NCBI RefSeq assembly: GCF_000244975.1
Contig: NZ_CM001440.1
Span: forward strand, 2,960,325 to 3,024,324
Length of the DNA: 64,000 nucleotides
Reading direction: 5' to 3'
DNA from: Saccharomonospora cyanea NA-134
GTDB lineage: Bacteria > Actinomycetota > Actinomycetes > Mycobacteriales > Pseudonocardiaceae
The notes under the pieces: generated by a model
What the model was told of the DNA's origin: nothing
The model's database searches: none
Seen by the model: the letters and a program-made list of their open reading frames with translations, nothing else
Program-made: the position numbers and the translations under genes
Shown here: piece by piece, positions 1 to 64,000 of the stretch
Layout of the letters: each line of letters begins with the position of its first letter
How positions within the stretch are numbered: position 1 is the stretch's first letter

Positions 1-1078
1 CGAAACTGAGATGCGGGTTCGGGTCGCGGGCGAGGTCGGGAACCTCGGGGCTGTCGAACACCGTCTCGTCGTGGTTGGCCGCGATGTAGTAGAGGATCAC
101 CTTGTCGCCCTCGGCGATCGGTTGGCCCTCCAGTTCCGTGTCCGCCGTCGCCGTGCGCCGGAACTGCATGATCGGGGTGACCCACCGCAGCATCTCGTCC
201 ACGGCCTTCGACACGTCGGCACCGGCGACGAACCGCTCCGCCAGCCGGGGGTGCTCCAGCAGCAGATCGATCCCTCCGGAGATGAGGTGACGCGTCGTCT
301 CGTTGCCCGCGACGACCATGAGCAACCAGGCGTGGCAGAACGCCGACTCGTCGAGCGGTTCGGGTCCCGTGACGAGTGCGCTGACGAAGTCGTCACGCGG
401 CGAACGACGACGGTCGTTCGCCAGTCTGCGGGCGTAACCGAACGCCTCCGCGATCGTGCGGGTGAACGTGGTGACGTCGTTGCCCCCGATGTCGGGGTCG
501 TCGAACCCGACGAGGTTGTTGCTCCACTCGAAGAACAGGTGCCGGTCCTGGCTCGGCACACCCAGCAGGTCGGCGAGCACCAGCAGCGGCAGTTCGGCGG
601 CCACGTCGGCCACGACGTCCCCACCGCCCTCGGCCACGAAGGCCGACACCAGCGAGGCCGCGTGGTCGTGGATCGACTGGGCGAGCGCGGCACGGGTCGG
701 CATCGCGGAGACGATCCGGCGCCGCAGCACGCCGTGTTCCGGCGGGTCCATGCCGATCAGCAGTTGCCGGGAACGCTCCAGATCGGCCCACGACTTGGGG
801 TCACTGAGGAACGCTCCCCTGGCCGCCGACGAGAACAGCGTCGGTTGCCGGGACGCCGCCACGACGGTCTCGTGCCGCGTGACCGCCCAGAAGCCGGTTC
901 CGGTGTGTTCGACGAAGCCGGATCCCGAGCGCAGCCGCCGGGTGGGCTCGGGCACCCACGCCACGGGTGCCTGGGAGCGCAGCCGAGCGAACTCGGCGAG
1001 TGGCGGTCCCTGCCGGTAGGCGGCGGCGTCGGCGATCGAGGTGGTGCGGACGTCGTCGGGTGTGGGCATGGTCGGCAT
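1..1078 (-). CDS. Cytochrome P450, C-terminal part outside window
   Basis: Heme-thiolate monooxygenase of the soluble bacterial type. About 359 residues are visible. The I-helix motif AGNETT lies near residues 257-262 and the K-helix ExxR (E295-M-L-R298) follows. The visible part stops at NPHLSF, immediately before the heme-binding FxxGxHxCxG loop, so the cysteine ligand is outside the window. The ATG at 1078 is taken as start; an in-frame ATG at 1069 is equally possible, and neither has a strong ribosome site. It starts 5 bases after the aldolase stop and is probably co-transcribed with the aldolase and flavin monooxygenase genes. The AGNETT and NPHLSF context resembles CYP124/125/142-type lipid or steroid hydroxylases; that subfamily is a guess. 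Confidence 0.9.
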   Translation of the reverse strand, partial: MPTMPTPDDVRTTSIADAAAYRQGPPLAEFARLRSQAPVAWVPEPTRRLRSGSGFVEHTGTGFWAVTRHETVVAASRQPTLFSSAARGAFLSDPKSWADLERSRQLLIGMDPPEHGVLRRRIVSAMPTRAALAQSIHDHAASLVSAFVAEGGGDVVADVAAELPLLVLADLLGVPSQDRHLFFEWSNNLVGFDDPDIGGNDVTTFTRTIAEAFGYARRLANDRRRSPRDDFVSALVTGPEPLDESAFCHAWLLMVVAGNETTRHLISGGIDLLLEHPRLAERFVAGADVSKAVDEMLRWVTPIMQFRRTATADTELEGQPIAEGDKVILYYIAANHDETVFDSPEVPDLARDPNPHLSF

Positions 1079-1083
1079 CCGTT

Positions 1084-1839
1084 TCAGTCCAGGAGGTCGG
1101 GGTGACGGCGCACGATGTCGGCGTACAGGGGGCGGAAGTTGAACCGGCCCATCTCGGGAGTGCCGATGGTGCCGTAGGTGTGCCGCGCCGAAGCCGGGTC
1201 GATCAGGTGCGGCTCACCCGCCGCCTCGGCGAGCAGTTGCACCTGACAGGAGCGGTCCATGGTGAGGAACCACCACGCCGCCTCCTCGACGGTGCCACCG
1301 ACGGTGAGCAGACCGTGGTTGCGCAGGATCACCGCCTTGAACGGGCCGAGACTCCCGGCGATCCGCTCGCCCTCCTCCTTGTCGGTGACCACACCCGAGA
1401 AGTCGTCGTGCACCGCGTGGTCCTCGAAGAACGCGCACGCGTCCTGTGTGATCGGCAGCAGCGGCCGGCCCAGCGCGGCGAACGCGCGGCCGTGCAGCGA
1501 ATGCGTGTGGGCCGCGGCCACCGCGTCCGGGCGGGCGGCGTGCACGGCGGAGTGGATGGCGAACCCGGCCGGGTTGATCCGGCCCTCGCCTTCGACGACC
1601 GTTCCGTCCGGAGCGACCAGCAGCAGGTCGCTGACCCTGACGTGGGCGAAGTGGACGGCGAGCGGGTTGATCCAGAAGTGGTCCGTGCGCTCCGGGTCGC
1701 GGGCGGTGACGTGCCCGCCGACACCTTCGTCGAATCCCCGTTCGGCGAAGAGCCGGAACGTCGCCGCGAGGCGTTGTTTGCGCCGCAGCCGCTCCTCCTC
1801 GATCGTGCGGATGGGCCGCCGGGACTGCCCCGTCGCCAT
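1084..1839 (-). CDS. Class II aldolase/adducin-family protein
   Basis: A 251-residue cytosolic protein of the zinc-dependent class II aldolase/adducin fold (fuculose-phosphate aldolase type). The metal-binding pair is H111-T-H113 in AAAHTHS and the third ligand is H175 in RNHGLLTVG, all at the family's expected spacing. The phosphate-binding loop region reads GGHVTARDP instead of the usual GNxSxR, so the substrate may be unphosphorylated. Its start overlaps the stop of the upstream flavin monooxygenase by one base (TGATG), implying translational coupling. The P450 follows directly. Such adducin-like proteins often sit in secondary-metabolite or degradation clusters; the substrate cannot be read from the sequence. 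Confidence 0.88.
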   Translation of the reverse strand: MATGQSRRPIRTIEEERLRRKQRLAATFRLFAERGFDEGVGGHVTARDPERTDHFWINPLAVHFAHVRVSDLLLVAPDGTVVEGEGRINPAGFAIHSAVHAARPDAVAAAHTHSLHGRAFAALGRPLLPITQDACAFFEDHAVHDDFSGVVTDKEEGERIAGSLGPFKAVILRNHGLLTVGGTVEEAAWWFLTMDRSCQVQLLAEAAGEPHLIDPASARHTYGTIGTPEMGRFNFRPLYADIVRRHPDLLD

Positions 1840-2981
1840 CAGGCTCCGCCTCCCGCCACCTGCGCAGGAACCGGAGCCGTCGCTTCGCCCGGGTCGAGCA
1901 CGCCGCGCTCCCGCAACAGCGGCAGCACCCCCTCACCCACCCAGTACGCCTCCTCCAGATGCGGCTGTCCCGACAGGATCAGGTGCTCGACGCCCGCCTC
2001 GTGCAGCTCCGTGATCCGGTCGGCCACCTCGGTGTGCGAGCCGACGAGCGTGAGTCCGGGGCCCTGGCGGATCAGGCTGAAGCCGGTCCACATGTTGGGG
2101 GCCACCTCCAGGCTCGACGCGTCGCCTTCGTGCAGTGCGGCCATCCTGCGCTGGCCCACGGAGTCGGCGGTGGACATCCGCTGCCGCGCGTCCCGGATCT
2201 GCTCCGGGTCGAGATGTTCGAGGACGCTGTTCGCCACGGCCCAGGCGTCTTCGGCCCGGTCGCGGCTGATGATGTGGAGCCGGGTGCCGAACTCCAGGGT
2301 GCGGTCCGGCGCCGTGACCGCCGCCTGCTCCCGCACGCGGGCGAGTTGCGCCGTCAGCTGGGGGATCGGCTCGGCCCAGCACAGGTAGACGTCGGCGTGC
2401 CGCGACGCCACCCGCATCGCCGCTTCGGACGACCCACCGAGGAAGATGCGCGGCCACGTGCTCGGCGGGCGCATCACCCGGCCGCCCGCCACCGTGAAGT
2501 GGTCGCCCTCGAAGTCGGTCCTGCCCTGCCACAGCGAACGCAGCACGGCCAGGAACTCCTCGGTACGGTCGTAGCGGCTGGCGTGGTCGAGGAAGTCGCC
2601 GTAGCGGCGTTGCTCCTGCGGGTCACCTCCGGTGACCACGTTGAGCAGCAACCGGCCGCCGGACAGGCGCTGGAACGTCGCCGACATCTGCGCGACCAGC
2701 GTGGGCGCCATCAGGCCCGGCCGCAGCGCGATCATGAAGCGCAGCCGTTCGGTGTGGGCGGCGAGCGCGGAGCACACCAGCCAGGGGTCCTCGCAGAACA
2801 GTCCGAACGGCGCGAGCACACCGTCGAAACCCTGCCCCTCCGCGGCCCTGGCGACCTGCGCGAGGTAGTTCAGACCGATATCCCGCCGGCGTTCACGTCG
2901 CTGTCCGTTGCCGACACGGCCTTCGGCAAGGTCACGACCGTCACCGTGGAGCGGCAGAAACCAGTACATCCGCAACGTCAT
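1839..2981 (-). CDS. LLM-class flavin-dependent monooxygenase, SsuD-like
   Basis: A 380-residue FMNH2-dependent TIM-barrel oxygenase. The stretch NVVTGGDPQEQRRYGD followed by YDRTEEF matches the alkanesulfonate monooxygenase (SsuD) signature, and the length equals SsuD. The chosen ATG has a strong ribosome site (GGAGGGCG, 4 bases upstream); longer reading-frame extensions run into the divergent CoA transferase and are rejected. No sulfonate transporter or SsuE-type reductase lies nearby, so a role in tailoring or degrading the product of the neighbouring acyl cluster is as likely as sulfur scavenging. First gene of a three-gene operon with the aldolase and P450. Confidence 0.9.
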   Translation of the reverse strand: MTLRMYWFLPLHGDGRDLAEGRVGNGQRRERRRDIGLNYLAQVARAAEGQGFDGVLAPFGLFCEDPWLVCSALAAHTERLRFMIALRPGLMAPTLVAQMSATFQRLSGGRLLLNVVTGGDPQEQRRYGDFLDHASRYDRTEEFLAVLRSLWQGRTDFEGDHFTVAGGRVMRPPSTWPRIFLGGSSEAAMRVASRHADVYLCWAEPIPQLTAQLARVREQAAVTAPDRTLEFGTRLHIISRDRAEDAWAVANSVLEHLDPEQIRDARQRMSTADSVGQRRMAALHEGDASSLEVAPNMWTGFSLIRQGPGLTLVGSHTEVADRITELHEAGVEHLILSGQPHLEEAYWVGEGVLPLLRERGVLDPGEATAPVPAQVAGGGA

Positions 2982-3099
2982 CGCGCCCTCCCGTACCCGG
3001 TCGCGCTCACGCTCGCCGCTTCCGCGGTGTGGTGTCAACGCGCCGCGAACGGCACCGGAAGTGTTGCCCGCACCGGCGCCGCACCTGATCGTGCGTGGC

Positions 3100-5481
3100 A
3101 TGGGTTGCATGGACAACGCGGCGACACCGCACGCGCCGCTGGCCGGTCTGCGGGTGCTCGAAGTGGCGACCGGTGTGGCGGGCCCGTACGCGGGGCGGCT
3201 GCTGGCGATGCTCGGCGCCACGGTCGTGAAGGTCGAGCCGGCCGAGGGCGATCCCGCGAGGACGATCCCGGTCGACGGCGGGCCGCAGGTCTCACCCAGC
3301 CCGCTGTTCGTCCACCTCAACGCGGGCAAACGCTCGGTCGGCGCGGAGTCGATCACGCCTGAGGAGGGTCTGGCGTGGGCCGACGTCGTGCTCAGCGACC
3401 GGGTCGCTCGGGACTTCGGACCGTGGGAGGACACCGGCTCGGTGGCGGACCCGCCGATGCTCGTCTCCGTCACGGCCTGGGGTACCGGCCACGACGACCC
3501 GGGCAGCCCCTCGGACGAGCTGCTCGTCCAGGCCGCGTCCGGTCTGCTGGCGGCGACGGAGCAGGACGGTCAACTGTGGCGTTTCCCCGGTTGGCAGTCC
3601 CAGTACCTCGCGGGCGCGTACGCGGCCGCTGCCGCACTCGCCGGTCTCGGCAGGCACGGCCGAGCCGAGGTGACCTGGGTCGGCGCGGCGCGCTCGGCGG
3701 TGGAGTGCCAGGCCGCGGCGACGCTGTACGGGGTCACCGCACCCCACGGCGACGAGCGCGAGGAGGAGGTGCGCCAGGCGGGTTTCCAGACGAACACCTT
3801 CCCCTCCGGCGCCTTCGCGTGCGCCGACGGCTACGTCGTGCCCGGCACGGTGCGCGGCAAGGACTGGACCACCCAGTGCGAACTGTACGGCCGCCCCGAC
3901 CTGGTGCTGGACCCGAGGTTCAGCTGGCGAGACCGCTGGCGCAACCGCGAGCAACTGCGCGCCGAGATCGCCGACTGGTATCTCGCCCGGACCCGGCGGG
4001 AGATCTTCGACCTCGCGTTGAAGTCGGGCTGGTCGGCAGGCATGGTGCTGTCCGCGCAGGACGTGCTCACCGACCCGCATCTGCGGGAACGCGGTTTCGT
4101 GGGCACCGTCTCCGGCGCGGCGCGGGGGCCGATCCCGGTGCGGCCCTGGCGGGTGGAGAACACCACCGCGCCCACCGTGGTGCGACTCGCCCGGCGCGGT
4201 GAGGACGACGGGTGGTTCCAGCCGCGCCGACCACGTTCCCGGCCACTGTGGCCCGTACGCAACGGTTTGCGTGTCGTGGAGCTGACCTGGGCGTGGGCGG
4301 GCCCGTTCGTGGGCCGGTTCCTGGCGAGTACCGGAGCCGACGTCATCAGGGTCGAGGCCGGCGCGCATCCCGACGGGTGGCGGACCCGGTTCCGCCTGCG
4401 GGACCTCGGAACAGCACCCGGTGAGCAGCACGCTCCCACCGACGTCACCTACGACGCCTCGGCACAGTTCAACAGCCTCAACCGCGGCAAGCGCGCCGTG
4501 TCGGTGGACCTGTCCCGGCCGGACGGGGCGCGGGTCTTCCGGGAGCTGGTCGCGGCGGCCGACGTGCTGGTGGTCAACATGAACCACCGCGTACTCGCCG
4601 ACCGTGGTCTGGACGGCTTCGTCCGCGAACAGGTGGAGCGCGGGCTCGTGCACATCACGATGCCCGCGCTCGGCGCGGTCGGCCCGGACCGCGCCATGCC
4701 GGGCTTCGGCATGCTCACGGAGGCCATGGGCGGTTTCGCGGCGAGGTTCGGTTCGCCCGGGGAGGGAGCTCGGACGAGCCCCACCTACTACCCCGACGCG
4801 GTCTCCGGCGTGCACGCCACCGTGGCCGTGCTGGCCGCGCTGGCCGCGCGCGCGGCAGGCGGTCCGGGCGCCGCCATCGATTTCTCCCAGCAGGAGGCCC
4901 TGTGGTTGCAGTTCGGCGAGGGTGTCGTCCTCGCGGGACAGCAGGGCCGCTCACCGGCCAGGCTCGGTAACGCGGAGCCGGGCGCGGCCGACGCCGGAGT
5001 GCTGTCGGCCGCCGACGGCCACCTCGCCTACGTGGTGGCCACGGAGCAACAGGCACGTGCCGTGCGCGAACTTCTCGAACGGGACGGTGGGACCGGTGGG
5101 ACAGCGCTGAGCGAGGCACTCACCGCGTGGGCGGCACACCGGGACACCGACGCCGTTCGCGAGGCGCTGCGCGCGGCCGGTGCCCGCTGCGTGGCCGTCC
5201 AGCACATTCGGTCGTTGTTCCACTCGGGCACGCTGGCCGCGCAGCGGATGCTCGAACTCGTCGACCACCCGGTGGCGGGAAAACGCGCCTACCTCGGTAT
5301 CCCGGTCGCCCTCGACGGCGAACCGTTGCGGGCGGACGGGCCCGCACCGATGTTCGACCAGCACACCGACGAGGTCCTCACCGAATGGCTCGACTACTCG
5401 CCGGAAAGGCTGGCGGCACTGCGAGGGGACGCGGCCATCGGCACGGTGCCGAAAGGCTCCCGCCCTCGCGCCCGCTCGTGA
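3100..5481 (+). CDS. Tandem-fused class III (CaiB/BaiF-type) CoA transferase
   Basis: About 793 residues, twice the normal size of a CaiB/Frc-type CoA transferase, made of two homologous halves (about 10-400 and 410-790). Each half opens with the family's N-terminal motif (RVLEVATGVAGPYAG and RVVELTWAWAGPFVG). The second half keeps the catalytic aspartate, D566 in YYPDAVSGVHA. In the first half the aligned residue is Q168 (WQSQYLAGAYA), so only one half should form the acyl-enzyme intermediate. The start is uncertain among ATG 3100, ATG 3109 and GTG 3091. It diverges from the flavin monooxygenase operon and converges on the acyl-CoA ligase. Likely moves CoA between carboxylic acids; substrate unknown. 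Fused steroid- and terpenoid-type CoA transferases of this size are known in actinobacteria. Confidence 0.88.
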   Translation: MGCMDNAATPHAPLAGLRVLEVATGVAGPYAGRLLAMLGATVVKVEPAEGDPARTIPVDGGPQVSPSPLFVHLNAGKRSVGAESITPEEGLAWADVVLSDRVARDFGPWEDTGSVADPPMLVSVTAWGTGHDDPGSPSDELLVQAASGLLAATEQDGQLWRFPGWQSQYLAGAYAAAAALAGLGRHGRAEVTWVGAARSAVECQAAATLYGVTAPHGDEREEEVRQAGFQTNTFPSGAFACADGYVVPGTVRGKDWTTQCELYGRPDLVLDPRFSWRDRWRNREQLRAEIADWYLARTRREIFDLALKSGWSAGMVLSAQDVLTDPHLRERGFVGTVSGAARGPIPVRPWRVENTTAPTVVRLARRGEDDGWFQPRRPRSRPLWPVRNGLRVVELTWAWAGPFVGRFLASTGADVIRVEAGAHPDGWRTRFRLRDLGTAPGEQHAPTDVTYDASAQFNSLNRGKRAVSVDLSRPDGARVFRELVAAADVLVVNMNHRVLADRGLDGFVREQVERGLVHITMPALGAVGPDRAMPGFGMLTEAMGGFAARFGSPGEGARTSPTYYPDAVSGVHATVAVLAALAARAAGGPGAAIDFSQQEALWLQFGEGVVLAGQQGRSPARLGNAEPGAADAGVLSAADGHLAYVVATEQQARAVRELLERDGGTGGTALSEALTAWAAHRDTDAVREALRAAGARCVAVQHIRSLFHSGTLAAQRMLELVDHPVAGKRAYLGIPVALDGEPLRADGPAPMFDQHTDEVLTEWLDYSPERLAALRGDAAIGTVPKGSRPRARS

Positions 5482-5483
5482 GC

Positions 5484-5514
5484 GCGGGGCGCCGCTCACC
5501 CGTCGGCGCCCCGC
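5484..5514. terminator. Bidirectional terminator hairpin between convergent genes
   Basis: GCGGGGCGCCG (5484-5494) pairs perfectly with CGGCGCCCCGC (5504-5514) around a 9-base loop. A second alternative stem GTGAGCG/CGCTCAC (5478-5499) overlaps it. It lies between the stops of the CoA transferase (+) and the acyl-CoA ligase (-). No T-tract follows, which is usual for high-GC actinobacteria. Confidence 0.6.
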
Positions 5515-6965
5515 ACGGCGGCCAGCATCGCCGCCAGTGCGGGGCGCGAAACCTTCCCGTTCGCGGTCATCGGCAACTCGGGAAGCCTGAGCACGTCGTA
5601 GGGTCGCTTGTCGTCCGAGATCCGGCCCCGCATCCAGTCCCGCACCTGGGCGGCGTCGAGGTCGGTGTCGCTGACCACCGCCGCCGCGACACGCTGTCCC
5701 CACACCGGGTCGGGCACACCGAACACCACGCACTCCCGCACGTCGGGATGCCCGCCCAGGACGGCCTCGATGTCGGCAGGCACCATGTTCACGCCACCAC
5801 TGATGATCATGTCGTCGGCACGTCCGGTCACGTGGACATAGCCGTCGGCGTCGACGAAGCCCACGTCACCGACGGTCTGCCAACCGCCGCCGGGAGCCTG
5901 CTCCTCGCGGCGAGCCGTGCCGAGCCGCTCGTCGCCGCCCACGTAGCCGTCGAAGGCGAGCGGTGTCCGCGCGTGCAGCACGCCCTCCTCCCCTGCTCCG
6001 AGGCGTCGCCCGTCGCGGAAAGCGGCCACCTCGACACCGTCGAACGGTCGCCCCGACGAGCCGGGGTGGTCGGCGAACTCGCGGGCGTGCAGCGCGGTCG
6101 TCGGCCCCAGTTCGGTGCTGCCGTAACACTCGACGAAGCCGGGCCCGAACAGGCGCACCGCTTCCCGCTTCAGCGCGTCGGGGAACGGCTCACCCGACAC
6201 CACGACGTGGGTGGGTGTGGGAAGCCGATCCCGCCGGTCCCGCCCCGCGCGGACCAGCCGTCGAAGCTGGGTGGGGGTGAGGAATCCGCTGTTCATGCCG
6301 TGCTCCGACGCGAAGTCCAGCCACGCCTCGGCATCGAACCCGCGTAGCAGTCCGACGGTGCCGCCTCGGGACAGGGACATCAGCGCGCACGTCCAGGGGC
6401 CCGAATGGGTCAGCGGTCCGGACACGAGGAAGCGGGTTTTCGCCCCGAGACCGAAGCCGTTGGCGATCCGCTCGGCGAGGCGCCGGTCGCCCCTCGTCCG
6501 CAGCGCTGCCTTGGGGCGGCCGCTCGTGCCCGACGTGAACAGCAGGGACGCGCCCGCGCCGAGCCGGTCGGTGTCACCGGTCGGCTCGGCGCGGGCCGCC
6601 ACGAGCCCGGCCCCCTCCGGCAGCGGTTCGGTCACGTCGAGCACCGGCACCCCGTCCGCCACGTCCTGGACCCGCTGTCGCTCGGCACCGTCCACGACGA
6701 TCACGGCCGGTGCGGCGACCGCGATCCGGCCCGTCAGTTCCTCCGCCGTGCACCGCCGCCCGAACGCCACCACGGGGGCGCCGAGTCCGCGAGCGGCCAG
6801 CGCGACGGCGAGCACCTCGGCGCGGTTGGCCATGATCCAGCCCACCCGTCCCGAAGGCCCCGCCCCGTGCGCGGCGAGTGCCGTGGCGAACCGGTCCACC
6901 ATCTCGTCGAGTTCGCCTCGGGTGAGGGTGCGATCGACCTCCACCACGGCCGGCGTCTCCGTCAT
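5496..6965 (-). CDS. AMP-dependent acyl-CoA (or acyl-ACP) ligase
   Basis: A 489-residue ANL-superfamily adenylating enzyme. It has the P-loop LFTSGTSGRPKAA (about 165-177), the A5 motif YGSTELGP, the A7-type TVGDVGFVDADGYVHVTGR, and the C-terminal catalytic lysine in NGKVSR. It is slightly shorter than typical fatty-acyl-CoA ligases because of a trimmed N-terminus. It is the last gene of the 14-gene KS/ACP unit, 58 bases after the thiolase. A tandem 10-base repeat (CCGTCCCGGA) covers 7001-7020, next to the thiolase stop. It probably activates a carboxylic-acid starter or the finished chain as an adenylate, then thioesterifies it to CoA or to the cluster ACP; which acceptor is used cannot be told. 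Confidence 0.88.
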   Translation of the reverse strand: MTETPAVVEVDRTLTRGELDEMVDRFATALAAHGAGPSGRVGWIMANRAEVLAVALAARGLGAPVVAFGRRCTAEELTGRIAVAAPAVIVVDGAERQRVQDVADGVPVLDVTEPLPEGAGLVAARAEPTGDTDRLGAGASLLFTSGTSGRPKAALRTRGDRRLAERIANGFGLGAKTRFLVSGPLTHSGPWTCALMSLSRGGTVGLLRGFDAEAWLDFASEHGMNSGFLTPTQLRRLVRAGRDRRDRLPTPTHVVVSGEPFPDALKREAVRLFGPGFVECYGSTELGPTTALHAREFADHPGSSGRPFDGVEVAAFRDGRRLGAGEEGVLHARTPLAFDGYVGGDERLGTARREEQAPGGGWQTVGDVGFVDADGYVHVTGRADDMIISGGVNMVPADIEAVLGGHPDVRECVVFGVPDPVWGQRVAAAVVSDTDLDAAQVRDWMRGRISDDKRPYDVLRLPELPMTANGKVSRPALAAMLAAVRGADG

Positions 6966-7023
6966 ACCTGTCCCCTGTCGTCGGATCCGGCCTGTCTAGC
7001 CCGTCCCGGACCGTCCCGGACCG

Positions 7024-8163
7024 TCACAGCCGCTGCAGCACCGTGGCCGTACCGAGTGATCCTCCGCAGCACATCGTCACGAGCGCGTGCTCGCGGTCGC
7101 GCCTGCGCAGTTCGCCGAGCGCGGTGGCGACCAGCCGGGCTCCGGTGGCTCCCATCGGGTGCCCGAGCGCGATCGCTCCCCCGTTGACGTTGACGCGGTC
7201 GAGATCGGCGCCGGTGCGCTCGACCCACGACAACACCACACTCGCGAACGCCTCGTTGACCTCCGCGAGGTCGAGGTCGGCCAGCGCCATCCCGGTCCGG
7301 TCGAGCACCGCCCGGGTCGCGTCGACGGGGCCGTCGAGCAGGTAGTACGGATCGGCCCCGACGAAGGTGTGCCCCACCACGCGGCCGATCGGGCGAAGGC
7401 CGAGTGCTTGTGCCCGCTCGGCCGACATCCACAGCACGGCCGCGGCTCCGTCCGACACCTGCGAGGTGGTCGCGGCGGTGTGCAGGCCCTCCCGCAGGGT
7501 CGTCCGCAACGTCGCCAGGGTCTCCGGCGTCGAGTCCCGGATTCCCTCGTCCTCGGTCACCACGCCGTTCGGGGTCTCCACCGGCACGATCTCCTCGGCG
7601 AACACGCCACGGTCGCGAGCCGCCGCGGCGAGGCGTTGCGACCGCACCCCGAAGGCGTCGAGCTGCTCCCGGGTGTGGCCCTGCCTGCGGGCGATGCGTT
7701 CGGCACCCCCGAACTGCAGGCCCGGCGGGTCGTCCCAGGGGTAGTCGTCGGTCTGGTAGTCACGCTTGCCACCGGGAATGTTCGCTCCCGCGGGCACGCG
7801 GCTCATGCTCTCCACACCGCACGCGATGCCGAGGTCGAGCACCCCCGCGTCGATCTGCGCGCGGATCAGCTCGTTCGCCTGCTGCGCCGACCCGCAGCTG
7901 GCGTCGATCGTGAGGCACGGCACCGTGTGGTCGAGCCCGGTGGACAGCCACGCGCAGCGGGTCACGTTGAACCCCTGCTCGCCGACCTGGGTCACGCAGC
8001 CGCCGACGATCTGCTGCACGGCGGACGGTTCGAGACGGTTGCGGCGCAACAGCTCCAGGAGCACGGTCCGCAACAGCTCGGCGGGGCGCATTCCGGACAG
8101 CACACCGCCGCGCTTGCTGATCGGCGTCCGCACCGCGTCGACGACGACGGCGCGGGAGGTCAT
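7024..8163 (-). CDS. Thiolase (acetyl-CoA acetyltransferase family)
   Basis: A 379-residue thiolase with the nucleophilic cysteine in IDASCGSAQQA (about residue 87), the histidine in GGAIALGHPMGATGAR and the second cysteine in CCGGSLGTA, so all three catalytic residues are present. Length is normal. The ATG at 8163 overlaps the stop of the isomerase gene (ATGA); the longer open frame upstream is antisense noise. It could carry out the degradative thiolytic step on a beta-ketoacyl-CoA or a condensing step. The DASCGSAQQA context is the type found in FadA5-like and acetyl-CoA acetyltransferase thiolases of actinobacteria. Confidence 0.9.
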   Translation of the reverse strand: MTSRAVVVDAVRTPISKRGGVLSGMRPAELLRTVLLELLRRNRLEPSAVQQIVGGCVTQVGEQGFNVTRCAWLSTGLDHTVPCLTIDASCGSAQQANELIRAQIDAGVLDLGIACGVESMSRVPAGANIPGGKRDYQTDDYPWDDPPGLQFGGAERIARRQGHTREQLDAFGVRSQRLAAAARDRGVFAEEIVPVETPNGVVTEDEGIRDSTPETLATLRTTLREGLHTAATTSQVSDGAAAVLWMSAERAQALGLRPIGRVVGHTFVGADPYYLLDGPVDATRAVLDRTGMALADLDLAEVNEAFASVVLSWVERTGADLDRVNVNGGAIALGHPMGATGARLVATALGELRRRDREHALVTMCCGGSLGTATVLQRL

Positions 8164-8858
8164 CCGCAGCCTCCCGCCGTGTCGGTGTCGTACGCACCGA
8201 CCAGGTCCCGCACGGCCGCCGGCGCGGGTGGCACCTCGGGCACAGGCTCGCCGGTCAGCGCGGCCACGAAGTCGTCCACCCGGTCCAGCCCCCAGAACCG
8301 CTCCCGTCCGATCCGGAAGTACGGCACCCCGAACACGTCGTCCTCGTACGCCCGCACCAGCGCCTCGGTGCCCGCCTCGCGCAGCCGGGGATCGTCGGGC
8401 GCGGCGACCAGTTCGTCGCCGGGCAGTCCCGCCGCCTCGGCCACCGCCCGTACCACCTCGGGCGTGCACACGTTCTCCCCGCGCTCCCACCGGGCGGCGG
8501 TGATCCCGGCGTAGAACTGCGCTCCCCTGCCGAGTTCGGTCGCTCGGATCCACGCGAGATGCGGCAGTTCCCACCACGGGTCCACGTCGACGGGCCACGT
8601 CATGGTCAGCCCGTGCTTGCGGACCTGGCGCCGCACGTCGTAGAGGATGTACAGGTGCTTGGCCTTGCTCATCTGCTGGTAGTGGAAGTCGGCGCCACGC
8701 TCGTGCAACGCCGCCGTGGTGCGCTCGTCCGGGTCGTAGTACGGCAGCAGCTCCACCCTCTCGGTGAGATCGGGCACGGCGCCCAGCAGCTTCGTCATGG
8801 CGATCCAACTGAACGGGCTGCGGAAGGAGAAGTGCACCCGTGGCCTGCGTGCGCTCAC
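8160..8858 (-). CDS. DsbA-fold isomerase, 2-hydroxychromene-2-carboxylate isomerase-like
   Basis: A 232-residue thioredoxin-fold (DsbA/kappa-GST) protein. Near the N-terminus it reads FSFRSPFSW, with serines where oxidoreductases have CxxC; this SPFS pattern belongs to HCCA isomerases, which use a thiol cofactor for cis-trans isomerisation. GVPYFRIG near residue 190 is the usual cis-Pro loop (GVPxF). It overlaps both neighbours by 4 bases. In actinobacteria the thiol would be mycothiol rather than glutathione (inference). Within a KS/ACP operon it may isomerise double bonds in a polyene intermediate, or act in degradation of an aromatic unit; the sequence does not decide. Confidence 0.8.
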   Translation of the reverse strand: MSARRPRVHFSFRSPFSWIAMTKLLGAVPDLTERVELLPYYDPDERTTAALHERGADFHYQQMSKAKHLYILYDVRRQVRKHGLTMTWPVDVDPWWELPHLAWIRATELGRGAQFYAGITAARWERGENVCTPEVVRAVAEAAGLPGDELVAAPDDPRLREAGTEALVRAYEDDVFGVPYFRIGRERFWGLDRVDDFVAALTGEPVPEVPPAPAAVRDLVGAYDTDTAGGCG

Positions 8859-9751
8859 CGGCCCTCACCTCGCCGCAGCGTCTCCACCGTCTCCTCGTCC
8901 AGCTCCGCGAGCTGACCGACGGACTCGCCGCGGGTCACCGCGTAACCGTGCAGGATCGTGCCCGCCGCCACCAGCCTGGTGTGGTCTCCCTCGACGACGT
9001 GACAGGTCATGCGGCCGTCGAACGCGCGCCCGGCCACGATGTCGTCCACGGCGAACGTGGTTCGGACGACGTCGTCCATGCGCGCCTCGCCGTACACCGC
9101 GACCCTGGCCCTCGACACGACCGGGATCCAGCCACGCTCGGCGAGCAACCTCGGCACCGACAGGCCGACCGCGGCGAGGTAGCGGTCCACCGCCTCCTCC
9201 ATCGCCGCCACGTACGTCGAGTGCTGCACGACGTCCGAGTAGTGGCAGTGGAAGTAACGCGCCGTCCAGTCCCAGGAGAACTCCCCCGGCCGTCCCGCGA
9301 TCTCCTCGGAGGCGACCGGGGAGGTGAGCAGCGCCCGCAACTCCTCGGGCACCTCGGCACCGTGGCGCTCGGCGGCCGCCTCCGGGACCAGTGCCACCGT
9401 GAGCCTGCCCCGCAACACCCGCGCAGGGCTCTCACCACCGGTCCGCAACCGCACGGTGAACGTGGCGCCGCCGGTGCGGGTGACCTCGGCGGTCACCTCG
9501 TCGTCCACCTCCAGTGTGGCGGGCAGCAGCACGGAGGAGTCGAGCACGCGCAGCCCGACGCCGTACTCGTGGAACAGCCGCTGCGGGCCGAGATCCCGCT
9601 CGCGGAACCAGCCGAGCACGGCCTCCTGCGCCAGCTGCATGAACTGCTTGAACCCGATCCACGTGCGGATGTTGGCGCTCTCGTAACGAGGGCGCAGGTG
9701 CGTGACGACACTGCGCTCCTCCACCTCCCGCGCGAGCGGTTCAGCGGTCAT
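8855..9751 (-). CDS. Double hot-dog acyl thioesterase-like protein
   Basis: A 298-residue protein apparently built from two 4-hydroxybenzoyl-CoA-thioesterase-type hot-dog domains. The N-terminal half has YESANIRTWIGFKQFM and the second half HYSDVVQHSTYVAAMEE (about 175-192), which fits the family pattern of an Asp near a His followed by Y and E on the long helix. It overlaps the hydrolase and isomerase genes by 4 bases on each side. Likely releases an acyl chain from ACP or CoA; FadM/YbgC-like thioesterases (ApeK) have that place in aryl-polyene clusters. Substrate is inferred from context only. Confidence 0.75.
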   Translation of the reverse strand: MTAEPLAREVEERSVVTHLRPRYESANIRTWIGFKQFMQLAQEAVLGWFRERDLGPQRLFHEYGVGLRVLDSSVLLPATLEVDDEVTAEVTRTGGATFTVRLRTGGESPARVLRGRLTVALVPEAAAERHGAEVPEELRALLTSPVASEEIAGRPGEFSWDWTARYFHCHYSDVVQHSTYVAAMEEAVDRYLAAVGLSVPRLLAERGWIPVVSRARVAVYGEARMDDVVRTTFAVDDIVAGRAFDGRMTCHVVEGDHTRLVAAGTILHGYAVTRGESVGQLAELDEETVETLRRGEGR

Positions 9752-10545
9752 CGGTCTTCGCTCCTTTCGGCTCGGTGTGCGGTGGGTGACGCCGCGAACC
9801 GCGTCAGCAGCTCGGCAACCTGTTCCGCATGCCGGATGTGGCAGAAGTGGTCGAACTCCGCATGCCAGGTCAGGGTCGCGTCCGGCAGCGCGCCGGTGAG
9901 CCTGGACAGCTGCGCGCGGGACGCGCCGGGATCGCGCTCGCCCGCGACGACGAGGACCGGGATGCCGAGCGACTCCATGGGAAGGTGCCCGCTCGCCACG
10001 TACTGTTCGAAGACGGCCAGAAAGCCCGTCAACCCGATCCGCTCGAACACCTTGTCGGTCATCGACTCGACGAGCGCCTCGCCGATCCGTTCGAGTCGTC
10101 CGCCGAGCCGCGCCCGCACGGCCTCCCGCATCTGGAACTCGAACGCCTCACGGGAACGGTTCCAGGTCCGCCAGGTCGGACGGGGCTCCGGAGCACGGTA
10201 GAACGGAACGATCATCGCGAGTGCTCCCGCGCCGCAGTACTCCCGTGCCACCGCCTCCAGCGACGCGTTCGCCCCGAACGAGTGGCCGACCAGCAGGTCG
10301 GGTTTGCGGTCGAGCCGGTCGAGACCGGTCGCGATCCACGACGCGGGCGGCGCGGTCCACCGCCAGCCGTAGTCGTTGCCCGCGCGCCAGGGCATGTCGA
10401 GCGCCACGGTGTCCCAGCCGTCACCGAGTGACTCCGACACGGACCGCCACGAGCGCCAGTCGTCCTCCAGCCCGTGCACGAACACGGCCAGGGGGCGATC
10501 CGGCCGCGACGGGCCGAGCCGCTTCGGACGTACCTCGGCGTTCAT
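9748..10545 (-). CDS. Alpha/beta-hydrolase
   Basis: A 265-residue alpha/beta-hydrolase. The nucleophile elbow is VGHSFGAN (serine near residue 92), the acidic residue probably lies in VAGERDPGAS, and the histidine in the C-terminal EFDHFCHIRH. FVHGLEDDW is the N-terminal oxyanion-hole HG motif. The start at 10545 overlaps the upstream KS-like stop by 4 bases (ATGA) and its own stop overlaps the thioesterase start the same way. There is no signal peptide, so it is cytosolic. It may be a second releasing enzyme or an editing hydrolase for the ACP line. Confidence 0.85.
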   Translation of the reverse strand: MNAEVRPKRLGPSRPDRPLAVFVHGLEDDWRSWRSVSESLGDGWDTVALDMPWRAGNDYGWRWTAPPASWIATGLDRLDRKPDLLVGHSFGANASLEAVAREYCGAGALAMIVPFYRAPEPRPTWRTWNRSREAFEFQMREAVRARLGGRLERIGEALVESMTDKVFERIGLTGFLAVFEQYVASGHLPMESLGIPVLVVAGERDPGASRAQLSRLTGALPDATLTWHAEFDHFCHIRHAEQVAELLTRFAASPTAHRAERSEDR

Positions 10546-11423
10546 CCGCGCCCCGCGGTGATCCGGGTGGAGCGGAAACCCTCTTCCGGAGCACCACACA
10601 CCGCGGTGATCGAACGCACCGTGGAGTCGGCGGCGACGACGGCCGCCGCGACGGCGACCTGGAGCACACCCTCGGCGCCGTAACCGCGCCCTCCACTCCC
10701 AGTGTCCACTGTGACTCTCCCGTGTGTTGTCGAATCGGCGAAGAGCCCGCTGTCGTGTGCGGTGGACTCGACCATGACGTCGTGCAGGAACGCTCCGCCG
10801 TCCTCGGCGTGCCCCGCTGCCTCCAGTACGACGCAGGCCGCCACCGGCACCCCCGGCGCACCGGTGGCGCGGGTGAGCAGGGCGTCGGTCACCTCGTCGC
10901 GTGGCTCGACACCCACCACGACGACCCGGCCGGCCCGGCCGGACAGCAGCAGCAACCTGCCCAGCCCGACGGCGTCGAGTCCCGAGGAGTGGCCCGAACA
11001 GACGGTCAGGTTCGGACCGCCGAACCGGAACCAGATCGCCACCGTGGAGGCGATCACGTTGCTGGACGCGTTGGGCGCATCGAGCGGGCTCACCGCACGC
11101 ACGCCGCCGTCGCGCAGGGCGGTACCGAGCCCGGCCACGGTCGCGACGTTGCCGAGGTTGGAGCTGACGATCACCGCGGTGCGCGGATCCATCTCCTCCG
11201 CCGAGCGGCGCGGTGCCCGCTCCGGGAGGCCGAACGCCCGGTGCACCGCGCACAACGCCATCCTCGTCGCCGGTTCCTTGGCCAGCAGTCCCTTGCGCCC
11301 GAGCAGTTCGGCGGCGCGTTCCGGAGGCGGGACGGGGTCCGGCTCCCAGTGTTCCGTGCGCGTACCGGGGACCGGCTCGGGAAGGCACACCGCCCGCCGG
11401 GTGATCGCGACCAGCCGGTTCAC
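10542..11423 (-). CDS. Truncated ketosynthase-like (chain-length-factor-like) protein
   Basis: A 293-residue protein related to the N-terminal thiolase-fold half of beta-ketoacyl synthases but without a usable active site. In NLTVCSGHSSGLDAV the position of the catalytic cysteine is H145, and the two C-terminal catalytic histidines are absent. GPNLTVCSG and ASNVIASTVAIWF keep the dimer-interface look of the fold. It overlaps the upstream, fully catalytic KS gene by 4 bases, an arrangement typical of KS/CLF heterodimers; short KS-like partners such as ApeC occur in aryl-polyene clusters. Non-catalytic partner of the adjacent KS is the best hypothesis. Confidence 0.75.
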   Translation of the reverse strand: MNRLVAITRRAVCLPEPVPGTRTEHWEPDPVPPPERAAELLGRKGLLAKEPATRMALCAVHRAFGLPERAPRRSAEEMDPRTAVIVSSNLGNVATVAGLGTALRDGGVRAVSPLDAPNASSNVIASTVAIWFRFGGPNLTVCSGHSSGLDAVGLGRLLLLSGRAGRVVVVGVEPRDEVTDALLTRATGAPGVPVAACVVLEAAGHAEDGGAFLHDVMVESTAHDSGLFADSTTHGRVTVDTGSGGRGYGAEGVLQVAVAAAVVAADSTVRSITAVCGAPEEGFRSTRITAGRG

Positions 11424-12544
11424 GCTGCCACCTCCGGAGCGGCCAGCAGGGTGACGGCGTTGACCCCACCGAAGCCGAAGGCGTTGACCTGCGCCACCCT
11501 CACCGGCAGCGGCACCTCGGCGGGGTGGGCGAACCGGAACCCGTCCGCCTCCCCGATCGCCTCACGCAACCCGACGACACCCGGTACCCGGCCCGCTCGC
11601 ATCGCCCGCATGGCGACGTCGACGTTGACCAGCGCCGCCGCGCCCGAGGTGTGCCCGACCGCGCCCTTCACCCCGGTGAGCACGGGGCGGCGCGGCCCGG
11701 AGAAGACGCGCCGCAACGCGCGGAGCTCGGCGGGATCGTTCTGTTCGGTTCCCGTGCCGTGGGTGACGACGAGATCGACCTCCTCGGCACCCACCCCCGC
11801 TCGCGTGAACGCGTCCCGCATCGACCGCACCATGCCCGCCACGTCCGGGGCGGTCTCGTGGTGCGCGTCGCAGCACAACCCGGTGGCGAGCAGTCCCGTT
11901 TCTCCCGGCCCGGCGGTCCCGGCCGCGACGACCACGGCGGCGGCGCCCTCGCCGAGCAGCACACCCGTGCGGTTTTCGTCGAAGGGCCGCACCTGTGTCG
12001 TCGGAGCCGGCGTGACCCGCCCGATCATCGCGAGCATCGACGCCGTCATCACGTCGGTGCCCGCCGCGACCACCCGCTCGGCGGCACCGGAGTCGACCAG
12101 GTCCTGGGCCAGCGCCAGCGCGTGACCGGACGCACTGCAGGCGTTCGACAACGTGATCACCGGGCCCAGTCCCTCGCCCAGCTCGGCGAGGCAGGGGCCG
12201 AAGTGCAGCCGATGCAGTTCGAGTTCGTCCCTGCCCTCGGCCCACCGCTCGACGGCACGCAGTTCGCGAAGGCCGGTGCCGACCACGACGGGCACGCGCT
12301 CGGTTCCGGCGTCCACACCGGCGTCCGCCAGCGCACGCGCCACGACGGAGGTCAGCAGCCGGCTCGCACCGTATCGGGGCTCGGGACCGTCGTCGGCCGG
12401 GTGATAGGCTCGCGTCACGTTGACCGAAGCAGCGTCGACGTGCCGTAGTGGCCCCACTCCGCTACGACCCTCGAGGAGCGCTCCGAACGTGGCGGCGCCG
12501 TCGCCGAAGCAGGTGCGCACGGCGCTAGCGACGATGCGCGCCAC
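11420..12544 (-). CDS. Beta-ketoacyl-ACP synthase (active type), first KS pair
   Basis: A 374-residue KAS I/II-type ketosynthase with a complete Cys-His-His site: C136 in SNACSASG, H262 in THGTGTEQND and H298 in GAVGHTSGAA. NAFGFGGVNA near the C-terminus is the standard glycine-rich loop. It is about 30-40 residues shorter than FabF, mostly in the N-terminal half. Its first 20 bases overlap the end of the upstream KS-like gene, and its last 4 overlap the downstream KS-like gene. Catalyses decarboxylative condensation of malonyl-ACP with an acyl chain; likely heterodimerises with the 293-residue KS-like protein. Confidence 0.88.
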   Translation of the reverse strand: MARIVASAVRTCFGDGAATFGALLEGRSGVGPLRHVDAASVNVTRAYHPADDGPEPRYGASRLLTSVVARALADAGVDAGTERVPVVVGTGLRELRAVERWAEGRDELELHRLHFGPCLAELGEGLGPVITLSNACSASGHALALAQDLVDSGAAERVVAAGTDVMTASMLAMIGRVTPAPTTQVRPFDENRTGVLLGEGAAAVVVAAGTAGPGETGLLATGLCCDAHHETAPDVAGMVRSMRDAFTRAGVGAEEVDLVVTHGTGTEQNDPAELRALRRVFSGPRRPVLTGVKGAVGHTSGAAALVNVDVAMRAMRAGRVPGVVGLREAIGEADGFRFAHPAEVPLPVRVAQVNAFGFGGVNAVTLLAAPEVAA

Positions 12545-13640
12545 GCGACCATCCCCTCACCACGGTGGCCCCGACGGCCCCGTCGGGCGAGTGCGAGACC
12601 AGTATCGAGAGTTCCCCGTCACGCTCGGGGCTGTCCCGGTGCCGTCCGAGGACCGCCGTCAGGTCCAGCGCGGCGGTCGCCGAACCGCAGTCACCGGCGT
12701 GTGCCTGCGTCGTGAGGCACTCCGGCTTCGGCGAACCCGCGGCGGCCAGCTCGCGGCACACCTCACGCCACATCGCCCTGTCCTCCCGTTCGTCCGCGGT
12801 GGGACGGACCCATGCGGCGGTGACGCCCTTGCCGAGACCGGCGCCCGCACGCTCGGCCGAGGCCAGCGCCCGGCGCACACAGCCACCCAGCGCGGCGGGC
12901 CGGTCGGCGAACGTGGCCGAGAAACCGAGCGCCACCCCGAGGATCTCGGCATCCGGGTCGGTCCCGCCCCCCGTGGAGAGCGCGAACATCGCACCGCCCT
13001 CCCCCGGATACGTGGCCGGTGGCAGTCCCGCGGTGCGGGCCAGCCACGCCGCGTGCGGACTGAGTTCGTCGATGACACCGGCCAGCAACATGTCGACCTG
13101 CCCGGTGCGGAGCAGGTTCGCGCTGTAGCGCAGCACGCTCATCAGTGCCATGGCGCCACCTGCGATGGTGGCGTTGACACCCCGCAGCCCGAACCAGATC
13201 GCCGCCTGTCCCGCCGCGCAGTTCATCACGGTCGTCGGGAACAGGCCCGCGTTCACCATGTACGGCCGTTCCTGGACGAACGTGTCCACGGCGTAGTCGA
13301 CGGAGGACCGCACACTGCCCGCCGTGGTGCCGAGCACGATGCCGATCCTCGTCGAATCGAGCGTGCCGAGATCGATGCCCGCGTCCTCGAGCGCCTGCCT
13401 GCACGCGACGACGGTCAGCCCGGTCCTGCGGTCGAAGAAGCTCGTTCCCTTGCGACCGAGCTCGGTCCGGATGTCGAAGTCGCTCACCGTGAGACCGGGT
13501 CCGCCGGGCAACGACTCCGGGTCCGTTTCCTCCGTGTTCCCGGGAACAGCCGCGGGACCGCGCAGTGCCGCCGCGAGTTCCGTCGGTGTCCGCCCGGCGG
13601 CACTCAGCGTGCCCACCCCGGTGATGGCCATGGTGTTCAT
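12525..13640 (-). CDS. Chain-length-factor-like ketosynthase homologue, active site lost
   Basis: A 371-residue ketosynthase homologue. VMNCAAGQAAIWFGLRG (about 138-153) shows it belongs to the KAS I/II fold, but the nucleophile region reads NATIAGGAMALM, with Ala163 at the cysteine position. The final catalytic histidine is also missing: QAHAGDCGSA stands where active enzymes have GH near the Lys-x-x-x-GH motif. It overlaps the active KS upstream by 4 bases, the usual arrangement for a KS-alpha/KS-beta pair. Predicted to control chain length or dimer geometry rather than condense. Confidence 0.82.
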   Translation of the reverse strand: MNTMAITGVGTLSAAGRTPTELAAALRGPAAVPGNTEETDPESLPGGPGLTVSDFDIRTELGRKGTSFFDRRTGLTVVACRQALEDAGIDLGTLDSTRIGIVLGTTAGSVRSSVDYAVDTFVQERPYMVNAGLFPTTVMNCAAGQAAIWFGLRGVNATIAGGAMALMSVLRYSANLLRTGQVDMLLAGVIDELSPHAAWLARTAGLPPATYPGEGGAMFALSTGGGTDPDAEILGVALGFSATFADRPAALGGCVRRALASAERAGAGLGKGVTAAWVRPTADEREDRAMWREVCRELAAAGSPKPECLTTQAHAGDCGSATAALDLTAVLGRHRDSPERDGELSILVSHSPDGAVGATVVRGWSRGAHRR

Positions 13641-14842
13641 GAGGCCGCTCCGAGCATCACGATCGCGTTGTTGCCGCCGAAGGCGAAACCGTTGTTCTGG
13701 ACGACGCGGACCTTCGCCTCGCGGTGCTGGTTCGGGATCGGGTCCAGCCAGGGCATTTCGGGGTCGCGGGTGGACCAGTTGATGGTGGGCGGCAGGAACC
13801 CGCGCGCGACCGCCAGCACGGAGGCGATGGCACCGAAGCCGCTCGCCGCTCCCATCGTGTGACCCAGCATCGACTTGATCGAGCTCACCGGAGGCACGTC
13901 ACCGTCGAACACCTCTCGGAGTGCGCGTGCCTCGGTGAGGTCGTTGGCCGGGGTTCCCGTCCCGTGCGCGCACACGTAGTCCACGTCCCCCGGCTCCACA
14001 CCGGCGTTCGCGTGTGCGGCACGCATGCAGTCGGCGATCGAACCCGCGTCCGGTGTCACCATGTGGTTGGCGTCGCAGTTGGACGCGTAACCGAGGAACT
14101 CCGCGTAGGGCACGGCACCGCGCCCGCGCGCGAAATCGGCCGACTCCAGCACCAGCACGCTGCCGCCCTCGGCGGTCACCATTCCGGCGCGGTCCCGGTC
14201 GAACGGGGTACACGCCTCGCCCGCCACCGCGCCGAGCCGCAGGAACCCGGCATGCGCCCAGCGGCAGACCGAGTCGGCACCACCGCTGAACACGACGTCG
14301 GCCTCACCACTGGTGATGAGGTCGTAGGCGTAGCCGAGTGCGTAGTTGCTGGCGGAGCAGGCCGTCGCGATGGTCATCGACTCACCACGCGCGTCCAGCT
14401 CCGCGCTGACCGCCGCGGAGAGCCGGTCGGCGGGCAGGTTCTGAGCGATCTCGTCGGGAACGGCGTCGAAGCCGCCCTCGGCGAGATACTGTCCGTACAG
14501 TTCCGTGGCCTTCGCCTCGCCGCTCGTGGTCCCGATGACCACCGCCACCCGGTCGAGGTCGAGCCGTTCCCACTGCAGGCCCGCGTCGCGCGCGGCGAGG
14601 CGGGCCGCCGCGGCGGCGAACTGGCTCGACCGGCCCCACTCACGGGGATTGATGCGCCGCAGGATCGAGTCCGGATCGAACGCCCGAACCTCTCCGGCGA
14701 GGATCCGGGGAAAGCCGGTCGTGTCGAAACTGGTGATCGGTGCGATGCCGCAGTGCCCCGCGCGCAGCCCGCTCTCGAACGCGGCGGCACCGATGCCGAT
14801 GCTCGACACCGGGCCGATTCCCGTGATCACTGCGCGGGTCAT
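13637..14842 (-). CDS. Beta-ketoacyl-ACP synthase (FabF-type), second KS pair
   Basis: A 401-residue FabF-like ketosynthase with an intact triad: C162 in ATACSASN, H293 in AHGTGTPAND and H328 in SMLGHTMGAAS. NNGFAFGGNNA closes the fold. Starting at ATG 14842 leaves 2 bases after the ACP stop; the alternative ATG 14857 would overlap the ACP by 13 bases. It is the most FabF-like of the four KS homologues and overlaps the dead KS-like gene downstream by 4 bases. Likely the main chain-extending enzyme, working on the ACP encoded immediately upstream. Confidence 0.9.
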   Translation of the reverse strand: MTRAVITGIGPVSSIGIGAAAFESGLRAGHCGIAPITSFDTTGFPRILAGEVRAFDPDSILRRINPREWGRSSQFAAAAARLAARDAGLQWERLDLDRVAVVIGTTSGEAKATELYGQYLAEGGFDAVPDEIAQNLPADRLSAAVSAELDARGESMTIATACSASNYALGYAYDLITSGEADVVFSGGADSVCRWAHAGFLRLGAVAGEACTPFDRDRAGMVTAEGGSVLVLESADFARGRGAVPYAEFLGYASNCDANHMVTPDAGSIADCMRAAHANAGVEPGDVDYVCAHGTGTPANDLTEARALREVFDGDVPPVSSIKSMLGHTMGAASGFGAIASVLAVARGFLPPTINWSTRDPEMPWLDPIPNQHREAKVRVVQNNGFAFGGNNAIVMLGAAS

Positions 14843-14844
14843 GC

Positions 14845-15099
14845 CTACACGCGCCATCCGGCGTAGTTCGCCGCCACCGTGAAGACCGAGTCGAAGTTGC
14901 GCATGGTCGCCAACTCCTGCTGCGGAATCTCTACCTTGTACTTACGTTCGATGCGCGCCAGCATCTCGATCGCGCGCAGCGAGTCGCCGTCGTAGTCCTC
15001 GGCGAAGTCTCCGTGATCGGTCAGCTCCTCCGGCTCGATCTCCAGCACGTCCGCGACCAGCTCGCGCAGTTCGGCCTTCCGCTCGTCCACATCGGTCAC
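14845..15099 (-). CDS. Acyl carrier protein
   Basis: An 84-residue acidic acyl carrier protein. The phosphopantetheine site is S40 in YDGDSLRAIEM, a variant of the usual DSL motif, with the expected four-helix length on either side. Start is GTG 15099, preceded by the ribosome site AAGGAG at 7 bases. It is the only ACP in the window, so all four KS homologues, the ketoreductase and the two dehydratases presumably share it. It lies 45 bases after the FabZ-like gene and 2 bases before the FabF-type KS. Confidence 0.93.
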   Translation of the reverse strand: MTDVDERKAELRELVADVLEIEPEELTDHGDFAEDYDGDSLRAIEMLARIERKYKVEIPQQELATMRNFDSVFTVAANYAGWRV

Positions 15100-15144
15100 C
15101 GCAACGCTCCTTGTCCTGTCGACTTCCCGTTCGTGCGAGGGGAA

Positions 15145-15624
15145 TCAGTCCGCTCGTCCCCGGTTGGTGGCGGTCGCGGTGACCGCCATCAACTCGCCGA
15201 ACGCCGCAATCGTGCACCCGCCCACGGCCGTATGCCCAGAAACGATGGCGGTGTTCGGACCGGAGTGTTCGAGTCGCACGTGGTGGCGCAGCACGTCACC
15301 CGGGTAGGCCCGCCCGAGGAACCGGCAGTCGCGGATCACCGCCAGCATCGGCACGACCCCCGTCGCGGTGAGGTCCGCGTCGTGGGTGGCCCGCCAGAGC
15401 AGTACGGCCGACTGTCCGAACGACTCCACCACCAGCGAGGACGGAAACGCCCAGGCGGTGTTCGCGGCGGTGCCGTCCAGCGCCTCGTAGCACGGCTCGC
15501 TCAACGTGACCGCCTTCGTCGCGACGAGCTCGCGCCCGGGCACGAGATGGTCGACGGCGTCGACGAGCACCATCGGATGCCCATGCGGGAGTAACCGGTG
15601 GAGATCAGCGTGCCCCGGTGTCAC
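15145..15624 (-). CDS. FabZ-like hot-dog dehydratase subunit (Glu kept, His lost)
   Basis: A 159-residue hot-dog protein of the FabZ family. LLPHGHPMVLVD at residues 11-22 matches the N-terminal PHRxPFLLVD signature, and E67 in VVESFGQSA is the catalytic glutamate. However, the stretch that should be GHFPGxPVxPG reads GTAANTAWAFPSS, so the catalytic histidine is missing (Ala53 by counting back from the glutamate). The start is GTG 15624, in a GTGA overlap with the upstream second dehydratase, which has the complementary pattern. The pair probably works as a heterodimer, as HadA/HadB or ApeI/ApeP do. Confidence 0.8.
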   Translation of the reverse strand: MTPGHADLHRLLPHGHPMVLVDAVDHLVPGRELVATKAVTLSEPCYEALDGTAANTAWAFPSSLVVESFGQSAVLLWRATHDADLTATGVVPMLAVIRDCRFLGRAYPGDVLRHHVRLEHSGPNTAIVSGHTAVGGCTIAAFGELMAVTATATNRGRAD

Positions 15625-16031
15625 GGCGCCTCCTGGTGTCCGAACACGGCGCGGATGGTGGCGAATCTCTCCCCGTGGCCGGTGAAGACGGCCCGGACGG
15701 TGCGGGGGCGTCCCGGCTCACCACGCGGCACGCGAACCGACAGCTCCACGGTGTCGCCGTCGCGGGCCGGGGTCGTGAACCGCGCCGACTCTACTCCGAG
15801 CAACCGGCTGTTCTCCGGCAGGACGGCGAGGACGGCACGTTCCAGCAGATCGAGCAGGAACACCCCCGGGTACACGGGGTTTCCCGGGAAGTGGCCCCCC
15901 AGGTACCTGTCGGCGGGGTCCACACGCACCTGTGCGGTGACCGTGGTGCCGTCGTCGTCGGGTACCGCGTCGAGCCGCCGGAGGACGACCGGGGACGCCG
16001 CTGGGGGCGGCAGCGGAGACGGCGGGTTCAC
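15621..16031 (-). CDS. FabZ/FabA-like hot-dog dehydratase subunit (His kept)
   Basis: A 136-residue hot-dog protein with the canonical active-site loop [12 protein letters not shown] (histidine near residue 43). Fourteen residues later FabZ enzymes have Glu; here it is Asp (FLLDLLERA). Start is GTG 16031, in a GTGA overlap with the ketoreductase stop; the longer open frame upstream is antisense to function. The following gene encodes the FabZ-like protein that has Glu but no His. Together they could provide one complete dehydratase site for 3-hydroxyacyl-ACP, giving trans-2-enoyl chains; no enoyl reductase gene is in the operon, so the double bonds may be retained. Confidence 0.82.
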
Positions 16032-16774
16032 AGCACCATCCCGCCGTCCACGGCGAAGACCTGACCGGTGATGTAGGAGCTTTCGTCGGAGAGCAGGAAC
16101 GCCACCAGCGGGGCCACGTCGTCCGGCCGTCCGAACCGGCGCAGGGGAATGGCGGCCAGTGCCTTGTCCTGGCCCTTCGCGGGCAGCGCCGAGGTCATCT
16201 CGGTGTCGATGTACCCGGGGGCGACGACGTTCGCGCGCACACCCGCCCTCGCCGTCTCCTTGGCCAGCGACTTGGTGAGCCCGATGATGCCCGCCTTCGA
16301 GGCGGCGTAGTTGCTCTGCCCCGCGTTGCCGTGGACGCCGGCGATGGAGGAGATGTTGACCACCGCTCCCGCGCGGCGCTTCAACATGCGGAACACCACC
16401 GCCCGGCAGACGTTCCACGTACCGGTGAGGTTCGTGTCGAGCACGGTGCTCCATTCCTCGGGCGACATCATCACCGTGTTCGCGTCGCGGGTGACGCCCG
16501 CGTTGTTCACCAGTGCCGTGATCGGTCCCAGCGCGTCCTCGGCTTCGGTCACGAACCGGCTCACGGCATCGGCGTCACGGACGTCGCACGGCTGGAAGAA
16601 GGTCCTCGCACCGGCTTCGGCCAGTTCCCGCTCCACGCGCGCCGCGTCCTCACCGCGCTGCCTGAAGCAGCCCGCGATCCGGTAGCCGTCCCGTGCCAGC
16701 CGCAGCGCGACCTCCCTGCCGATGCCCCTCGCCGCGCCGGTCACCAGCGCGCAGGGCTCCCCTGCGCCGGTCAC
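16028..16774 (-). CDS. 3-oxoacyl-ACP reductase (FabG-like SDR)
   Basis: A 248-residue short-chain dehydrogenase/reductase of classical FabG size. The NADP(H)-binding motif is VTGAARGIG near the N-terminus, NNAG lies about residue 86, and the catalytic set is S in NISSIAG plus YAASK. VDGGMVL closes the protein. Start is GTG 16774, overlapping the regulator stop by 4 bases (GTGA). Reduces the beta-keto group on the ACP-bound chain made by the KS pairs. Confidence 0.92.
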
Positions 16775-17952
16775 AGTGCCTGCTCCCTCTGCTCGGGTGC
16801 CGAGGCCAGCAACGCTCGGCGCGCCTCGGGGTCCTCCAGCTGGTTCGCCAAGGAGATCCACTCCGCCGCGACCTCCCTCGCGAGTTGGGCGACCCGCCCG
16901 GTGAGGTGCTCGGGAACAGAGCGGATCAGCGACTCGCACTCGTCCGAGTTGACCACGTGGGCCCGGAACCACATCAACAACGCTCTCCCGGACTGGGTGA
17001 ACCGCAGGCGCGGGTCGTGCGCGAGCGTGGCGAGCATCGCCGTCGGATTCCGCCTGAACCGGCCCTGCTTGACCGCCACGGCCTGAATGGACGGAGTTCG
17101 GCGCTCTTCGGTGTTCTCCTCCGTGGGCTGCTCCTGCTGTCGGCAGTGCCAGCCCTGCTCCGCCTCCCGCAGCCGGGCGGGAACCGGGTCCTCGTCACGT
17201 TCGAGTCGCATTCGGACGTCTCTGGCGGTCGCCGGGGAGATACCGGCGCGGCGGGCGACCTCCCGCAACGACGCGTTCGGCCGCTCAGCGAACAGCATGC
17301 TCGCGATCCGGCGTCCTTGAGCGCTGTTGACCGGTCGGGCGCGCCCGTCGGAGCCGATACGCACGGGCTCGTCCGCGTCACCGATGAGCTGCTGCCGCAG
17401 TGAGCTGACGGTCTTCGGGGACAGACCGGCGGTCTTGGCGATGCACCGGTCCGACAGGTGTGGCTGGGCCGTGAGGATGCGCGAGGCCGCGGCCCGGCGG
17501 TCGGCGAGGGTGAGCGGCAGCCCGTGGCTGACGTTCATGGTCACCGCCAGGCGGAAGGCGTCCGCCTCGGCTCCCTCGAAGAACCTGACCCGGATCCGGT
17601 CCTCACCACGGATGACCGCGGCGCGCATGCGGTGCATGCCGTCGACGACGCGCATCGACGACCGGTGGACGATGATGGGCGGAAGGCTCCCCCCGAGTTC
17701 CGCGAGCACCTCGGTGTGGTGGTTGTCCTCTCCGGACAGACGCGGCGAATCCGCAGGACGCAACAGGTGGATGGGCACCCACTCGGGCTCGCTCAACAGC
17801 GAGCACAGCGCGTCAGGGGATCCGTCTATGGGCCGTGCCGGTTCAATCCGACCAGCGTCGACCCTTCCGGTAATTGCATCCAAGGCCGTGTCCCCCGGCT
17901 CCAGCTGACGACAATCGGTGACACGCCGAATAGTTGTCGAGAAGGAGCTCAC
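16771..17952 (-). CDS. StrR-like ParB-domain pathway regulator
   Basis: About 393 residues. An N-terminal ParB-like domain (roughly 55-160) contains [18 protein letters not shown] and the typical variant of the ParB box. Two helix-turn-helix segments follow: [21 protein letters not shown] and [20 protein letters not shown], linked by [12 protein letters not shown]. This layout is that of the StrR/NovG/Tei15-type activators of antibiotic clusters rather than chromosome-partition ParB. Start is GTG 17952 or TTG 17958; neither has a clear ribosome site. It is the first gene of the KS/ACP unit, and an inverted repeat with StrR-site geometry lies about 117 bases upstream, so it probably activates its own operon. 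Confidence 0.85.
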
Positions 17953-18068
17953 CGGCAAGTAAGGAAATGTGAACTCTCATGAACCGGTAGCAGTTCGGAA
18001 CAACCACACGAACAAGCCGAAGTCCGCCACGACTGCTCCATTCAGACCAGTATCCTGGTCCTGCGGAC

Positions 18069-18097
18069 GTTCAACATCCGAATCCACCCGGTTGAAC
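18069..18097. promoter_or_regulatory. StrR-type inverted repeat, candidate operator
   Basis: GTTCAAC (18069-18075) and GTTGAAC (18091-18097) are perfect inverted arms separated by 15 bases. The published StrR consensus, GTTCGActG-N11-CagTcGAAc, has 7-base arms with the same 15-base spacing. The site lies about 117 bases upstream of the StrR-like gene, consistent with autoactivation of the operon. Confidence 0.6.
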
Positions 18098-18228
18098 AGG
18101 CAGCTCAGCTCGACATGCGGAAACTCAGGCAGAATTTCGCATGAATAACACGGCACAGCAGCAGAAGCCCCGCACCCAAGCCCGATGGCCACACCGGGGC
18201 GGCGCCATAATATCCGGGAGCTCCCCGC

Positions 18229-18250
18229 CTTTCAATTCAATTCTTGAAAG
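18229..18250. promoter_or_regulatory. Dyad CTTTCAA-N8-TTGAAAG
   Basis: Perfect 7-base inverted arms (18229-18235 and 18244-18250) around an AT-rich 8-base centre, inside the divergent regulatory region. Could be a regulator-binding site or part of a promoter; no known consensus is matched. Confidence 0.35.
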
Positions 18251-18312
18251 TCGAGGCGGACTCCACCTTATCACCGCTCGCACAGGACCGTGCACGAAAA
18301 GTACTGACATCA

Positions 18313-18332
18313 CCGGACGGTCGACCGTCCGG
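18313..18332. promoter_or_regulatory. Perfect 20-bp palindrome
   Basis: CCGGACGGTC followed directly by its reverse complement GACCGTCCGG. A 20-base palindrome without a spacer looks like an operator for a dimeric repressor (TetR or similar) rather than a terminator. It lies 165 bases upstream of the first acyl-CoA dehydrogenase gene. Confidence 0.45.
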
Positions 18333-18497
18333 AATTCACACGAATTTCACGGCGGTCGGCTTTCGGGCACGCCGCTGCTCGGGGAACGGATTCGTGGTCG
18401 GTGATGGCGACGTCCGGTCCTGTGCACGGTCCGGTCCTGTGCGCGAGTGCGCAGCAACCGTACCCCCCGCCGAGCACGCTGTCGTACGGTCGCCGCC

Positions 18498-19634
18498 GTG
18501 GAGTTGAAGGAGAGCCCGGCCGAGGAGTCGTTCCGCCGTTCGCTGCGCGACTGGCTCGCCTCGCTGCCCCCGGCCCGTGAAGGCGCATCCCAGCCCCTCG
18601 ACCGAGACCACATCCAGTGGTTCAGCTCCGAGCTGCACGGTGCGGGGTTCGCGGGTGTCAGCTGGCCGAGTCGCTACGGCGGCCGGGGACTGCCCCCGTC
18701 GTTCGAGGGCATCGTGTTCGACGAACTGGTTCGAGCCGGGCGGTCCGGCGACGTCAACGTCGTCGGCCTCGGGATGGCCGGCCCCGCCATCATCGCCTTC
18801 GGGACGCCTGAGCAGCGAAGCGAGTACCTGCCTCGCATCCTGACCGGCGAGACCCTCTTCTGCCAGGGGTTCTCGGAGCCGGAGGCCGGTTCCGACCTCA
18901 GCGCCGTACGCACGAGCGCGGAGCGGGACGGCGAACACCTGGTACTCAACGGGCACAAGGTCTGGTCGACCGAAGCACCGGTGGCCGATCACTGCCTCCT
19001 CCTCGCGCGGACCGATCCGACCGCGCCCCCGCACAAGGGGCTGACCTGTCTGCTGGTGGACCTGAGACTTCCGGGCGTGCGCGTCGAACCGCTCAGGCAG
19101 CTCACCGGCGAGCAACGCTTCGGCGAGATCCACCTCACCGATGTCCGGGTACCCCACCACGCGGTGCTCGGCGATCCCGGCGCGGGCTGGCGCGTGGCGA
19201 TGACGACCCTCGCCCACGAACGCGGCACGTTCGCACTGCGCCTGGCCGCCGAACTGAGTCACCAGTTCGCGCGGCTCGTCGATCTGGTTCGGCACCGCGC
19301 CCCCGACCTGCCCGCCTCGGTCCGTGGGCGCCTCGCCGAACTGTGGACGGAGGTCGCCGGTCTGCGCTGGGCCGCGAACAAGGCCGCCTGCGACCTCGCG
19401 CGCGGCACGGCTCCCGGACCCGAGTTGTCCGTACTGAAGCTTCGTTGGGCCCACACCGACCAGCGGGTCGCGGAACTGGCGCTGGACGTGGTCACAGGCG
19501 AGGACGGCCCCGATTTCGAGCGCTGGCGACATCACGCCCTGCGCAGTCGGGCCAGCACCATCGAAGGCGGCACCTCGGAGATCATCCGCGACGTCCTCGC
19601 CCAGCGGGTGTTGGGCCTTCCCCGAGCACGATAG
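18498..19634 (+). CDS. Acyl-CoA dehydrogenase, larger subunit-like
   Basis: A 378-residue FadE-type flavoprotein. The FAD/substrate motif CQGFSEPEAGSDLSAVRT (about 118-135) and the C-terminal STIEGGTSEIIRDVLAQRVLGLPR signature are both present. Start is GTG 18498; no ribosome site is visible and a TACGGT hexamer 7 bases upstream suggests a leaderless message. The next gene, 12 bases downstream, is a shorter degenerate homologue, the arrangement of alpha2-beta2 dehydrogenases known from steroid and branched-chain acyl-CoA catabolism (FadE28/29, ChsE types). Probably introduces an alpha,beta double bond in an unusual acyl-CoA. Confidence 0.9.
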   Translation: MELKESPAEESFRRSLRDWLASLPPAREGASQPLDRDHIQWFSSELHGAGFAGVSWPSRYGGRGLPPSFEGIVFDELVRAGRSGDVNVVGLGMAGPAIIAFGTPEQRSEYLPRILTGETLFCQGFSEPEAGSDLSAVRTSAERDGEHLVLNGHKVWSTEAPVADHCLLLARTDPTAPPHKGLTCLLVDLRLPGVRVEPLRQLTGEQRFGEIHLTDVRVPHHAVLGDPGAGWRVAMTTLAHERGTFALRLAAELSHQFARLVDLVRHRAPDLPASVRGRLAELWTEVAGLRWAANKAACDLARGTAPGPELSVLKLRWAHTDQRVAELALDVVTGEDGPDFERWRHHALRSRASTIEGGTSEIIRDVLAQRVLGLPRAR

Positions 19635-19646
19635 GAGCCGGTGAGC

Positions 19647-20657
19647 ATGGATTTCACCGTCAGCCCGGAGCAGGAGCTGCTGAGGAAGACCGCCCGGGAC
19701 TACCTCGCGGCGGCGTCGAGGGACGGTTCCGGACGCACTCACGCCCCGTGGGGGGAACTGGCCGATCTCGGCTGGCTGGACACCGGCCTCGGTCCCGTCG
19801 AGCTGGCCGTCCTCGCCGAGGAGAGCGGGTACGCCCTGCTGACGCAGCAGTGGCTCGTCACCATGGCGGCCGCGGCACCCCTGTACGGCGCGGCAGGCCT
19901 GCCGATCACCGGCGCCGTCGCGGTCGCGGGGTTGGCCGAGCGCTCGCCACGCCCCACGATCACCCGGTCGGCGACCGGCCTCCTCCTGCGCGGACGGTGC
20001 GGACACGTGCCGTGGCACGACCGGGAAGGCGAGGTGGTCGTGCTGGCCCAGGGTGCGTCGGGACCCGAATTCGTTCGCGTGGTCGACGGTGGTGACCCGC
20101 CGCTGGTCACCGCCCTACCCGGTTTCGACGACACGCGTCCGGTGGTGGACGTGCGTTTCTCCGGGACCGCGGCCGAGCCGCTGCTCGGTGCCGACGACAC
20201 CACGGCGGCCCTGGCCGTGATCCGGCGCGGACTCCGGACGATGGCCGCCTGCGAGGCCGTGGGTGTCGCCCGCCGCGCGCTGGGCCTCGCCGTGGAACAC
20301 GCCACCATGCGGCGGCAGTTCGGAAAGCCGATCGGCACGTTCCAGGCGGTCTCCCACCCGCTCGCCGAGTCGTTCGCCGAGACGGAGTTCGCCTCCGCGC
20401 TCGCCTACCGCGCCGCGGCCACGTTGAACTCCGGCGACGACCAGCACACCGACGAGCCGTTCCTGACCGCGGAGCTGGCCGCCACGACCGCGGCTCTCAC
20501 CGCGACGGGCGCCGCCATCCAGACGCTGGGCGCGCAGGGGTACCTCCACGACGGTCCCGCCGCCGCCCTGCATCGGCGGGCGCGCAGCGGTTCTCCGCTG
20601 GGCACGACCCGCGCCGCGCTCGCGGACCAGCTCGCGACCGCGCTCCTCGACTCCTAG
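19647..20657 (+). CDS. Acyl-CoA dehydrogenase, smaller subunit-like
   Basis: A 336-residue acyl-CoA dehydrogenase homologue, shorter than the usual 380-400. The middle domain lacks the clear FAD motif of its upstream neighbour; the C-terminal helical domain is recognisable (MRRQFGKPIGTFQAVSHPLAE, about 220-240). ATG 19647 has GGAG 9 bases upstream; the GTG at 19641 would be only 3 bases from it. Together with the preceding gene it probably forms a heteromeric dehydrogenase. Downstream there is no further gene of the cluster on this strand. Confidence 0.86.
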   Translation: MDFTVSPEQELLRKTARDYLAAASRDGSGRTHAPWGELADLGWLDTGLGPVELAVLAEESGYALLTQQWLVTMAAAAPLYGAAGLPITGAVAVAGLAERSPRPTITRSATGLLLRGRCGHVPWHDREGEVVVLAQGASGPEFVRVVDGGDPPLVTALPGFDDTRPVVDVRFSGTAAEPLLGADDTTAALAVIRRGLRTMAACEAVGVARRALGLAVEHATMRRQFGKPIGTFQAVSHPLAESFAETEFASALAYRAAATLNSGDDQHTDEPFLTAELAATTAALTATGAAIQTLGAQGYLHDGPAAALHRRARSGSPLGTTRAALADQLATALLDS

Positions 20658-20865
20658 CGCGCGATCTCGCCGAGCGACCGGGACCGGTGAGTCGTTACCG
20701 CTGTGGACGGCGTCCCGAGATGCGTGCCACCTCGATCAGTCGTCCACAATAGGCTCAATCGACACGGCCGGGCACCGCTTCCTCCCCACCCGCGGTGTCA
20801 TACCGGTGGTCGCGAAGTCGTCACACGATCCGACCGGCCTGCTCGAACTCCGCCGAGCGGTGGCA

Positions 20866-20903
20866 TTGACTTCCACCATGGTGGAGGTTGGAGGCTGGAT
20901 ACG
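20866..20903 (+). promoter_or_regulatory. MerR-type promoter with dyad operator
   Basis: TTGACT (20866-20871) is followed by a near-perfect 20-base dyad, ACTTCCACCATGGTGGAGGT (20869-20888, one mismatched pair; the inner 14 bases are a perfect palindrome). A weak -10 (GAGGCT, 20891-20896) lies at the elongated 19-base spacing that MerR-family activators use. Transcription would start at or just before the ATG at 20904. The rest of 20658-20865 shows no gene. Confidence 0.45.
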
Positions 20904-21566
20904 ATGGCGCACTCACCGAGGAACGGGAAACACGTGGACGAGTCAGTGAAGCGAGAGCAGTTCGACACCGCCTACCGGACCGAGTCCAGCGGCTGGGTGA
21001 TCGGTGGGCCGCAGCCCACGATCGTCGACCTGGAGCGCGCCGGGTTCGTCCGCGGTCGCGTGCTCGACGCCGGATGTGGCACCGGCGAACACACCATCCA
21101 CCTCACCCGTCTCGGCTACGACGTACTGGGAGTCGACTTCTCCGAGGTGGCCGTCGACCTCGCTCGGCGCAACGCCGAGCGGCACGGCGTGCCGGCGCGC
21201 TTCCAGGTGGCGGACATGCTGGAACCGACCCACACCGAGCATTTCGACACCGTGGTGGACAGTGCGCTGTTTCACGTCTTCGCCCCGGACGACGCCGCAC
21301 GGTACGCGAGGGCGCTGCATCGTGTCTGCCGACCGGGTGCGTGGGTACACGTCCTCGCCCTCGCGCTCACCGACGAGCCGGGCTTCGGGCCCCGGATCAG
21401 CGACACCGCGATCCGGGAGGCGTTCACCGAAGGATGGCGACTCGACGGTCTCGACCGGTCACGCTACCGCGCGGTCGCCCGTGGGGAGCCCGCCGAGCGG
21501 CTCGGGGTCGACTCCGGCGACACCGTGGACCTGCCCGCGTGGCTGGCCCGGTTGCGTCGGCAGTGA
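20904..21566 (+). CDS. Class I SAM-dependent methyltransferase
   Basis: A 220-residue Rossmann methyltransferase. Motif I is VLDAGCGTGEHTIHL (about 52-66), motif II acidic residue lies in VLGVDFSEVAVDLA, and the post-II region reads VADMLEP. The C-terminal part is short. ATG 20904 is chosen because it falls just after the MerR-type promoter; GTG 20934 is an alternative. Overall look is like thiopurine/thiol- or tellurite-type (TehB-like) small-molecule methyltransferases, but the substrate is not evident. Not obviously linked to the neighbouring acyl-CoA dehydrogenases. Confidence 0.85.
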   Translation: MAHSPRNGKHVDESVKREQFDTAYRTESSGWVIGGPQPTIVDLERAGFVRGRVLDAGCGTGEHTIHLTRLGYDVLGVDFSEVAVDLARRNAERHGVPARFQVADMLEPTHTEHFDTVVDSALFHVFAPDDAARYARALHRVCRPGAWVHVLALALTDEPGFGPRISDTAIREAFTEGWRLDGLDRSRYRAVARGEPAERLGVDSGDTVDLPAWLARLRRQ

Positions 21567-21637
21567 CCGCGACCCGCGTTCACGGCAGTGAGCCACCACG
21601 GGTTCCCGAACGACCCGCGCCGGCGCCGGGCGTGCCT

Positions 21638-21847
21638 TCAGTCGACCTGCTCGTGCCGCGGGGTTCCGTCGATGGTCTGCGCAGGCAGGGAGCAGACGCC
21701 GCCCACACACATACCCGCGTCCGAGACACCGACCGGAACGAACGGGCCGACGACCCCGGCGGGCCCCGCCTGTTCCCCGGAGCCGCCGATCGGCTGGGAC
21801 TCCTCCATGGTGGCGGCCGTTTCCGGCCTCGCGTGTGACTCCGTCAC
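21638..21847 (-). CDS. Small coupled ORF, unknown function
   Basis: A 69-codon frame starting with GTG in a GTGA overlap with the stop of the FrnE-like gene, hence likely translated by coupling. Third positions are almost all G or C, as in real genes here. The product is acidic and Gly/Pro-rich and has one cysteine pair in GMCVGGVCSLP (C47, C52). No membrane segment or signal peptide. I do not recognise a family. It could be a small thiol-containing partner of the oxidoreductase, or an accidental frame. Confidence 0.45.
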   Translation of the reverse strand: MTESHARPETAATMEESQPIGGSGEQAGPAGVVGPFVPVGVSDAGMCVGGVCSLPAQTIDGTPRHEQVD

Positions 21848-22500
21848 GACGACACCGCCTCGGAACGCACCTGGCGGAGCGCCTGGAGAAAGACCTCGGG
21901 TTGCTGCGCGCCGGAGACGGCATACCGCTCGTTGAACACGTGGAACGGCACGCCCTGGATGCCGAACGCCCGAGCCCGCCGCAGATCGCCGCGCACGGCG
22001 TCGGCGTGGGTCTCCTCCTGCAACGCCCGGAGCGTCTCGTCGCGGTCGAGGCCCACCTCACCGGCCAGGTCGGCCAGTTCCTCGGCCCGTCCGACGTGCC
22101 TGCCTTCGGTGAAGTAGGCGCGGAACAGTCGCTCCACGAGTTCGAGTTGCTTGCCCCGCTCCTTGGCGTGGTGCAGCGCCTGGTGCGCCAGCAGGGTCCT
22201 GGTGTGGCGCAGCGCGTCGAAGTCGTAGTGCAGTCCGACCGATTCGGCGACCGCCGACACCTGCCGCAGCAACTGCTCGACCCGCTGCGGGGACATCCCC
22301 TTGTGCGCGGCGAGGAAGTCGACTTCGTTGCCCTCGAAGTCCACCGGGGTGTCCGGGGCGAGCTCGAAGCTGTGGTAGGTCACGGTGACGTCGTCAGCGC
22401 CGTCGAAGTCCGCCAGGGCGGCCTCGAACCTGCGCTTACCGATGTAGCACCACGGGCACGCGATGTCGGACCAGACAGCGACACGAATCGGCGAGGACAT
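21844..22500 (-). CDS. DsbA-family oxidoreductase, FrnE-like
   Basis: A 218-residue cytosolic thioredoxin-fold protein with the active-site motif C-P-W-C in SDIACPWCYIGKRRFE (about 11-26) and the cis-Pro loop in GIQGVPFHVFNERYAVSGAQ (split by the fold). Length and motifs match the FrnE subfamily of disulfide isomerases, named after the frenolicin cluster gene but common as general redox proteins. Start ATG 22500; longer frames upstream overlap the divergent LysR-like gene's promoter. Confidence 0.9.
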   Translation of the reverse strand: MSSPIRVAVWSDIACPWCYIGKRRFEAALADFDGADDVTVTYHSFELAPDTPVDFEGNEVDFLAAHKGMSPQRVEQLLRQVSAVAESVGLHYDFDALRHTRTLLAHQALHHAKERGKQLELVERLFRAYFTEGRHVGRAEELADLAGEVGLDRDETLRALQEETHADAVRGDLRRARAFGIQGVPFHVFNERYAVSGAQQPEVFLQALRQVRSEAVSS

Positions 22501-22618
22501 ACCGGGGACAACCCGGCACTCACCGTGACTATTCCCGGCCGCTCCGACCGGCCGTGGACACCCCGCTTTCCGGGGCCGCTCCCGCGGCCTGTCCCGGATG
22601 GGTCGGTAGTCTGGGCGG

Positions 22619-23386
22619 GTGCCGGACGGACAGCCCACGTTCACCCTCGCCTACGTGCCCGGCGTCATGCCCGGCAAGTGGGTGAGGAGGTGGCAGGAAC
22701 GGTTGCCCGGGGTTCCGTTGACCCTCGTCCAGACGCCCGCCGCCGACGCCGCCGCACTGGCGCGAGACCGCGATGTCGACGCGGTTCTCCTGCGGTTGCC
22801 GACAGACCGGACAGGGTTGCACGCCATTCCGCTCTACACCGAGACGACCGTGGTCGTGATCCCGAAGGACCACCTCGTGGCCGCGGCCGACGAGGTGACT
22901 CTCGACGACCTCGCCGACGACATCGTCCTCCACCCCCTTGACGACACCCTCGGCTGGGAACGGCCGCCCGGACGCCCGGCGATCGAACGCCCGGCCACGA
23001 CCGCGGACGCCGTCACGCTGGTGGCGGCGGGGGTGGGATTGCTCGTCGTCCCCCAGTCACTGGCCCGGCTGTACCACCGCAGGGACCTCACCCACCGGCC
23101 TGTCACGGACGCGCCGCAGTCCCGCGTCGCACTGGCGTGGCCGGAGGACGAGACCACCGACCTGATGGAGCAGTTCATCGGCATCGTCCGCGGGCGGACC
23201 GTCAACAGCACGCGGGGCCGCCCACCGACCCCGACCCCGACCCCGGCCACGCGCTCCCGCGCGGGCGGCGGTGACGGTGACGGTGAGAAGGGCGCCAAAG
23301 CGGCCGTCCGCCGCTCCACCGGGAAGAAGCGGCAGCCCGGCGGTCCCCGGGGCGGCCGGCGACGGAAACCACGTCGACGCTCGTAG
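22619..23386 (+). CDS. LysR effector-domain protein lacking HTH, with basic tail
   Basis: A 255-residue protein. Residues 8-190 match the periplasmic-binding-like effector domain of LysR regulators (VDAVLLRLP, LHAIPLYTETTVVVIPKDH, DAVTLVAAGVGLLVVP). There is no N-terminal winged helix. Instead the C-terminus (about 195-255) is a Pro/Arg/Lys-rich tail with an AT-hook-like TRGRPP and RGGRRRKPRRRS. Start is GTG 22619, divergent from the FrnE-like gene with a 118-base gap. It may bind nucleic acid through the tail and sense a ligand with the LysR domain; that is inference. Confidence 0.8.
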   Translation: MPDGQPTFTLAYVPGVMPGKWVRRWQERLPGVPLTLVQTPAADAAALARDRDVDAVLLRLPTDRTGLHAIPLYTETTVVVIPKDHLVAAADEVTLDDLADDIVLHPLDDTLGWERPPGRPAIERPATTADAVTLVAAGVGLLVVPQSLARLYHRRDLTHRPVTDAPQSRVALAWPEDETTDLMEQFIGIVRGRTVNSTRGRPPTPTPTPATRSRAGGGDGDGEKGAKAAVRRSTGKKRQPGGPRGGRRRKPRRRS

Positions 23387-23457
23387 CGGAGAAGCCGCAG
23401 CTTCGGACGCGGCCGGGGCCGCGATCGATCAGCGGCTCGCTCCCGGTGCCACCACGT

Positions 23458-23934
23458 TCAGTCGACTCCGGCCACACGAAGAGCCCGCACCACAGCGTCC
23501 AGTCCTTCGGCGATGGCCTGCTTCTGGGTGTCGTCGAGCAGATCGATCAACGACGACCGCACGACGGCGACATGTTCCGGTGCGGTCTCCCGCAGTTTTC
23601 CCCGGCCCTCTTCGGTGATCACCGCGTTGACACCCCGGTCGTCGGTGGGACAGCGATAACGGCGCACCAGTCCCCATTCCTCGAGCTTGGCCACCTGGTA
23701 GGTCAGCCCGCTCTTGGATGTCACCACCAGTTCGGCGAGTTCGGTCATACGCAGAGCACCGCCCGGCGCATCGGCGAGGCGAACGAGGATCTCGTACTGG
23801 GGGTGGGACAGCCCGGCGCGCTCCCGCAGCTGGTGCTCCACGCGCCGTTCGACGAGGTGACTTGCCTCCAGGAAGGCTTTCCACGCCTCCATCTCCTGTC
23901 GGTTCAGCCACCGAGGTCCGGCCATACCGGGCAT
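23458..23934 (-). CDS. MarR-family transcriptional regulator
   Basis: A 158-residue winged-helix regulator. MTELAELVVTSKSGLTYQV (about 63-81) is the recognition HTH and RRYRCPTDDRGVNAVIT the wing with the conserved DxR. Start is ATG 23934 or ATG 23925. It is divergent from the DoxX gene with a 153-base gap holding an inverted-repeat operator pair; control of both genes is likely. Confidence 0.92.
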   Translation of the reverse strand: MPGMAGPRWLNRQEMEAWKAFLEASHLVERRVEHQLRERAGLSHPQYEILVRLADAPGGALRMTELAELVVTSKSGLTYQVAKLEEWGLVRRYRCPTDDRGVNAVITEEGRGKLRETAPEHVAVVRSSLIDLLDDTQKQAIAEGLDAVVRALRVAGVD

Positions 23935-23954
23935 CGTAGCTCCCCGGACTTGTT

Positions 23955-24004
23955 GTTCGAAATTGAACTACTCGCTAGATTGTAGAAGAAGTTCAAATTC
24001 GAAC
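23955..24004. promoter_or_regulatory. Inverted-repeat operator between marR and doxX
   Basis: GTTCGAAATTGAAC (23955-23968) and GTTCAAATTCGAAC (23991-24004) are each near-palindromes and are 13/14 inverted copies of one another, 22 bases apart. The interval between them is AT-rich and probably holds the promoters. Typical MarR operator arrangement for autoregulation and control of the divergent gene. Confidence 0.65.
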
Positions 24005-24087
24005 GACTGCGCCACGGCCGGGAAGCACCTCGGTACCGGGCGTGACGCTCGCACCGCCACGCCGTACGACCCACAAGGAGACACTCG

Positions 24088-24519
24088 ATGCCGCAGCCGA
24101 CACAGACAGTCCGCGACCTGGTCCTGCTCGTGGCCCGGATCGCGGTGGGGGCCGTCTTCATCGCACACGGCCTGCAGAAGTTCCTGGAGTGGGGCATGGA
24201 CGGGACGGCGGCCTCGTTCGGCCAGATGGGCGTTCCACTGCCGGAAGTGTCCGCCTGGATCGCCGCGCTCGTCGAGACCATGGGCGGCCTCGCGTTGCTG
24301 GCGGGGGTCGCACTGCCCCTCGCCGGGGTGTTGCTGGCCGCCGTCATGGCGGGCGCGCTGTTCCTCGTTCACCTGCCGCAGGGCTTCTTCGCCTCGGAGG
24401 GCGGGATCGAACTCGTGCTCCTGCTCGCCGCCGCCGCGCTGGCACTCGGTTTCAACGGCGGCCGTTTCAGCGTCGACCACGCGCTGACCGCCAAGGAGAA
24501 GGCGCCGGCCGACGCCTGA
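24088..24519 (+). CDS. DoxX-family membrane protein
   Basis: A 143-residue protein with four predicted membrane helices. LLVARIAVGAVFIAHGLQKF (about 13-32) is the DoxX N-terminal signature, followed by VETMGGLALLAG. AAGGAG lies 8 bases before the ATG. Family members are small integral membrane proteins sometimes linked to oxidative stress and thiol redox in actinobacteria. Divergent from the MarR gene and probably repressed by it. A strong hairpin follows 18 bases after the stop. Confidence 0.9.
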   Translation: MPQPTQTVRDLVLLVARIAVGAVFIAHGLQKFLEWGMDGTAASFGQMGVPLPEVSAWIAALVETMGGLALLAGVALPLAGVLLAAVMAGALFLVHLPQGFFASEGGIELVLLLAAAALALGFNGGRFSVDHALTAKEKAPADA

Positions 24520-24537
24520 CCCCGCTACCGGACGTCC

Positions 24538-24583
24538 GCCGAGTGCCCTGCCGTCTCGCCGATCGGACGGCAGGGCACTCGGC
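24538..24583 (+). terminator. Strong hairpin after the DoxX gene
   Basis: GCCGAGTGCCCTGCCGTC (24538-24555) pairs over all 18 bases with 24566-24583 around a 10-base loop. There is no T-tract, but the stem is the strongest in the window and sits just after the stop. Confidence 0.75.
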
Positions 24584-24918
24584 GCGACCCGCCGCCGCGG
24601 CTTCCCACCGGACGCGGGCGGAGGCACGGCCGGGACACCGCCACGACGACGCCTCCGTGGCGTCGGCTCGTAGACTGAGCCGAGTTCCAGGCAGGCACCT
24701 GCCACACCGGCTTTCCCGCACCCCGGGACGCCGTGTGGTAGCCGACGAAGCAGGACAGGTTGTGGCGTGACGGCAGCAGATGTCGGTATGGCGGCGGTCA
24801 CTTCCGGTGCGACGAGAACGAAGCGCCGGATTCCCGCCGAACCGGGCGGTAGCGTGTCAGCACTCACTGTCACCGAACATGCGTCCACAGAGGACGGCAA
24901 TGCGCCGGTGGTTCCACA
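24584..24918. other. Intergenic region before bioY
   Basis: About 335 bases without a supported gene. It holds a small hairpin (GGCTC/GAGCC, about 24663-24679) and a larger imperfect stem, CCACACCGGC ... GCCGTGTGG (about 24703-24739). No riboswitch consensus or BioQ-type TGAAC-N3-GTTCA operator could be recognised. Confidence 0.4.
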
Positions 24919-25515
24919 GTGATCGACACGACACCGAGGCCCACCTCACGTTCTCCCCTCGCCGCCGGTGACCTGGCGCACACGGTCGTGTTCGCAGCGT
25001 TCATCGCCGTGCTCGGGATCTTCCCCGGTATCCACATGGGTGGCTCCGGCGTGCCGATCGTGCTGCAGAACGCCGGTCCGCTTCTGGCCGGATGCGTCCT
25101 CGGCGCCCGGCGTGGTGCCGCCTCCGTGCTGCTGTTCCTCGTCCTGACCGCGATCGGCTTGCCGCTGTTGTCTGGGGGCCGGGCGGGTATCGCACCGTTC
25201 CTCGGACCCGGCGGCGGGTTCCTGGTGGGCTGGCTCGCCTCGGCGGCGGTCGCCGGACTCGTCGCCACCCGGCTTCGCGGGCCACGGCTGCCCGTGCTGC
25301 TGGTGGCCGCCGTGGCCGGGCTGCTCACCGACTACGCCATCGGCATCCCATGGCTGGGCGTGTACACGGGCCTGCCCGCGGCGGCGGTGCAGTCACTGGT
25401 CTTCGTGCCCGGGGACGCGGTGAAGGTGGTGGCCGCCGCGACGATCGCGGCCGCGGCGCACCGGGCACTGCCCGGACGGCTGGTGGCGACCGGAAACGGA
25501 AGACGCACCGAATGA
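24919..25515 (+). CDS. bioY: Biotin transporter S component BioY
   Basis: A 198-residue membrane protein with about six helices, the substrate-binding (S) subunit of an ECF-type vitamin transporter. GGRAGIAPFLGPGGGFLVGW (about 90-109) is the BioY signature region. Start is GTG 24919 with no strong ribosome site. The ATPase and T-component genes follow on the same strand, so the transporter is a dedicated BioMNY type. A 174-base stretch without a gene separates it from bioM, which is unusual for this operon. Confidence 0.9.
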   Translation: MIDTTPRPTSRSPLAAGDLAHTVVFAAFIAVLGIFPGIHMGGSGVPIVLQNAGPLLAGCVLGARRGAASVLLFLVLTAIGLPLLSGGRAGIAPFLGPGGGFLVGWLASAAVAGLVATRLRGPRLPVLLVAAVAGLLTDYAIGIPWLGVYTGLPAAAVQSLVFVPGDAVKVVAAATIAAAAHRALPGRLVATGNGRRTE

Positions 25516-25689
25516 CCTTCCTGGACGCCATCCCTGCTCCCAGGACGACGGACCGGAGTGTCGGGGAAGGCGCGAAGACCGCGAGCGGGCGCCCGGGGTC
25601 GCGCCGTGGCCGCTCCACGCGGCGGCACCGGTCGGCCAACGCGTCGCACGCGACGGGCTCGGCGTCGCACCGGAGCGGGAGGTGATCCG

Positions 25690-26364
25690 GTGATCGAGTT
25701 CGAAGGCGTCGCACATCGCTACGGCGACCGTACCGTGCTCTCCGAAGTGAATCTCCGGCTGGACGAGCACCGGGTGGCGTTCGTGGGTGCCAACGGATCC
25801 GGCAAGTCCACGCTGGCTCGGATGATCAACGGCCTGGTCCTGCCCACCACCGGCCGAGTCCTGGTCAACGGGTTGGACCCCGCCCGCCACGGCCGAACGG
25901 TACGGCGGCAGGTCGGGTTCGTCTTCACCAATCCCGACAGCCAGATCGTCATGCCCACGGCCGGTGAGGACGTCGCCTTCTCGTTGCGTCGCAGCGGTCT
26001 ATCCAAAAAGGATCGAGCGGTGCGGGCGGCGGAACTACTGGCCGCATACGGACTCGACGGATACGCCGATCACCCCGCACACCAGTTGTCGGGCGGGCAG
26101 AAACAACTCCTCGCGCTGTGCTCGATGCTCGTGCTCGAACCGGACGTACTCGTGTGTGACGAACCGACCACGCTACTGGATCTCCGTAACAAGCGGCGCT
26201 TCGTACGCGTGTTGGAAGACCTTGAACAGCAGGTCGTCCTGGTGACCCACGACCTGGACCTGCTCGGTGACTTCGACCGCGTGATCGTGCTCGACGAAGG
26301 CCGCGTCGTGGCCGACGACGACCCGGAACCCGCCCTGCGCTACTACCGGAAACTCGTCGACTGA
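25690..26364 (+). CDS. bioM: ECF transporter ATPase, BioM-type
   Basis: A 224-residue ABC ATPase: Walker A GANGSGKST (about 34-42), signature HQLSGGQKQLLALCS, Walker B VLVCDEPTTLLD, H-loop LVTHDLD. Start GTG 25690 follows an almost ideal ribosome site, GGGAGGTGAT; a longer frame upstream is not supported. Energises uptake together with the T component 13 bases downstream and BioY upstream. Confidence 0.9.
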   Translation: MIEFEGVAHRYGDRTVLSEVNLRLDEHRVAFVGANGSGKSTLARMINGLVLPTTGRVLVNGLDPARHGRTVRRQVGFVFTNPDSQIVMPTAGEDVAFSLRRSGLSKKDRAVRAAELLAAYGLDGYADHPAHQLSGGQKQLLALCSMLVLEPDVLVCDEPTTLLDLRNKRRFVRVLEDLEQQVVLVTHDLDLLGDFDRVIVLDEGRVVADDDPEPALRYYRKLVD

Positions 26365-26377
26365 CCGAGGACATGCC

Positions 26378-26974
26378 GTGAACTGGTACGAGCCGGGAAC
26401 GAGCCCACTGCACCGCACCCCTGCCGGGCCGAAGCTGCTCGTACTGCTGGTACTGGCCGCTGTCGTGCTGGCGCTGCCCTCCCCCGGCTGGCTCGGCGGA
26501 ACCTGCGCTGCGGTGGCCACCGGCTACGCCGTCGCGAGGATTCCGGTTCGCCGATGCCTATTGCTGGCGCGGAGTCTCGCCGTGCTGGTGGTGTTCGTGT
26601 TCGCGCTGCAGTGGTGGTTGGTCGGCGCGTACGGCGCGCTCGTGGTCAGCCTGCGGATCGTGACCGCGCTGGCCGCCGCCCACCTGTTCACGCTGACCAC
26701 ACGCGTCGACGACGTGGTGTCGGCCGTCGAACGCGGTGCCCGGCCCCTACGGCGGTTCGGGCTCCGACCCGACCGGCTGGGCCTGCTCGTCGGACTCACG
26801 TTACAGGCCATCGCCGTCCTCTCCGGCACCTCCGCCCAGGTACGCGAGGCCGCCAAGGCACGCGGGGCGGAACGCTCACCGACCGCGTTCGCCGTGCCCT
26901 TTTTGGTCCGCACCCTCCGCCACGCCGACGAACTGGGTGAGGCACTCGCAGCCCGGGGTGAAAGCGACCGCTGA
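26378..26974 (+). CDS. bioN: ECF transporter T component, BioN-type
   Basis: A 198-residue membrane protein with about four to five helices in the N-terminal 130 residues. The C-terminal cytoplasmic helices carry the two Ala-Arg-Gly coupling motifs (AAKARGAERSP and LAARGES) that contact the ATPase. GTG start, 13 bases after bioM. Its end converges on the broken tetR gene. Confidence 0.88.
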   Translation: MNWYEPGTSPLHRTPAGPKLLVLLVLAAVVLALPSPGWLGGTCAAVATGYAVARIPVRRCLLLARSLAVLVVFVFALQWWLVGAYGALVVSLRIVTALAAAHLFTLTTRVDDVVSAVERGARPLRRFGLRPDRLGLLVGLTLQAIAVLSGTSAQVREAAKARGAERSPTAFAVPFLVRTLRHADELGEALAARGESDR

Positions 26975-26997
26975 GACCGAGCGGCCGGATGCCCCCG

Positions 26998-27284
26998 CTA
27001 CCCGGATGTGGTGATGCGGACGACGGCGTCGAGGGTGAGCGCGTGGTCGTATGGATCCTGGGAGAGGGCACGGTGCAGTGTGAGCCCTTCGACGAGGGCG
27101 TCGAGCTGCCGGGCCGTGTCCGGGTCGAAGTGCTTCTCCAGGTGCGCACGGCTACGGCGCGTCCGTTCGTGGGTGAGTTCCCGGTATTCCGGCCGGCGAG
27201 CGGCCAGGCTGTACAGCTCCTGGGCGAGCACGAGATCGCGCTGACTGTGCTCGGACAGGCTGTGCACGAGGTCGGTGTCCCGCG
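26998..27284 (-). pseudogene. TetR regulator, C-terminal part split off by an IS element
   Basis: About 95 codons encoding the ligand-binding C-terminal half of a TetR-family regulator (RDLVLAQELYSLAARRPEY, HFDPDTARQLDALVEGL). It has no start of its own; the N-terminal half lies on the other side of the IS3-family element at 28,590-28,871, in the same orientation. Joining the two across the element with a 2-base CG overlap restores a continuous frame (VADCRARDTDL) of about 188 residues, a normal TetR length. Confidence 0.85.
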
Positions 27285-28268
27285 TCAAGAATCTGGCTCA
27301 GTTTTCTTGGATGAAAGTTGTGCTTGTTGATCTTGCTGGTGGATCTCGATCGGTCGTTGCATGCCGAGTGCCTCGTGGGGGCGGATGTGGTTGAACACGT
27401 GCCGGTAGCGCTCGGCCTCGGCGGCGAGGGTCTGCCCGTCGTCGATCTCCATCCGGTAGAGGTGCTCGTACTTCAGCGATCCGAATGCCCGTTCCCGCAC
27501 GCCGTTCTGGCCGGGTGAGCGACGCCGAGTGCGGATGTGGAGCAGCTCGGGGCGAGAGGCGATGAACGCGGCGAACCTGCTGCCTTTGAAGGCGCCACCG
27601 TTGTCGGTGACCACCTTGATCCGCTTGATGTGCCCGGTCTCGGGGTTGGTGAGCTGCTCGGCCAACGGCACGCCACCGGCCAGCCGCTCGGCCTCGGCGA
27701 TCGCGATCCGGACGGCGAGCTCGGCATCGGCGGCGTTGCAGGTGGTCGCGAGGTGCCAGCCGAACTCGTACTTCGAGTAGTAGTCCGCGCACCCGGCGAT
27801 CCGCCAGATCCCACCACGGGTGGTCTCGAACTCAGAGAAATCCAGCTGCCACACCTGATTCGGCCCCGTAGGCGGCTCGGCGAACGCAGCCTTACGGGCC
27901 TTGGCTAGCTCTCGTCGTTCAGCCTGATATTTCGTGGACTGCAACAGATTCCGCCGCCGCATCGCCCGCTCCACGGTCGAAACGGACACCTCGTGTCCAT
28001 CGGCGCGCATCAATGCGTGGATCTTGCGGTGTCCCCACGCCGGCCAGGCCTGGGCATACTTCTCCACGACCGGCTCGAACGCCTCGACCGCCGGTGCCGG
28101 CCATGGGCCCTTCGGCGGGTTCCCGGCGCGCTGTTTGCTGATCCAGCGGGTATAGGTGCGGCGCGGGATGCCGATCAAGGCCGTGAACCTCGAGACCGGC
28201 ATCGCCGCGTCTTGGCGAATCACCTCGAGGTCCTCGAAGGGGCCAGCCGCTCCGCGGAGCGCTTCCAC
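27285..28268 (-). CDS. IS3-family transposase OrfB (DDE integrase domain)
   Basis: A frame of 327 codons. An HTH_21-like segment (WGHRKIHALMRADGHEVSV) precedes the rve catalytic core: first D in WQLDFSEF, second D in VVTDNGGAFKG, and E in GVRERAFGSLKYE. Its start overlaps OrfA by 49 bases in the -1 frame, so the active transposase is probably an OrfAB fusion made by ribosomal frameshifting. The TGA stop lies inside the terminal repeat. Confidence 0.93.
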   Translation of the reverse strand: MEALRGAAGPFEDLEVIRQDAAMPVSRFTALIGIPRRTYTRWISKQRAGNPPKGPWPAPAVEAFEPVVEKYAQAWPAWGHRKIHALMRADGHEVSVSTVERAMRRRNLLQSTKYQAERRELAKARKAAFAEPPTGPNQVWQLDFSEFETTRGGIWRIAGCADYYSKYEFGWHLATTCNAADAELAVRIAIAEAERLAGGVPLAEQLTNPETGHIKRIKVVTDNGGAFKGSRFAAFIASRPELLHIRTRRRSPGQNGVRERAFGSLKYEHLYRMEIDDGQTLAAEAERYRHVFNHIRPHEALGMQRPIEIHQQDQQAQLSSKKTEPDS

Positions 28269-28543
28269 ACCCGCAGCTCGACATGCGCCTCGCCCAGTGC
28301 CGTGGTCAACTCGTCGATCTGGGCCTGCAACTGCTCCTCACGACTCGAGGGACCGGCCTTACCGCCCTCGGCAACCCCGGCCCGGCCGCCCTCGAGGAAC
28401 TGGGCCTTCCACCGCGACACCGACTGCTCCGAGACCTTGTTCCGCCGAGCGGCCTCGGCGATCGTCATCTCCCCGGACAGCACGCTCAGCACGATCCGGA
28501 TCTTGTCCTCCACCGGGAACACCGGGGGACGGCTCATCGTCAT
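28220..28543 (-). CDS. IS3-family transposase OrfA (HTH)
   Basis: A 107-residue protein with an HTH (MTIAEAARRNKVSEQSVSRW, about 26-45) and a C-terminal leucine-zipper-like helix (EEQLQAQIDELTTAL). It binds the element ends. It starts 29 bases inside the right terminal repeat and overlaps OrfB. Confidence 0.92.
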   Translation of the reverse strand: MTMSRPPVFPVEDKIRIVLSVLSGEMTIAEAARRNKVSEQSVSRWKAQFLEGGRAGVAEGGKAGPSSREEQLQAQIDELTTALGEAHVELRVWKRSAERLAPSRTSR

Positions 28544-28589
28544 ACCTCCTGCTCAGGAACCTACATAACCCCTGAGCCACAAAGTCTGA

Positions 28590-28871
28590 CGCGCGACAGT
28601 CGGCCACCGCCACCCGGGCCTGCGCACGGTCGGCCGCGGGGGCGAGGTGCGCGTCGAAGACGGCGACGATGTGGTCGGTGAAGCTCCGGAACGCCTCGCG
28701 GAGCAACTCGTCCATGCCGGTGAAGTGGTAGGTCATCGAGCCCAGCGGGACACCGGCGCGCGCGGCGACCCTGCGGTGGGAGACGTACGCGATGCCTTCC
28801 TCGGCGATCAGGTCGAGGGTGGCGGCGATGATGCGTTCACGCCGCTGCGGGTCCGTGCGTCCGGTGACCAT
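28590..28871 (-). pseudogene. TetR regulator, N-terminal part interrupted by an IS element
   Basis: About 94 codons with the TetR DNA-binding domain: ERIIAATLDLIAEEGIAYV then HRRVAARAGVPLGSMTYHF (recognition helix). The frame runs into the IS3-family element after DCRA. The transcript would give a truncated protein able to bind DNA but lacking its dimerisation and ligand domain. It lies 89 bases after the MFS gene on the same strand, so the pair was probably an autoregulated exporter operon. Confidence 0.88.
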
Positions 28872-28960
28872 GGCGGCTCACAGGTTCCGCACCGACCGTG
28901 CGGGGGTTCCGACGGAGAGGGCTTCCTTCGTCGCGACCACGGCGTCGCCGGGAGCGCCCC

Positions 28961-30169
28961 TCATCGTGGCCTGGCCCGGAGCACGCCGGCGAGCGCCAGC
29001 ACCAGAAGCCCGGCGAGAGGCACCACCAGCAGCCCCACGCGCAGGCTCGTCGCATCGGCGACCAGCCCCACGATCGGCGGGGAGAGCAGGAAGCCCAGGC
29101 GCATGAGCCAGGAGACGACGGTCAACCCGGACCCCGGCTTGAGCCCGGGTAGCTCGTCGGCTTCGTGCATCGCCGCCGGAACCAGCGTGGCGACTCCCAG
29201 CCCCGCGGCGGCGAAACCGGCGATCGTTCCGGGCACCGTGGGGACGGCCAGCGCCGTTCCCATACCGGCCGCGGTGATCAGGCCGCCGGCACGGGCCACC
29301 GCACGCTGGCCGAAACGGTTGACGAGCCGGTCGCCGACGAGCCTCCCGACGAACTGGGCCCCGACGAGGGCGACGTATCCGGAGGCCGCCAGCACCACCG
29401 ACGCGTGCAGCGAGTCGGAGAGGTAGAGGGCGGCCCAGGAACTGCCCGCGTCCTCGACGAGTGTGCCCGCCGTGGCGATGACGACGAGCGCGGCGAGCAT
29501 CCAGGCAGTGCGCAGTCCTCCCACCGAACGCGGTTTCCGCCTCCCCGCGTCACCGTCCAGGACGGGTTCCGAAGCCGGATCGGCGTCGGGGCCGGGCAGG
29601 CAGAACCGTAGAGCGACGCACGCGACGACCACGAACAGCACCAGCGAGATCGACAGGTGCTGCCCCCGCGAGAGACCGAGCGCGATCGCTCCAGCGGCCA
29701 TGGCCCCGCCGGTGACGGCACCGATCGACCAGATGGCGTGGAAGGAGTTGATGATGGAACGTCCGTAGCGACGCTGCACCCGCAGGCCGTGAGCGTTCTG
29801 CGCGACGTCGGTGATCGCGTCCATCGCTCCCGCCAGGAACAGAGCGCCGGCGAACAGCAGCACCGAGTCGGCCACCCCCGCAACGAGGATGCCCACACCG
29901 GTCAGCAGGGTGCAGGCGACCGCCACCCGCGCCGAGCCGAACCCGCGGATGAGCACCCCGGCCGTCAGTCCCGCCGCGATGGCACCTGCCGGGAACGCTG
30001 CGACGGCCAGCCCGTAAGCGGCGTTTCCGATGCCGAGATCCGCCTTGATCTGTGGGTACCTCGGCAGCAGGTTGGCGAACAGGGCACCGTTCGTGAAGAA
30101 CAGAAGGGCGACGGCCATACGCGCCTGTCGTTCGGCCAGGGCGGGCCGACGCAGCACGTCAGCAGTCAT
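28961..30169 (-). CDS. MFS transporter
   Basis: A 402-residue major facilitator with 12 predicted helices, split by a cytoplasmic loop near residues 195-215 (ASEPVLDGDAGRRKPR). AQNAHGLRVQRRYGRSIINSF, split across helix 4-5, resembles the YbjJ/fucose-permease-like group of MFS proteins. ATG 30169 chosen; ATG 30181 also fits. Upstream lies a GTACGAACGTAC palindrome; the adjacent TetR gene is broken, so expression may be constitutive. Confidence 0.87.
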   Translation of the reverse strand: MTADVLRRPALAERQARMAVALLFFTNGALFANLLPRYPQIKADLGIGNAAYGLAVAAFPAGAIAAGLTAGVLIRGFGSARVAVACTLLTGVGILVAGVADSVLLFAGALFLAGAMDAITDVAQNAHGLRVQRRYGRSIINSFHAIWSIGAVTGGAMAAGAIALGLSRGQHLSISLVLFVVVACVALRFCLPGPDADPASEPVLDGDAGRRKPRSVGGLRTAWMLAALVVIATAGTLVEDAGSSWAALYLSDSLHASVVLAASGYVALVGAQFVGRLVGDRLVNRFGQRAVARAGGLITAAGMGTALAVPTVPGTIAGFAAAGLGVATLVPAAMHEADELPGLKPGSGLTVVSWLMRLGFLLSPPIVGLVADATSLRVGLLVVPLAGLLVLALAGVLRARPR

Positions 30170-30189
30170 GCGCGACACCATATCGACCG

Positions 30190-30205
30190 GAACGTACGAA
30201 CGTAC
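30190..30205. promoter_or_regulatory. Operator-like palindrome upstream of the MFS gene
   Basis: GAACGTACGAACGTAC contains two copies of GAACGTAC in tandem and a 12-base dyad GTACG-AA-CGTAC (30194-30205). It is a plausible binding site for the TetR regulator encoded downstream of the transporter. Confidence 0.45.
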
Positions 30206-30210
30206 ACTCC

Positions 30211-30387
30211 CCGGCGTGTCCGCACTTCCCGCACGCGTGTCCGCAGCCTACGGCGCGAACACCGAACCCCACGTACCAGAACTGCCAACACCCGTACACA
30301 ACCTGCGGACACGGTGACACCAGGTGCGAAAACCCGTCCCTAACCCGCGGACACGCGTGCACAGCCTGCGGACACGCCGGCAGTCAG
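30211..30387. repeat. Intergenic GCGGACACGC-type repeats, copy A
   Basis: Five copies of a GCGGACAC core (two inverted near 30215-30245, three direct near 30304, 30347 and 30368). The block 30347-30382 (GCGGACACGCGTGCACAGCCTGCGGACACGCCG) is nearly identical, with two mismatches, to 48437-48469. Both copies lie next to gene 3' ends. No gene is seen here. Confidence 0.6.
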
Positions 30388-30403
30388 GGGGCGGTCGGCA
30401 GGA

Positions 30404-30988
30404 TCACCACAGGTCTGGGGCGTAGGGCCGGGTCCACAACGTCACGGACACGGTGACAGCCTTGAACCACGCCTGGTACATGGCTTCCACGTCGTCGGCC
30501 TCGGACGCGCCCCGCCGGAGGAACTCCCGGATCGTCACCGTGACCGGGACGATCAGCGCGATCAGGTGGCTCATCGGCACGTGGGAGGCCGGGGAGTCGG
30601 CCCGGTCTGTGGTGTTCTTCTTCGCCGGGGTGTGCCGCAGGCCGATCTCCTCCTGATAGGCGAGCCACTGCGAGTCGAAATCACGGGTGCACAGGTCCAC
30701 GACCCACCGCTCGAACCTGCCACGTACCCTCGCGAGGTATTCCGGGTCCGGCTCCCCGTCACGGCGCCGGAACACGGTGACGAGATGTGGCGTGGACCCG
30801 ATGAAGTCGTACCACGCGTCGAGGATCTCCGAGGTCCGCGGCAGCAGGATCTCGCCGGCCCGCCGCAACGCTCGGGCGTCGCCCTCGGTCCACATGACGT
30901 CGGTGAGTAGCTCGGTCAGGATCTGTTCGCTGACGGGAGACGCCGCGAGCTGGGTGTCGTAGGTGTAGCCGACTGGAACGGTGGTCAT
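30404..30988 (-). CDS. Protoglobin-family heme protein
   Basis: A 194-residue all-helical protein matching the protoglobin family in length and motifs: the N-terminal YTYDTQLAASPV region, LLPRTSEILDAWYDFIG, and the proximal heme histidine in EEIGLRHTPAKKN (about residue 120). Single-domain protoglobins bind O2, CO and NO; no sensor or output domain is attached. Start ATG 30988 with GAGG 7 bases upstream; the longer open frame upstream has no support. It stands alone between the repeat region and a DUF2267 gene. Confidence 0.82.
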   Translation of the reverse strand: MTTVPVGYTYDTQLAASPVSEQILTELLTDVMWTEGDARALRRAGEILLPRTSEILDAWYDFIGSTPHLVTVFRRRDGEPDPEYLARVRGRFERWVVDLCTRDFDSQWLAYQEEIGLRHTPAKKNTTDRADSPASHVPMSHLIALIVPVTVTIREFLRRGASEADDVEAMYQAWFKAVTVSVTLWTRPYAPDLW

Positions 30989-31187
30989 CGCGGGACCTCG
31001 CTTGGGGTCGAAACGCTGCCTCACCCGCAGACTAGGAGCCCCTGGGCACGGCCGCAGCGGACCGACCACACCAGGGTTTCGCCCACTCGGACGAACCGCC
31101 TTCCCTCACGCCGGCTGAAGCCGACCGTGCTTCACGAGTTCGGTTACCGCGCCCCGCCCGCAAACGCTGTCGCCGGGGACTCCACCG

Positions 31188-31907
31188 TCAACGTCCTGGT
31201 TTGCCGCCGGAACCGACCTCGGCGACGACGTGGTCGATGCGTTCGGCGAGATCCACATCCGGCTCCGTGACCGCTCCGCGGCGCCCCGTGCTCAAGGTGA
31301 AGGTCACACTGTCACCGGCCCGGTCGACCCGAACGTGGTCGTTGACGTCGCGGGCCTCGGCCTGCACGCGGTTGATCAGCGGAGTCAGGCGGTCCTCCGG
31401 CAACGCGACCGTACGGTGGAGGCCGTTCTCGTCACCCGTCCAGTCGGTCAGCCGCCGCAACGCGCGCTCGATGTCGGCGTCGGAGAGTTGGGTGGGCACC
31501 TGCGGGTCCACACTGCGCGCCCGGCCGGGCGGCTCCGCCGCGGGTTCGAGCCGCTCCATCAGGTCGGAGTGCAGTTCGCCCCGCAACTCGTCAACGAGGT
31601 CGGGGTCGCCCGCCCGCAGGGCGGTGAACACGGCCTGCCCGACGTAACGGGCGCGTTCCGGGGTGTCGTCGGTTCTGCGGGCGATCTCGATCAGCAGAGC
31701 GTCGCCGTCCCGGATCTCGGTCTCGCCAGGCACCTCCACGGCAGACTCCAGCGCACCGGGCAGCCGTTCGGCCATTCTGGCCCGCATGTCCGGGGTGACG
31801 CAGTGCGCGACGGTGGCGAGCACCGCGGTGACCGATTCTCTGGCACGCTCGCTGGTGTCGAGCTCCGCCTGGTCCCGCACGGACTCGACCAAGTCCTGAT
31901 ACCTCAT
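31188..31907 (-). CDS. DUF2267 protein with C-terminal pterin-dehydratase-like domain
   Basis: 239 residues. The N-terminal half (1-120) is a DUF2267 domain: ARESVTAVLATVAHCVTPDMR and MAERLPGALESAVE. The C-terminal part (about 145-235) resembles pterin-4a-carbinolamine dehydratase: ALRRLTDWTG, LINRVQAEARDVNDHVRV, FTLSTGRRGAVTEPDVDLAERID. The histidine pair (HHP) needed for catalysis is replaced by NDH, so dehydratase activity is doubtful. The intervening Pro-rich stretch (about 122-142) is a linker. Biological role unknown. Confidence 0.7.
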   Translation of the reverse strand: MRYQDLVESVRDQAELDTSERARESVTAVLATVAHCVTPDMRARMAERLPGALESAVEVPGETEIRDGDALLIEIARRTDDTPERARYVGQAVFTALRAGDPDLVDELRGELHSDLMERLEPAAEPPGRARSVDPQVPTQLSDADIERALRRLTDWTGDENGLHRTVALPEDRLTPLINRVQAEARDVNDHVRVDRAGDSVTFTLSTGRRGAVTEPDVDLAERIDHVVAEVGSGGKPGR

Positions 31908-32023
31908 CGCGTCCTCCCTTCGACGACTCGCGTGAGCGATACCCGCCGTCCTGGTCGGCTATGCGGTCGGCGTACCGGGTACCGCCGGCAGCCCGACGGA
32001 CGGGACGCTCACCGCCGCCTCCG

Positions 32024-33118
32024 TCACGCGCGCTCGTGCAGCGCGTCCCACACCCGGACGCGGGTGTCGGGGTTCAGGGTCCGGTAGTGCTCGGTGTAGA
32101 GCATGGCGACCAGCTCGCCCCGGCTCGACACCCCGGTCTTGGCGAAGACCGACTTCACGTGGTCGCGCACGGTGTGCTGCGAGACCGCCAGTCGCCGCGC
32201 CACCTGCGCGGTGGACAGCCCGCGGGCGAGCAGTTGCGTGACCTCCAGCTCACGATCGGTCAGCCCGTACGCCGCGGCAATCAGGCACGCCACGTCACCG
32301 GCCTTCGCGGGCTCCACGACCACCACGCACTGGGTCGGTGTGGTCGACGCTCCGCGCAGCGCGGAGGCGTAGACGACGAGCCACCGGCCCTGGCGGTCGC
32401 GCACCCGCACCCGGGCGGTGTCTCCGGCGAGCGCGCGCGCAGCCGTGTTGTGGATCCATGCGGGCACGGCCATGTCGAAGGCCGTCGGCGCGGACGGGCC
32501 CGCTGGTAGCTCCGAGAGGAACGCGCGAGCCTCGTCGTTGATGGACAGCAGGGTGCCCGCGGAGTCGAACAGCAGCAGCCCGGGTCCCCGGTCAACGGGC
32601 GACGACCCCGGTGGCGTGGCGAACGACCTCAGCCGTGTGCCCAGCGCGGTGGTCAGCCCGGCGACGGTGACGAGGTCGGCGCGGCCGAACGGCCGCCGCC
32701 CGGCCGCGCGGTAGAGGCTGAGCTGGCCCCACCACTGTCCGTCGGCCCGCAGCACCGCGCGCAGTTCGTCGTCGAGCCCACGAGGCCGGAGGAAATTCCG
32801 GTAGACGGCGCTGCGGTCGGGTTCGCCTCCTGTCGTCTCCCGCAGCCCCGCGACCGGCACCGGCGCGTGCGCGAGTTCGCGGAACGTGGTGACCGTCTCG
32901 GCGAGGAACTCGCTGTCCCAGTATGCGGCGCAGCCGTCCTCGCCGAGATTCTCAGCCCGCATCGGCGCGGTGACGAGTCCGGTGTCCGGGTCGGTCGCCT
33001 GCCAGACCGCCGCGTCGAACGGCACGATGCGACGTAGGGCGGCCGACGTGCGAGCGAACAACGTGAGTGCGTCCGGTGCCGCCTCCGCCAGTGCCGACCA
33101 CCGCGATCCCCGTGTCAT
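32024..33118 (-). CDS. LuxR-type regulator with GAF/PAS-like sensor part
   Basis: A 364-residue regulator. The C-terminal LuxR HTH reads LTDRELEVTQLLARGLSTAQVARR then VSQHTVRDHVKSVFAKTG (about 280-325). Upstream are a GAF-like N-terminal domain and a PAS-like one (LLLFDSAGTLLSINDEARAFL, about 185-205). No receiver domain or phosphorylation aspartate is visible. ATG 33118 is preferred (GAGG upstream). It is divergent from the FAD-dependent oxidoreductase gene, 89 bases away, and may control it. Confidence 0.88.
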   Translation of the reverse strand: MTRGSRWSALAEAAPDALTLFARTSAALRRIVPFDAAVWQATDPDTGLVTAPMRAENLGEDGCAAYWDSEFLAETVTTFRELAHAPVPVAGLRETTGGEPDRSAVYRNFLRPRGLDDELRAVLRADGQWWGQLSLYRAAGRRPFGRADLVTVAGLTTALGTRLRSFATPPGSSPVDRGPGLLLFDSAGTLLSINDEARAFLSELPAGPSAPTAFDMAVPAWIHNTAARALAGDTARVRVRDRQGRWLVVYASALRGASTTPTQCVVVVEPAKAGDVACLIAAAYGLTDRELEVTQLLARGLSTAQVARRLAVSQHTVRDHVKSVFAKTGVSSRGELVAMLYTEHYRTLNPDTRVRVWDALHERA

Positions 33119-33207
33119 GCGTCGATCCTCACCGGCGGCACGCACGGGGGACAACCCCGAAAACGAGGGATGGTGACGTCGAGTAAAGCCGCAGCACGCT
33201 CGTCGGC

Positions 33208-34590
33208 ATGGAAATCGCGATCATCGGAGCGGGCGCGGCGGCCGTGAGCCTGCTCGACGCCCTGTCACTGACACAGCACCGCCCCGGCGGCATCACGGTG
33301 TTCGAGGACTCGCCCTCGTGGTGGCGTGGAAGGGCGTACCAACCGGATGCCGACGCCGTGCGCGTCAACGCGCCGCCGACGCTCATGTCCGTGCGGGCCT
33401 CCGACCCGCAGCACTACGCCCGTTGGTTGACCGAACACGGCGGCCACGACCACGTCGACCGACTGCTGGGCGTGCCGATCGTGCCGCGGGCGCACTACGG
33501 CACCTACCTCGCGGCGTCCGCCGACGACGCGATCGCCCGGCTGCGGTCGCACGGCCGGCGGGTCGAGCTGGTGGCCGACCGCGTGACCGGGTGGGACGCC
33601 GCCCGCGCGACGGTACGCACCGCCGGCGGCGGCGTGTATCCGGCGGATCGACTGGTGTTGTGTGCCGGGGGCGGGCACCCTCGCGACCACTACGGGCTGC
33701 TCGGCGCCCCCGGCTTCGTGCTGGAGCCGTATCCGCTGGCGCGAACCCTGGCCGATGTTCCACCGGAGGCGTCGATCGCCGTGATCGGCAGCGGACTCAC
33801 GGCCGTGGACATCGTCGTCACGCTGGCCGATCGCGGCCACACCGGGCCGATCACGATGCTGTCGCGACGCGGCCTGCTGCCCGCGGTGCAGCAGACTCTC
33901 ATGCCACTCACCTTCCACCACCTCGCGCATCAACGGATGCCGGACACCGTAGCCGGTCTCGTGACGGCGATGGAGGCGGAACTGGCCGAGCACGGGCAGG
34001 ACCTCGCGCCCCTGGCGGCCGAGCTCACGTCCACCGAGGATCCGGTGGATCGCCTTCGCCGACAACTGTCCGAAGTAGACTCACCTTATCTGGGGAGGCG
34101 GCTGCTCGCCACCGGAATCCACATGTTCGGCTCCGCCGCGTGGCAACGGTTGCCCGCACAGGAGCGCGCGTGGTTGCGTGACGAGGCGCTGCGCACGGTC
34201 AACAGCCTCGCCTCACCGATGGTGCCCGGGAACGCGGAGATCCTGCTGCGGCTGTTCGACTCCGGCCGCCTGCGCCTGCTCGCGGGAACGGTGAAGATCG
34301 AGCCGGCCACCCACGGGTTCCGCGTGCACGGGGCTGACGAGTTCGCGCCCGACATCGTCGTCAACGCCGTCAACCCGGTGGCCCACTCCGTGCCGCAACG
34401 TTCGGAGGTGCTCGTCGCGTCGCTGCGTGAGTCCGGGGTGGCCGTGACCGGTGAGGACGGGGGGCTCACCCCTCGTGACGAAAGGATCTTCGTTCTCGGC
34501 GCCTTCGAAAGCGGCACGTCGTTCGTCGCGCCCAGCGTGCAGACGCTCGCGGTCAGGGCGGCAGCGCTCGCCCCTCGGCTCGCCCAGTGA
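33208..34590 (+). CDS. FAD/NAD(P)-binding protein (NAD_binding_9 type)
   Basis: A 460-residue flavoprotein. The dinucleotide-binding motif IAIIGAGAAAVSLLDAL opens the protein, and a second, IAVIGSGLTAVDIVVTLADRG (about 191-211), binds NAD(P). The overall layout matches the FAD-NAD(P)-binding family often found with siderophore- or amino-acid-modifying genes. LLGAPGFVLEPYPL and the late GTSFVAPSVQTLA are family-typical. Substrate unknown. Two hairpins follow its stop. Confidence 0.85.
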   Translation: MEIAIIGAGAAAVSLLDALSLTQHRPGGITVFEDSPSWWRGRAYQPDADAVRVNAPPTLMSVRASDPQHYARWLTEHGGHDHVDRLLGVPIVPRAHYGTYLAASADDAIARLRSHGRRVELVADRVTGWDAARATVRTAGGGVYPADRLVLCAGGGHPRDHYGLLGAPGFVLEPYPLARTLADVPPEASIAVIGSGLTAVDIVVTLADRGHTGPITMLSRRGLLPAVQQTLMPLTFHHLAHQRMPDTVAGLVTAMEAELAEHGQDLAPLAAELTSTEDPVDRLRRQLSEVDSPYLGRRLLATGIHMFGSAAWQRLPAQERAWLRDEALRTVNSLASPMVPGNAEILLRLFDSGRLRLLAGTVKIEPATHGFRVHGADEFAPDIVVNAVNPVAHSVPQRSEVLVASLRESGVAVTGEDGGLTPRDERIFVLGAFESGTSFVAPSVQTLAVRAAALAPRLAQ

Positions 34591-34640
34591 CGACCGGAAC
34601 GCGAGGAACGCCCGCCAGGACCGGCAACGGCCACTCCTCG

Positions 34641-34677
34641 GCGGGGCGTTCGCGCCCCGCATAGGCCATTCGGCCTA
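34641..34677 (+). terminator. Tandem terminator hairpins after the flavoprotein gene
   Basis: GCGGGGCG-TTCG-CGCCCCGC (34641-34660), a perfect 8-base stem with a stable UUCG loop, directly followed by TAGGCC-ATTC-GGCCTA (34662-34677). Confidence 0.7.
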
Positions 34678-34713
34678 CGACTTTCGATGGCAGGCAACCG
34701 GCCCGCTTTTGTC

Positions 34714-34756
34714 TAAAGTGCACCCGAATGTGTGAGTTCGAACATCGCTGTTCGAA
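34714..34756 (+). promoter_or_regulatory. Promoter-like region and dyad before the subtilase gene
   Basis: TAAAGT (34714-34719) is a possible -10 box without a clear -35. TTCGAAC (34737-34743) and GTTCGAA (34750-34756) form a perfect dyad with a 6-base centre, 18 bases before the ATG. It could be an operator or a leader hairpin. Confidence 0.4.
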
Positions 34757-34774
34757 ACCAGAGCCGGAGGTTGC

Positions 34775-36202
34775 ATGTCCCGCTTCAGATCCTTGCTGCT
34801 GCCCACCGCCCTGGCGGTCGGCGTCGGCAGTGTGCTGGCCGCTCCCGTGGCGGCCGCCGCACCCGACGCGCCTGCCGCGACGGCGGAGTGCGACACGACG
34901 AGCGCCCCGTACAACTACGTGGTGCTGTACCAGCCGCGCACGCCACAGGCCAGGGTCGATGCCGAGCTGACAGCGAAGTGTGGGAGCCGGGTCGCCTACT
35001 ACCCGGAGATCGGCGTGGCCGTGGCCAGCTCCCGGAACGCCGACTTCGCCGACCGGATCGGCGTCTACCGCGCCTACTCCGGTTCCCGGGAGGTCGCCGA
35101 ACCGGCCACCTCCGGGGCCGCGGCAGCGCGTGCGCAGGCCCGGACCGAGCTGGAGAACGAAGAGACCACCGAGGTGGTCACGACCACTGACCTCGCCGCG
35201 GAGCAGTGGGACATGCGCATGATCAAGGCGCCGCAGGCGAACGCGATCAACGAGGGCAGCCGGTCGGTCACGGTGGGCGTACTGGACTCCGGCATCGAAC
35301 CCACCCACCCTGCGCTGGCCCACTCACTCGATCCGGCGGCCTCCGCCGGCTGCAACACCGGCGCACCCGACACCGACCCCGCCGCGTGGGCCCCGACGAC
35401 GTCCGACCACGGCACGCACGTCGCGGGCACGATCGCGGGCAAGGACGACACCCGTGGTTTCACCGGTGTCGCTCCCGGCGTACGGATGGCGTCGGTGAAG
35501 GTCGTCAACGACGACGGCTACATCTTCCCGGAGGCGGCGGTCTGCGGCTTCATGTGGGCCGCCAAACAGGGCTTCGAGGTGACCAACAACAGCTACTACG
35601 TCGACCCCGGGATGTTCTACTGCCCGGAGCAGCCGGGTGACTCCGCGGCCTACGAAGCCGTGCGGCGTGCGGTCTCCTACTCCCAGCGGCAGGGCGTGCT
35701 CAACGTCGCCGCGGCAGGCAACAGCGGCTTCGACCTCGCCGATCCCCCGGCGAGCGACCCCAACCGGCAGCACCCGGTGGACTCCAGCTGCGCCATCCTG
35801 CCCAAGGGGCTCGACGGGGTGGTGACCGTCTCGGCCGTCGGCTACGAAGGCACCAAGTCCTCGTACAGCAACTACGGCACCCGCCAGATCGACGTGACAG
35901 CTCCTGGCGGTGACCGTGCCCAACTGCCGCCGGGCGCGGAGTCGGGCTGCACGCTGTCCAGCGTGTTCGGCGGACAGTACGGCACCAAGTGCGGCACCTC
36001 CATGGCCGCGCCGCACGCCGCCGGAGTGGCCGCGCTGATCGCCAGCCGGCACCCCGGCATCCCGCCGCAGGCCGTCTCGGCGTTGCTGCGGGCCAAGGCG
36101 GACAGCGTGCCCTGTGGCGACGCCGACGAGTGCACCGGCCCCACCTCGTACAACTCGTTCTACGGCCACGGGCTCGTGGACGCTCTCGCCGCCGTCAGGT
36201 AG
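34775..36202 (+). CDS. Secreted subtilisin-like serine protease (S8)
   Basis: A 475-residue preproprotein. A Sec signal peptide occupies about 1-29 (MSRFR, hydrophobic core, AAAAP). A prodomain of the inhibitor-I9 kind covers about 40-140. The catalytic triad is D171 in VLDSGIEP, H212 in DHGTHVAG and S409 in GTSMAAPHAAG; N316 in AAGNSG completes the oxyanion hole. Several cysteines (C283, C339, C392, C406, late C117-type pair in PCGDADEC) suggest disulfides. Ribosome site GGAGG precedes the ATG. It acts outside the cell on protein substrates. Confidence 0.95.
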   Translation: MSRFRSLLLPTALAVGVGSVLAAPVAAAAPDAPAATAECDTTSAPYNYVVLYQPRTPQARVDAELTAKCGSRVAYYPEIGVAVASSRNADFADRIGVYRAYSGSREVAEPATSGAAAARAQARTELENEETTEVVTTTDLAAEQWDMRMIKAPQANAINEGSRSVTVGVLDSGIEPTHPALAHSLDPAASAGCNTGAPDTDPAAWAPTTSDHGTHVAGTIAGKDDTRGFTGVAPGVRMASVKVVNDDGYIFPEAAVCGFMWAAKQGFEVTNNSYYVDPGMFYCPEQPGDSAAYEAVRRAVSYSQRQGVLNVAAAGNSGFDLADPPASDPNRQHPVDSSCAILPKGLDGVVTVSAVGYEGTKSSYSNYGTRQIDVTAPGGDRAQLPPGAESGCTLSSVFGGQYGTKCGTSMAAPHAAGVAALIASRHPGIPPQAVSALLRAKADSVPCGDADECTGPTSYNSFYGHGLVDALAAVR

Positions 36203-36210
36203 GCACGTCG

Positions 36211-36247
36211 CCGGGCGGGAGGGTCGCGAGCCCGCTCTCCCGCCCGG
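36211..36247 (+). terminator. Terminator hairpin after the subtilase gene
   Basis: CCGGGCGGGAG (36211-36221) pairs perfectly with CTCCCGCCCGG (36237-36247) around a 15-base loop, 8 bases after the stop. Confidence 0.7.
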
Positions 36248-36318
36248 TCGGGCGTACTTCCAGGGCTCGTACGGCGAATCCGGACGTATGTCCACGGCGG
36301 ACTCCACATACCCGGCTC

Positions 36319-36411
36319 ATGCTCCAGCCAGAGGACTTGCGGGAGTTCGAGGCGCAGCGCCCACGCTTGTTCACGGTGGCCTACCGACTCCTCACCTCCG
36401 CCTGTGAAGCA
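36319..36411 (+). pseudogene. Stub of an ECF sigma factor gene
   Basis: About 31 codons beginning with ATG encode DLREFEAQRPRLFTVAYRLL then TSACEA, matching the first helix of region 2 of SigJ/ECF41-type sigma factors (FEAxRPRLxxxAYRLLGS). The similarity stops abruptly after EA, where other members continue with EDxVQ. The rest of the gene is absent. A remnant of a deletion. Confidence 0.6.
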
Positions 36412-36491
36412 GTCCGTCCACATGCGTACGAACCCACGAAACACACTTACGGCGCATTGCCCACCCCTGATCCGACAGGTAAGACGGTGCA

Positions 36492-37298
36492 ATGCGTTTC
36501 GTGTTCCGTCGGACCCTGCTGGCAACCCTCGCCGCCGTCACGGCGCTCGTCACTCCCACCCCGGTCGCCAATGCCGCCACATCGACCGGGCATCCGGAAG
36601 CACCGCAGGAGTTCGTCGCGCTGCGTGATGTCGCCCCGACGATCATCGAAGAGATCCGCTACCACGGATCGCACAACTTCGTCGGTCGGCCGATAACGGG
36701 CTATCGCGAACCACTGTGCATCGTCACGCGACCGACCGCGCTGGCGCTGCGAGAGGCTCAGCGAAGGCTGCTGGCCCAGGGTTACACGCTCAAGGTCTAC
36801 GACTGCTTCCGCCCGCAGCGCGCGGTCGACAGCTTCGTCCGCTGGGCACAACGACTCGACGACGACCGGATGAAGAACGAGTTCTACCCACGTGTCGAGA
36901 AATCGTCCTTGTTCGAGGACGGCTACATCGCGGAGCACTCCGGACACAGTCGCGGCAGCACGGTCGACCTGACGCTGGTACGGATCCCACCGCACCCACA
37001 GGAACGTTACCGTCCCGGCGATCCGCTGCGCCCGTGCTTCGCCCCGGCAGGCGAACGGTTCGGGGACAACAGTGTCGACATGGGAACCGGATTCGATTGC
37101 TTCGACACCCTTTCGCACACGGACGATCCCCGGATCACCGACGAGGCCATGCGTAACCGCACCCTGCTCAAGGACACCCTGGCCGCGGTGGGAATGGAGA
37201 ACTACCCGAACGAATGGTGGCACTACACCCTGCGCGACGAGCCGTTCCCTGACACCTACTTCGACTTCCCCGTGGCGCGACGCTCGCTCAACGGCTGA
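36492..37298 (+). CDS. Secreted D-alanyl-D-alanine dipeptidase (VanX/M15D-like)
   Basis: A 268-residue zinc dipeptidase. A signal peptide (about 1-28, ending NAA) predicts export, unlike the cytosolic VanX of resistance operons. Metal ligands: H152 and D159 in SGHSRGSTVDL and H244 in EWWHYTL; E241 is the catalytic base and R107 in YDCFRPQR the substrate arginine. The probable role is cleaving D-Ala-D-Ala or similar dipeptides from cell-wall turnover. No vanH/vanA genes are nearby, so it is not a resistance cassette. Confidence 0.92.
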   Translation: MRFVFRRTLLATLAAVTALVTPTPVANAATSTGHPEAPQEFVALRDVAPTIIEEIRYHGSHNFVGRPITGYREPLCIVTRPTALALREAQRRLLAQGYTLKVYDCFRPQRAVDSFVRWAQRLDDDRMKNEFYPRVEKSSLFEDGYIAEHSGHSRGSTVDLTLVRIPPHPQERYRPGDPLRPCFAPAGERFGDNSVDMGTGFDCFDTLSHTDDPRITDEAMRNRTLLKDTLAAVGMENYPNEWWHYTLRDEPFPDTYFDFPVARRSLNG

Positions 37299-37323
37299 GG
37301 GCACTCGGCGGCCGCGGTGGAGG

Positions 37324-37863
37324 TCAGGCGGCTTCCGCGGAATCCAGGTCGAGTCGCCGGAGCAGTGACGCCCGGTGCAGGTCCGCGATAGGCGCGAGCA
37401 GGTCCGGGTGACGCAGTAGAACAGCGGCTTGCCGGTCTCGCTCGTCCGGCTTCGTCAAACGGCGGAAGTCGCACTGCGACCCGGCGACGTGCTCGGAGTC
37501 GGACACAGCCCCGGCCGCCATGGCGGCGAGGCGACCGTCAGCGAGCAGGCACGCGGCCCAGCTGGTGAGCACCTCGTCGACCCAGGTGCGCCACGCGGTG
37601 TCCTCGTCCGCCGTGTCGGACGGGGACACCCCGGTCACCCGGTCCAGGTGGGCGGAACCGCCCGGCCCCACCATGGTCACCAGAGAAGCGTCCAGGGATG
37701 TCGGATAACGCAGCCACGCGGCGACCGTGACGGCTTGGCGGGCCTGCGCTTCGGCGAGGGCCGTGCTGAACGCTCCCCGAGCGGGTGGATACGCGCGGAG
37801 CAGCCATCGGGTGGTGGCCGCGATGACGGCGGGCAGGTCGGCGGGCACGGTAAGCAACCTCAC
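37324..37863 (-). CDS. Hypothetical protein
   Basis: A 179-residue mostly helical protein with coding-like third positions, convergent with the VanX-like gene. It contains no membrane segment, signal peptide or motif I recognise; DERDRQAAVLLRHPDLLAPIADLHRASLL near the C-terminus is split here only as a description of its acidic-basic helix. The alternative frame on the other strand has no recognisable product. Function unknown. Confidence 0.6.
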   Translation of the reverse strand: MRLLTVPADLPAVIAATTRWLLRAYPPARGAFSTALAEAQARQAVTVAAWLRYPTSLDASLVTMVGPGGSAHLDRVTGVSPSDTADEDTAWRTWVDEVLTSWAACLLADGRLAAMAAGAVSDSEHVAGSQCDFRRLTKPDERDRQAAVLLRHPDLLAPIADLHRASLLRRLDLDSAEAA

Positions 37864-38115
37864 TACTACGTCGCGGAGCGACCACGTGAGCGGATCGGCA
37901 GGAGATCGCCGCCGTGTTCACGCTGGTCGACAAGTCACGGTAACAGCTGGAAAACGCATCCTCGGGTGACTTCGCCCACCATGTGGCCGACACCGAGGCG
38001 GTGACCGTCGTCGTGGAACCACAGGTCAGGGTCGGCGCCGGCAACAGCGCCGAGACCCACGACTGGGACCCTTCACCGCGGAACTCACCATCGCGAACCG
38101 AACCCGTGCTGCACG
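37864..38115. other. Probable gene debris, no intact gene
   Basis: About 250 bases. On the plus strand 37990-38074 reads VADTEAVTVVVEPQVRV then GAGNSAETHDWDP, and a one-base frame change continues with FTAELTIANRT, which looks like a decayed coding segment. No start, stop or family could be assigned. Confidence 0.3.
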
Positions 38116-38283
38116 TCAGTCACGTGTACGCACCCCACGGCCGTGCCGGGTTGGGCGTGTCTCGCCGGTCGGCGGCGATCCACTCGGGGACTCCGGGTCC
38201 TCGGCGGGTGCGTGCGGTGCCGGTTTGCGGCTCACCGCACGCACCCGCTCCTCACGGTTCAGCGTGTTGCGGTAGCCGGTCAC
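38116..38283 (-). CDS. Possible small ORF coupled to the AGCS symporter gene
   Basis: A 55-codon frame whose GTG overlaps the symporter stop (GTGA). The N-terminal MTGYRNTLNREERV looks ordered and the rest is Pro/Arg-rich and probably disordered. Third positions are about 80 percent G/C. No recognised family; it may be a genuine small partner or chance. Confidence 0.4.
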   Translation of the reverse strand: MTGYRNTLNREERVRAVSRKPAPHAPAEDPESPSGSPPTGETRPTRHGRGVRTRD

Positions 38284-39701
38284 TCCACGCGATCGCGACG
38301 GGGACCACGCAGGACGTCCGTGCCGTGCAGGGTCGATTCGAGCGGTTGGTTCAGCAGGTCGGGATCCACCGCGAGGTACTGCCTGGTCTCCCGGGCGATC
38401 AGCCCGGCGCACAACACCAGCCCGATCAGGTTGGGCAACGCCATCAGACCGTTCATCACGTCGGAGAAAGTCCAGACCAGGCTCAGTTCCGTGGTCGCTC
38501 CGACCAGGATCACCACGGTGAACACCAGCCGGTAGGGCATGACTCCCCTGACTCCGACGAGCCGCTCCACGCAGCGCTCGCCGTAGTACGCCCAGCCCAG
38601 CATGGTCGAGAAGGCGAAGAACACCACGCTCACGGTCACGAGGTAGTGACCCCACTCGCCTGGCAGCCCTCGTGTGAAGGCTTCCGCCGTCATCTCCGCG
38701 CCCTCGGTGCCCAGCTTCCAGGCACCGGTCGTGACGATGACCAGGCCGGTCATCGTCACCACGATGATCGTGTCGATGAAGGTCTGGGTCATCGACACCA
38801 TGGCCTGGCGCACCGGGTGGCGGGTCTGTGCCGCGGCGGCCGCGATGGCCGCCGATCCCAGGCCGGACTCGTTGGAGAAGATCCCCCGGGCGACGCCGTA
38901 CTGCAGCGCGATGATGAAAGCCGAGCCGAGGAAGCCACCCGTGGCCGCAGTTCCCGTGAACGCGTCCGTGAAGATCATCCCCAGCGCCGCCGGAACGTCG
39001 GTGACGTTGAGCAGGAGCACGGCCAGCGCGCCCAGCACGTAGACGATGATCATGAAGGGCACGAACGCGGCGGTGACCTTGCCGATCCACTTGATGCCAC
39101 CGACGAGGACGGCACCGGCGGCGACGGTGATGACGACGCCCACCGTCCAGGCCGGCACGCCGAAGGAGCTCTCCAGCGAGACGGCGACGGTGTTGGACTG
39201 GGTCATGTTGCCGATGCCGAAGCTCGCCAGGACCGCGAACACCGCGAACGCGATACTGAGCACGAGCCCGAACCGGTTCGGAATCGCCTTGGCCAGGTAG
39301 TACTGCGGGCCGCCGGACATGTCACCGCGGGCGTCCTTGGTGCGGAACCGCACCGCGAGGAAGGCCTCCGAGTACTTCGACGCCATGCCCACCAGGGCCG
39401 TGACCCACATCCAGAACAGCGCGCCGGGACCACCCCAGTAGATCGCGGTGGCGACACCGGCGATGTTGCCGACACCGACCGTCGCGGCAAGGGCGGTGGT
39501 GAGCGCCTGGTAATGGGAGATGTCACCGTCCGCGCCCTCGTCCCGGCGCTTGAACAACGCAAGCCTCATCGCCGGAACGAGTTTGAGGAACTGGACCCCG
39601 CCCAGCCGGACCGTCAGGTACAGGCCCGTGCCCAACAGCAGCGGGATGAGGAGGAACGGCCCCCACACCACACTGCTGACCTCGGCGAGGAACTCCTCCA
39701 T
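38280..39701 (-). CDS. Sodium:alanine (AGCS) symporter
   Basis: A 473-residue membrane protein with about 10-11 helices. Family signatures are VGVGNIAGVATAIYWGGPGALFW (about 75-98) and MSGGPQYYL, plus GIFSNESGLGSAAIA. Ribosome site GGAG lies 7 bases before the ATG. Imports alanine or glycine with Na+ across the cytoplasmic membrane. The region 39,714-39,962 after its promoter holds no gene. Confidence 0.95.
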   Translation of the reverse strand: MEEFLAEVSSVVWGPFLLIPLLLGTGLYLTVRLGGVQFLKLVPAMRLALFKRRDEGADGDISHYQALTTALAATVGVGNIAGVATAIYWGGPGALFWMWVTALVGMASKYSEAFLAVRFRTKDARGDMSGGPQYYLAKAIPNRFGLVLSIAFAVFAVLASFGIGNMTQSNTVAVSLESSFGVPAWTVGVVITVAAGAVLVGGIKWIGKVTAAFVPFMIIVYVLGALAVLLLNVTDVPAALGMIFTDAFTGTAATGGFLGSAFIIALQYGVARGIFSNESGLGSAAIAAAAAQTRHPVRQAMVSMTQTFIDTIIVVTMTGLVIVTTGAWKLGTEGAEMTAEAFTRGLPGEWGHYLVTVSVVFFAFSTMLGWAYYGERCVERLVGVRGVMPYRLVFTVVILVGATTELSLVWTFSDVMNGLMALPNLIGLVLCAGLIARETRQYLAVDPDLLNQPLESTLHGTDVLRGPRRDRVE

Positions 39702-39962
39702 ATCGACTCCTTCGTCAGCTCTGGTGGCGAGATCGACAGAGGATAAGACGGCGGCGACCGAAGGTCACTGCCATTGTGAGCAGCGACCCTCGCGTGGTGC
39801 CGACGCGGGCGAGAAAGAGCGCGGCCGGGCCACTTCCCACCGCTGGAAGAACCGATCAAGCACCTCGGCGGGGATCGACGCGGGCGGGGACCGCTGCCGG
39901 TACAGCGGTGCGCCGCGCCCGTCCGGCCGCCGCGAACCGAACAGCCGAGGTGGCAGGGGATC

Positions 39963-40745
39963 TCAGGAGGGGCCTCTTCGCCGGGCCAGCTCGACCAGCC
40001 GCTCGGCCCCGTCGGTCCAGGCTTCGCCGTGTCCGACGAGCACCGTGCCCGCCCCGGTCTCCGCGATCACACCCAGCGACTCCAGGGCACGTTCCGGGTC
40101 CACGGTGGCCGCTCCGGAGACGATCTGCGGTGCTTTCGTACCTCGATACGGATTGAGCGTCACCACGGCGTCTCCCGCGATGACGGTATCGCGATCCGGG
40201 AAGTGGAACGCGCAGTGCCCCAACGTGTGCCCCGGAGTGAACAGCACTCGTGGTTCGCCCGGCACCGGCAGCGTGTCCTCACGGATCCGGTGGACCCGCT
40301 TGATCGGTTTGGGCCACCATGCCCGGTTGGCCACGAATCCGGCGACCAAGGGCAGCGCCCTGAACTGGGTCAGCAGGTACCACGTCAGTGGGCGGGCACG
40401 ACCGTACTGCCGTGGGTGCCGGGTCAACGGCAGGTCGTTCTCGTGGATGTAGACGGGCACGCCCACCTCGGAACGCAACCGTTCGGCGAACCCGAGGTGG
40501 TCGAAGTGACCGTGGGTCAGCACCAGCGCCTCGATGTCCCGCGGTCGGCGTCCGAGTTCGCCGAGCGCCTGCTGCAGTGAACGCCACGACGTGGGCAACC
40601 CGGCGTCGACGATGGTCAGCTTGTTCCCTGCCTCGACGATGAACCAGTTGACATGGGAATCCTCGACGCAGTGAATGCCGTCCGCGACGTTCTTCTTGAG
40701 CATTCCCACCTCCACCGGCCGAACGTCCTTCCTGTACCCATCCAC
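39963..40745 (-). CDS. MBL-fold metallo-hydrolase
   Basis: A 260-residue metallo-beta-lactamase-fold protein. The metal-binding motif is THGHFDHLG (about 78-86), with further ligands in TPGHTLGHC and AGDAVV, and the last histidine in LVGHGEAW. Start is ATG 40745 or the in-frame ATG 40703 (MLKKNV). The family includes glyoxalase-II-like thioesterases and lactonases; substrate cannot be chosen. Confidence 0.9.
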   Translation of the reverse strand: MDGYRKDVRPVEVGMLKKNVADGIHCVEDSHVNWFIVEAGNKLTIVDAGLPTSWRSLQQALGELGRRPRDIEALVLTHGHFDHLGFAERLRSEVGVPVYIHENDLPLTRHPRQYGRARPLTWYLLTQFRALPLVAGFVANRAWWPKPIKRVHRIREDTLPVPGEPRVLFTPGHTLGHCAFHFPDRDTVIAGDAVVTLNPYRGTKAPQIVSGAATVDPERALESLGVIAETGAGTVLVGHGEAWTDGAERLVELARRRGPS

Positions 40746-40851
40746 GACTGCCTACCCACAACTGCCTCCCCCGACGCCGGCTGCTCACGCCGCTGCCGGA
40801 TCGTGGCCGGTGGCCGCGAAGCGCTCCGGCGACAACGTCATCACCCCGGTG

Positions 40852-41394
40852 TCATCGCCACAGTGACTGTCCGACTCCCAGCACCCGGTTGACGGCCACC
40901 CCGAGTACGGTCACCAGCACCACGGCCACCGCTATGTCCACGACCGACGTCAGCAAGCCGAGGCTGATGATGAGGGTCGTCGCGCCGGCCGGAGGATGCG
41001 GGCAGTCCAGCAGCCGCAGGACGAACGCGGTGAGCGCCACGGACAACGCCGCGGCCACGATCCGTGGTCCCGTCACCCCTTCCTCGGTCACGGAGGGATG
41101 TGCGGTCAGGCCGAGGAGCGCGAGGCAACCGATGCCCGCCAGGATCGCTACGCCGTGACCGACGAGGGTGCTGCGCGGTGCGGCCGACTTCTGCAGGGGG
41201 GACTCGAAGAACAGCATGACGGTGGGACCGAGGCTGGGGAACAGGTACGGCTGCTTGACGACCAGCGCGATCGCGCCGACGGCGCTCGTCACCGCCAGAC
41301 ACGTCGCGAACGCGTAGGCAGCGGCACCACCCCGCCCGGCTCGGCGTTGCGCGGCGCCCAGGGCACCGCCGGGTTCGTCGTGCACGGTCTTCAC
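40852..41394 (-). CDS. HPP-family integral membrane protein
   Basis: A 180-residue protein with four to five membrane helices and the eponymous motif in LLDCPHPPAGATTLI (about 130-144). SLGPTVMLFFESPLQK is also family-typical. GTG start overlaps the upstream gene by 4 bases. HPP proteins of cyanobacteria and plastids transport nitrite; next to a molybdopterin nitrate-reductase-like enzyme a nitrite/nitrate role is a reasonable inference. Confidence 0.88.
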   Translation of the reverse strand: MKTVHDEPGGALGAAQRRAGRGGAAAYAFATCLAVTSAVGAIALVVKQPYLFPSLGPTVMLFFESPLQKSAAPRSTLVGHGVAILAGIGCLALLGLTAHPSVTEEGVTGPRIVAAALSVALTAFVLRLLDCPHPPAGATTLIISLGLLTSVVDIAVAVVLVTVLGVAVNRVLGVGQSLWR

Positions 41395-41849
41395 CTCGCC
41401 GCGATGAGGGCCTGCGGCGCGGCCTGCTTGATCCGTGAGCGCAGCCAGACGAGCTGGCGCCTGGTCTCCGGTTCACAGGTGTCGATGACGTGGAGCAGTT
41501 CCCGGTCGCGCAGCCCCTGAGCGGCCTGCCCCACGACGGTCCAGGTCATGTCGGTGAGGCTGGCCAGCATGTGAAGGTCCTGCAGGTCGCGCAGCAGCCC
41601 GACGGGTCCGCTGCGCGTGTGTTCCAGCCCCGCCGCGTGCAGGCGCTCGGGTTCGGCCTCGCGGTGTTCGCCATAGCGTTCCACGAGCGGTTTCAGAGCT
41701 TCTGCCTGCCGGTCGGTCCGCCCGGCGAGGAGCCGGCAGAGGTGCCACACGTCGGGCTCCTCACCGTGCCCGCGTGAGACCTCGCGGAACGCGTCGGCGA
41801 GCGTGTTCAACGACGTGTGGAGCAGACCCAGGTAGGTAGCCAGGTGCAT
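41391..41849 (-). CDS. Helical hypothetical protein linked to the molybdoenzyme
   Basis: A 152-residue protein predicted almost entirely helical, with a ferritin-like look (LHTSLNTLADAFREVSRGHG, and LHMLASLTDMTWTVVGQAAQ). It has histidines at helix positions but no clear EXXH iron site. It sits 12 bases after the molybdopterin oxidoreductase gene and overlaps the HPP gene by 4 bases, so it belongs to that operon. Function unknown. Confidence 0.65.
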   Translation of the reverse strand: MHLATYLGLLHTSLNTLADAFREVSRGHGEEPDVWHLCRLLAGRTDRQAEALKPLVERYGEHREAEPERLHAAGLEHTRSGPVGLLRDLQDLHMLASLTDMTWTVVGQAAQGLRDRELLHVIDTCEPETRRQLVWLRSRIKQAAPQALIAAR

Positions 41850-41861
41850 AGGTTCGCCCGT

Positions 41862-44357
41862 TCACGAGTGGTGCGGCACGTTGGGGGTTCGGTCGGGTGT
41901 CGGCGCTGGTGGCGGCGGTTCCGTGACCGCCACGTCTTCTGCCACATCGTCGTTTCCCGAGGTCGCCGTGACACCGGCCGGATCGTGTGGCGCGGAGGCC
42001 GTGGTGGTGGGGGCGGGAGCGGGTCCGGCGCCGTCGGCGAGCTTGGTCACGCGCACGGCGCTGAGCTTGTAGAGCGGTTGTTTGGACACCGGGTCCCAGT
42101 CGGTGAGGGTGAGCTCGTTGGCCGCCCGGGTGTGTCCGTCCGCGCCGCTGTCCCAGTAGCCGTAGTGAAACGGCAGGAACACCACTCCGTCGCGTCCCCG
42201 GCCGACGCGTACGGGCAGCTCCACGCGGCCGCGCCGGGACTCGACGCTGACCACGTCCCCCTCGGCGACACCCAGTTCGGCGGCGTCGCGCTCCGACAAC
42301 TCGACCCACGGCTCCGGCGCCGCGCGGCGGAGCCGACGGGAGCGGCCGGTCTTGGTGCGGGTGTGGAAGTGGTAGACGGTACGCCCGGTCGTGCACACGA
42401 ACGGGTAGTCCCCACCCGCTTGTTCGGGCGGAGACACGTACTCCGCGGACCTGAGCAACGCCTGGCCTTCCGGGCGCAGCGCGTGGTACTCCGACCGTGA
42501 GGTGGTGCCGCCGGTGAGCAGGTCACGACCGTAGCTCTCACACACGTCCGCGTGCGTGGGGAACACGGCATCGGCGTACAGGCGGTCACAGCCGTCCGGG
42601 TACTCGTCGTTGCACGGCCACGGGATACCGCTGCCGCCGCGCAACCTGTCGTAGGACAGGCCTGTGTAGTCGCACAGCCGCCCTCGGCTGCACTCCTTCC
42701 ACGCCTCGAACGCGCTCTCCGGGTCGCTCCATTTGATCAGCGGGTCGCCGTCGCGGTCTCGCAGGTCCATACGACGGGCGTAGTCGAGGAAGATGTCGAG
42801 ATCGGAGCGTGCTTCTCCGGGTGGCTCCACTGCCTTCTCCGACAGGTGCACGGTGCGGTTGACGTTGGTGAACGTGCCCTGTTTCTCCCCCCACAGCGCC
42901 GCGGGCAGCACCACGTCCGCGTACTCGGCGGTCTCGGTGAGGAAACCGTCCTGAACGACGACGAACAGGTCTTCCTTGGCGAGGATCTCCCGGATCCGCG
43001 GCAGTTCGGGGAGCGACACAGCCGGGTTGGTGGCGGAGATCCACAGGAACCGGATCGAGCCCTGCTCGGCGTAACGCCAGATCTGCATGGCGTGGGTGGG
43101 TGGAGCCCAGTGCGGAATGGTCAGCGGGTCCACGTTCCACAGCTCGGCGAGCTGCTGGATGTGCTCCGGGTTGTCCCAGTTCCGAAAGCCTGGCAGGTCA
43201 CCGTCCGCACCGGCCTCGCGGGTGTTCTGGGCGGTGGGCTGCCCGTTCATCTGCAGGATCCCGCACCCCGGCCTGCCGAGGAGTCCGCGGAGCAGGTGCA
43301 GGTTGTTGACCTGGCAGGCCGCGGCCGTGGCCTGGTGCGACTGGTAGAAACCCTGCAGCACGGTGGACAGCACACGGTCGGAGGTGCCGAACACCTCGGC
43401 CGCCCGCCGCACGTCATGAGGATCGATCCGGCAGATACGCGCCACGTGCTCCGGCGTGTACGGCTCCACGGTGGCCGCGAGTTCGTCGTAGCCGAGCGTG
43501 TGCGCGGCGACGTAGTCGTGGTCGATCCACCCGCGTGTGATGATCTCTCGGATGAGGCCGTTCATGAGGGCCTGGTTGGTCCCCGGCAACGGGGCCAGGT
43601 GCACTCCCCCGCTCTGCGCGCACGCCTCGGTCACCGGTGTGCGCCGGGGGTCGACGGCGACGACGACGGGCGGGTCGGCTCCGTGGAGCCGGTCCAGTAC
43701 CCGAGCCCACAACACCGTCTGCGTCTCGGCCATGTTGTGTCCGAAGAGGAACAGCGCGTCGCAGGACTCGATGTCGGAGTAGCTGCCGGGTTGCCCGTCG
43801 GAGCCGAAGGTCTCCTTCAGGGCGGCGGCGGCCGTCGCCGTGCACAGCCGCGTGTTGCCGTCCATGTGCGGCGTCCCCAGACCGGCCTTGCCGATCACGC
43901 CGAGGGTGTAGTACTCCTCCAGGAACAGCTGACCGCTGGTGTAGAACCCGTGGGACAGGGGCCCTGTCTCGTCCAGCAGCTCACGCGAGCGGCGGACGAT
44001 CAGGCTCATGGCCGTGTCCCAGTCCGTTTCCTGAAGCCGCCCGTCACTCCGCACGAGCGGACGGGTCAACCGGTCCGTCCGGTTCCACTGCCAGGATCCG
44101 TACAGTCCTTTGGGGCCCAACCGTCCGTGGTTGACCACATCGCCCGCGCGGCCGCGAATCCCGACCATGCGGCCGTCCTTCACCGCGATGTCGCACGCGC
44201 AACCGTTGCTGCACAACACGCACGCCGACTGCACCCAGGCGTCGACGTCCGACGGGGCCAGCCCCTCGTCGAGGTGGAGGTCCACCCGGACCGGCCACGG
44301 CGTGTCCTTCGCGTGTGGCGTGCGTGTTCCCCAGATGTCCGCGATGCGGTCGGCCAT
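41862..44357 (-). CDS. Molybdopterin oxidoreductase, nitrate reductase/formate dehydrogenase type
   Basis: An 831-residue bis-MGD enzyme. The N-terminal cluster motif is C46-x2-C49-x3-C53, with an extra C55; the usual fourth cysteine (GRLCxKG) is Gly81 (GRLGPKG). The molybdenum ligand is probably C172 in NTRLCTATAAA. The C-terminal molydopterin-binding domain (about 650-770) is present, followed by a Pro/Thr/Ala-rich tail. Start ATG 44357 has GGGGAG upstream; longer frames are unsupported. It is cytosolic (no Tat signal). Partner genes are a helical protein and an HPP transporter, which favours assimilatory nitrate reduction; formate oxidation remains possible. Confidence 0.88.
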   Translation of the reverse strand: MADRIADIWGTRTPHAKDTPWPVRVDLHLDEGLAPSDVDAWVQSACVLCSNGCACDIAVKDGRMVGIRGRAGDVVNHGRLGPKGLYGSWQWNRTDRLTRPLVRSDGRLQETDWDTAMSLIVRRSRELLDETGPLSHGFYTSGQLFLEEYYTLGVIGKAGLGTPHMDGNTRLCTATAAAALKETFGSDGQPGSYSDIESCDALFLFGHNMAETQTVLWARVLDRLHGADPPVVVAVDPRRTPVTEACAQSGGVHLAPLPGTNQALMNGLIREIITRGWIDHDYVAAHTLGYDELAATVEPYTPEHVARICRIDPHDVRRAAEVFGTSDRVLSTVLQGFYQSHQATAAACQVNNLHLLRGLLGRPGCGILQMNGQPTAQNTREAGADGDLPGFRNWDNPEHIQQLAELWNVDPLTIPHWAPPTHAMQIWRYAEQGSIRFLWISATNPAVSLPELPRIREILAKEDLFVVVQDGFLTETAEYADVVLPAALWGEKQGTFTNVNRTVHLSEKAVEPPGEARSDLDIFLDYARRMDLRDRDGDPLIKWSDPESAFEAWKECSRGRLCDYTGLSYDRLRGGSGIPWPCNDEYPDGCDRLYADAVFPTHADVCESYGRDLLTGGTTSRSEYHALRPEGQALLRSAEYVSPPEQAGGDYPFVCTTGRTVYHFHTRTKTGRSRRLRRAAPEPWVELSERDAAELGVAEGDVVSVESRRGRVELPVRVGRGRDGVVFLPFHYGYWDSGADGHTRAANELTLTDWDPVSKQPLYKLSAVRVTKLADGAGPAPAPTTTASAPHDPAGVTATSGNDDVAEDVAVTEPPPPAPTPDRTPNVPHHS

Positions 44358-44401
44358 GTTTCTCCCCGGTCGATCCGGCACTCGTGCGCGACGAGTACCC
44401 G

Positions 44402-44760
44402 TCACGTCGTTTTCGAACCTTCCCGGGTGTCACGCCAGGTGAGGACCGTGCAGGCGAGCGCTGCCGCCCCGAGTGACGGGCGTGGAACCCGCCCGACCCA
44501 GCCGCCCACATACTCGGTGGCGTGCTGGTCCAGCCGACCAACTCGACCTGCCGCTCGGCGTGCTCACGGAGCACCACGGGCGACTGTTCCGGGACCGGCA
44601 TGAGGGCGTACCTGCTCGTCCGCCGCTGTCTGTCGGCCGGAGCCGCGTAGAAACGCGGAAACAGCGCGTTACCACCGACCATCACGATGGTGCCGATGGA
44701 GGTCTCGTCGGCCTCGGCGTAGGCGGGTAGGTCGTCCCACTTGCGTGTCCGCGCTGAACC
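44402..44760 (-). pseudogene. Frameshifted ORF upstream of the molybdoenzyme
   Basis: Coding-like sequence in two frames. The first part reads KWDDLPAYAEADETSIG ... RYALMPVPEQSPVVL ... HAERQVELV; after about 44,535 the coding pattern continues in another frame as LDQHATEYVGGWVGRVP and ends with TWRDTREGSKTT and a TGA 45 bases before the molybdoenzyme ATG. The upstream end fades under the promoter of the divergent TRIC gene. No family recognised. Either a decayed gene or a sequencing indel. Confidence 0.45.
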
Positions 44761-44910
44761 TCCAGCACGGTCCGCAGCTCCGCGGCCGCTGACGGCACCC
44801 GCTCCGGTGCGGACAGTGATCAGCGGAACACGACTGTCCCGAGCCGTGCTGTGGACTCCGAAGCCGGTGCCCGCAGGCAACGCGGCAGAGCCGGCCCCCA
44901 GACTGGCGGT

Positions 44911-45609
44911 ATGCTCCAATCGCCCGTCATCCTCACCCTCGATCTGCTAGGCACGTTCGCGTTCGGCCTGAACGGCGCCCTCACCGCCGCGCGGGCCGCC
45001 CGGCTGGACCTGGTCGGCGTGCTGGTGCTGGGCATGATGACCGCACTGGGCGGTGGGATCCTCCGGGACATCCTGATCAACGTCCCCCCGGCGACCTTCG
45101 GCGACGTGCGTTACCTCGCACTGGCCGCGGGCGGCGCGCTCGTCGCGTTCCTGCTGAGCGTGGAACTCGAGCGCTACACCCGGCTCATCACCATCTTCGA
45201 CGCCGTCGGGTTGAGCGTGTTCTGTGTGACCGGCACCAGCAAGGCCCTCGACGCCGGGCTGGGAAGCGTGCAGGCGGTTCTCCTCGGCGTGATCACGGCC
45301 GTGGGCGGCGGAACGCTGCGGGACGTGGCCGTCCTGCGGATCCCCTCGGTCCTGACCAGTGACTTCTACGCCGTTCCCGCTCTCGTCGGCGCCGTCCTCA
45401 CGGCAGCGGCCATCGGCATCGGAGTCCACGGCCTCGTCGGCTCGCTCGTCCCGGCAGCGGTGGCTCTCGTCATCCGGCTGCTCGGCGTCCGCTACAACCT
45501 GCGGGTGCCCCGCACCCGCGAACGTGGCTTCCGATCCAGCGCCGAGGACTTCGGAACGTGGCGGCGTAGACGACGCGGCCGCGAGGACGGCGACGAAACC
45601 GGCACCTGA
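44911..45609 (+). CDS. TRIC-type (UPF0126/YadS) cation channel protein
   Basis: A 232-residue membrane protein with a twofold-repeated core: GTFAFGLNGALTAARA ... GGGILRDILINVPP and GLSVFCVTGTSKALDAG ... GGGTLRDVAVLRIP. These G-G-G-x-x-R-D loops are the hallmark of the family. Seven helices are expected. Bacterial homologues are trimeric K+/cation channels. The basic C-terminal tail (RRRRRGRED) is cytosolic. ATG 44911; upstream frames are shadows. Confidence 0.92.
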   Translation: MLQSPVILTLDLLGTFAFGLNGALTAARAARLDLVGVLVLGMMTALGGGILRDILINVPPATFGDVRYLALAAGGALVAFLLSVELERYTRLITIFDAVGLSVFCVTGTSKALDAGLGSVQAVLLGVITAVGGGTLRDVAVLRIPSVLTSDFYAVPALVGAVLTAAAIGIGVHGLVGSLVPAAVALVIRLLGVRYNLRVPRTRERGFRSSAEDFGTWRRRRRGREDGDETGT

Positions 45610-45723
45610 GGCAGGCGACACCGCACCGCGATGCGCATCGGCAGCCCCGAGTGCATGCTGGACGTGGTGCGGCATGAGCACCCCAACCACCCGCCCGGCT
45701 CGGGCCGTTCCGCGGGAGGGCAC

Positions 45724-46420
45724 ATGCCGGTCGACTCTCGTGTACCGGCCATCCTCACCGGCCTGGAGAGTGTCCGGGACCGGCAGGAAGACGTCTGCCG
45801 GGACCTGCATGCCCACCCCGAGTTGCCGCACCAGGAGCACCGCACCGCGTCGGAGGTCTCCAAGCGACTGCGCGAGCCCGGCTACGAAGTCCACGACGGA
45901 GTCGGCGGCACCGGTGTCGTGAGAGTGCTGGCGAACGGTGACGGGCCCGCGGTCCTGCTCCGTGCCGACATGGAGGCCCTACCAGTCCGGGAGACCACCG
46001 GCCTGCCCAACGCCAGCACCGTGACGGCCGACGGGACTCCCGTCATGCACGCCTGCGGCCACGACGTGCACGTCACCTGCCTCCTGGGCGCGGCTCGCCT
46101 GCTGGCCTCGGGCACCGACCACTGGAACGGCACCGTCATCGCGGTGTTCCAACCCGCCGAGGAGGCCGCCGACGGAGCGCGGAGCATGGTCGAGGATGGC
46201 CTCGAACGGCTCGTTCCTCGGCCCGATGTCGCGCTCGGGCAAGCACGTCCTGCCGCTGCCGGCGGGTCAGGCGGCCACCAACTCCGGCCCTACGCTGGCG
46301 GCAGGCGACAGCATGCGCATCACCGTGCACGGGCGCGGTGCCCACGGGTCCATGCCGCAGTCGGCGGTCGACCCGGTGGTGCTCGCCTCCCTGATCGTCG
46401 CCGCCCTCACCTGGCTCTGA
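45724..46420 (+). pseudogene. Decayed M20 amidohydrolase (hippurate hydrolase type)
   Basis: An M20D peptidase gene with two lesions. The N-terminal part is clear: RDLHAHPELPHQEHRT and the zinc site MHACGHDVHV, then QPAEEAADGARSM. A one-base frameshift near 46,240 moves coding into the next frame (HVLPLPAGQAATNSGPTL then HGRGAHGSMPQSAVDPV). The gene then stops at 46,420 (LIVAALTWL), so the C-terminal third including the last metal histidine is missing. Confidence 0.85.
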
Positions 46421-46509
46421 GCCGTCCCGGACCGCATCCCGCTCGCGAAGCCGTCGACACTGCGGCGAGTGACCGCGAGGCGATCACTCCGCGTGGCTTC
46501 CCGCGCAGG

Positions 46510-47220
46510 TCAGAAGTGGTCGAGCAGCTGACCGAACCGCTCCAACGTCACGAGACGTTCCGCATCGGGATCCAGCTCTGCGTGCTCCAACACCCACGTG
46601 TTGTCGTTCGGCACGTACACCGCGCCCATGCCGACGGCCAGTGCGGGCAGAATGTCGGAGGCGGGCGAATTGCCCACCATCCACGTCGACGCGGGATCCA
46701 ACCCGTACCGCTCGGCAAGCCAGGAGTACGTGGTGGCGTCCTTCTCCCGCACCACGTGAACAGCCTGGAAGTACCCGCGCAGCCCGGAATGGTCGAGCTT
46801 GCGCCACTGGTCGTCCGTGGCCCCCTTGGTCAGCAGCAGAAGTGGGTACCGCTCCTGCAGCGTCCCGAGGGTCTCGGCCACGTCGGGGATCAGTTCGATG
46901 CGGCAGTCCAGCACCGCTTCCGCCAGTCGCCGCAGGTGGTCGCGTTCCTCCGGGGTGGCGGGCCGCTGGTGGATCCGTTCCAGGCAGTCACCGAGGCTGC
47001 GCAGGAACACCGAGGCACCGTAGCCGTGCCGGGCCGTGTTGGCGCGCTCGACCTCGACGAGCAGTTCCCGCACGTCCGCCGCGTCGAGTCCGGGCCGTGC
47101 CTGCCAGCCGCAGAAGTCGTCGATGGCCCGCTCGAACACGACGTTGCACTCCCACAGGGTGTCGTCGGCGTCGAACACCAGCACGGGTCGGCGGTCGAAC
47201 ACGGCGCATCCCCCAGACAT
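46510..47220 (-). CDS. HAD-superfamily hydrolase
   Basis: A 236-residue haloacid-dehalogenase-type phosphatase. Motif I is FDADDTLWE (about 16-24; nucleophile D17), motif II LLTKGATD, motif III lysine in REKDATTY, motif IV GNSPASDI. It has a helical cap domain typical of subfamily I. ATG 47220 chosen; a longer frame upstream overlaps the divergent SGNH gene. Substrate unknown. Confidence 0.9.
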   Translation of the reverse strand: MSGGCAVFDRRPVLVFDADDTLWECNVVFERAIDDFCGWQARPGLDAADVRELLVEVERANTARHGYGASVFLRSLGDCLERIHQRPATPEERDHLRRLAEAVLDCRIELIPDVAETLGTLQERYPLLLLTKGATDDQWRKLDHSGLRGYFQAVHVVREKDATTYSWLAERYGLDPASTWMVGNSPASDILPALAVGMGAVYVPNDNTWVLEHAELDPDAERLVTLERFGQLLDHF

Positions 47221-47298
47221 GGACTCGGGCGTGGACGCCGGAATGCTGCCATGCCGGCCCCGGCACGAGCGAACCCTTTTCGCGTAGAATGATCGACC

Positions 47299-48381
47299 GT
47301 GCGCAGGTCTCGGTGGGTGCTCAGCGCGTTGGCACTCGCGGCCGTCGCCGTTCTGGTCGCCGTGTTCGTCTTCACCGGCCCTGGTCCTGAGTCTCCCGTC
47401 GAGCGGCCCGGGCCTCCCGGGACCGGCCCGCTGACCGTCGTTTCGCTGGGTGACAGCACGCTGTCCGGCGAAGGTGCGGGCGACTACACACCCGACACCG
47501 ACGGCAGGGGCGGTAACTGGTGCCACCGCTCCCCGCATGCGATGGTGCATCAGATCGAGCTCACCGGCGTCACCGAGTCGGTCAACCTCGCCTGTTCCGG
47601 AGCACCGTCGGGCCACGTCGCGCTCGGCGACGTCGAGCAGTGGACCGAACCGTCCCAGGCAGGCCGGCTACGCGAGCTGCTCGACGACCACCGGGTCACG
47701 GCAGTGGTCGTCGCGATCGGAGCCAACGACGAACCTCACTTCTCCCGACTGATCTCCGAGTGCTTCACCTCGTGGTTCCTGCAACAGGGCTCGCCGTGCA
47801 GCGCCAGGATCAAACAGGACTGGCAGCAGCGGCTCGACGCCATGGTGCCCAAGGTCGTGGCCGCGCTCGACGACGTCAAGCAGGTGCTGAAGGAGGCGGG
47901 CTACGAGCGGTCGGACTACGAACTCGTCCTCCAGTCGTACGCCTCCCCCATCGGACCCGGCATCCCGGAGGAGTGGCGCAACCTCAACGGCTGCCCGTTC
48001 CGCACCGACGACCTGCGGTGGGTGGCCGAGACCGGTGCGGTCGAGCTGTCGGAGGCGCTGCGAGGCGCCGCCCGGCAGGCCGACGTTCGCTTCCTCGACC
48101 TGTCGCGTGCCGGTGTCGGGCACGAGGCGTGCAGCGGCGGCGACGACGCCGAGGACGAGTGGTTCACCCGGTTCACGGTGCGCTGGGACGACCTGGAGGA
48201 AGCGGAACGCGCGAGCCACGCACTCCAGGAGTCGTTCCATCCGAACGCCGCCGGACACGCGCAGGTGGCCCGGTGTATGAGCGAGTTCCTCGCCACCAAC
48301 GACCGGGAGGCCGCCTGTCTGGAGGGCGCGGACGGCCACCTGCACGCCGCACCGTCGCTGCAGTCGCTCGCGGGGAGCTGA
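47299..48381 (+). CDS. Membrane-anchored SGNH hydrolase
   Basis: A 360-residue protein with an N-terminal signal anchor (about 8-27) and an extracellular SGNH/GDSL esterase domain. Catalytic S is in VVSLGDSTLSGEG (block I), N in VAIGANDEPH (block III), and H in ESFHPNAAGHAQVA (block V). Start is GTG 47299; a TAGAAT hexamer ends 8 bases upstream, which suggests a leaderless transcript. It resembles actinobacterial secreted esterases acting on cell-envelope esters or lipids. Confidence 0.88.
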   Translation: MRRSRWVLSALALAAVAVLVAVFVFTGPGPESPVERPGPPGTGPLTVVSLGDSTLSGEGAGDYTPDTDGRGGNWCHRSPHAMVHQIELTGVTESVNLACSGAPSGHVALGDVEQWTEPSQAGRLRELLDDHRVTAVVVAIGANDEPHFSRLISECFTSWFLQQGSPCSARIKQDWQQRLDAMVPKVVAALDDVKQVLKEAGYERSDYELVLQSYASPIGPGIPEEWRNLNGCPFRTDDLRWVAETGAVELSEALRGAARQADVRFLDLSRAGVGHEACSGGDDAEDEWFTRFTVRWDDLEEAERASHALQESFHPNAAGHAQVARCMSEFLATNDREAACLEGADGHLHAAPSLQSLAGS

Positions 48382-48390
48382 GCGAGCAGT

Positions 48391-48472
48391 GACCGCGGAC
48401 ATCCGTGCCCGAACTACGAACACGCGTCCGCAAGGTGCGGACACGCGTTCACAGGCTGCGGACACGCCGTCA
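48391..48472. repeat. Intergenic GCGGACACGC-type repeats, copy B
   Basis: Between the convergent SGNH and toxin genes. GCGGACACGCGTTCACAGGCTGCGGACACGCCG (48437-48469) matches 30347-30379 with two mismatches. Further upstream the same core recurs as ACCGCGGACATCC and, inverted, ACACGCGTCCGCA. May act as a bidirectional terminator or a dispersed repeat. Confidence 0.6.
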
Positions 48473-48769
48473 GAGGTCGAGGGCGGCTCGCAACGCGCTG
48501 TCGATCTGCTCCTGAACCTCGGTGTCGATCTCGGCGACACACTCCCGCAGCCACGGCCGGTACAGCCGCGTCACGTTGACCGTCGAGACCCAGTAGCGCC
48601 CGTCGACGGCCACCCCGAGGATGTCGTGGGGGTCGCGGTCCAGCAGCTCGGTACCCAGCAACCACGGCCGGTCGGAGTCGTTGACACCGTCGGACGACAG
48701 CAGCACCATCTGCCGTGCTCGGGCCTGTTCTGAAGGTGGATGGTAGGTCCAGACCTCACCCCTGCGCAC
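48470..48769 (-). CDS. MazF/PemK-like toxin
   Basis: A 99-residue protein opening with VRRGEVWTYHPP, the MazF/PemK signature (RGEVW). It continues with RQMVLLSSDGVND, LGTELLDRDP and ends with a helix EQIDSALRAALDL. GTG start overlaps the antitoxin gene by 14 bases. Probably an mRNA-cleaving endoribonuclease neutralised by the adjacent RHH-type antitoxin. Confidence 0.78.
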   Translation of the reverse strand: MRRGEVWTYHPPSEQARARQMVLLSSDGVNDSDRPWLLGTELLDRDPHDILGVAVDGRYWVSTVNVTRLYRPWLRECVAEIDTEVQEQIDSALRAALDL

Positions 48770-48998
48770 GCAGGTCCTCCAGCGCGGCGGCCAGCTCGGC
48801 CTCGTCCCGCGACGCCGCCTCTTCGGCAGCCCGACGGTGCCCGACCAGGTCGGGCACCCGGAAACCGGTGCGTACGGCCTCGCGGCGCGCGGCTCTGGAC
48901 AGCCATGCCGACACCGAGACCCCGTGGGCCTTGGCCGCCTGTTCGGCGAACGCCAGCACACCGTCGTCCAGCGACACCGTCACCTTCCGCGTTGCCAT
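48756..48998 (-). CDS. Ribbon-helix-helix antitoxin
   Basis: An 80-residue protein with an N-terminal ribbon-helix-helix pattern (TRKVTVSLDDGVLAFAEQ then VSVSAWLSRAARREA) and an acidic C-terminal helix (AELAAALEDLR) for toxin binding. ATG 48998 is preferred over ATG 49007. Translated in overlap with the toxin gene; probably autoregulates the pair. Confidence 0.82.
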   Translation of the reverse strand: MATRKVTVSLDDGVLAFAEQAAKAHGVSVSAWLSRAARREAVRTGFRVPDLVGHRRAAEEAASRDEAELAAALEDLRAQG

Positions 48999-49039
48999 GG
49001 CGACCATGGTAGCGCGGAACACCCCTGGGTGGGGGAGGC

Positions 49040-49495
49040 TCACAGGGTCGGCGAGCGCCCTTCGAACGGCGTGGACAGCACGACGGTGGTGCGAGTGGAG
49101 ACCTTGGCCGCTTCCCGGATTCGCCGCAACAGGTCCTCCAGCGCCAGGGGCGACGCAACCCGCACGAGAAGCACGTAGGACTCGTCACCGGCCACCGAGT
49201 AGCAGGACTCGATCTCGGAGATGTGCTCCAGCCGCTGCGGGTAGTCGTCGGGGGCCGCGGGGTCGTTCGGCGTCAGCGAGATCAGCGCCGTCAGCGGCAG
49301 TCCGATCTGTTCCCCGTCGAGCCGAGCGGTGTACCCGCGAATGACGCCACGCTGTTCCAGCCTGCGCACCCGCTGGTGCACGGCCGACACCGACAGTCCG
49401 ACCCGCTCGGCCAGGTCGGTGAAACTGCGGCGACCGTCGGCCGACAGCTCCCGCACGATGGCCCGGTCGAGCGGCTCCAGTCCCCCGCTGGTCAT
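49040..49495 (-). CDS. Lrp/AsnC-family regulator
   Basis: A 151-residue regulator with an N-terminal HTH (SFTDLAERVGLSVSAVHQRV) and a C-terminal RAM ligand-binding domain (ISEIESCYSVAGDESYVLLV). ATG 49495 overlaps the M24 peptidase stop by 4 bases (ATGA), so it is co-translated with the peptidase; amino-acid or peptide sensing linked to peptide breakdown is plausible. Confidence 0.93.
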   Translation of the reverse strand: MTSGGLEPLDRAIVRELSADGRRSFTDLAERVGLSVSAVHQRVRRLEQRGVIRGYTARLDGEQIGLPLTALISLTPNDPAAPDDYPQRLEHISEIESCYSVAGDESYVLLVRVASPLALEDLLRRIREAAKVSTRTTVVLSTPFEGRSPTL

Positions 49496-50634
49496 GCCGG
49501 CAGCACGACGAGCTCGTGCGGCCGCGTGTTCAACGGCTCCACTCCGTCCGCCGTGACCACGACGATGTCCTCGATCCGCGCGCCCCACTTCCCCGCCTGG
49601 TACACCCCGGGCTCGACGCTGAACGCCATACCGGGCTGCAGTGGCAGATCGTTGCCGCTCATGATGTAGGGCTCCTCGTGCACGTCGAGGCCGATGCCGT
49701 GACCGGTGCGGTGGATGAACAGCTCGCCCAGCCCCGCTTCGGTCAGGATGTCCCGTGCCGCGGCGTCCACCTCGTGGGCCGTGGCGCCGGGCCGTACCGT
49801 CCGCACCGCTGCCTCCTGGGCGCGCTGGAGCACCGCGTACGCCTCGGCGATCTCGGCGGCGGGCTCCCCGACCGCGTAGGTGCGGGTCGAGTCGGAGTTG
49901 TAGCCCTCGGGAATCGGACCACCGATGTCGACCACGACGACGTCGCCGGGCTCGATCACACGGTCGGACACGTCGTGGTGCGGGCTGGCGCCGTTGGGAC
50001 CGGAACCGACGATCACGAAGTCGGCGTGCGTGTGGCCCTCCGCGACGATGGCCTCGGTGATGTCGGCGCCCACCTCGGCTTCGGTGCGGCCGGGCCGCAG
50101 CCACTCGCCCATGCGGGCGTGTACCCGGTCGATGGCCTCGGCGGCTCGGCGCAGGGCCGCGAGTTCGGCCGCGTCCTTGCACATGCGCAGCTCCCGCAGC
50201 ACAGGACCGGCGAGCGTCTGCTCGGCACCGGCCACGGCGTCGCGCAGCCGCAGCACGTGGAGGGCGGCCATCGTGTCGCTCACCGCCACCCGGCCGGGCC
50301 TGCCGAGCCGGTCGGCCACGATCCGGTACGGGTCCTCCCCGTCGACCCACGTCACCACGTCGACCCCGAGGTCGTCGGTGGGCACGTCGGCGTAACCGGG
50401 AGCCTCCAGCGCGGGCAGCACCAGCGTGGGGATCGAGTCGGTCGCGGGGACGAGCAGCACGGACAGGCGCTCGAACGAACCGCCGGCCTGCCCGATCAGG
50501 TACCGCAGATCGGATCCGGGCCCGATCAACAGTGCGTCCGTGGCGGCGTCGGCCGCGGCAGCACGGGCACGGTCGATTCGCGCGCGCAACGTGGCGGCAT
50601 CGGGAGCGGGGGTGTGCAGTGAACGACGCGACAT
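49492..50634 (-). CDS. M24 metallopeptidase, Xaa-Pro dipeptidase-like
   Basis: A 380-residue pita-bread-fold aminopeptidase. The dimetal ligands are all present: D in VVVDIGGP, D in SDSTRTY, H in HRTGHGIGL, E in SVEPGVY and E in ARIEDIVVV. The N-terminal domain (1-150) is the creatinase-like cap. Cytosolic hydrolysis of X-Pro dipeptides or related substrates. Confidence 0.92.
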   Translation of the reverse strand: MSRRSLHTPAPDAATLRARIDRARAAAADAATDALLIGPGSDLRYLIGQAGGSFERLSVLLVPATDSIPTLVLPALEAPGYADVPTDDLGVDVVTWVDGEDPYRIVADRLGRPGRVAVSDTMAALHVLRLRDAVAGAEQTLAGPVLRELRMCKDAAELAALRRAAEAIDRVHARMGEWLRPGRTEAEVGADITEAIVAEGHTHADFVIVGSGPNGASPHHDVSDRVIEPGDVVVVDIGGPIPEGYNSDSTRTYAVGEPAAEIAEAYAVLQRAQEAAVRTVRPGATAHEVDAAARDILTEAGLGELFIHRTGHGIGLDVHEEPYIMSGNDLPLQPGMAFSVEPGVYQAGKWGARIEDIVVVTADGVEPLNTRPHELVVLPA

Positions 50635-50705
50635 GGCGGAAAGCCTAGCCCTGTGGCAGGTCGAGCGCCCGCACCCCCACCGGCCCGGTGTGGCAGGCTT
50701 GGCGC

Positions 50706-51647
50706 GTGACCGCCCCCCTGGTGCTGCTCGACGCCGCGAGCCTCTACTTCCGTTCGTTCTTCGCGCTGCCCGAGTCGATGACCGCCCCGGACGGCACCCC
50801 GGTGAACGCCGTACGCGGGTTCGCCGACACCGTGGCGCGCGTGCTCACCGATCGCCGTCCCGCGCGTCTGGTCGCGTGCCTGGACGCCGACTGGCGGCCC
50901 GAGTTCCGGGTGCGGGCGTTGCCCAGTTACAAGGCACACCGCGTCGCGGAGACGACGGACACGGGCGCGGACACCGAGGAGGTGCCCGACACCCTCACAC
51001 CTCAGGTACCGATCATCCTGGAGTTGCTGGAGGCGGTCGGAATCGCCGTCGCCGAGGCCGAGGGTTACGAGGCCGACGACGTGATCGGCACGCTGGCGTC
51101 ACGCGAGTCGGAGCGGCCCGTCGAGGTCGTCACGGGCGACCGTGACCTGTTCCAGCTCGTACGGCACGACCCGAGCCCGGTGTCCGTGGTCTACGTGGGC
51201 AAGGGTTGGGCCAGAGCCGAGGTGATGGGGCCGGAGGAGGTCGCCACGCGCTACGCACTGCCGGTGGAGAACGCGGGTGCCGCCTACGCCGACATGGCGA
51301 TACTGCGCGGCGACCCGTCGGACGGCCTGCCCGGAGTGCCGGGCATCGGCGAGAAGACCGCGGCGAAGCTCATCACGCGATTCGGGTCGCTGGAGGGGCT
51401 GCTGAGCGCGGCACGCGACGCCGACCGCGACGTACCGCCGAAGACGCGCACCAGGCTCGCCGAGTCCGCCGACTACCTCGCCGCCGCTCCCCTGGTGGTG
51501 CGGGTGGCCACCGGCGCGCCCGTGACCGGGTCGGCCGACGACCGCGTCCCGGCCACGCCTGCCGACCCGAAGCGGGTGGCCGAACTGGTCGAGCGCTACA
51601 ACCTCGGCGGATCGGTGAACCGCCTGCTGGCCGCGTTGCCCGGCTGA
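50706..51647 (+). CDS. 5'-3' exonuclease (PolI N-terminal-domain homologue)
   Basis: A 313-residue FEN-type nuclease standing alone, equivalent to the N-terminal domain of DNA polymerase I. Acidic metal ligands are in [42 protein letters not shown] and [11 protein letters not shown]. The helix-hairpin-helix is [18 protein letters not shown]. Start GTG 50706. Such free-standing exonucleases are common in actinobacteria; role in flap or RNA-primer removal is inferred. Confidence 0.92.
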
Positions 51648-51677
51648 GGGGCGATGCGGCCGGTGTCCGGCCGACGT

Positions 51678-52124
51678 TCAGACGGGCAGTCCCACCTCGT
51701 AGCGGCCCTCGTCGTCGAGGATCTCGATGGGGATGCGCTGGCTCTCACCGGCGATGACGGCGGTGCAGTCGAACGTGGCGCCCTCGCGCACGGCAGGCCG
51801 CCGGGGGCAACGGACGCGTTCGACGTCGGCGATGCCGTAGCTGCCAGCGAGCACGGCCCGCACCGCCTCCTCCACGGCGTCTCCGTCGAGCGCCTTAGGT
51901 ACCGGCGTCAACGAGAGAGAGGAGCTGGGTGACGTCGAGATCGACAGCGGCTCCGAGCTCTCGGTGGTGACGGCTGCGGGGGCGTCCTCCCCGCCACGGG
52001 CCCCGCCGTCACCGCCGCAGGCCGTCAACGCCAGCGCCGCGCAGACCGACACGGTGACCCACCACAGCCCTACGACACCGCGCACCCGCACGACAGGACA
52101 CTCCACCACATTCGACGTCGACAC
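51678..52124 (-). CDS. DUF4333 lipoprotein
   Basis: A 148-residue lipoprotein. A lipobox LTAC follows a hydrophobic segment (about 16-36). A Ser/Thr-rich linker leads to a DUF4333 domain (about 78-148) with two cysteines (VRCPRRPAVREGATFDCTAV) that are a constant feature of the family. Extracytoplasmic; function unknown. Confidence 0.85.
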   Translation of the reverse strand: MSTSNVVECPVVRVRGVVGLWWVTVSVCAALALTACGGDGGARGGEDAPAAVTTESSEPLSISTSPSSSLSLTPVPKALDGDAVEEAVRAVLAGSYGIADVERVRCPRRPAVREGATFDCTAVIAGESQRIPIEILDDEGRYEVGLPV

Positions 52125-52127
52125 CGA

Positions 52128-53321
52128 TCAGAAGAACGTACCGCACCATGGCGCGTACCGCGTCCGGGTCAGCTCGTCGAGCCGTTCCGCCGTCACGGTG
52201 TCCGCGGCCCCGATCCTCCCCGCGGCCACCAGCGCCGACGGACGCCACCCGCCCGCGTAGACCATCGAAAGAGCGTCCACGTCGAGGCAGGCGTCCGGGG
52301 CCGAGTCAGTGCGTTCCACGCCGTCCGGGCCGACGCGGTAGCGGCCCGTGTTGTTCTCCAGCACCGGATCGGTGACCTCCAGCACCACCGGCTCACCGTG
52401 CCAGGTGCGGGCCGTCAGGGCGGCCTCGACGTCCACGAGCCGCAGCCACGACTCGTCGGCGACCGTCCTCGTCTCGCAGGCCCGGGGATCGGTGAACAGC
52501 AACTCCAGCGGCTCGTCCAGGCCGCGGTTCCGCACGGTGATTTCGCCGACCAGGTCGACCGAGAGCAGGAATCGCCACAGACCGGCGAAGGCGGAGGCGT
52601 CGGCGTAGTGTAGATCGATCACGTTCATCGTCCCGGACATGCCGGAGTCACGGTCGACCCGGTAGACGGCGAACCCGTCCGGCCCGTCCGTACCGTGGTG
52701 CACCACCGTGACGACGTTCCCCTCGCTCTGGCGCAGGTGCGAGAACATACCGGGCCACCACCGCTCGGTCCGGGTCATCATGCCCGGCCGCAGCGGTATC
52801 CGCGCGTACACGTCGGGCAGCCGCCGTTCGGCCTCGTCGACGGTGAGCAGTTCCACCTCGCCGCCTTCGGGCACACCGGGCCGCAGCCGCGCACGTTCCC
52901 GGTACACGGTGCAGTCACGCATCCGGCTGGCGATGCCGTAGCCGAACCGGCCGTAGATCACGCCCTCCGTCGCGTACAGGACGGCGGCGGTGACTCCGCG
53001 CTCGGCGAACTCGGTGAGCTGGTGACGCATCAACGCTGTCAGCACCCCGCGCCTGGTGCGGTCGGCGCGGACCCCGACCCCGGTGACCGCCGCCATCGGT
53101 AAGCGGGTTCCCCCGGGCACGACGAGTTCAGCGTCGGTCGACCTCGCGGTGCCGATCAGGTGCTCGTCGAACGCCCCGAGCGCCCGGCCCGGCTGGTACA
53201 CACCCCGGACGCGCTCCCACTGCTCGTCGGTCGCCGGACCGGCGTGGAGAGCGGCACGGAACAGCGTGTGCGCCGCACGGAACTCGTCGTCGCGCAGGGC
53301 GCGGACCACAACATCGTTCAT
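52128..53321 (-). CDS. Eis-like GNAT acetyltransferase
   Basis: A 397-residue protein of the Eis family: N-terminal GNAT domain with the acetyl-CoA loop VGVRADRTRRGVLTALM (about 80-96), a second degenerate GNAT domain, and a sterol-carrier-like C-terminal part. The terminal Phe-Phe carboxylate (GTFF) serves as the catalytic base in Eis. It could acetylate aminoglycosides or protein lysines; physiological substrate unknown. Confidence 0.9.
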   Translation of the reverse strand: MNDVVVRALRDDEFRAAHTLFRAALHAGPATDEQWERVRGVYQPGRALGAFDEHLIGTARSTDAELVVPGGTRLPMAAVTGVGVRADRTRRGVLTALMRHQLTEFAERGVTAAVLYATEGVIYGRFGYGIASRMRDCTVYRERARLRPGVPEGGEVELLTVDEAERRLPDVYARIPLRPGMMTRTERWWPGMFSHLRQSEGNVVTVVHHGTDGPDGFAVYRVDRDSGMSGTMNVIDLHYADASAFAGLWRFLLSVDLVGEITVRNRGLDEPLELLFTDPRACETRTVADESWLRLVDVEAALTARTWHGEPVVLEVTDPVLENNTGRYRVGPDGVERTDSAPDACLDVDALSMVYAGGWRPSALVAAGRIGAADTVTAERLDELTRTRYAPWCGTFF

Positions 53322-53371
53322 GGGTCGATCCTGTCGTGCGGGGCGGGGTGCGCACCACAGGTTATTCCGCG

Positions 53372-54118
53372 TCAGCCCTTCGGCGTGGGCCTGTCGACGT
53401 TGTAGTGCCCCTCGTCACTGGTGACCGTGATCTTCACGGTCTGCTGTTCGCCCTCTACCGTGACGCCACAGGTGTAGGTGTGGTCCTTCTCGACCGGCTG
53501 GCCGTCCGGGCAGTCGACCTGGCTGGTGTCCGGGTAGCCGTACTCCTTCACCAACAGGTCCTGCACCGACTGCTCGACGCTCTGCTCGTCGAAGGTCCTG
53601 GTGTTGAGCAGGCCGGGTTTCCAGAACAACACCACGGCCGCGGCGGCGACCACGACCACGGCCGCCCCGATGCCGATCCAGAGCTTCTTGCCGCCGCCGG
53701 ACTTGCCCGGCTGCGCGCCACCCGGCTGCTGACCATAGGCGGGTTGCTGACCGTAGGCGGCCTGCTGGTCGTAGCTGGCCTGCTGGCCGTAGGCGGCCTG
53801 CTGGTCGTAGGCAGGCTGCTGACCGTACGTGGGCTGCTGGCCGTAGCCCTGCCCGTAGGCGCCGTACTGACCCTGCTGACCCTGCTGCGGATACGCGGCC
53901 TGCTGGCCATAGGCGCCCGCACCCGCTCCCTCGTACGGGTTCGGGGCGGGCTGCTGACCGTACTGCGGCTGTTGACCGTGTGAAGTGCCGTAGGCGGGCT
54001 GGCCGTAGGTGGGTTGCTGGCCGTATCCACCGGACTGGGGGAACCCACCGGACGCTGGGTCCGCGGGCGGTTGCTGACCCCACTGCGCGGGGTTGTTGCC
54101 TCCGTACGGCGCGCTCAT
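53372..54118 (-). CDS. DUF4333 membrane protein with Tyr-Gly-Gln-Gln repeats
   Basis: A 248-residue protein. Residues 1-135 are low-complexity YGQQP/YGQQA/YDQQA repeats rich in Gly, Gln and Tyr. One membrane helix follows ([19 protein letters not shown], about 148-166), then an extracytoplasmic DUF4333 domain with the two conserved cysteines (VDCPDG, YTCGV). The disordered cytosolic part may mediate weak self-association. Two DUF4333 proteins in 2 kb suggest duplication. Confidence 0.85.
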
Positions 54119-54245
54119 CGTGTTGCCCTTCCGCGTGTCACAGCCATGGACGTCGCACTGTCACGGCAGCTCCCGCGCTGCGGTCTGCCTCTTGCCGAAT
54201 CCAACCACACCGGCGATGTCACCGACACGTCTGCCCGGCGCTTCC

Positions 54246-57002
54246 TCAGACCTCTCCCGCGGCGACCACACCCCGCCGGAGCAGGCGTGACGCCTTGCCC
54301 GCCGCGCCGCCAACGGGATGTTCCCTGCCGAGCACGTCCTTGATCTGGTCGAGCAGGTCCACCACCTGCCGCGACCAGCGCACGAAGTCGCCCGCCGACA
54401 GTTCCTGGCCGTTCACCTCAGCGGTGGTCAGCACCTTCTCCAGACTCTCCCCGCGCGCCCACCGGTAGACAGGCCAGGCGAACCCGGCGTCAGGTTCGCG
54501 AGTGCGGTCGAGGCGGTGCCTGCGCTCGTCGTCGACAAGGTCCGTCCACACTCGCACGGTCTCCTGCCAGGCCTCGGACACCGGTCCCGAGGGCAGCTTC
54601 GACTCGGCGGGGGAATCCCGCCGCGCCTCGTACACCAGCGTGGAGACCACTGCGGCGAGTTCGGCGGGGGCGAGCCCGTGCCACAACCGCTGGCGGATGC
54701 ACTCGGCGGCCAACAGGTCCGACTCGCTGTACAGGCGGGCCAGCAGTCGCCCGTGTTCGGTGACAGTGTCACCACCGTCGTCGAGGTAGCCGCGTTCGGA
54801 CAGCAACCCGCGAATGCGGTCGAACGCGCGGGCCAGTGAGTGGGTCGTCGCCGCGACCTTGCGTTTGAGCTGCTCGGTCTCCGCCTCCAGGCGCAGGTAG
54901 CGCTCGACCCACCGCAGGTTGGCTTCCCGGTCGGGCGTCCCGTGCACCGGGTGGGAGCGCAGCTCCCGCCGGAGCTCTCCCAGCTCCGGGTCGGAGTGGG
55001 CGTCGGAACGCCACTTCTGCCGCCGGGGCGGGCGCAGGCCCAGGTTACGCAGCGACGAGGCGATGTCGCGGCGGGTCTTGGGTGAGCGCAGCTCGACGTG
55101 CTTGGGCAGCTTCAACCTGCCCAGCGGCTCCACAGGCGCCGGGAAGTCGGACAGCGAGAGGGCACCGGACCAGCGGTCTTCGGTGACCACGACGGGCCTC
55201 GGCTCGTCGAACTGGTCCACCCCGGGATCGACCACCACGGCCAGCCCCGCACGCCGCCCCTGCGGGACGGCGATGACGTCACCCTTGCGGAGCTTCTCCA
55301 GCGACCGGGCGGTCTGCGCACGCCGGGCGGTCGTGTTCTGCCGTGCCAGCACCTTCTCCCGGTCGGACACCCGCTTGCGCAGAGCCAGGTACGACCGCAG
55401 CTCGTCGACGTCACCGGTGACCGCGTCGGCGTACCCGCGCAACGCCTCGGCATTGCGCTCGATGCGGCGGGACAGCCCCACCACCGAGCGGTCGGCCTGG
55501 AACTGGGCGAACGACTGCTCCAGCAGCTCCCGAGCCTTGGCCGACCCGAACCGACCCACCAGGTTCACGGCCATGTTGTAGCCGGGCCGGAACGACGACC
55601 GCAGTGGATACGTGCGTGTGGAGGCCAGCCCGGCGACCTGCCTTGGATCGACCCCCGGCTGCCACACCACCACGGCGTGCCCCTCGACGTCGATCCCCCG
55701 CCTGCCCGCACGGCCGGTGAGCTGCGTGTACTCGCCGGGAGTGAGGTCCACGTGCGCCTCGCCGTTGTACTTGACGAGCCGTTCGAGCACGACGGTGCGG
55801 GCGGGCATGTTGATGCCCAGAGCGAGGGTCTCGGTGGCGAACACGACCTTGACGAGCCCGCGGACGAACAACTCCTCCACGGTCTCCTTGAACGCGGGCA
55901 GCAGCCCCGCGTGGTGGGCGGCGATGCCCTGCTCCAGCGCTTCGCGCCACTCCCAGTAGCCGAGCACGGCGAGGTCGTTCTGCGGCAGGTCGGCGGTGCG
56001 CTCGTCGACGATGCGGCGTACCTGCTCGACCTCCTCGGGAGTGTTGAGCCGCAGTCCGCTACGCACACACTGGGCCACGGCGGCGTCACAACCCGCTCGC
56101 GAGAAGATGAACACGATCGCGGGCAGCAGTCCGGCCGCATCGAGACGGTCGACGACCTCGGTGCGGGACGGTGGCCGGTAGCGCGGTCCCCGGTAGGGCG
56201 CTCCGCGTCGGCCGCGGCCCCGAAGCCCGGCGGGAGCGTGCATGCGCGCGGTGTCCTCGACCCGGCGCAGGAGCTGCGGGTTCAGTTTGGCCTCACCGGT
56301 GTCCGCGGCGTCGGCGGCGAACAGGTCGAGCATGCGACCACCGACGAACATGTGCTGCCACAACGGCACGGGGCGGTGCTCGTCGACCACCACGGTGGTG
56401 TCACCGCGCACCTCCACCAGCCACTCACCGAACTCCTCGGCGTTGCTGACCGTGGCCGAGAGGCCCACCACGCGCACGTAGGCCGGCAGGTGCAGGATGA
56501 CCTCCTCCCACACCGCGCCACGGAACCGGTCGGCGAGGTAGTGCACCTCGTCCATCACGACGTAGCCGAGGTCGTCGAGCGCGGCGGAGTTCGCGTACAG
56601 CATGTTGCGCAGCACCTCGGTGGTCATCACCACGATCTGCGCACTGCCGTTCACGGAGGTGTCGCCGGTCAGAAGGCCGACGGCGTCGGGGCCGTACCGC
56701 TCGACCAGGTCGCCGTACTTCTGGTTCGACAACGCCTTGATGGGCGTGGTGTAGAAGCACTTGCGCCCCTCGGCCAGGGCCAGATGCACGGCGAACTCGC
56801 CGACGACGGTCTTCCCCGCACCGGTCGGCGCGCACACCAGCACGCCGTGCCCGTCCTCGAGGGCCTCGCAGCCCTGGATCTGGAAGTCGTCGAAGTCGAA
56901 CGCCACGTCAGCGGCGAATCGCGCGAGCTGTGGGTACCTTCCGCGGCGCCGCGCCGCCGCGTAGGCCTCGGCCGGGCTCGGGGATGAAGTGGAGGAGTCC
57001 AC
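54246..57002 (-). CDS. helY: HelY-type DEAD/DEAH RNA helicase
   Basis: A 918-residue Ski2-like helicase. Walker A is CAPTGAGKTVVGEF, DEVH box VVMDEVHYLAD, motif III LSATVSN, motif VI QLTGRAGRRG. The C-terminal DSHCT domain follows (about 770-918). Start is GTG 57002; the upstream extension in the same frame overlaps the divergent MmcQ gene. Length matches mycobacterial HelY, an essential RNA helicase. The order helY-(lipid kinase)-tatC-tatA-pafC is conserved in actinobacteria, though here extra genes intervene. Confidence 0.94.
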   Translation of the reverse strand: MDSSTSSPSPAEAYAAARRRGRYPQLARFAADVAFDFDDFQIQGCEALEDGHGVLVCAPTGAGKTVVGEFAVHLALAEGRKCFYTTPIKALSNQKYGDLVERYGPDAVGLLTGDTSVNGSAQIVVMTTEVLRNMLYANSAALDDLGYVVMDEVHYLADRFRGAVWEEVILHLPAYVRVVGLSATVSNAEEFGEWLVEVRGDTTVVVDEHRPVPLWQHMFVGGRMLDLFAADAADTGEAKLNPQLLRRVEDTARMHAPAGLRGRGRRGAPYRGPRYRPPSRTEVVDRLDAAGLLPAIVFIFSRAGCDAAVAQCVRSGLRLNTPEEVEQVRRIVDERTADLPQNDLAVLGYWEWREALEQGIAAHHAGLLPAFKETVEELFVRGLVKVVFATETLALGINMPARTVVLERLVKYNGEAHVDLTPGEYTQLTGRAGRRGIDVEGHAVVVWQPGVDPRQVAGLASTRTYPLRSSFRPGYNMAVNLVGRFGSAKARELLEQSFAQFQADRSVVGLSRRIERNAEALRGYADAVTGDVDELRSYLALRKRVSDREKVLARQNTTARRAQTARSLEKLRKGDVIAVPQGRRAGLAVVVDPGVDQFDEPRPVVVTEDRWSGALSLSDFPAPVEPLGRLKLPKHVELRSPKTRRDIASSLRNLGLRPPRRQKWRSDAHSDPELGELRRELRSHPVHGTPDREANLRWVERYLRLEAETEQLKRKVAATTHSLARAFDRIRGLLSERGYLDDGGDTVTEHGRLLARLYSESDLLAAECIRQRLWHGLAPAELAAVVSTLVYEARRDSPAESKLPSGPVSEAWQETVRVWTDLVDDERRHRLDRTREPDAGFAWPVYRWARGESLEKVLTTAEVNGQELSAGDFVRWSRQVVDLLDQIKDVLGREHPVGGAAGKASRLLRRGVVAAGEV

Positions 57003-57126
57003 GATCGCCAGGGTTTCACACCCGACCGTGCGCGTGCACGGGGTGGGTACCGCGGCGCCGCGAACCGGCCGCGGCAGTCGGTTCGAGCACCCGAACTGTC
57101 GGCGACCGGCGCTACGCTGCGGCGAC

Positions 57127-57501
57127 ATGGGAGTGTGGAGTGCGAAACGGTTACGGTCGCTGTGCCTGTCTTTGCCGGGGACCCGGGAACGGTTCCCGTT
57201 CTCGCCCGAACTCAGCGTGTTCTTCGTGGAGGAGAAGATGTTCGCGCTGTCGGCGCTGGACGGCCGACCGCTCACGGTGAGCCTGAAGTGCGACCCGGAG
57301 CACTCACTGTACCTGCGCGACACCTACCCCGCGATCACCCCCGGCTACCACCTGAACAAGCGCCACTGGAACACGGTGGTGCTGGACGGTTCCGTGCCCG
57401 AAGACCTGGTGACCGACCTGGTGTACGAGTCGTACGACCTGGTGGTGGCGGGGTTGCCGAAGTACCGGCGTGAGCGGCTGGCCGCCGGGTCAGGCGAGTA
57501 G
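57127..57501 (+). CDS. MmcQ/YjbR-family DNA-binding-like protein
   Basis: A 124-residue protein of the CyaY-like MmcQ/YjbR fold: FFVEEKMFALSALDGRP, LYLRDTYPAITPGYHLNKRHW, and VYESYDLVVAGLP. These are family-typical, although the usual leading PxVxEExP portion is shortened. It converges on the AHSA1 gene and overlaps it by 12 bases. Biochemical role unknown. Confidence 0.88.
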   Translation: MGVWSAKRLRSLCLSLPGTRERFPFSPELSVFFVEEKMFALSALDGRPLTVSLKCDPEHSLYLRDTYPAITPGYHLNKRHWNTVVLDGSVPEDLVTDLVYESYDLVVAGLPKYRRERLAAGSGE

Positions 57502-57969
57502 CGCGTCGAGTTTCTCGTAGCCCTCGACGACGCCGGTCTCCATGCCGCTGGCCAGCATCGCGTCGCGGGACTCCAGGGTGTCCACGATCGACAGGATCGT
57601 GACGCGAGTCCGGCCGCCGCCGAGGTCGTCGAACGTGGCGGTCTCCAGGCTGACGGCGTCGGGCATGGCGGTGAAACCGAACGTCTGCACCAGCCTGCTG
57701 GGGGTGCGCACCTCGTGGAACGAGCCGTAGAACTCCGCCACCAGCTCGCCGCCACGCCAGTTGGTGTAGCGGTAACTGCCGCCGGTGCGGACGTCCCAGG
57801 CGTCGATGCGCATCTCGAGGTCTTTCGGACCCAGCCAGCGGACAACGAGCTCCGGTTCCGTCCAGGCCCGGAAGACCTTGTCCGGCGGGGCGTCGAACTC
57901 GCGCACGATCCGTATCGACGGCAGGTCGGGAACGGCTTCGATCAGGGTGTCTCGGGTCTTGGTCGTCAT
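57490..57969 (-). CDS. SRPBCC (AHSA1-like) protein
   Basis: A 159-residue START-like protein: IRIVREFDAPPDKVFRAWTE, ELVVRWLGP, GGSYRYTN and SGMETGVVEGYEKLDALL are family markers. ATG 57969 overlaps the ArsR stop by 4 bases, the standard ArsR-AHSA1 pairing in actinobacteria. Ligand unknown. Confidence 0.92.
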   Translation of the reverse strand: MTTKTRDTLIEAVPDLPSIRIVREFDAPPDKVFRAWTEPELVVRWLGPKDLEMRIDAWDVRTGGSYRYTNWRGGELVAEFYGSFHEVRTPSRLVQTFGFTAMPDAVSLETATFDDLGGGRTRVTILSIVDTLESRDAMLASGMETGVVEGYEKLDALLA

Positions 57970-58331
57970 GATGCCTCCTGCTGGGCGTCGCCGGGGGTCC
58001 CGGCGTCGGTGTCGGTGAGTTCCTCCAGCACGGCGTCGAGGCGGCGGAACCGTTCCTCGGCGGCGAGCCGGTAACGCTCGATCCACTTGCTCATCAGGTC
58101 CAGCACGTCCGCCTCCAGGTGGCACGGTCTGCGCTGGGCCTGCCTGCTGCGGCTGATCAGCCCGGCGTCCTCCAGCACGCGCAGGTGCTTGGAAACCGCC
58201 TGCAGCGACACGTCGTAGGGCTCGGCCAACTCGGCCACCGTGGCGTCCCCGGCGGCGAGCCGGGCCACGATGTCACGACGGATCGGGTCTCCGAGCGCGG
58301 CGAACATGCGCGACAGCTGATCGTCAGCCAC
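57966..58331 (-). CDS. ArsR-family regulator
   Basis: A 121-residue winged-helix repressor: MFAALGDPIRRDIVARLA, then the HTH TVAELAEPYDVSLQAVSKHL (about 33-52) and RVLEDAGLISR. No metal-binding cysteine motif is present. GTG 58331 has AGGAGAGG upstream; the TTG at 58352 would lie inside the operator. Probably autorepresses through TCAACC-N4-GGTTGA. Confidence 0.92.
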   Translation of the reverse strand: MADDQLSRMFAALGDPIRRDIVARLAAGDATVAELAEPYDVSLQAVSKHLRVLEDAGLISRSRQAQRRPCHLEADVLDLMSKWIERYRLAAEERFRRLDAVLEELTDTDAGTPGDAQQEAS

Positions 58332-58348
58332 CGAACCTCTCCTGCTTC

Positions 58349-58364
58349 TCAACCAATTGGTTGA
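58349..58364. promoter_or_regulatory. ArsR operator 1
   Basis: TCAACCAATTGGTTGA, a perfect 16-base palindrome 17 bases upstream of the ArsR start. The same TCAACC-N4-GGTTGA pattern occurs again 46 bases away. Confidence 0.65.
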
Positions 58365-58394
58365 ATATCACCGTAGCCTCCTCGGACTCGGTAG

Positions 58395-58410
58395 TCAACC
58401 GTTCGGTTGA
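58395..58410. promoter_or_regulatory. ArsR operator 2, overlapping the MFS gene's stop
   Basis: TCAACCGTTCGGTTGA, the same arms as operator 1. Its first three bases are the stop codon of the MFS gene. The 46-base centre-to-centre distance is about four and a half helical turns. Confidence 0.55.
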
Positions 58411-59876
58411 ATACGGGACCGGGCAAGGAAACGCAACAGCACCAGCGCGGCCACGGCCAGCGCCAGGTTCCCCACGAGCGCGGTCGTGAACGCGTTCAGA
58501 TGCGATGCCGTGACGAACGGTCCGTCACCCAGCGATGTGGAGAACACCAGTCCCAGCACCGTGACACCCAGCGACATGCCGAGCTGGCCCGCGGTTTCCA
58601 GCACACCGCCTGCGGCACCGGCGGAACGCTCGGGGACTTCACCCAGGGCCGCACCGAACAGGGGACTCACCCCGAGCCCCTGACCGAACCCGACGATCGC
58701 CAGCGGCCCCACGAGCGCCCAGCCCGTGACTTCAGCGCCATCCAGCCACACCGTCGTCAGCAGCACGGCCGTGCCGACGGCGTTGGCGCCGTACCCGAGC
58801 GTCAGCACGTGGTGGCCCCACCGAGCGGACAACCAGGGACCGATCAGCGACGCCACCGCGAACGCCACCGCCAGCGGAGCGAACACCGACCCCGCCGTCA
58901 GCGGCGAGTAGCCGAGCCCGTCCTGCAGCGTCAGCGTCAGCACGAAGAACAATCCGGCGTTGCCCGCGAAGAACACCACCGCGATACCGTTTCCCGCCGC
59001 GAAGCTACGCAGTGTCAGCAGGTCGGGGTCCACCAGGGGCGATCCACCCCGCCTCTTCAGGCGCCGCTCCCACACCACGAACGCCGCGAGCAGGGGCAGC
59101 GACGACGCCAGCGACACCCACGTCCACCACGGCCATCCGGCGTGGTCGCCTTCGACCAACGGCACCGACAGCGCCAGCAGCGCCGCGGAGAGCAGCACGA
59201 CGCCGGTCACGTCGAGCGCACCCCGCACGCGGCCGGGCGCGCGCTCACCCCTGGGCAGAAAGCGCAGTGCGCCCACGACGGTGGCGACGCCCACGGGCAC
59301 GTTGACCAGGAAAACCAGGCGCCACCCCAGTCCCCACACGTCCAGGTGCAGGAGCAGCCCTCCCACGAGTTGCCCGGCGATCGAGGCCAACCCGATGGTG
59401 GCGCCGAAGAGTGCGAACGCCGTCGCCCTGGCCCGGCCGTCGAACCCGATGCGCAGGACCGCCAGCACCTGGGGGTAGAACAACGCGGCACCGCCGCCCT
59501 GCACCAACCGGGCGACGATCAACGACGTCGCGTCCGGTGCGGGTCCGGCCGCCAACGAGGCCAGGGTGAACACACCCACCCCCGCCACGAACATGCGCCG
59601 GGCCCCGTGGAGATCACCGAGCCTGCCCCCGAGCACGAGCAACAACCCGTACACGAGCACATAGCCACCGACGACGAGTTCGATCTGCGCGAAGCTCGCG
59701 TTCAGCTCCGAACGCACCGACGGAACGGCCACGTTCACGACGAACGAGTCCATGATCGCGAGGAAGGTCCCCGCCAGCGCGACCCCGAGGACCCACCAGC
59801 CACGTCCGGTGATGCTCCGCTCGGTCCGCGCTCGCCGTCCTGCGGGGACGGTCCGCAGTTCGGTCTCCGCACTCAT
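58395..59876 (-). CDS. DHA2-family MFS drug exporter
   Basis: A 493-residue 14-helix major facilitator. Motif A-like LGGRLGDLHGARRMF (about 82-96) and the DHA2 features LDVWGLGWRLVFLVNVPVGV are clear. ATG 59876 follows GAGGAGG; the longer open frame upstream is antisense to the LysR gene. Divergent from the LysR gene by 99 bases, which probably regulates it. Predicted to export small hydrophobic compounds by proton antiport. Confidence 0.92.
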   Translation of the reverse strand: MSAETELRTVPAGRRARTERSITGRGWWVLGVALAGTFLAIMDSFVVNVAVPSVRSELNASFAQIELVVGGYVLVYGLLLVLGGRLGDLHGARRMFVAGVGVFTLASLAAGPAPDATSLIVARLVQGGGAALFYPQVLAVLRIGFDGRARATAFALFGATIGLASIAGQLVGGLLLHLDVWGLGWRLVFLVNVPVGVATVVGALRFLPRGERAPGRVRGALDVTGVVLLSAALLALSVPLVEGDHAGWPWWTWVSLASSLPLLAAFVVWERRLKRRGGSPLVDPDLLTLRSFAAGNGIAVVFFAGNAGLFFVLTLTLQDGLGYSPLTAGSVFAPLAVAFAVASLIGPWLSARWGHHVLTLGYGANAVGTAVLLTTVWLDGAEVTGWALVGPLAIVGFGQGLGVSPLFGAALGEVPERSAGAAGGVLETAGQLGMSLGVTVLGLVFSTSLGDGPFVTASHLNAFTTALVGNLALAVAALVLLRFLARSRIQPNG

Positions 59877-59975
59877 CGTCGCCTCCTCGCCGTGCCGTTT
59901 CGGACACTGGAAACGATCACTCCGCGCTGGAGCCGGAACAACGACGCGCTGCGCACCATTCGATAATCTGCACTT

Positions 59976-60902
59976 ATGGTTCCTGGTGCGGTGCCCGAGC
60001 GGCACGAGATGGACGCGTTCCTCGTCCTGGCCGAGGAACTGCACTTCGGGCGCACCGCTGAGCGCCTGCACCTCACCCAGGCGCGCGTGAGCCAGACGAT
60101 CCGCAAGCTCGAACGCCGCATCGGGGCACCGCTGTTCGAGCGCACCAGTCGCCGGGTAACCCTCACTCCACTCGGAGAGCGATTCCGCGACGACCTCGCC
60201 CCCCTGCACCAAGGACTCGCGGACGCGCTGGCTCGGGCACAGGCCACCGCTCGCGGAGTCGACGGCAGCCTGCACGTCGGGTTCCTCGGTCTGGCAGCCG
60301 GCGAACTCACCCCCGAACTGCTGGACACGTTCGCACAGCGTCACCCGCGCTGCGAGGTCGTGATGCGTGAGACGCACTTCAGCGATCCACTGGGGCCACT
60401 GCGTTCCGGCGAGGTCGACCTTCTGCTCACGCGACTGCCCGTGGAAGAGCCGGACCTGACGGTCGGGCCGGTCGTGTTGTCCGAGCCGAGGGTGCTGGCC
60501 GTGCCGACCCGACACCGGCTCGCCCGGCGCGAACGCGTGTCCCTCGACGAGCTGGCCAGTGAGACGACATTCGGCGTCGCCGGGTCCGCACCCGGCTACT
60601 GGTGGGACTTCCATGTGCCGCCCGCGACGGCCGACGGCAGGCCGATCCACCGTCGGGAGTCGGTCAGCACCTTCCAGGAACTGCTCGCACTCGTCGCCGC
60701 GGGACGCGGGGTGTCCCCGCTGGCGGCGTCCGTACGGACATACCACAACCGGCCCGACGTCGTGTTCGTCCCGCTGGACGGGGTACCACCCACCGACGTG
60801 GCCGTGGTCTGGCGCACCGCCTCGGTCACCGCCCGCGTGCGCGCCTTCGTTCAGGCCGCGGAAGACACCGTCGCGGCCAACGGCGGTCCCGCCACCCGCT
60901 GA
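59976..60902 (+). CDS. LysR-family regulator
   Basis: A 308-residue regulator with the canonical N-terminal HTH (LHFGRTAERLHLTQARVSQTI, split at the turn) and the effector domain (LHVGFLGLAAGELTPELL onwards). GATAAT (59962-59967) lies 8 bases before the ATG, so the message may be leaderless. Divergent from the DHA2 exporter and its probable regulator. Confidence 0.93.
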   Translation: MVPGAVPERHEMDAFLVLAEELHFGRTAERLHLTQARVSQTIRKLERRIGAPLFERTSRRVTLTPLGERFRDDLAPLHQGLADALARAQATARGVDGSLHVGFLGLAAGELTPELLDTFAQRHPRCEVVMRETHFSDPLGPLRSGEVDLLLTRLPVEEPDLTVGPVVLSEPRVLAVPTRHRLARRERVSLDELASETTFGVAGSAPGYWWDFHVPPATADGRPIHRRESVSTFQELLALVAAGRGVSPLAASVRTYHNRPDVVFVPLDGVPPTDVAVVWRTASVTARVRAFVQAAEDTVAANGGPATR

Positions 60903-60911
60903 CCCGGCGGG

Positions 60912-61823
60912 TCAGCCGAGCACCGACAACGCACCCGGCACGCACGTCACGCTCACCGGCAGCGCGCCGACGGGATCGCCGTCGGCGAACACCGGCCACT
61001 CCGGAGCGCCCGCCACGTGGACGCGCGACGCACGCAGCGTGTGCACGGAAGGGTGGCGCACGTGGGTGCCGGTACGCAGCCTCGGCAGGATTCGGGCGAG
61101 CCGCAGCGGGCTCACCGGGCCGACGACCGTCACGTCGAACGCCCCGTCGTCGTACACCGCGGACGGGCAGATGGGGATGCCGCCGCCGTAGAACGCGGTG
61201 TTGCCCACCGCCACCAGCGTCGCCCGCAACGTCAACCGCCCGGCGTCCGTGTCCACCACCACCGGCCGTGGGCGCAACGACATCAGCTCTTGGAGCAGCG
61301 CGACGTCGTAGCGGCGTGGTCCGCGTGGCCATGGCATGCTGTTGGCGCGAGCGTTGACGGCCGCGTCGAAACCCGTGCAGAGCACCGTGCCGAACCAGCG
61401 TGCCGCCGCCGCGTCGGCGCCGTCCACACGGCCGAGGTCGAGGCGGCGTGGAGGGCGCCGACGTCCGTGCCGCAACGCCGAGACCAGCGCGTCCAGAGCG
61501 GCGCGCGGATCACGGGGAATTCCGAGTGCGCGGGCGAAGTCGTTGCCGGTACCGCAGGGAACGAGGCCGAGTGACACGTCCGTACCCGCACAGCACTGAA
61601 CAGCCTGGTGCGCGGCCCCGTCGCCGCCCAGCACGACGAGCGCGTCCAGACCCGACGTCCGGCAGTCGGCCACCCGCTGCCGGAACCGCTCGGGTGAGGC
61701 GGGCGTGATCAACTCAAGGTGGGCCGCCTCGGCGCGCAGCCGTGCGGCCACCGTGCCCGCCATCCGCGCGGCCGTGCCCTGACCCGAGTCGGGATGCACG
61801 GCCAGAGCCAGTCGCCACCCCAT
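60912..61823 (-). CDS. Diacylglycerol/lipid kinase family protein
   Basis: A 303-residue DagK/YegS-type lipid kinase. The catalytic-domain motif VVLGGDGAAH (about 63-72) and LGLVPCGTGNDFARALG (about 85-101) are intact. AHPDSG at the N-terminus replaces the usual NPxSG. Probably phosphorylates diacylglycerol or a related lipid. Located just downstream of tatC, as in many actinobacteria. Confidence 0.9.
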   Translation of the reverse strand: MGWRLALAVHPDSGQGTAARMAGTVAARLRAEAAHLELITPASPERFRQRVADCRTSGLDALVVLGGDGAAHQAVQCCAGTDVSLGLVPCGTGNDFARALGIPRDPRAALDALVSALRHGRRRPPRRLDLGRVDGADAAAARWFGTVLCTGFDAAVNARANSMPWPRGPRRYDVALLQELMSLRPRPVVVDTDAGRLTLRATLVAVGNTAFYGGGIPICPSAVYDDGAFDVTVVGPVSPLRLARILPRLRTGTHVRHPSVHTLRASRVHVAGAPEWPVFADGDPVGALPVSVTCVPGALSVLG

Positions 61824-61826
61824 ACG

Positions 61827-62771
61827 TCAGGTGACGTCCTCGGTGCGTGACCTACCGTCCCCGGTACGCGGTTCGTCGATCGTGCTCGGCGTGTAGTGGA
61901 ACGGGGCCGCCTCGTCGTCGGAGAGCTGGTCCCAGTTCTCCTCGCCGCGGCGCCGGGCCTTGCGCTTGTCGTGGATACGGGTGATCTGGAGCGACAGTTC
62001 CAACAGCACGGTCAACGCACCCGCCAGCGCGAGCATGGAGAACGGATCGGCAGGCGTCACGAAGGCCGCGAAGACGAACGCGATGAAGATCAGACCTCGG
62101 CGCCACTTGCTGAGTTGGGCGTAGCTGACCACACCCACGCGGTTCAGCATGATCACCAGCAGGGGAACCTCGAAGCTCACCCCGAAGATCAGCAGCAACG
62201 ACAGCACGAAGGAGACGTACTTGTCACCGGTGAACCAGGTGTCGAACGAGCCACCGCCGAAGTTCACCAGGATCTCCAGGGCGAACGGCACCATGGCGTA
62301 CGCGAGTACCGCTCCTCCGGCGAACAGCACGCTCGCGAACCCGACGAACGTGAGCGCGTACTTGCGTTCCCGCGTGTACAACCCCGGAGCGATGAACGCC
62401 CAGAGCTGGTAGAGCCACACCGGGGCGAACAGCACCGCACCGGCCGTCAGACCCACCTTCAACTGGATCATGAAGGCTTCGAACGGAACGGTCTGCAGCA
62501 GCCGGCACGGCGGCTCCTTCGGAAACCGGTGCTCGGCCGGGATCGAACAGTACGGTCCGGTGACGATGTCACCGAGCGACGGGATGGGCCCCACCCGGTT
62601 GGCGAACCAGAGGAACCCAAGGATGCCACCCACGACCAGCGCGATCAGAGCGAAACCCAGGCGACGGCGGAACTCGTAGATGTGCTCGATCAGCGTCATG
62701 GTGCCGTCGGGATTGTGCCGACGGCTGCGCTTACGCCGCTTGCTGGTGCGGTCGTTCGAGGAATCCGCCAC
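61827..62771 (-). CDS. tatC: Sec-independent protein translocase TatC
   Basis: A 314-residue protein with six membrane helices. The N-terminal MTLIEHIYEFRRRL (about 25-38) binds twin-arginine signals, and VPFEAFMIQLKVGLTAG and FGVSFEVPLLVIMLN are family-typical. The charged C-terminal tail is longer than in E. coli. 74 bases after tatA. Confidence 0.97.
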   Translation of the reverse strand: MADSSNDRTSKRRKRSRRHNPDGTMTLIEHIYEFRRRLGFALIALVVGGILGFLWFANRVGPIPSLGDIVTGPYCSIPAEHRFPKEPPCRLLQTVPFEAFMIQLKVGLTAGAVLFAPVWLYQLWAFIAPGLYTRERKYALTFVGFASVLFAGGAVLAYAMVPFALEILVNFGGGSFDTWFTGDKYVSFVLSLLLIFGVSFEVPLLVIMLNRVGVVSYAQLSKWRRGLIFIAFVFAAFVTPADPFSMLALAGALTVLLELSLQITRIHDKRKARRRGEENWDQLSDDEAAPFHYTPSTIDEPRTGDGRSRTEDVT

Positions 62772-62845
62772 GAACCGTGTCCGTTTCCATCCCGTGTTGA
62801 CGAATCAGGCCTGAGCGGGCAGCGCCCTCGGCGCCGCCGAGGGCA

Positions 62846-63208
62846 TCAGCCCGCGTGCTTCTGCGACTGCTGAGCCGCCTGCTGCCGCTTCAGCTCGTCG
62901 AGCTGACGCTGGAGTTGCTCGACCTGGTCGTCGGTGCTGGGCGCCGGGGTGGCCGCCGGAGGCGTGGTTGTCGACGACGGCAACTGTCGGGTGTCGGGCT
63001 CGGTCACCGAAGGCTCCGGAGCCACAGTCTGCGCGGTGGTCGCCGAGTCGGAGGTCTGGCCGGACTCGCGCATGTCCTTGGTCTCGGCCTTGAAGATCTT
63101 CATGGACTTGCCGATCGACCTGGCAGCGTCGGGCAGGCGCTTGGCGCCGAACAGCAGGACCACGACAAGAACCAGAATGATCAAATGCCACGGCTGCAAC
63201 GCATTCAT
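62846..63208 (-). CDS. tatA: Sec-independent protein translocase TatA
   Basis: A 120-residue protein: short N-terminal membrane helix ([19 protein letters not shown]), amphipathic helix ([19 protein letters not shown]), then a long Thr/Pro-rich tail ending in a coiled-coil-like stretch ([18 protein letters not shown]). Works with TatC to export folded proteins. Confidence 0.96.
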
Positions 63209-63264
63209 CGCCTGGCCTCCTTACTCGTTCAGGGTCGATCGTACTGTGCTGCCGCGGTGTCGCG

Positions 63265-63465
63265 TCAGTGGCGGCGACCCTGGCGGATCGCGACACCGAC
63301 CGCTGCGGACCGAGCCCGCAGCAACCCGACCCGATCACCGGTGCGAGCCGACACCATGCTGGCTGCCTCACGGAACGTGCGCAAGAGCCGGAACACACGA
63401 AACGCGACAAGGCCGAAACCGGCTACCGCGGCCACGACGAGCGCGGCACTCACCACGTACAACAC
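63265..63465 (-). CDS. Small membrane protein between pafC and tatA
   Basis: A 66-residue protein with one N-terminal membrane helix (SAALVVAAVAGFGLVAFRVF) and a basic cytosolic tail. A small protein of this type is regularly found between pafC and tatA in actinobacteria. 9 bases after pafC. Function unknown. Confidence 0.7.
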   Translation of the reverse strand: MLYVVSAALVVAAVAGFGLVAFRVFRLLRTFREAASMVSARTGDRVGLLRARSAAVGVAIRQGRRH

Positions 63466-63474
63466 GGACCCACC

Positions 63475-64000
63475 CTAGCCAGCCGAGGTTGCGGTGAGGT
63501 GACGAGCACGTGCCAGCGCCTCGGCCGCCCGCTGTCGCACAGCCTGTGCGGCCCACTCGGGCTTCTCGACCGTCACCTGGCCGTGCTGCCGGAGCACCAG
63601 CCGCACCAGCCACGACTCGTCGGCGTAGCGCATCCGCACCCGCAGACGACCGCCGTCGAGCTCGTCGAGCTCCTCACACTGGTAGTACTCGGCCACCCAC
63701 CGCGCGTCCGGCTCGAGCACGAGTTCGGCCTCCGGATACTCGGATCGCCGCGGGAAGACGCCCTCGGACAAATCCTTCGGCGTCGCGGTCTCCGGCGGGG
63801 CGGCCCGCTCGTCCAGCACCGCCAGCTCGTCGATCCGATCGAGACGGAACAGGCGGACGGAGGAGGCCCTGCGGCACCACGCCTCCAGGTAGCTGATGCC
63901 CTGCACGATCAGCAGCCGCATCGGGTCAACCGTGCGTTCGGTGATCGCGTCCTTCGACGCGCTGTAGTAACGCAGCCACACCGCACGACCGCCCCGCAAC
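63475..64000 (-). CDS. pafC: PafC-type WYL-domain regulator, 5' part outside window
   Basis: The visible C-terminal 174 residues contain the WYL core (VWLRYYSASKDAITERTVDP ... YLEAWCRRASSVRLFRLDRI, positions interrupted here) and the WCX extension (WVAEYYQCEEL, SWLVRLVLRQHG). Position next to tatA and tatC identifies it as PafC, partner of PafB in the mitomycin/DNA-damage response of actinobacteria. The start and HTH are beyond the window. Confidence 0.9.
   Translation of the reverse strand, partial: LRGGRAVWLRYYSASKDAITERTVDPMRLLIVQGISYLEAWCRRASSVRLFRLDRIDELAVLDERAAPPETATPKDLSEGVFPRRSEYPEAELVLEPDARWVAEYYQCEELDELDGGRLRVRMRYADESWLVRLVLRQHGQVTVEKPEWAAQAVRQRAAEALARARHLTATSAG

Follow-up and report, generated by a model that had tools for sequence, protein, structure and literature searches.

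The closest described relatives of the locus analyzed here are the o-dialkylbenzene and cinnamoyl-lipid systems (Zhang 2021 JACS; youssoufene, ysf; globisporamic acid, gla). These are highly reducing type II PKSs, and they share with it ketosynthase/chain-length-factor (KS/CLF) pairs, a ketoreductase (KR), a split dehydratase (DH), an acyl carrier protein (ACP), a DsbA-fold isomerase, and a hydrolase. The KS Sky17, the KR Sky26, and the isomerase Sky27 are published probes for the cinnamoyl PKS (PMC6510318), and "o-dialkylbenzene, 61%" is named in the antiSMASH list of Streptomyces rugosispiralis (PMC10525797). In skyllamycin, WS9326A, kitacinnamycin, and epoxinnamide, a type II PKS with KS/CLF pairs, KR, DH, and isomerase is joined to an NRPS, as it is here. 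On the NRPS side, the locus shares with the pyochelin, watasemycin, and yersiniabactin systems an aryl-AMP ligase, an aryl carrier domain, Cy domains, cysteine adenylation codes, a PchG/Irp3-like thiazolinyl reductase, and a type II thioesterase. Plants convert cinnamoyl-CoA to benzoyl-CoA by β-oxidation, followed by P450 hydroxylation to the salicyl group (PMC12408352).

In the window, i.e. the whole 64,000-nucleotide stretch of the Saccharomonospora cyanea genome that was analyzed, 14 genes form a continuous operon on the minus strand (5496-17952) with a high GC3 coding signal. As described in the initial annotation, most genes are joined by 4-base overlaps: 9 of the 13 junctions are 4-bp ATGA/GTGA overlaps, the remainder being overlaps of 13 and 20 bp and gaps of 45 and 58 bp. 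The gene families were assigned and confirmed with Pfam/NCBIfam profiles. The whole gene order is kept in a second genus (Qaidamihabitans albus) at 59-83% protein identity, which argues that the operon is not due to chance. Discrete functions are encoded by a FabG-like 3-oxoacyl-ACP reductase, the KR (16028-16774), and an ACP (14845-15099), both matched by profile, and by two dehydratase halves, the FabA/FabZ-like HDa (15621-16031) and the FabZ-like HDb (15145-15624; 64 bits to FabZ). In one relative (L050), HDa and HDb are covered by a single ORF. The operon contains no enoyl reductase gene, as had been noted before. Further genes encode an α/β hydrolase with a GHSFG nucleophile motif (9748-10545) and a double hot-dog protein of acyl-ACP thioesterase fold (8855-9751), recognized by profile and by a structure model (pLDDT 91.9) that is FatA/2OWN-like with a TM of about 0.6. 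The regulator gene (16771-17952) had been called StrR-like; support for this comes only from a ParB-like N-terminus found by reading; no StrR profile match was obtained, and among the profiles there was only a weak HTH_24 match.

All four ketosynthase homologues reported initially are present, but Cys-His-His is kept only in KS1 (13637-14857) and KS3 (11420-12544), and all three residues are gone in KS2 (12525-13640) and in KS4 (10542-11423), which is truncated to 293 aa. Judged by these residues, KS1 and KS3 are predicted to be active ketosynthases and KS2 and KS4 their catalytically dead, CLF-like partners, resulting in two KS/CLF pairs. The best PDB matches of KS1 (358 bits) and KS2 (113 bits) are Iga11 and Iga12 of the ishigamide KS/CLF, which bears out the assignment as a reducing type II PKS. 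Compared to ishigamide, the operon falls into a separate clade of the KS tree and has a second KS/CLF pair, the double hot-dog protein, and a thiolase. KS1 (SH-aLRT 98) and KS3 (SH-aLRT 100) are each placed in a single clade with clusters of the thiolase type, and this clade is sister to clusters like that of S. rugosispiralis, i.e. the o-dialkylbenzene branch, whose loci show a similar 12-gene order. The aryl-polyene alternative of the initial annotation is not supported by the KS relations and gene content; among the profiled or inspected cluster genes there was no ammonia lyase for an aromatic starter, no ApeR-type third KS, and no membrane-anchoring gene. The polyene-type KS-α/KS-β pairs, which are not of the FAS II type, together with a gene for a DsbA-type isomerase, instead point to a highly reducing type II PKS of the cinnamoyl/o-dialkylbenzene branch, a placement by sequence in which we have high confidence.

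FabG, FabZ, and thiolase represent widespread housekeeping families, and the operon could in principle serve primary fatty-acid synthesis or catabolism and have been mistaken for a secondary-metabolism locus. However, S. cyanea FabF lies far outside the operon ketosynthases in the KS tree, so a primary FAS II origin fails in just the phylogenetic comparison that had been proposed; moreover, the DsbA gene is present in only 2 of 12 Saccharomonospora genomes, and the conserved synteny includes an NRPS block. The KS tree and the patchy distribution thus already refute this explanation, to which we attach next to no probability. Formation of a five-membered ring by KS3/KS4, as in KS-CYF systems of the cispentacin/coronafacic type, is very improbable. 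KS3 has a distant likeness to AmcF (166 bits, cut-off 325), KS4 resembles AmcG weakly (29 bits, cut-off 80) and is truncated like it (PMC10698177), and the dehydratase reaches 44 bits to AmcE (cut-off 140); all three scores are well under the curated cut-offs, and membership was rejected. In addition, the overall gene content differs from that of the AmcF-AmcG system, and the same KS3/KS4 pair occurs in o-dialkylbenzene- and cinnamoyl-type clusters.

Two operon proteins had been regarded as foreign to such systems. For the DsbA/HCCA-isomerase-fold protein (8160-8858), a candidate polyene E/Z isomerase of the Sky27/EpcL/YsfG type, this view does not hold, since such proteins are an established component of cinnamoyl and o-dialkylbenzene clusters (PMC6510318, PMC9381841, PMC9321520). 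The truly unusual part of the operon is the thiolase (7024-8163), which has C/H/C active-site motifs by reading and, among NCBIfam models, matches that of steroid 3-ketoacyl-CoA thiolase best (529 bits, cut-off 515). It is followed by an acyl/aryl-CoA ligase of the ANL family (5496-6965, profile match).

The operon had been taken as self-contained. Our comparison indicates, with little doubt, that it makes up one half of a cluster combining a type II PKS with an NRPS. This cluster covers about 64 kb (S. cyanea 2,917-2,981 kb) and is cut by the window edge, the NRPS block lying beyond the window start. Synteny with Q. albus spans the NRPS block through to the regulator. Conserved members downstream of the operon are a cytochrome P450 of 416 aa (1-1078, minus strand), which is conserved with the PKS and extends about 172 bp beyond the window start, a class II aldolase-fold protein (1084-1839, minus), an LLM-class (SsuD-like) flavin monooxygenase (1839-3008, minus), and a two-domain CaiB/CoA-transferase of family III (longest ORF 2908-5481, plus; true start probably at ~2990), which is convergent with the operon. 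In an Amycolatopsis relative, the P450 homologue is fused to an acyl ligase in one ORF of 963 aa. Upstream lie the larger subunit of an acyl-CoA dehydrogenase (18447-19634, plus) and its partner subunit (19641-20657, plus), a pair also found within the corresponding clusters of Micromonospora, Salinispora, and Amycolatopsis relatives. A dedicated enoyl-CoA hydratase or 3-hydroxyacyl-CoA dehydrogenase that would complete β-oxidation was not identified. The class II aldolase-fold protein has NovR as its second-best PDB match (230 bits) and aligns with NovR/CloR, the benzoate-forming oxygenases of novobiocin and clorobiocin, over its full length. It thus shows the sequence similarity and, in its HxH and NHG metal-ligand motifs, the three-histidine site of these enzymes. 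It is a candidate non-heme iron oxygenase for chain shortening; unlike in the case of NovR/CloR, nothing in the cluster suggests a tyrosine-derived arylpyruvate substrate, and its activity here is putative.

The conserved neighbours also include the aryl-AMP ligase, a FAAL, three cysteine-specific Cy-NRPS modules, a thiazolinyl imide reductase (profile match of 313 bits), and P450s. The A-domain codes (DLYNLSLIW twice, DLFNLSLIW once) specify cysteine, and Cy motifs are present. The first domain of NRPS2 is a carrier domain and the next a Cy domain; the N-terminal starter condensation domain for cinnamoyl-ACP, characteristic of cinnamoyl-containing NRP clusters, is absent from this protein. 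Instead of the long C-domain peptide line of cinnamoyl NRP clusters, the locus has a short cysteine line of the Cy type and an aryl-AMP ligase, and the gene order differs in the relatives compared. It also differs from the o-dialkylbenzene systems by the additional thiolase, NovR-like protein, P450, CoA transferase, acyl-CoA dehydrogenases, and Cy-NRPS half, and it shows no free-lipid logic. Compared to pyochelin-type clusters, a 12-gene type II PKS takes the place of a salicylate synthase (TIGR03494), which was above cut-off in none of 10 genomes; a supply of chorismate-derived salicylate was not found in the cluster. The best PDB match of the aryl-AMP ligase is the salicylate ligase CahJ (571 bits), with pocket positions 236, 239, and 240 altered to A, G, and C (Y/F236A, S239G, S240C). 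Among the 30 best family-level homologues of the ligase, this pocket proved not to be a private mark of PKS-linked clusters: it also occurs in three genomes without the DsbA gene. In two of them, the Saccharomonospora genome G128 and the genome G161, it lies within a Cy-NRPS cluster, and the third is G186; there is no DsbA-type PKS nearby. The ligase therefore need not recognize a PKS product, and the link from PKS to cap is unproven.

The combination of this PKS with the thiolase, NovR-like protein, ligase, and P450 is shared by 30-odd loci of actinobacteria; across these loci, the homologues of each ketosynthase fall into a single clade. In a comparison of 80 loci, a NovR-like gene (at least 60% identity) was nearby in 27 of 31 loci with the thiolase and in 5 of 49 without it; these 5 have the same ligase and P450 and are members of the same subtype. 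The NovR-like family is wider, with homologues of 53-66% identity encoded by about 25 further genomes of the bacterial family. The thiolase, NovR-like protein, ligase, P450, and CoA transferase were found together in Micromonospora, Salinispora, Planotetraspora, Catelliglobosispora, and Amycolatopsis, and their loci also carry the dehydrogenases, the LLM enzyme, and the aryl-AMP ligase where flanks allow. The Amycolatopsis keratiniphila group has the PKS, thiolase, NovR-like protein, ligase-P450 fusion, and dehydrogenases plus a divergent ligase; the expected Cy-NRPS half is absent from the stretch read. A literature search, with subscription journals outside its reach, found no described product of a thiolase-type cluster. 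The sub-branch is coherent, widely spread, and apparently uncharacterized; its enzyme kit is largely known, and the pairing with chain-trimming enzymes was not found in searchable papers.

These data suggest a pathway that, taken as a whole, we consider evenly poised between right and wrong. KS1/KS2, the KR, the paired dehydratases, and the ACP would build a polyene from malonyl units, into which the DsbA-fold protein would introduce a Z double bond; KS3/KS4 might then extend the chain before 6π electrocyclization closes a ring. Oxidation of the ring product, for which a KstD/ChcC-like FAD dehydrogenase (in S. cyanea and Q. albus only) is a candidate aromatizing oxidase and the P450s and acyl-CoA dehydrogenases are further candidates, would yield an alkenyl-aryl acid of the cinnamoyl/o-dialkylbenzene type, released by the double hot-dog thioesterase and/or the hydrolase. 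That the PKS is ring-forming is probable. A linear, non-aromatized polyene acid appears improbable: here, the DsbA protein would only tune double-bond geometry, in line with DsbA-family genes in the limocrocin and colabomycin clusters (PMC11727611), and the thiolase, dehydrogenases, and P450 would give a dicarboxylic or hydroxylated polyene. The aromatizing oxidases being only candidates is compatible with such a product, but the two KS/CLF pairs, the isomerase, and the gene content fit the ring-forming branch (PMC9381841, PMC9321520).

Following ring formation, the CoA ligase, the paired acyl-CoA dehydrogenases, the thiolase, and the NovR-like protein may trim the side chain so that an aryl carboxylic acid is left, which P450 and LLM enzymes may hydroxylate; the plant route from cinnamoyl-CoA to the salicyl group is the closest analogy. 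We see the case for trimming by thiolase and NovR-like steps as balanced. The salicylate-type aryl-AMP ligase would load the acid on the N-terminal NRPS carrier domain, and three Cy-A(Cys)-PCP modules would add thiazoline/thiazolidine rings, so that the trimmed acid caps a tri-thiazoline peptide; this identity of acid and cap is somewhat less secure than the trimming. Alternatively, a separate PKS acyl chain (a polyene or o-dialkylbenzene acid) might be loaded by the FAAL on a free carrier and attached by a condensation protein, while the aryl-AMP ligase independently uses acids of the salicylate/DHB type. Genes for the FAAL, for free PCP/ACP proteins, and for stand-alone C domains belong to the conserved part of the cluster and offer an alternative entry point for the PKS product, which counts against our model; furthermore, the ligase pocket subtype exists without the PKS, and aryl acids could come from a separate 2,3-dihydroxybenzoate (DHB) locus farther upstream. 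However, a separate chain gives no reason for the thiolase, the NovR-like protein, the ligase, and the P450 to go along with the PKS clade, and the lack of salicylate synthase hits also speaks against it; we regard it as rather unlikely.

Overall, the locus belongs to an apparently undescribed sub-branch of the reducing type II PKSs, whose members are accompanied by chain-trimming enzymes and, at several loci, also by thiazoline NRPS machinery; dozens of actinobacteria from soil and sea carry related loci. Tentatively, we propose a chorismate-independent aryl-acid cap, in which a benzene ring made by a type II PKS through electrocyclization would be trimmed and hydroxylated by thiolase, NovR-like, and P450 enzymes to a substituted salicylate-type starter of a cysteine thiazoline NRPS, with the PKS half as a portable module that dozens of actinobacteria share (among them Micromonospora, Salinispora, and Amycolatopsis). 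Should the aryl cap derive from the PKS, the pathway would be a bacterial polyketide counterpart of the plant β-oxidation route from cinnamoyl-CoA to salicylates. It would also define a new class of peptides with an aryl cap and possibly the ability to bind metals, open to mining in culturable strains, which include Salinispora fenicalii CNT-569 and Micromonospora lupini Lupac 08.

The window lies at G000:C1:2960325-3024324 in the single-contig genome of S. cyanea NA-134 (G000), whose chromosome comprises 5,408,301 bp (PMC3910552). All 14 genes of the minus-strand operon described in the initial annotation (window 5496-17952) are present, with 4-bp overlaps at 9 of 13 junctions. On the regulator side, they encode a ParB-like/HTH regulator, a FabG, two FabA/FabZ-like hot-dog proteins, and an ACP; the remainder encode four ketosynthase homologues (KS1 to KS4), an alpha/beta hydrolase, a double hot-dog protein with a predicted acyl-ACP thioesterase fold (pLDDT 91.9), a DsbA/HCCA-isomerase-fold protein, a thiolase, and an ANL ligase (window 5496-6965). 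A single 283-aa ORF in a Kibdelosporangium persicum relative (L050:11281-12129) spans both dehydratase halves, HDa and HDb, which supports their acting as a pair.

The Cys-His-His triad is intact in KS1 and KS3 and in relatives of both, while all three positions are lost in KS2 and KS4, indicating two ketosynthases and two CLF-like partners. The nearest solved structures of KS1 and KS2 are the ishigamide KS and CLF, respectively, and the predicted KS4 model (pLDDT 92.6) has a shortened ketosynthase fold near Iga12. In a KS tree (n=133) from a quick search, with support by SH-aLRT alone and several long branches meeting, two other S. cyanea ketosynthases, FabF and one of the spore-pigment type, were placed outside, and KS1 and KS3 each formed a clade with thiolase-type clusters, that is, PKS loci with a thiolase, a NovR-like gene, a ligase, and a P450 (SH-aLRT 98 and 100, respectively). 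The ishigamide affinity and the position of FabF bear out the initial assignment to reducing type II PKSs. The sister group of both clades includes clusters of the Streptomyces rugosispiralis sort (L093). The label aryl-polyene-like is not upheld by KS relations and gene content. From its gene content, we infer that L093 is the o-dialkylbenzene-like cluster in the antiSMASH list of that strain (PMC10525797).

The DsbA-fold protein had been regarded as foreign to such systems, but it is an expected part of cinnamoyl and o-dialkylbenzene clusters. The isomerase Sky27, together with the KS Sky17 and the KR Sky26, served as a probe for cinnamoyl-forming type II PKSs in kitacinnamycin genome mining (PMC6510318). 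The epoxinnamide cluster (PMC9321520) and the globisporamic acid/youssoufene clusters rely on this set too, alongside two or three KS/CLF pairs; in the latter, YsfG was named a glutathione-dependent cis-trans isomerase (PMC9381841). Since the limocrocin and colabomycin clusters also hold DsbA-family genes (PMC11727611), such a gene by itself is no proof of ring closure. Three genomes of one genus (G150, G097, and G188; e.g. locus L052) carry two distinct DsbA-type isomerase genes per type II PKS cluster. A second, ordinary DsbA-domain protein (window 21844-22644, 142 bits to DSBA) lies outside the cluster and is unrelated to the isomerase.

Viewing the operon as self-contained missed its context. 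Synteny with the nearest relative, Qaidamihabitans albus (G058, locus L083), covers the whole operon and continues far past the window start, showing that the window edge cuts a larger PKS-NRPS cluster (~2,917-2,981 kb on the chromosome). The region before the window start encodes a pair of NRPS proteins together with an aryl-AMP ligase, a FAAL, a P450, a thiazolinyl imide reductase (TIGR01761, 313 bits), a PCP, an O-methyltransferase, a type II thioesterase, and a saccharopine-dehydrogenase-like protein. Conserved farther upstream are P450s, O-methyltransferases, an LLM protein, a C-domain protein, a KAS III, a LuxC-like protein, and a KstD-like FAD dehydrogenase. The domain order is carrier-Cy-A-PCP-Cy-A-PCP in NRPS2 and docking-Cy-A-PCP-TE-like in NRPS1. 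The A-domain codes, called by motif reading, point to cysteine in 3/3 domains. The terminal TE-like domain of NRPS1 (C-terminus of L082:4905-9143) has AYDLAG at the expected GxSxG and may be inactive or Asp-using. The acyl-CoA dehydrogenase pair at window 18447-20657 has its counterpart at the far end of the Q. albus cluster, and in relatives from Micromonospora, Salinispora, and Amycolatopsis it sits within the equivalent cluster. The FAD dehydrogenase (G000:C1:2936854-2938473; L196:10954-12573) is related to 3-ketosteroid dehydrogenase and the ring-desaturating ChcC1/ChcC2. Among the clusters compared, it occurs in S. cyanea and Q. albus only and is a candidate aromatising enzyme.

The class II aldolase-type protein at window 1084-1839, next to a P450 (window 1-1078), aligns over its full length to NovR (230 bits). 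CloR/NovR form a hydroxybenzoate via two oxidative decarboxylations (PMC13111500). This likeness, together with the CoA ligase, the acyl-CoA dehydrogenases, and the thiolase, suggests that a cinnamoyl-type side chain would be cut back to an aryl acid. A comparable route exists in plants, where cinnamoyl-CoA is converted to benzoyl-CoA by beta-oxidation and a P450 then hydroxylates the benzoyl group (PMC12408352). In an Amycolatopsis relative (G183:C1:6469317-6472208, locus L042), counterparts of the acyl ligase and of the P450 share a single 963-aa ORF, a fusion which suggests that the two work in sequence.

The trimmed acid could be the aryl cap that starts the NRPS line. The closest match of the aryl-AMP ligase is CahJ, a salicylate ligase (571 bits), and no salicylate synthase scored above the curated cut-off in any of 10 genomes. 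In 11 cluster-borne homologues, the ligase pocket is altered (Tyr/Phe236 to Ala, Ser239 to Gly, Ser240 to Cys); the pocket of a second S. cyanea ligase, encoded in a DHB locus of its own, is canonical. This 2,3-dihydroxybenzoate siderophore locus (G000:C1:2907753-2915933, ~44-53 kb before the window start) holds an ABC importer, an isochorismatase, the canonical DHB-AMP ligase, and an isochorismate-synthase-type protein. However, the same altered pocket occurs in Cy-NRPS clusters with no DsbA-type PKS nearby; two loci of this kind, with a thiazolinyl imide reductase, are G128:C5:79348-95353 and G161:C2:7743725-7762639. Moreover, the NovR-like family is broad, and a hydratase and a hydroxyacyl dehydrogenase were not identified. 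For these reasons, we assign the PKS product to the aryl cap only tentatively, and consider it rather unlikely that the FAAL instead loads this product as an independent acyl chain.

The DsbA alignment was scanned against 84,980 species genomes. Among the best 80 of 321 relatives, 31 loci had a thiolase within 10 kb, accompanied by the NovR-like gene (at least 60% identity) in 27, the P450 in 28, and the ligase in 29. Each of these three genes was found in 5 of the 49 non-thiolase loci, and these were the identical five; they belong to the thiolase-type subtype, and their thiolase may lie beyond the retrieved stretch or be relocated. In Micromonospora lupini, Salinispora fenicalii, M. phaseoli, Planotetraspora, Catelliglobosispora, Amycolatopsis rubida, and a Micromonospora isolate, long neighbourhoods also hold the aryl-AMP ligase (56-62%) and the FAAL, and in several of them NRPS and thiazolinyl imide reductase genes are present as well. 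In the A. keratiniphila group, the PKS is accompanied by the trimming set, including a ligase-P450 fusion, with no Cy-NRPS within the stretch read. No described product was found in the literature searched for the pairing of this PKS with a thiolase, a NovR-like protein, a P450, and a cysteine thiazoline NRPS. Overall, the operon as a PKS is a further member of an already known branch, and its conserved pairing with these enzymes and the NRPS line represents a new variant.

Follow-up and report, generated by a model that had tools for sequence, protein, structure and literature searches.

A probable cinnamoyl-type type II polyketide synthase with two ketosynthase pairs beside thiazoline-type NRPS genes in Saccharomonospora cyanea NA-134

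Ketosynthase genes and their operon

The window, by which we mean the whole analysed stretch of 64,000 nucleotides from this soil actinomycete, contains two active ketosynthase (KS) genes and two inactive partners (CLF) in one overlapping run on the minus strand. KS1 (13,637-14,842) is 401 aa long and carries the residues C162, H293, K323 and H328. Its open reading frame opens at 14,857; as its orthologues measure about 400-404 aa, 14,842 is the better start. KS1 overlaps by 4 bp with CLF1 (12,525-13,640), in which Ala163 stands in place of the Cys and Gly-Asp replaces Gly-His. KS2 (11,420-12,544), with the triad C136/H262/H298, overlaps by 4 bp with the shortened CLF2 (10,542-11,423), a protein of 293 aa with His145 in place of the Cys and no second His. 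The preliminary description had read both KSs as active and both overlapping homologues as inactive, and every feature it lists is present in the minus-strand DNA.

The resemblance exceeds chance: KS1 matches the profile TIGR03150 with an E-value of 5.5e-103, compared to 2.4e-18 for CLF1 and 1.4e-11 for CLF2. Among solved structures, ishigamide Iga11 and Iga12 (PDB 6kxd, which shows one KS/CLF pair) come nearest to KS1 and CLF1. Among PDB sequences, KS1 best matches the KS chain 6kxd_A (358 bits) and CLF1 the CLF chain 6kxd_B (113 bits). KS1 reaches 178 bits against the aromatic, actinorhodin-type KS 1tqy_A, and aromatic KSs are hence not its nearest relatives. The single-chain model of CLF2 (pLDDT 80.8, pTM 0.85) also has 6kxd_B as its top Foldseek match. 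In an alignment of relatives, the C-H-K-H residues are present in 32/32 KS1 and 32/32 KS2 rows, and the Cys is absent from the active-site column in all CLF1 (31 rows) and all CLF2 (32 rows). His145 is peculiar to this genome, with mostly Ala and otherwise Glu, Gly, Ser, Pro or other residues in CLF2 relatives; we thus rejected a catalytic role for it because the position is not conserved.

Upstream of KS1, and likewise on the minus strand, lie the sole acyl carrier protein (ACP) found in the operon (14845-15099; PF00550, 1e-14), the hotdog dehydratase-like proteins DH2 (15145-15624, alternative start 15,573; FabZ 1.5e-17, below cut-off) and DH1 (15621-16031; PF07977, FabZ-like), and a FabG/FlxB-like ketoreductase (KR; 16028-16774; TIGR01830, 312.7 bits, above cut-off). 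The KR overlaps by 4 bp with a gene that has weak HTH-like matches only and no match in the loci of relatives (16771-17796). Two acyl-CoA dehydrogenases (18498-20657, plus strand) diverge from the operon and also adjoin the corresponding gene cassette in several relatives (L069, L076-L078, L080, L190). Downstream of CLF2, the minus strand encodes an alpha/beta hydrolase (9748-10545; conserved in 77/80 named loci), a double-hotdog thioesterase-like protein (8855-9751; PF13279; 76/80), a DsbA-fold protein resembling 2-hydroxychromene-2-carboxylate isomerase (8160-8837; PF01323, 2.6e-14; 3fz5; 62/80), which is a candidate polyene E/Z isomerase, a thiolase (7024-8163; NF005889, 526.8 bits, above cut-off as scored on a longer ORF) and an AMP-dependent acyl ligase (5496-6965; PF00501). 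A divergent CoA-transferase of family III (CaiB-like; 3061-5481, plus strand; PF02515) has 806 aa, compared to about 400 aa in relatives. It is followed on the minus strand by an FMN-dependent luciferase-like monooxygenase (1839-2981; PF00296), a class II aldolase/adducin family protein (1084-1839; NF004855, above cut-off) and a cytochrome P450 (1-1078) that continues past the window edge. No enoyl reductase was named among the operon genes scanned, and the short-chain dehydrogenase (SDR) fits FabG above cut-off.

Presumed pairing of the neighbouring subunits

Gene overlap was rejected as evidence for pairing: 4-bp overlaps occur at six further junctions of the run and the CLF1 and KS2 genes overlap by 20 bp, so that overlaps alone are uninformative. 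KS1, CLF1, KS2 and CLF2 are contiguous in 23 relatives, as in the window. Where KS2 and CLF2 lie on one strand, their spacing is between -60 and 200 bp in 108 of 112 loci, and one of the four exceptions (L086) encodes both as a single 720-aa protein with a linker. An apparent KS1-KS2 fusion (L141) was rejected as a frameshift because the C-terminal portion lies in a different frame.

To estimate coevolution, we used a mirror-tree analysis with partial correlations. For the KR-controlled version and the 68 cinnamoyl-type loci given below, we first left out L060, L061, L086 and L141, proteins outside 220-520 aa, four repeats of named loci (L087, L058, L085, L088) and loci whose CLF1, KS1 or KS2 scored weakly, which resulted in 99 loci, 89 of them with thioesterase and KR. 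For the 24 window-type loci, the neighbours are ahead (KS1-CLF1 0.38 compared to KS1-CLF2 0.21; KS2-CLF2 0.53 compared to KS2-CLF1 0.42), and with KR as an extra control in 21 loci the differences are larger (0.47 compared to -0.05 and 0.55 compared to 0.05, respectively). Among 68 cinnamoyl-type loci, the neighbours are not ahead: KS1-CLF1 has 0.32 and KS1-CLF2 0.46, and KS2-CLF2 has 0.37 and KS2-CLF1 0.38. The coevolution signal for pairing is weak to non-discriminating. From the one natural KS2-CLF2 fusion together with this weak support, we tentatively presume that each KS dimerises with the CLF beside it, KS1 with CLF1 and KS2 with CLF2.

If instead CLF1, CLF2 or both were decaying duplicates, the active KSs would work as homodimers. 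The shortness of CLF2 and the lack of a significant BLASTP match between the KS2 and CLF2 of the window (E 0.5) would fit such decay. However, both CLFs have been retained in distant genomes, where their active site is consistently missing, KS1 and KS2 are only 33% identical, so that no recent duplication took place, and the natural fusion joins KS2 to CLF2. We therefore regard decay as very improbable.

Relation to cinnamoyl-type polyketide synthases

The genes KS1, KS2-CLF2, hydrolase, thioesterase, CLF1, ACP, two DHs, KR and Dsb form a cassette that recurs in named loci including those of Streptomyces atratus, S. viridosporus, S. anulatus and S. calvus. The pairs of the window are orthologues of the KS/CLF pairs found in highly reducing (HR) type II PKSs of the cinnamoyl type, a class whose product is an ortho-substituted cinnamoyl unit. 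The locus has the features of this class: an Iga11-like KS with Cys-His-His; KS/CLF pairs, usually two or three, which we see here at the gene level; a discrete ACP, a FabG-like KR and hotdog DHs; an isomerase gene, here the DsbA-fold isomerase-like one; and no enoyl reductase among the operon genes scanned. An isomerase gene is reported as present in cal and sky and absent from other type II PKSs; judging from gene position, EpcL, YsfG and Sky27 would belong to the same family as the DsbA-fold protein.

The preliminary description had proposed two KS/CLF-like pairs that share one ACP and could divide initiation from elongation, and had called this arrangement unusual. The pairs and the single operon ACP stand, and a division between early and late elongation is probable by parallel with the Epc and Ysf systems. 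The arrangement is not unusual: given the orthology to cinnamoyl-type clusters with two or three pairs, it is conserved. Of the order-level genomes, 28/397 contain CLF2 relatives, and named genomes have such relatives at 214 places. For cinnamoyl-type HR type II PKSs, the published descriptions already assign each cluster two or three KS/CLF pairs and propose an early/late elongation split. The epoxinnamide paper states that EpcS/EpcP 'initiate the chain elongation' and that EpcR/EpcQ lead to the 'final C12-polyene', and a similar stage division is reported for the youssoufene pairs YsfB-C and YsfD-E (PMC9381841). Judged by which genes are present and by their probable order, KS1/CLF1 corresponds to EpcS/EpcP and KS2/CLF2 to EpcR/EpcQ.

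The clusters ysf, kcn (kitacinnamycin), epc, sky (skyllamycin) and gla (globisporamic acid) resemble the window in their two or three KS/CLF pairs, proposed stage division, discrete ACP, KR, DHs, isomerase and absent enoyl reductase. In contrast to them, the window has CLF1 flanked by KS1 and KS2 within a single run of overlapping genes with one ACP, and adds a set of thiolase, CoA-transferase, aldolase and P450; its locus includes a thiazoline-type NRPS, whereas theirs have a depsipeptide NRPS or none. The mbg cluster (BGC0002441), which we liken by its pairs alone, also has several KS/CLF pairs in one cluster, namely four, whose pairings were tested experimentally (PMC13311259). The same paper reports that multimer structure prediction places genuine KS/CLF pairs at the top but may also yield false positives. 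An arylpolyene-type family is reported in 82/101 Nocardia genomes in PMC7413640.

The two pairs could also be two different synthases, with KS1/CLF1 making a polyene and KS2/CLF2 cyclising like cispentacin AmcF/AmcG (KS-CYF), where a short CLF-like 'cyclization factor' closes the ring. Both systems combine a KS with a short inactive homologue, AmcG likewise lacks the motifs, and AmcF is required for its solubility (PMC10698177). KS2 finds its best NCBIfam match in AmcF (1.5e-48), CLF2 matches AmcG (6.1e-07) and DH2 matches AmcE (1.9e-11). These scores are, however, far under the curated cut-offs (165.7 of 325 bits for AmcF, 29.2 of 80 for AmcG and 44.2 of 140 for AmcE), the AmcF profile scores KS1 higher still (180.8 bits), CLF2 has 293 aa compared to 157 positions in the AmcG profile, and KS2/CLF2 orthologues are located in cinnamoyl-type clusters. 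A further difference is that the scanned genes of the operon include no aminotransferase. We rejected a cispentacin-type cyclising pair on the AmcF and AmcG cut-offs, and consider two different synthases improbable.

The adjoining NRPS genes and a possible aryl acid starter

Beyond the left edge of the window, the gene run goes on past the P450 (L091, L172) with a fatty-acyl-AMP-ligase-type gene, an aryl-AMP ligase, NRPS1, NRPS2, a saccharopine-dehydrogenase-like protein, a thiazolinyl imide reductase (TIGR01761, 310.7 bits; cut-off 188.8) and a thioesterase. The NRPSs form a three-module Cys/heterocyclization system of Cy-A-PCP modules with DxxxxDxxS motifs in the Cy domains. The aryl-AMP ligase, Cy-A-PCP modules and thiazolinyl imide reductase, all outside the window, are shared with pyochelin/yersiniabactin-type thiazoline NRPSs; unlike these, the genes here form one run with a type II PKS and the genome has no salicylate synthase over cut-off (TIGR03494, three matches, none over it). 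No PchB-type isochorismate pyruvate lyase (TIGR01803) was matched in this genome either, and the starter supply of salicylate-primed members was thus not found by these profiles. Among the papers listed by searches of the open-access PMC literature, we recognised no case of a thiazoline NRPS linked with a type II PKS.

The aryl-AMP ligase scores 557.9 bits against the 2,3-dihydroxybenzoate (DHB) adenylate synthase model TIGR02275, below the cut-off of 723.55. At at least 55% identity it occurs in 16/397 genomes, 14 of which are among the 28/397 cassette genomes; in 13 of these 14, ligase and cassette share a contig within 21 kb. Its pocket stretch AHNAA[FL]GCPG, searched as DNA, was found in 13/397 genomes, all of them cassette genomes. 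Most of the co-occurring genomes belong to one genus and are therefore not independent. In two further loci, L201 and L202, the cassette is linked with a related NRPS, and L201 also has a thiazolinyl imide reductase. The fetched flanks of five others (G301, G265, G401, G083, G091) have ligases and no NRPS match, and two genomes (G061, G261) have the aryl-AMP ligase without the cassette.

We consider it fairly likely, as an explanation of the whole, that the operon is a two-stage cinnamoyl-type HR type II PKS core whose aryl acid feeds the aryl-AMP ligase and the pyochelin-like NRPS. The genes, the active and lost residues, the conserved order and the orthology to cinnamoyl clusters are seen directly; the order of pair use and the ring are presumed, as is the dimer identity of neighbours. 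KS1/CLF1 would start from malonyl-ACP and, together with the KR and both hotdog dehydratases, build a short polyene. The DsbA-fold isomerase would set a Z double bond, and KS2 with the shortened CLF2 would add the last unit(s), after which the chain would close to an aromatic ring. One step further from the data, an aryl carboxylic acid might arise from this product through trimming and oxidation by the ligase, the P450, the thiolase, the CoA-transferase and the acyl-CoA dehydrogenases. The dedicated aryl-AMP ligase might then load this acid onto the first carrier domain of the NRPS, yielding an aryl-thiazoline compound that resembles pyochelin and may be a metallophore.

A DHB locus with isochorismate synthase and a DHB-type ligase lies about 27 kb past the NRPS (L173) and could be the aryl acid supplier. 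The PKS would then make not the aryl starter but a tail, acyl or polyene in nature, for which the acyl-AMP ligase would serve as the means of attachment, and the NRPS ligase would use DHB or salicylate, giving a lipidated siderophore. The fatty-acyl-AMP-ligase-type gene between P450 and aryl-AMP ligase is compatible with this, as are acyl-AMP ligases near the cassettes of several relatives. Yet a separate ligase belongs to the DHB locus, its motif being AHNFPLSSPG compared to AHNAAFGCPG in the cassette ligase, and the genome has neither a salicylate synthase over cut-off nor a PchB-type match; we regard this alternative as rather unlikely. The aryl acid that primes the pyochelin-like NRPS is probably made by the PKS. 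The more specific proposal, that a polyketide aryl acid trimmed by CoA-dependent enzymes does so through a dedicated subfamily of aryl-AMP ligases whose pocket is altered, is tentative, with a chance a little short of even.

Two routes to starters of aryl-thiazoline metallophores are chorismate-derived salicylate and an iterative type I PKS (micacocidin). If true, the specific proposal would add a third. The two-pair PKS design is already known for cinnamic-acid-like molecules, whereas its combination with genes apparently for a metal-binding, sulfur-ring peptide looks uncharacterised. The compact KS1-CLF1-KS2-CLF2 order with one ACP offers a clean system for chain sharing between two KS/CLF pairs, and the strain appears to be a type strain, which makes experimental work practical. 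If the link to the NRPS holds, cinnamoyl PKS logic would be tied to thiazoline metallophores, and the AHNAA[FL]GCPG ligase would be a marker for locating such clusters.

Residues and conservation of the two ketosynthase pairs

In the window, a series of closely spaced minus-strand genes occupies 17,796 to 5,496. Its order is an unknown gene, KR, DH1, DH2, ACP, KS1, CLF1, KS2, CLF2, an alpha/beta hydrolase, a double-hotdog thioesterase-like gene, a DsbA-fold isomerase-like gene, a thiolase and an acyl ligase. KS1 (13,637-14,842) has the active-site residues C162, H293, K323 and H328, and KS2 (11,420-12,544) has C136, H262 and H298. CLF1 (12,525-13,640) carries Ala163 and Gly-Asp; CLF2 (10,542-11,423) carries His145 and the second histidine is absent. 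The residues that the preliminary description had named for both pairs (C162/H293/H328, C136/H262/H298, Ala with Gly-Asp, and His145) are correct. In a first alignment of window-type and cinnamoyl-type relatives, Cys-His-Lys-His was kept in all 32 KS1 and all 32 KS2 rows, the Cys was absent from all CLF1 (31 rows) and CLF2 (32 rows), and the relatives' CLF2 did not have the His of this CLF2.

The CLF2 model, built from 34 sequences (pLDDT 80.8, pTM 0.85), predicts a reduced ketosynthase fold, and its top Foldseek match is the ishigamide CLF. In a second structural alignment, 1j3n_A (Z 26.9, rmsd 3.1, 273 aligned), 6kxd_B (Z 26.8, rmsd 3.3, 282 aligned) and lower rows were tied, so the fold by itself does not mark a CLF. 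The best match of KS1 is the KS chain of the ishigamide KS/CLF, and that of CLF1 is the CLF chain.

Two KS/CLF-like pairs had been described as unusual; the pairs are real, but they are conserved and belong to a known type. At E <= 1e-12, 28 of 397 genomes of the order, the own genome counted, have a CLF2 relative, and a scan of named genomes gave 214 such relatives. Of the best 80 of these 214, where contig ends shorten some loci, all had matches to KS2 and CLF2; KS1 was matched in 79, ACP in 76, CLF1 in 75 and KR in 68, the two DHs were matched in 64 each, and 62 had the isomerase-like gene. Loci of S. atratus, S. viridosporus, S. anulatus and S. calvus, species known for cinnamoyl peptides, are among those named. 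The window order of the four KS/CLF genes is repeated in 23 relatives, 18 of which have the thiolase and CoA-transferase adjoining; L071, one locus without them, stops at a contig edge.

Some genes vary around this cassette. The unknown gene (16,771-17,796) overlaps KR by 4 bp and has weak HTH-like matches; many relatives have a CoA-transferase in its place. The CaiB-like CoA-transferase (3,061-5,481) is 806 aa long; its counterparts in the relatives compared have about 400 aa. The AMP-dependent acyl ligase and P450, separate genes in the window, form a single fused reading frame in nine relatives' cassettes (L062-L067, L076-L078; for instance, L062:13499-16279 and L076:13836-16613, 926 and 925 aa). 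At L079, a two-pair cassette is followed directly by genes for a methylaspartate (glutamate) mutase E chain and for B12 binding (12971-14670), and adenylation domains flank it on the opposite side. Elsewhere in the own genome, L060:5929-8190 (about G000:C1:4143928-4146189) encodes a 753-aa tandem KS-KS protein near KR-like and DH-like matches.

Pairing and division of labour

Where KS2 and CLF2 share a strand (112 loci), their spacing is -60 to 200 bp in 108; KS1 and CLF1 are this close in 27 of 104 loci. A natural KS-CLF fusion occurs at L086:8453-10615, where a single 720-aa protein comprises KS2, a linker and CLF2. Distance correlations put neighbours slightly ahead in window-type loci and not ahead in cinnamoyl-type loci. 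These sequence comparisons support, but do not prove, pairing by neighbours (KS1-CLF1 and KS2-CLF2).

The suggestion that the pairs divide initiation from elongation agrees with a published two-stage model (PMC9321520, PMC9381841) and is not a new idea. There, EpcS/P is proposed to initiate the chain and EpcR/Q to make the final C12-polyene (PMC9321520); cinnamoyl clusters have two or three KS/CLF pairs as a rule, with YsfB-C, then YsfD-E, then YsfJ-K as the reported succession (PMC9381841). The kitacinnamycin paper mentions more than one pair in some polyene clusters and an isomerase typical of sky and cal (PMC6510318). By content and probable order, EpcS/P is the counterpart of KS1/CLF1 and EpcR/Q of KS2/CLF2, assuming that gene order follows letter order.

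Thiazoline NRPS genes beside the cassette

A P450 gene (416 aa) lies at the left window edge, followed leftward by a fatty-acyl-AMP-ligase-type gene, an aryl-AMP ligase, NRPS1, NRPS2, a saccharopine-dehydrogenase-like protein, a thiazolinyl imide reductase (score above cut-off) and a thioesterase. NRPS1 (2,198 aa) has two Condensation-type, two A and three PCP domains; the DxxxxDxxS motif in its Condensation-type domains marks them as the heterocyclization type. NRPS2 has TubC_N, Condensation-type, A and PCP domains. The A-domain specificity positions read DLYN... or DLFN..., which we take to be cysteine codes. The final ~290 aa of NRPS2 (L172:17405-19900) have no Pfam match; judged by eye, they seem to resemble a thioesterase domain with Asp replacing the catalytic Ser.

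The aryl-AMP ligase (at least 55% identity) is present in 16 of the 397 genomes. Of these 16, 14 belong to the 28 cassette genomes, and in 13 of the 14 the ligase lies within 21 kb of the cassette on one contig (Fisher p about 2e-16, a value that ignores relatedness, most of these genomes being of one genus). Its pocket pattern AHNAA[FL]GCPG is found in 13 of 397 genomes, all 13 with the cassette. Ligase and cassette are on separate contigs in G238, a pocket-pattern genome, and likewise in G242. In G245 and G273, Cy-type NRPSs related to the own NRPS adjoin the cassette (one Cy domain 56-58% identical), and G245 also has the thiazolinyl imide reductase. A Cy-A NRPS adjoins the ligase in G050, G235, G252 and G335; that of G235, the one annotated of the four, has Condensation-type, A, PCP and TE domains.

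This co-occurrence, together with a search of the own genome that gave no salicylate synthase over cut-off and no PchB-type match, suggests that the PKS may supply the aryl starter for the thiazoline NRPS. Against this, no NRPS was found in the flanks read of five ligase-bearing genomes, the cassette is absent from two ligase genomes, and a 2,3-dihydroxybenzoate locus with an isochorismate synthase (DhbC-like) and a DHB-type ligase (L173:4749-7588, about G000:C1:2913448-2916287) is separated by ~27 kb from the genes of the thiazoline NRPS. On balance, we regard supply by the PKS as a tentative reading with slightly less than even chances. What is unusual here is the company of the cassette, namely putative trimming enzymes of the CoA type together with a thiazoline NRPS.

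Follow-up and report, generated by a model that had tools for sequence, protein, structure and literature searches.

A perfect 29-bp dyad, GTTCAAC-N15-GTTGAAC, located upstream of a StrR-type regulator gene in Saccharomonospora cyanea NA-134, is probably the operator of that regulator, which most likely switches on its own run of 14 genes from it. The window (the whole stretch of 64,000 nucleotides analyzed here) reads GTTCAACATCCGAATCCACCCGGTTGAAC at 18069–18097; the arms are complementary at 7 of 7 positions and are separated by a spacer of 15 bases. The dyad would be a further example of the already known StrR-type operator class, and what counts for it is that it lies next to the one StrR-like gene detected in this genome. 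The features of the window are listed below; gene calls are frame-composition calls made in this analysis.

18069–18097, no strand: 29-bp dyad GTTCAAC-N15-GTTGAAC, proposed StrR-type operator (from sequence, motif counts and family spacing)
16771–17958, minus strand: StrR-type regulator gene, 395 aa, TTG start (GTG at 17952 is an alternative)
17194–17283, minus strand: codons of the second helix-turn-helix (residues 226–255), including the recognition helix with Ala243 (from Pfam HTH_24 and the helix rule described below)
18207–18235, minus strand: promoter-like TTGAAA-17-TATTAT directed at the regulator gene and lying upstream of the dyad (by consensus match only)
16028–16774, minus strand: FabG-like ketoreductase gene, overlapping the regulator gene by 4 bp
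10542–15090, minus strand: ACP gene and four KS-like genes, part of the regulator's run
5496–10545, minus strand: hydrolase, thioesterase-like, DsbA-like, thiolase and AMP-ligase genes, end of the regulator's run
18498–20657, plus strand: two divergently oriented acyl-CoA dehydrogenase genes, some 400 bp away from the dyad

The Dyad and the Gene Run beside It

A sequence-only reading of this DNA had described the perfect dyad, with its arms of 7 + 7 bases and span of 29 bp, and this was confirmed. It had also placed the dyad about 117 bases upstream of the gene, a fair estimate of the measured gap of 110 bp (to the TTG at 17958) or 116 bp (to the GTG at 17952). The dyad sits in a region of roughly 540 bp between the minus-strand regulator gene and the plus-strand acyl-CoA dehydrogenase pair. 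No other mismatch-free match to its pattern occurs within the window. With up to two mismatches the window holds 6 matches, against 2.35 expected in shuffled sequences, so that weaker matches mean little.

The genome scan covered 5,408,301 bases (5.41 Mb). The pattern proposed earlier for such a scan, GTTCNAC-N15-GTNGAAC, occurs at 4 places in the whole genome. For GTYCRAC-N15-GTYGRAC, 3 perfect places were found (54 with at most one mismatch), which corresponds to an expectation of about 0.0003 for an intergenic region of this length (roughly 540 bp). Of these three, the window dyad alone has the arm type GTTCAAC/GTTGAAC; the other two places lie in long open frames with high third-position GC, which the window dyad does not. 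Against the longer consensus GTTCRACYG-N11-CRGTYGAAC, the dyad has 2 mismatches in all, both at positions 8–9 of the left arm (AT): at these arm positions (ctG / Cag), the right arm CGGTTGAAC fits and the left arm GTTCAACAT does not. A site in locus L043 has an identical left arm. One place in the genome has 1 mismatch to this consensus and five others have 2, so that six places score as high as the window dyad or higher and the dyad is unremarkable by motif score alone. The likeness to the known StrR site claimed in the sequence-only reading holds for the span and the arm type and needs correcting for the longer consensus, given the two left-arm mismatches and a dyad that is not the genome's best by this score.

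The regulator heads a minus-strand run of 14 genes, separated by small gaps or overlapping, down to 5496. It is followed by FabG, a dehydratase-like gene, one further gene, ACP, four KS-like genes, a hydrolase, and thioesterase-like, DsbA-like, thiolase and AMP-ligase genes. This order bears out the claim that the regulator is first in a KS/ACP operon, and FabG, ACP and the four KS-like genes place it in a biosynthetic-type cluster. A likely master switch and its single predicted site can be named for a multi-KS (type II-like) cluster, which might therefore be turned on by expressing one gene.

A search of 397 genomes of the order detected relatives of KS2 in 41, counting the genome that contains the window. 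Stretches of 10.7–20 kb were fetched around 22 related KS runs, which keep much of the gene order. None of these 22 stretches contains a StrR match or a perfect dyad, and 5 contain a dyad with one mismatch. It is thus in the variant of the cluster found in the window that regulator and dyad coincide, and this weakly supports a link between them. In two genomes, G216 and G248, a StrR gene with an operator inside its coding sequence lies about 27–28 kb from KS2.

Several other features of the window were observed. The four KS-like genes stand in tandem after one ACP (window 10542–14830); KS1 and KS3 resemble AmcF and KS4 resembles AmcG of cispentacin biosynthesis, all well under NCBIfam cut-offs. 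Beyond the right side of the cluster, an integrase-core (rve) ORF with an overlapping upstream minus-strand ORF (window 27285–28543) is possibly an insertion sequence. BioY and ABC-transporter genes (window 24919–26364) probably form an uptake system unrelated to the cluster.

The Regulator, Its Family and the Recognition Helix

Only one StrR-like gene, that of the window, was detected in the 5.41-Mb genome. Its product is about 40–50% identical to StrR-like proteins, some of them encoded next to streptomycin-kinase (APH(6)) genes, which bears out the earlier assignment to the StrR class. For example, it shares 47% identity with the product of the L080 gene, whose locus contains, besides dTDP-glucose genes, an APH(6) gene that falls just short of the curated cut-off; the StrR-like gene of L136 adjoins an APH_6 gene. 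Pfam HTH_24 matched residues 225–255 of the window regulator (23.6 bits, cut-off 21.9), the Pfam ParB model did not match, and an NCBIfam search gave nothing at 0.001.

An AlphaFold2 model of the regulator (39 aligned proteins, mean pLDDT 80.6) places the helices of the middle helix-turn-helix at 212–225, 231–238 and 242–253. Foldseek gave a probability of 1.00 against ParB/Noc/KorB. The best structural match by VIA was KorB (8qa9_B, Z 12.0, 4.3 Å, 132 residues, model 57–195), followed by CTP/CDP-bound ParB (ParB Z 11.4). As judged from this model, the N-terminal part is a ParB-like fold. Calling the protein a ParB-domain regulator is right by fold (Foldseek, VIA), although zero ParB models of Pfam matched. 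The second helix-turn-helix (212–258) resembles AsnC-type domains with a low Z (about 5). The architecture is the same as that given for StrR in the accessible part of PMC10886168.

To characterize the operators of the family, we scanned 109 loci with StrR-like genes (30 plus 79 from named species; 1.69 Mb) for GTYCRAC/GTYGRAC dyads with spans of 22–39. At span 29 there were 35 perfect dyads vs. 0–2 at each of the other 17 spans, and 73 vs. 3–18 when one mismatch was allowed. A chance dyad was rejected because span 29 alone stands out among the 18 spans. The window dyad has this span and GTYCRAC arms, and its family link to StrR-type operators is supported at the level of sequence. In relatives, the position of the operator varies: it may precede the StrR gene, fall within it, or occupy another part of the locus.

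The site of StrR is given as GTTCGActG(N)11CagTcGAAc in the accessible part of PMC8306873. StrR of Streptomyces griseus shares with the window the GTTC-type arms of a 29-bp dyad, a ParB-like fold combined with an AsnC-like helix-turn-helix, and the location of the gene in a biosynthetic cluster, but its left arm is GTTCGActG whereas that of the window is GTTCAACAT. CmlR of S. venezuelae (chloramphenicol), 44% identical to StrR, also has one StrR-type site in the divergent intergenic region of its cluster; according to the available text of PMC8406272, this site lies between the divergent promoters of two cluster operons and is bound in EMSA, whereas the predicted site of the window precedes the regulator's own gene. 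The glycopeptide regulators Bbr, Dbv4, Tei15* and AoStrR1 share with the window the family and the 29-bp span (GTCCAR-N17-TTGGAC in the portions consulted of PMC6022936 and PMC7852140), but have GTCC arms instead of GTTC. KorB of plasmid RK2 is similar to the window regulator in the fold of the N-terminal domain and the first helix-turn-helix. StrR-like proteins differ from KorB in their additional, second helix-turn-helix and in the C-terminal part; the two were compared by fold, and StrR-like proteins are not known to act as clamps.

Comparison of recognition helices, with residues taken from the alignment, revealed a relationship with the arms. Sites of proteins with Glu at the position of Ala243 have GTCC/GGAC arms (7 of 7), and those of proteins with Ala, Gly or Ser there have GTTC/GAAC arms (39 of 39, including the window with Ala and GTTC); Fisher's test gave p = 1.9e-8, although a quick tree shows only about 3 changes of Glu and the effective number is therefore small. 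Excluded from this count were sites with mixed arms (3), sites from loci in which the two StrR genes have different residues here (3; L036, L049 and L224) and repeats of identical site sequence, and the rule was suggested by its own first four cases (L019, L020, L023 and L054). According to the arm rule, Bbr, Dbv4, Tei15* and AoStrR1 should have Glu in the recognition helix. In both L036 and L049, the recognition helix has Glu in the first of two StrR-like genes of the locus and Ala in its companion or the reverse, a sequence difference that suggests two site specificities in one cluster.

Direction of Control

In our best explanation, a regulator dimer would set one second helix-turn-helix on each arm of 7–9 bp, about two DNA turns apart, and from this single dyad would most likely switch on its own polyketide-type run of 14 genes; the divergent acyl-CoA dehydrogenase genes are perhaps also switched on from it. 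What we infer here is that the regulator dimerises and binds the dyad, and that the net result is activation. In favor of this explanation are a perfect, non-coding dyad beside the only StrR-like gene detected in the genome, the prominence of span 29 in the family, the agreement of helix residue and arm type, and the published sites of StrR and CmlR. Against it are positions 8–9 of the left arm, the better or equal scores elsewhere in the genome, the few changes on the tree behind the helix rule, and a promoter-like match on the far side of the dyad. This match (TTGAAA-17-TATTAT, 18235–18207) agrees with the consensus at 10 of 12 positions, with 0.1 expected in shuffled sequences, and is the sole sigma-70-like match toward the regulator. 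Because it is upstream of the dyad, the dyad would lie in a transcribed leader, and autoregulation is as open as plain activation. The pathway-specific activation put forward in the sequence-only reading is a candidate mode of control, the arrangement fitting activation and autoregulation equally well.

It is possible, if unlikely, that the regulator binds the dyad for autoregulation from the leader, in which case it would block or tune its own operon's transcription instead of acting as an activator from upstream. The minus-strand promoter-like match places the dyad roughly 100–130 bp downstream of the likely start, and many relatives carry an operator inside their own gene. However, the promoter is a consensus match only, none of 9 other loci (two of them without a dyad in the stretch) has a promoter-like match upstream of the gene on the same strand, and the studied StrR-like proteins are described as activators in the part of PMC10886168 that was accessible.

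We are more doubtful that the regulator is, as the structural model might indicate, a ParB/KorB-like nucleotide-gated clamp which loads at the dyad and acts on distant promoters, the exact operator position then mattering little; such a clamp could coexist with activation or with leader autoregulation. Both KorB and VirB are said to load as clamps and to act at a distance. The best structural matches (KorB, then CTP/CDP-bound ParB) and the varied places of the operators in relatives agree with this idea, and a clamp acting at a distance would, by analogy, suit both the upstream promoter and the family sites well inside the transcribed region. On the other hand, a common fold does not demonstrate function. 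The ENxxR motif of ParB has Glu before Asn, and in the regulator the invariant Asn142 is kept but the preceding Glu is not conserved. Sliding of KorB up to 1.5 kb, as given in the available text of PMC11790492, counts for the clamp. In a 2025 survey of the ParB-CTPase fold, StrR is absent from the main text as far as accessible (PMC12704722), and a literature search for StrR with CTP gave nothing relevant by title. Whether StrR proteins, a classic family of antibiotic activators, work as ParB-type clamps becomes testable.

A chance dyad, or a site of another regulator, is very improbable. GTTCGAC-type matches are common in the genome, as seen from the 54 places with at most one mismatch, but this dyad is perfect and non-coding, and it has the family span and the arm type right for the adjacent regulator.

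Operators inside StrR-Like Genes

Analysis of the relatives led us to a tentative hypothesis that StrR-family genes carry their own operator in the coding sequence, as a 29-bp dyad at a fixed codon position of the linker, kept at the DNA level with arms that change together. Loading at this dyad, the proteins would act as ParB/KorB-like clamps on distant promoters, and the window would represent a relative with the operator in the leader. If true, the sequence of the regulator gene would suffice to predict operators, by way of the helix-to-arm rule and the fixed internal site, and it would be an unusual kind of self-control for the codons of a regulator to double as its DNA site. The literature searches turned up neither the internal operator nor the Glu/Ala rule. 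The StrR paper of Retzlaff and Distler (1995), which reportedly deals with "multiple recognition sites," was beyond this search, and an internal site in strR, that one gene, may thus already be known.

Counted from the Arg of the RxGxDGR motif, the internal operator begins 32 bases upstream and falls within the linker that separates the two helix-turn-helix domains; one example, GTTCAACCG...CAGTTGAAC, reads ..ST...QLN.. in translation. Among 191 genes (195 non-redundant ORFs minus 4 lacking a recognizable linker motif; 178,012 positions), 48 places with at most one mismatch were found, of which 43 are at exactly −32, 1 is at −35 and 4 are elsewhere in the gene. Of the 110 genes that make up the discovery set, 24 have at most one mismatch, compared with a mean of 1.5 and a maximum of 7 in 1,000 synonymous re-codings. 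The corresponding values are 19 of 81 genes, 2.0 and 7 in a Streptomycetales set that was drawn after the pattern had been seen, with identical linkers removed and near-identical ones kept. Synonymous re-coding does not explain an internal site at this fixed codon position (43 of 191 genes). The operator is perfect over 29 bp in L008, L011, L012, L034, L052, L056, L080, L082, L094, L097, L103, L107, L108, L111 and L113. Both arms are changed together in L060 (GCTCAAC/GTTGAGC), L068 and L105 (GTGCAAC/GTTGCAC), L048 and L065 (GCGCGAC/GTCGCGC), and L194 (GTTCAGCCG/CGGCTGAAC). On a quick tree, the label of internal operator, given to 57 of 192 rows, undergoes 30 or more changes.

Both of the streptomycin-type StrR genes that were examined, L080 (whose locus contains APH(6)) and L136 (which adjoins such a gene), also have the internal site, whereas the window gene lacks it:

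17365–17393, minus strand: linker position of the relatives' internal operator, no dyad in the window gene (10 mismatches; L005)

Neither the mean palindromicity along the gene nor an arm-permutation test over 10,600 combinations of offset and span (z up to 7.11 elsewhere, compared with 6.74 and 6.56 in the middle of the linker) singled out the linker, and conserved protein segments score as high as the linker in these analyses. The case therefore rests on synonymous re-coding and the positional count. Silent codons of the linker (Ser TCA/TCG vs. Leu TTG/Ser TCG) were combined as TCA-TTG in 11 cases, TCG-TCG in 8, TCA-TCG in 7 and TCG-TTG in 3, a covariation that leans the expected way. Near genes with an internal site, only 3 further operators with the same arms (at most one mismatch) were found in 23 loci, close to the value for shuffled arms (0–2). 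Perfect sites inside and outside the gene tend to be mutually exclusive: an external perfect site is present in 1 of 23 loci with an internal perfect site vs. 15 of 54 without one (p = 0.03), L096, which has an external site and an internal site with one mismatch, being counted among the latter.
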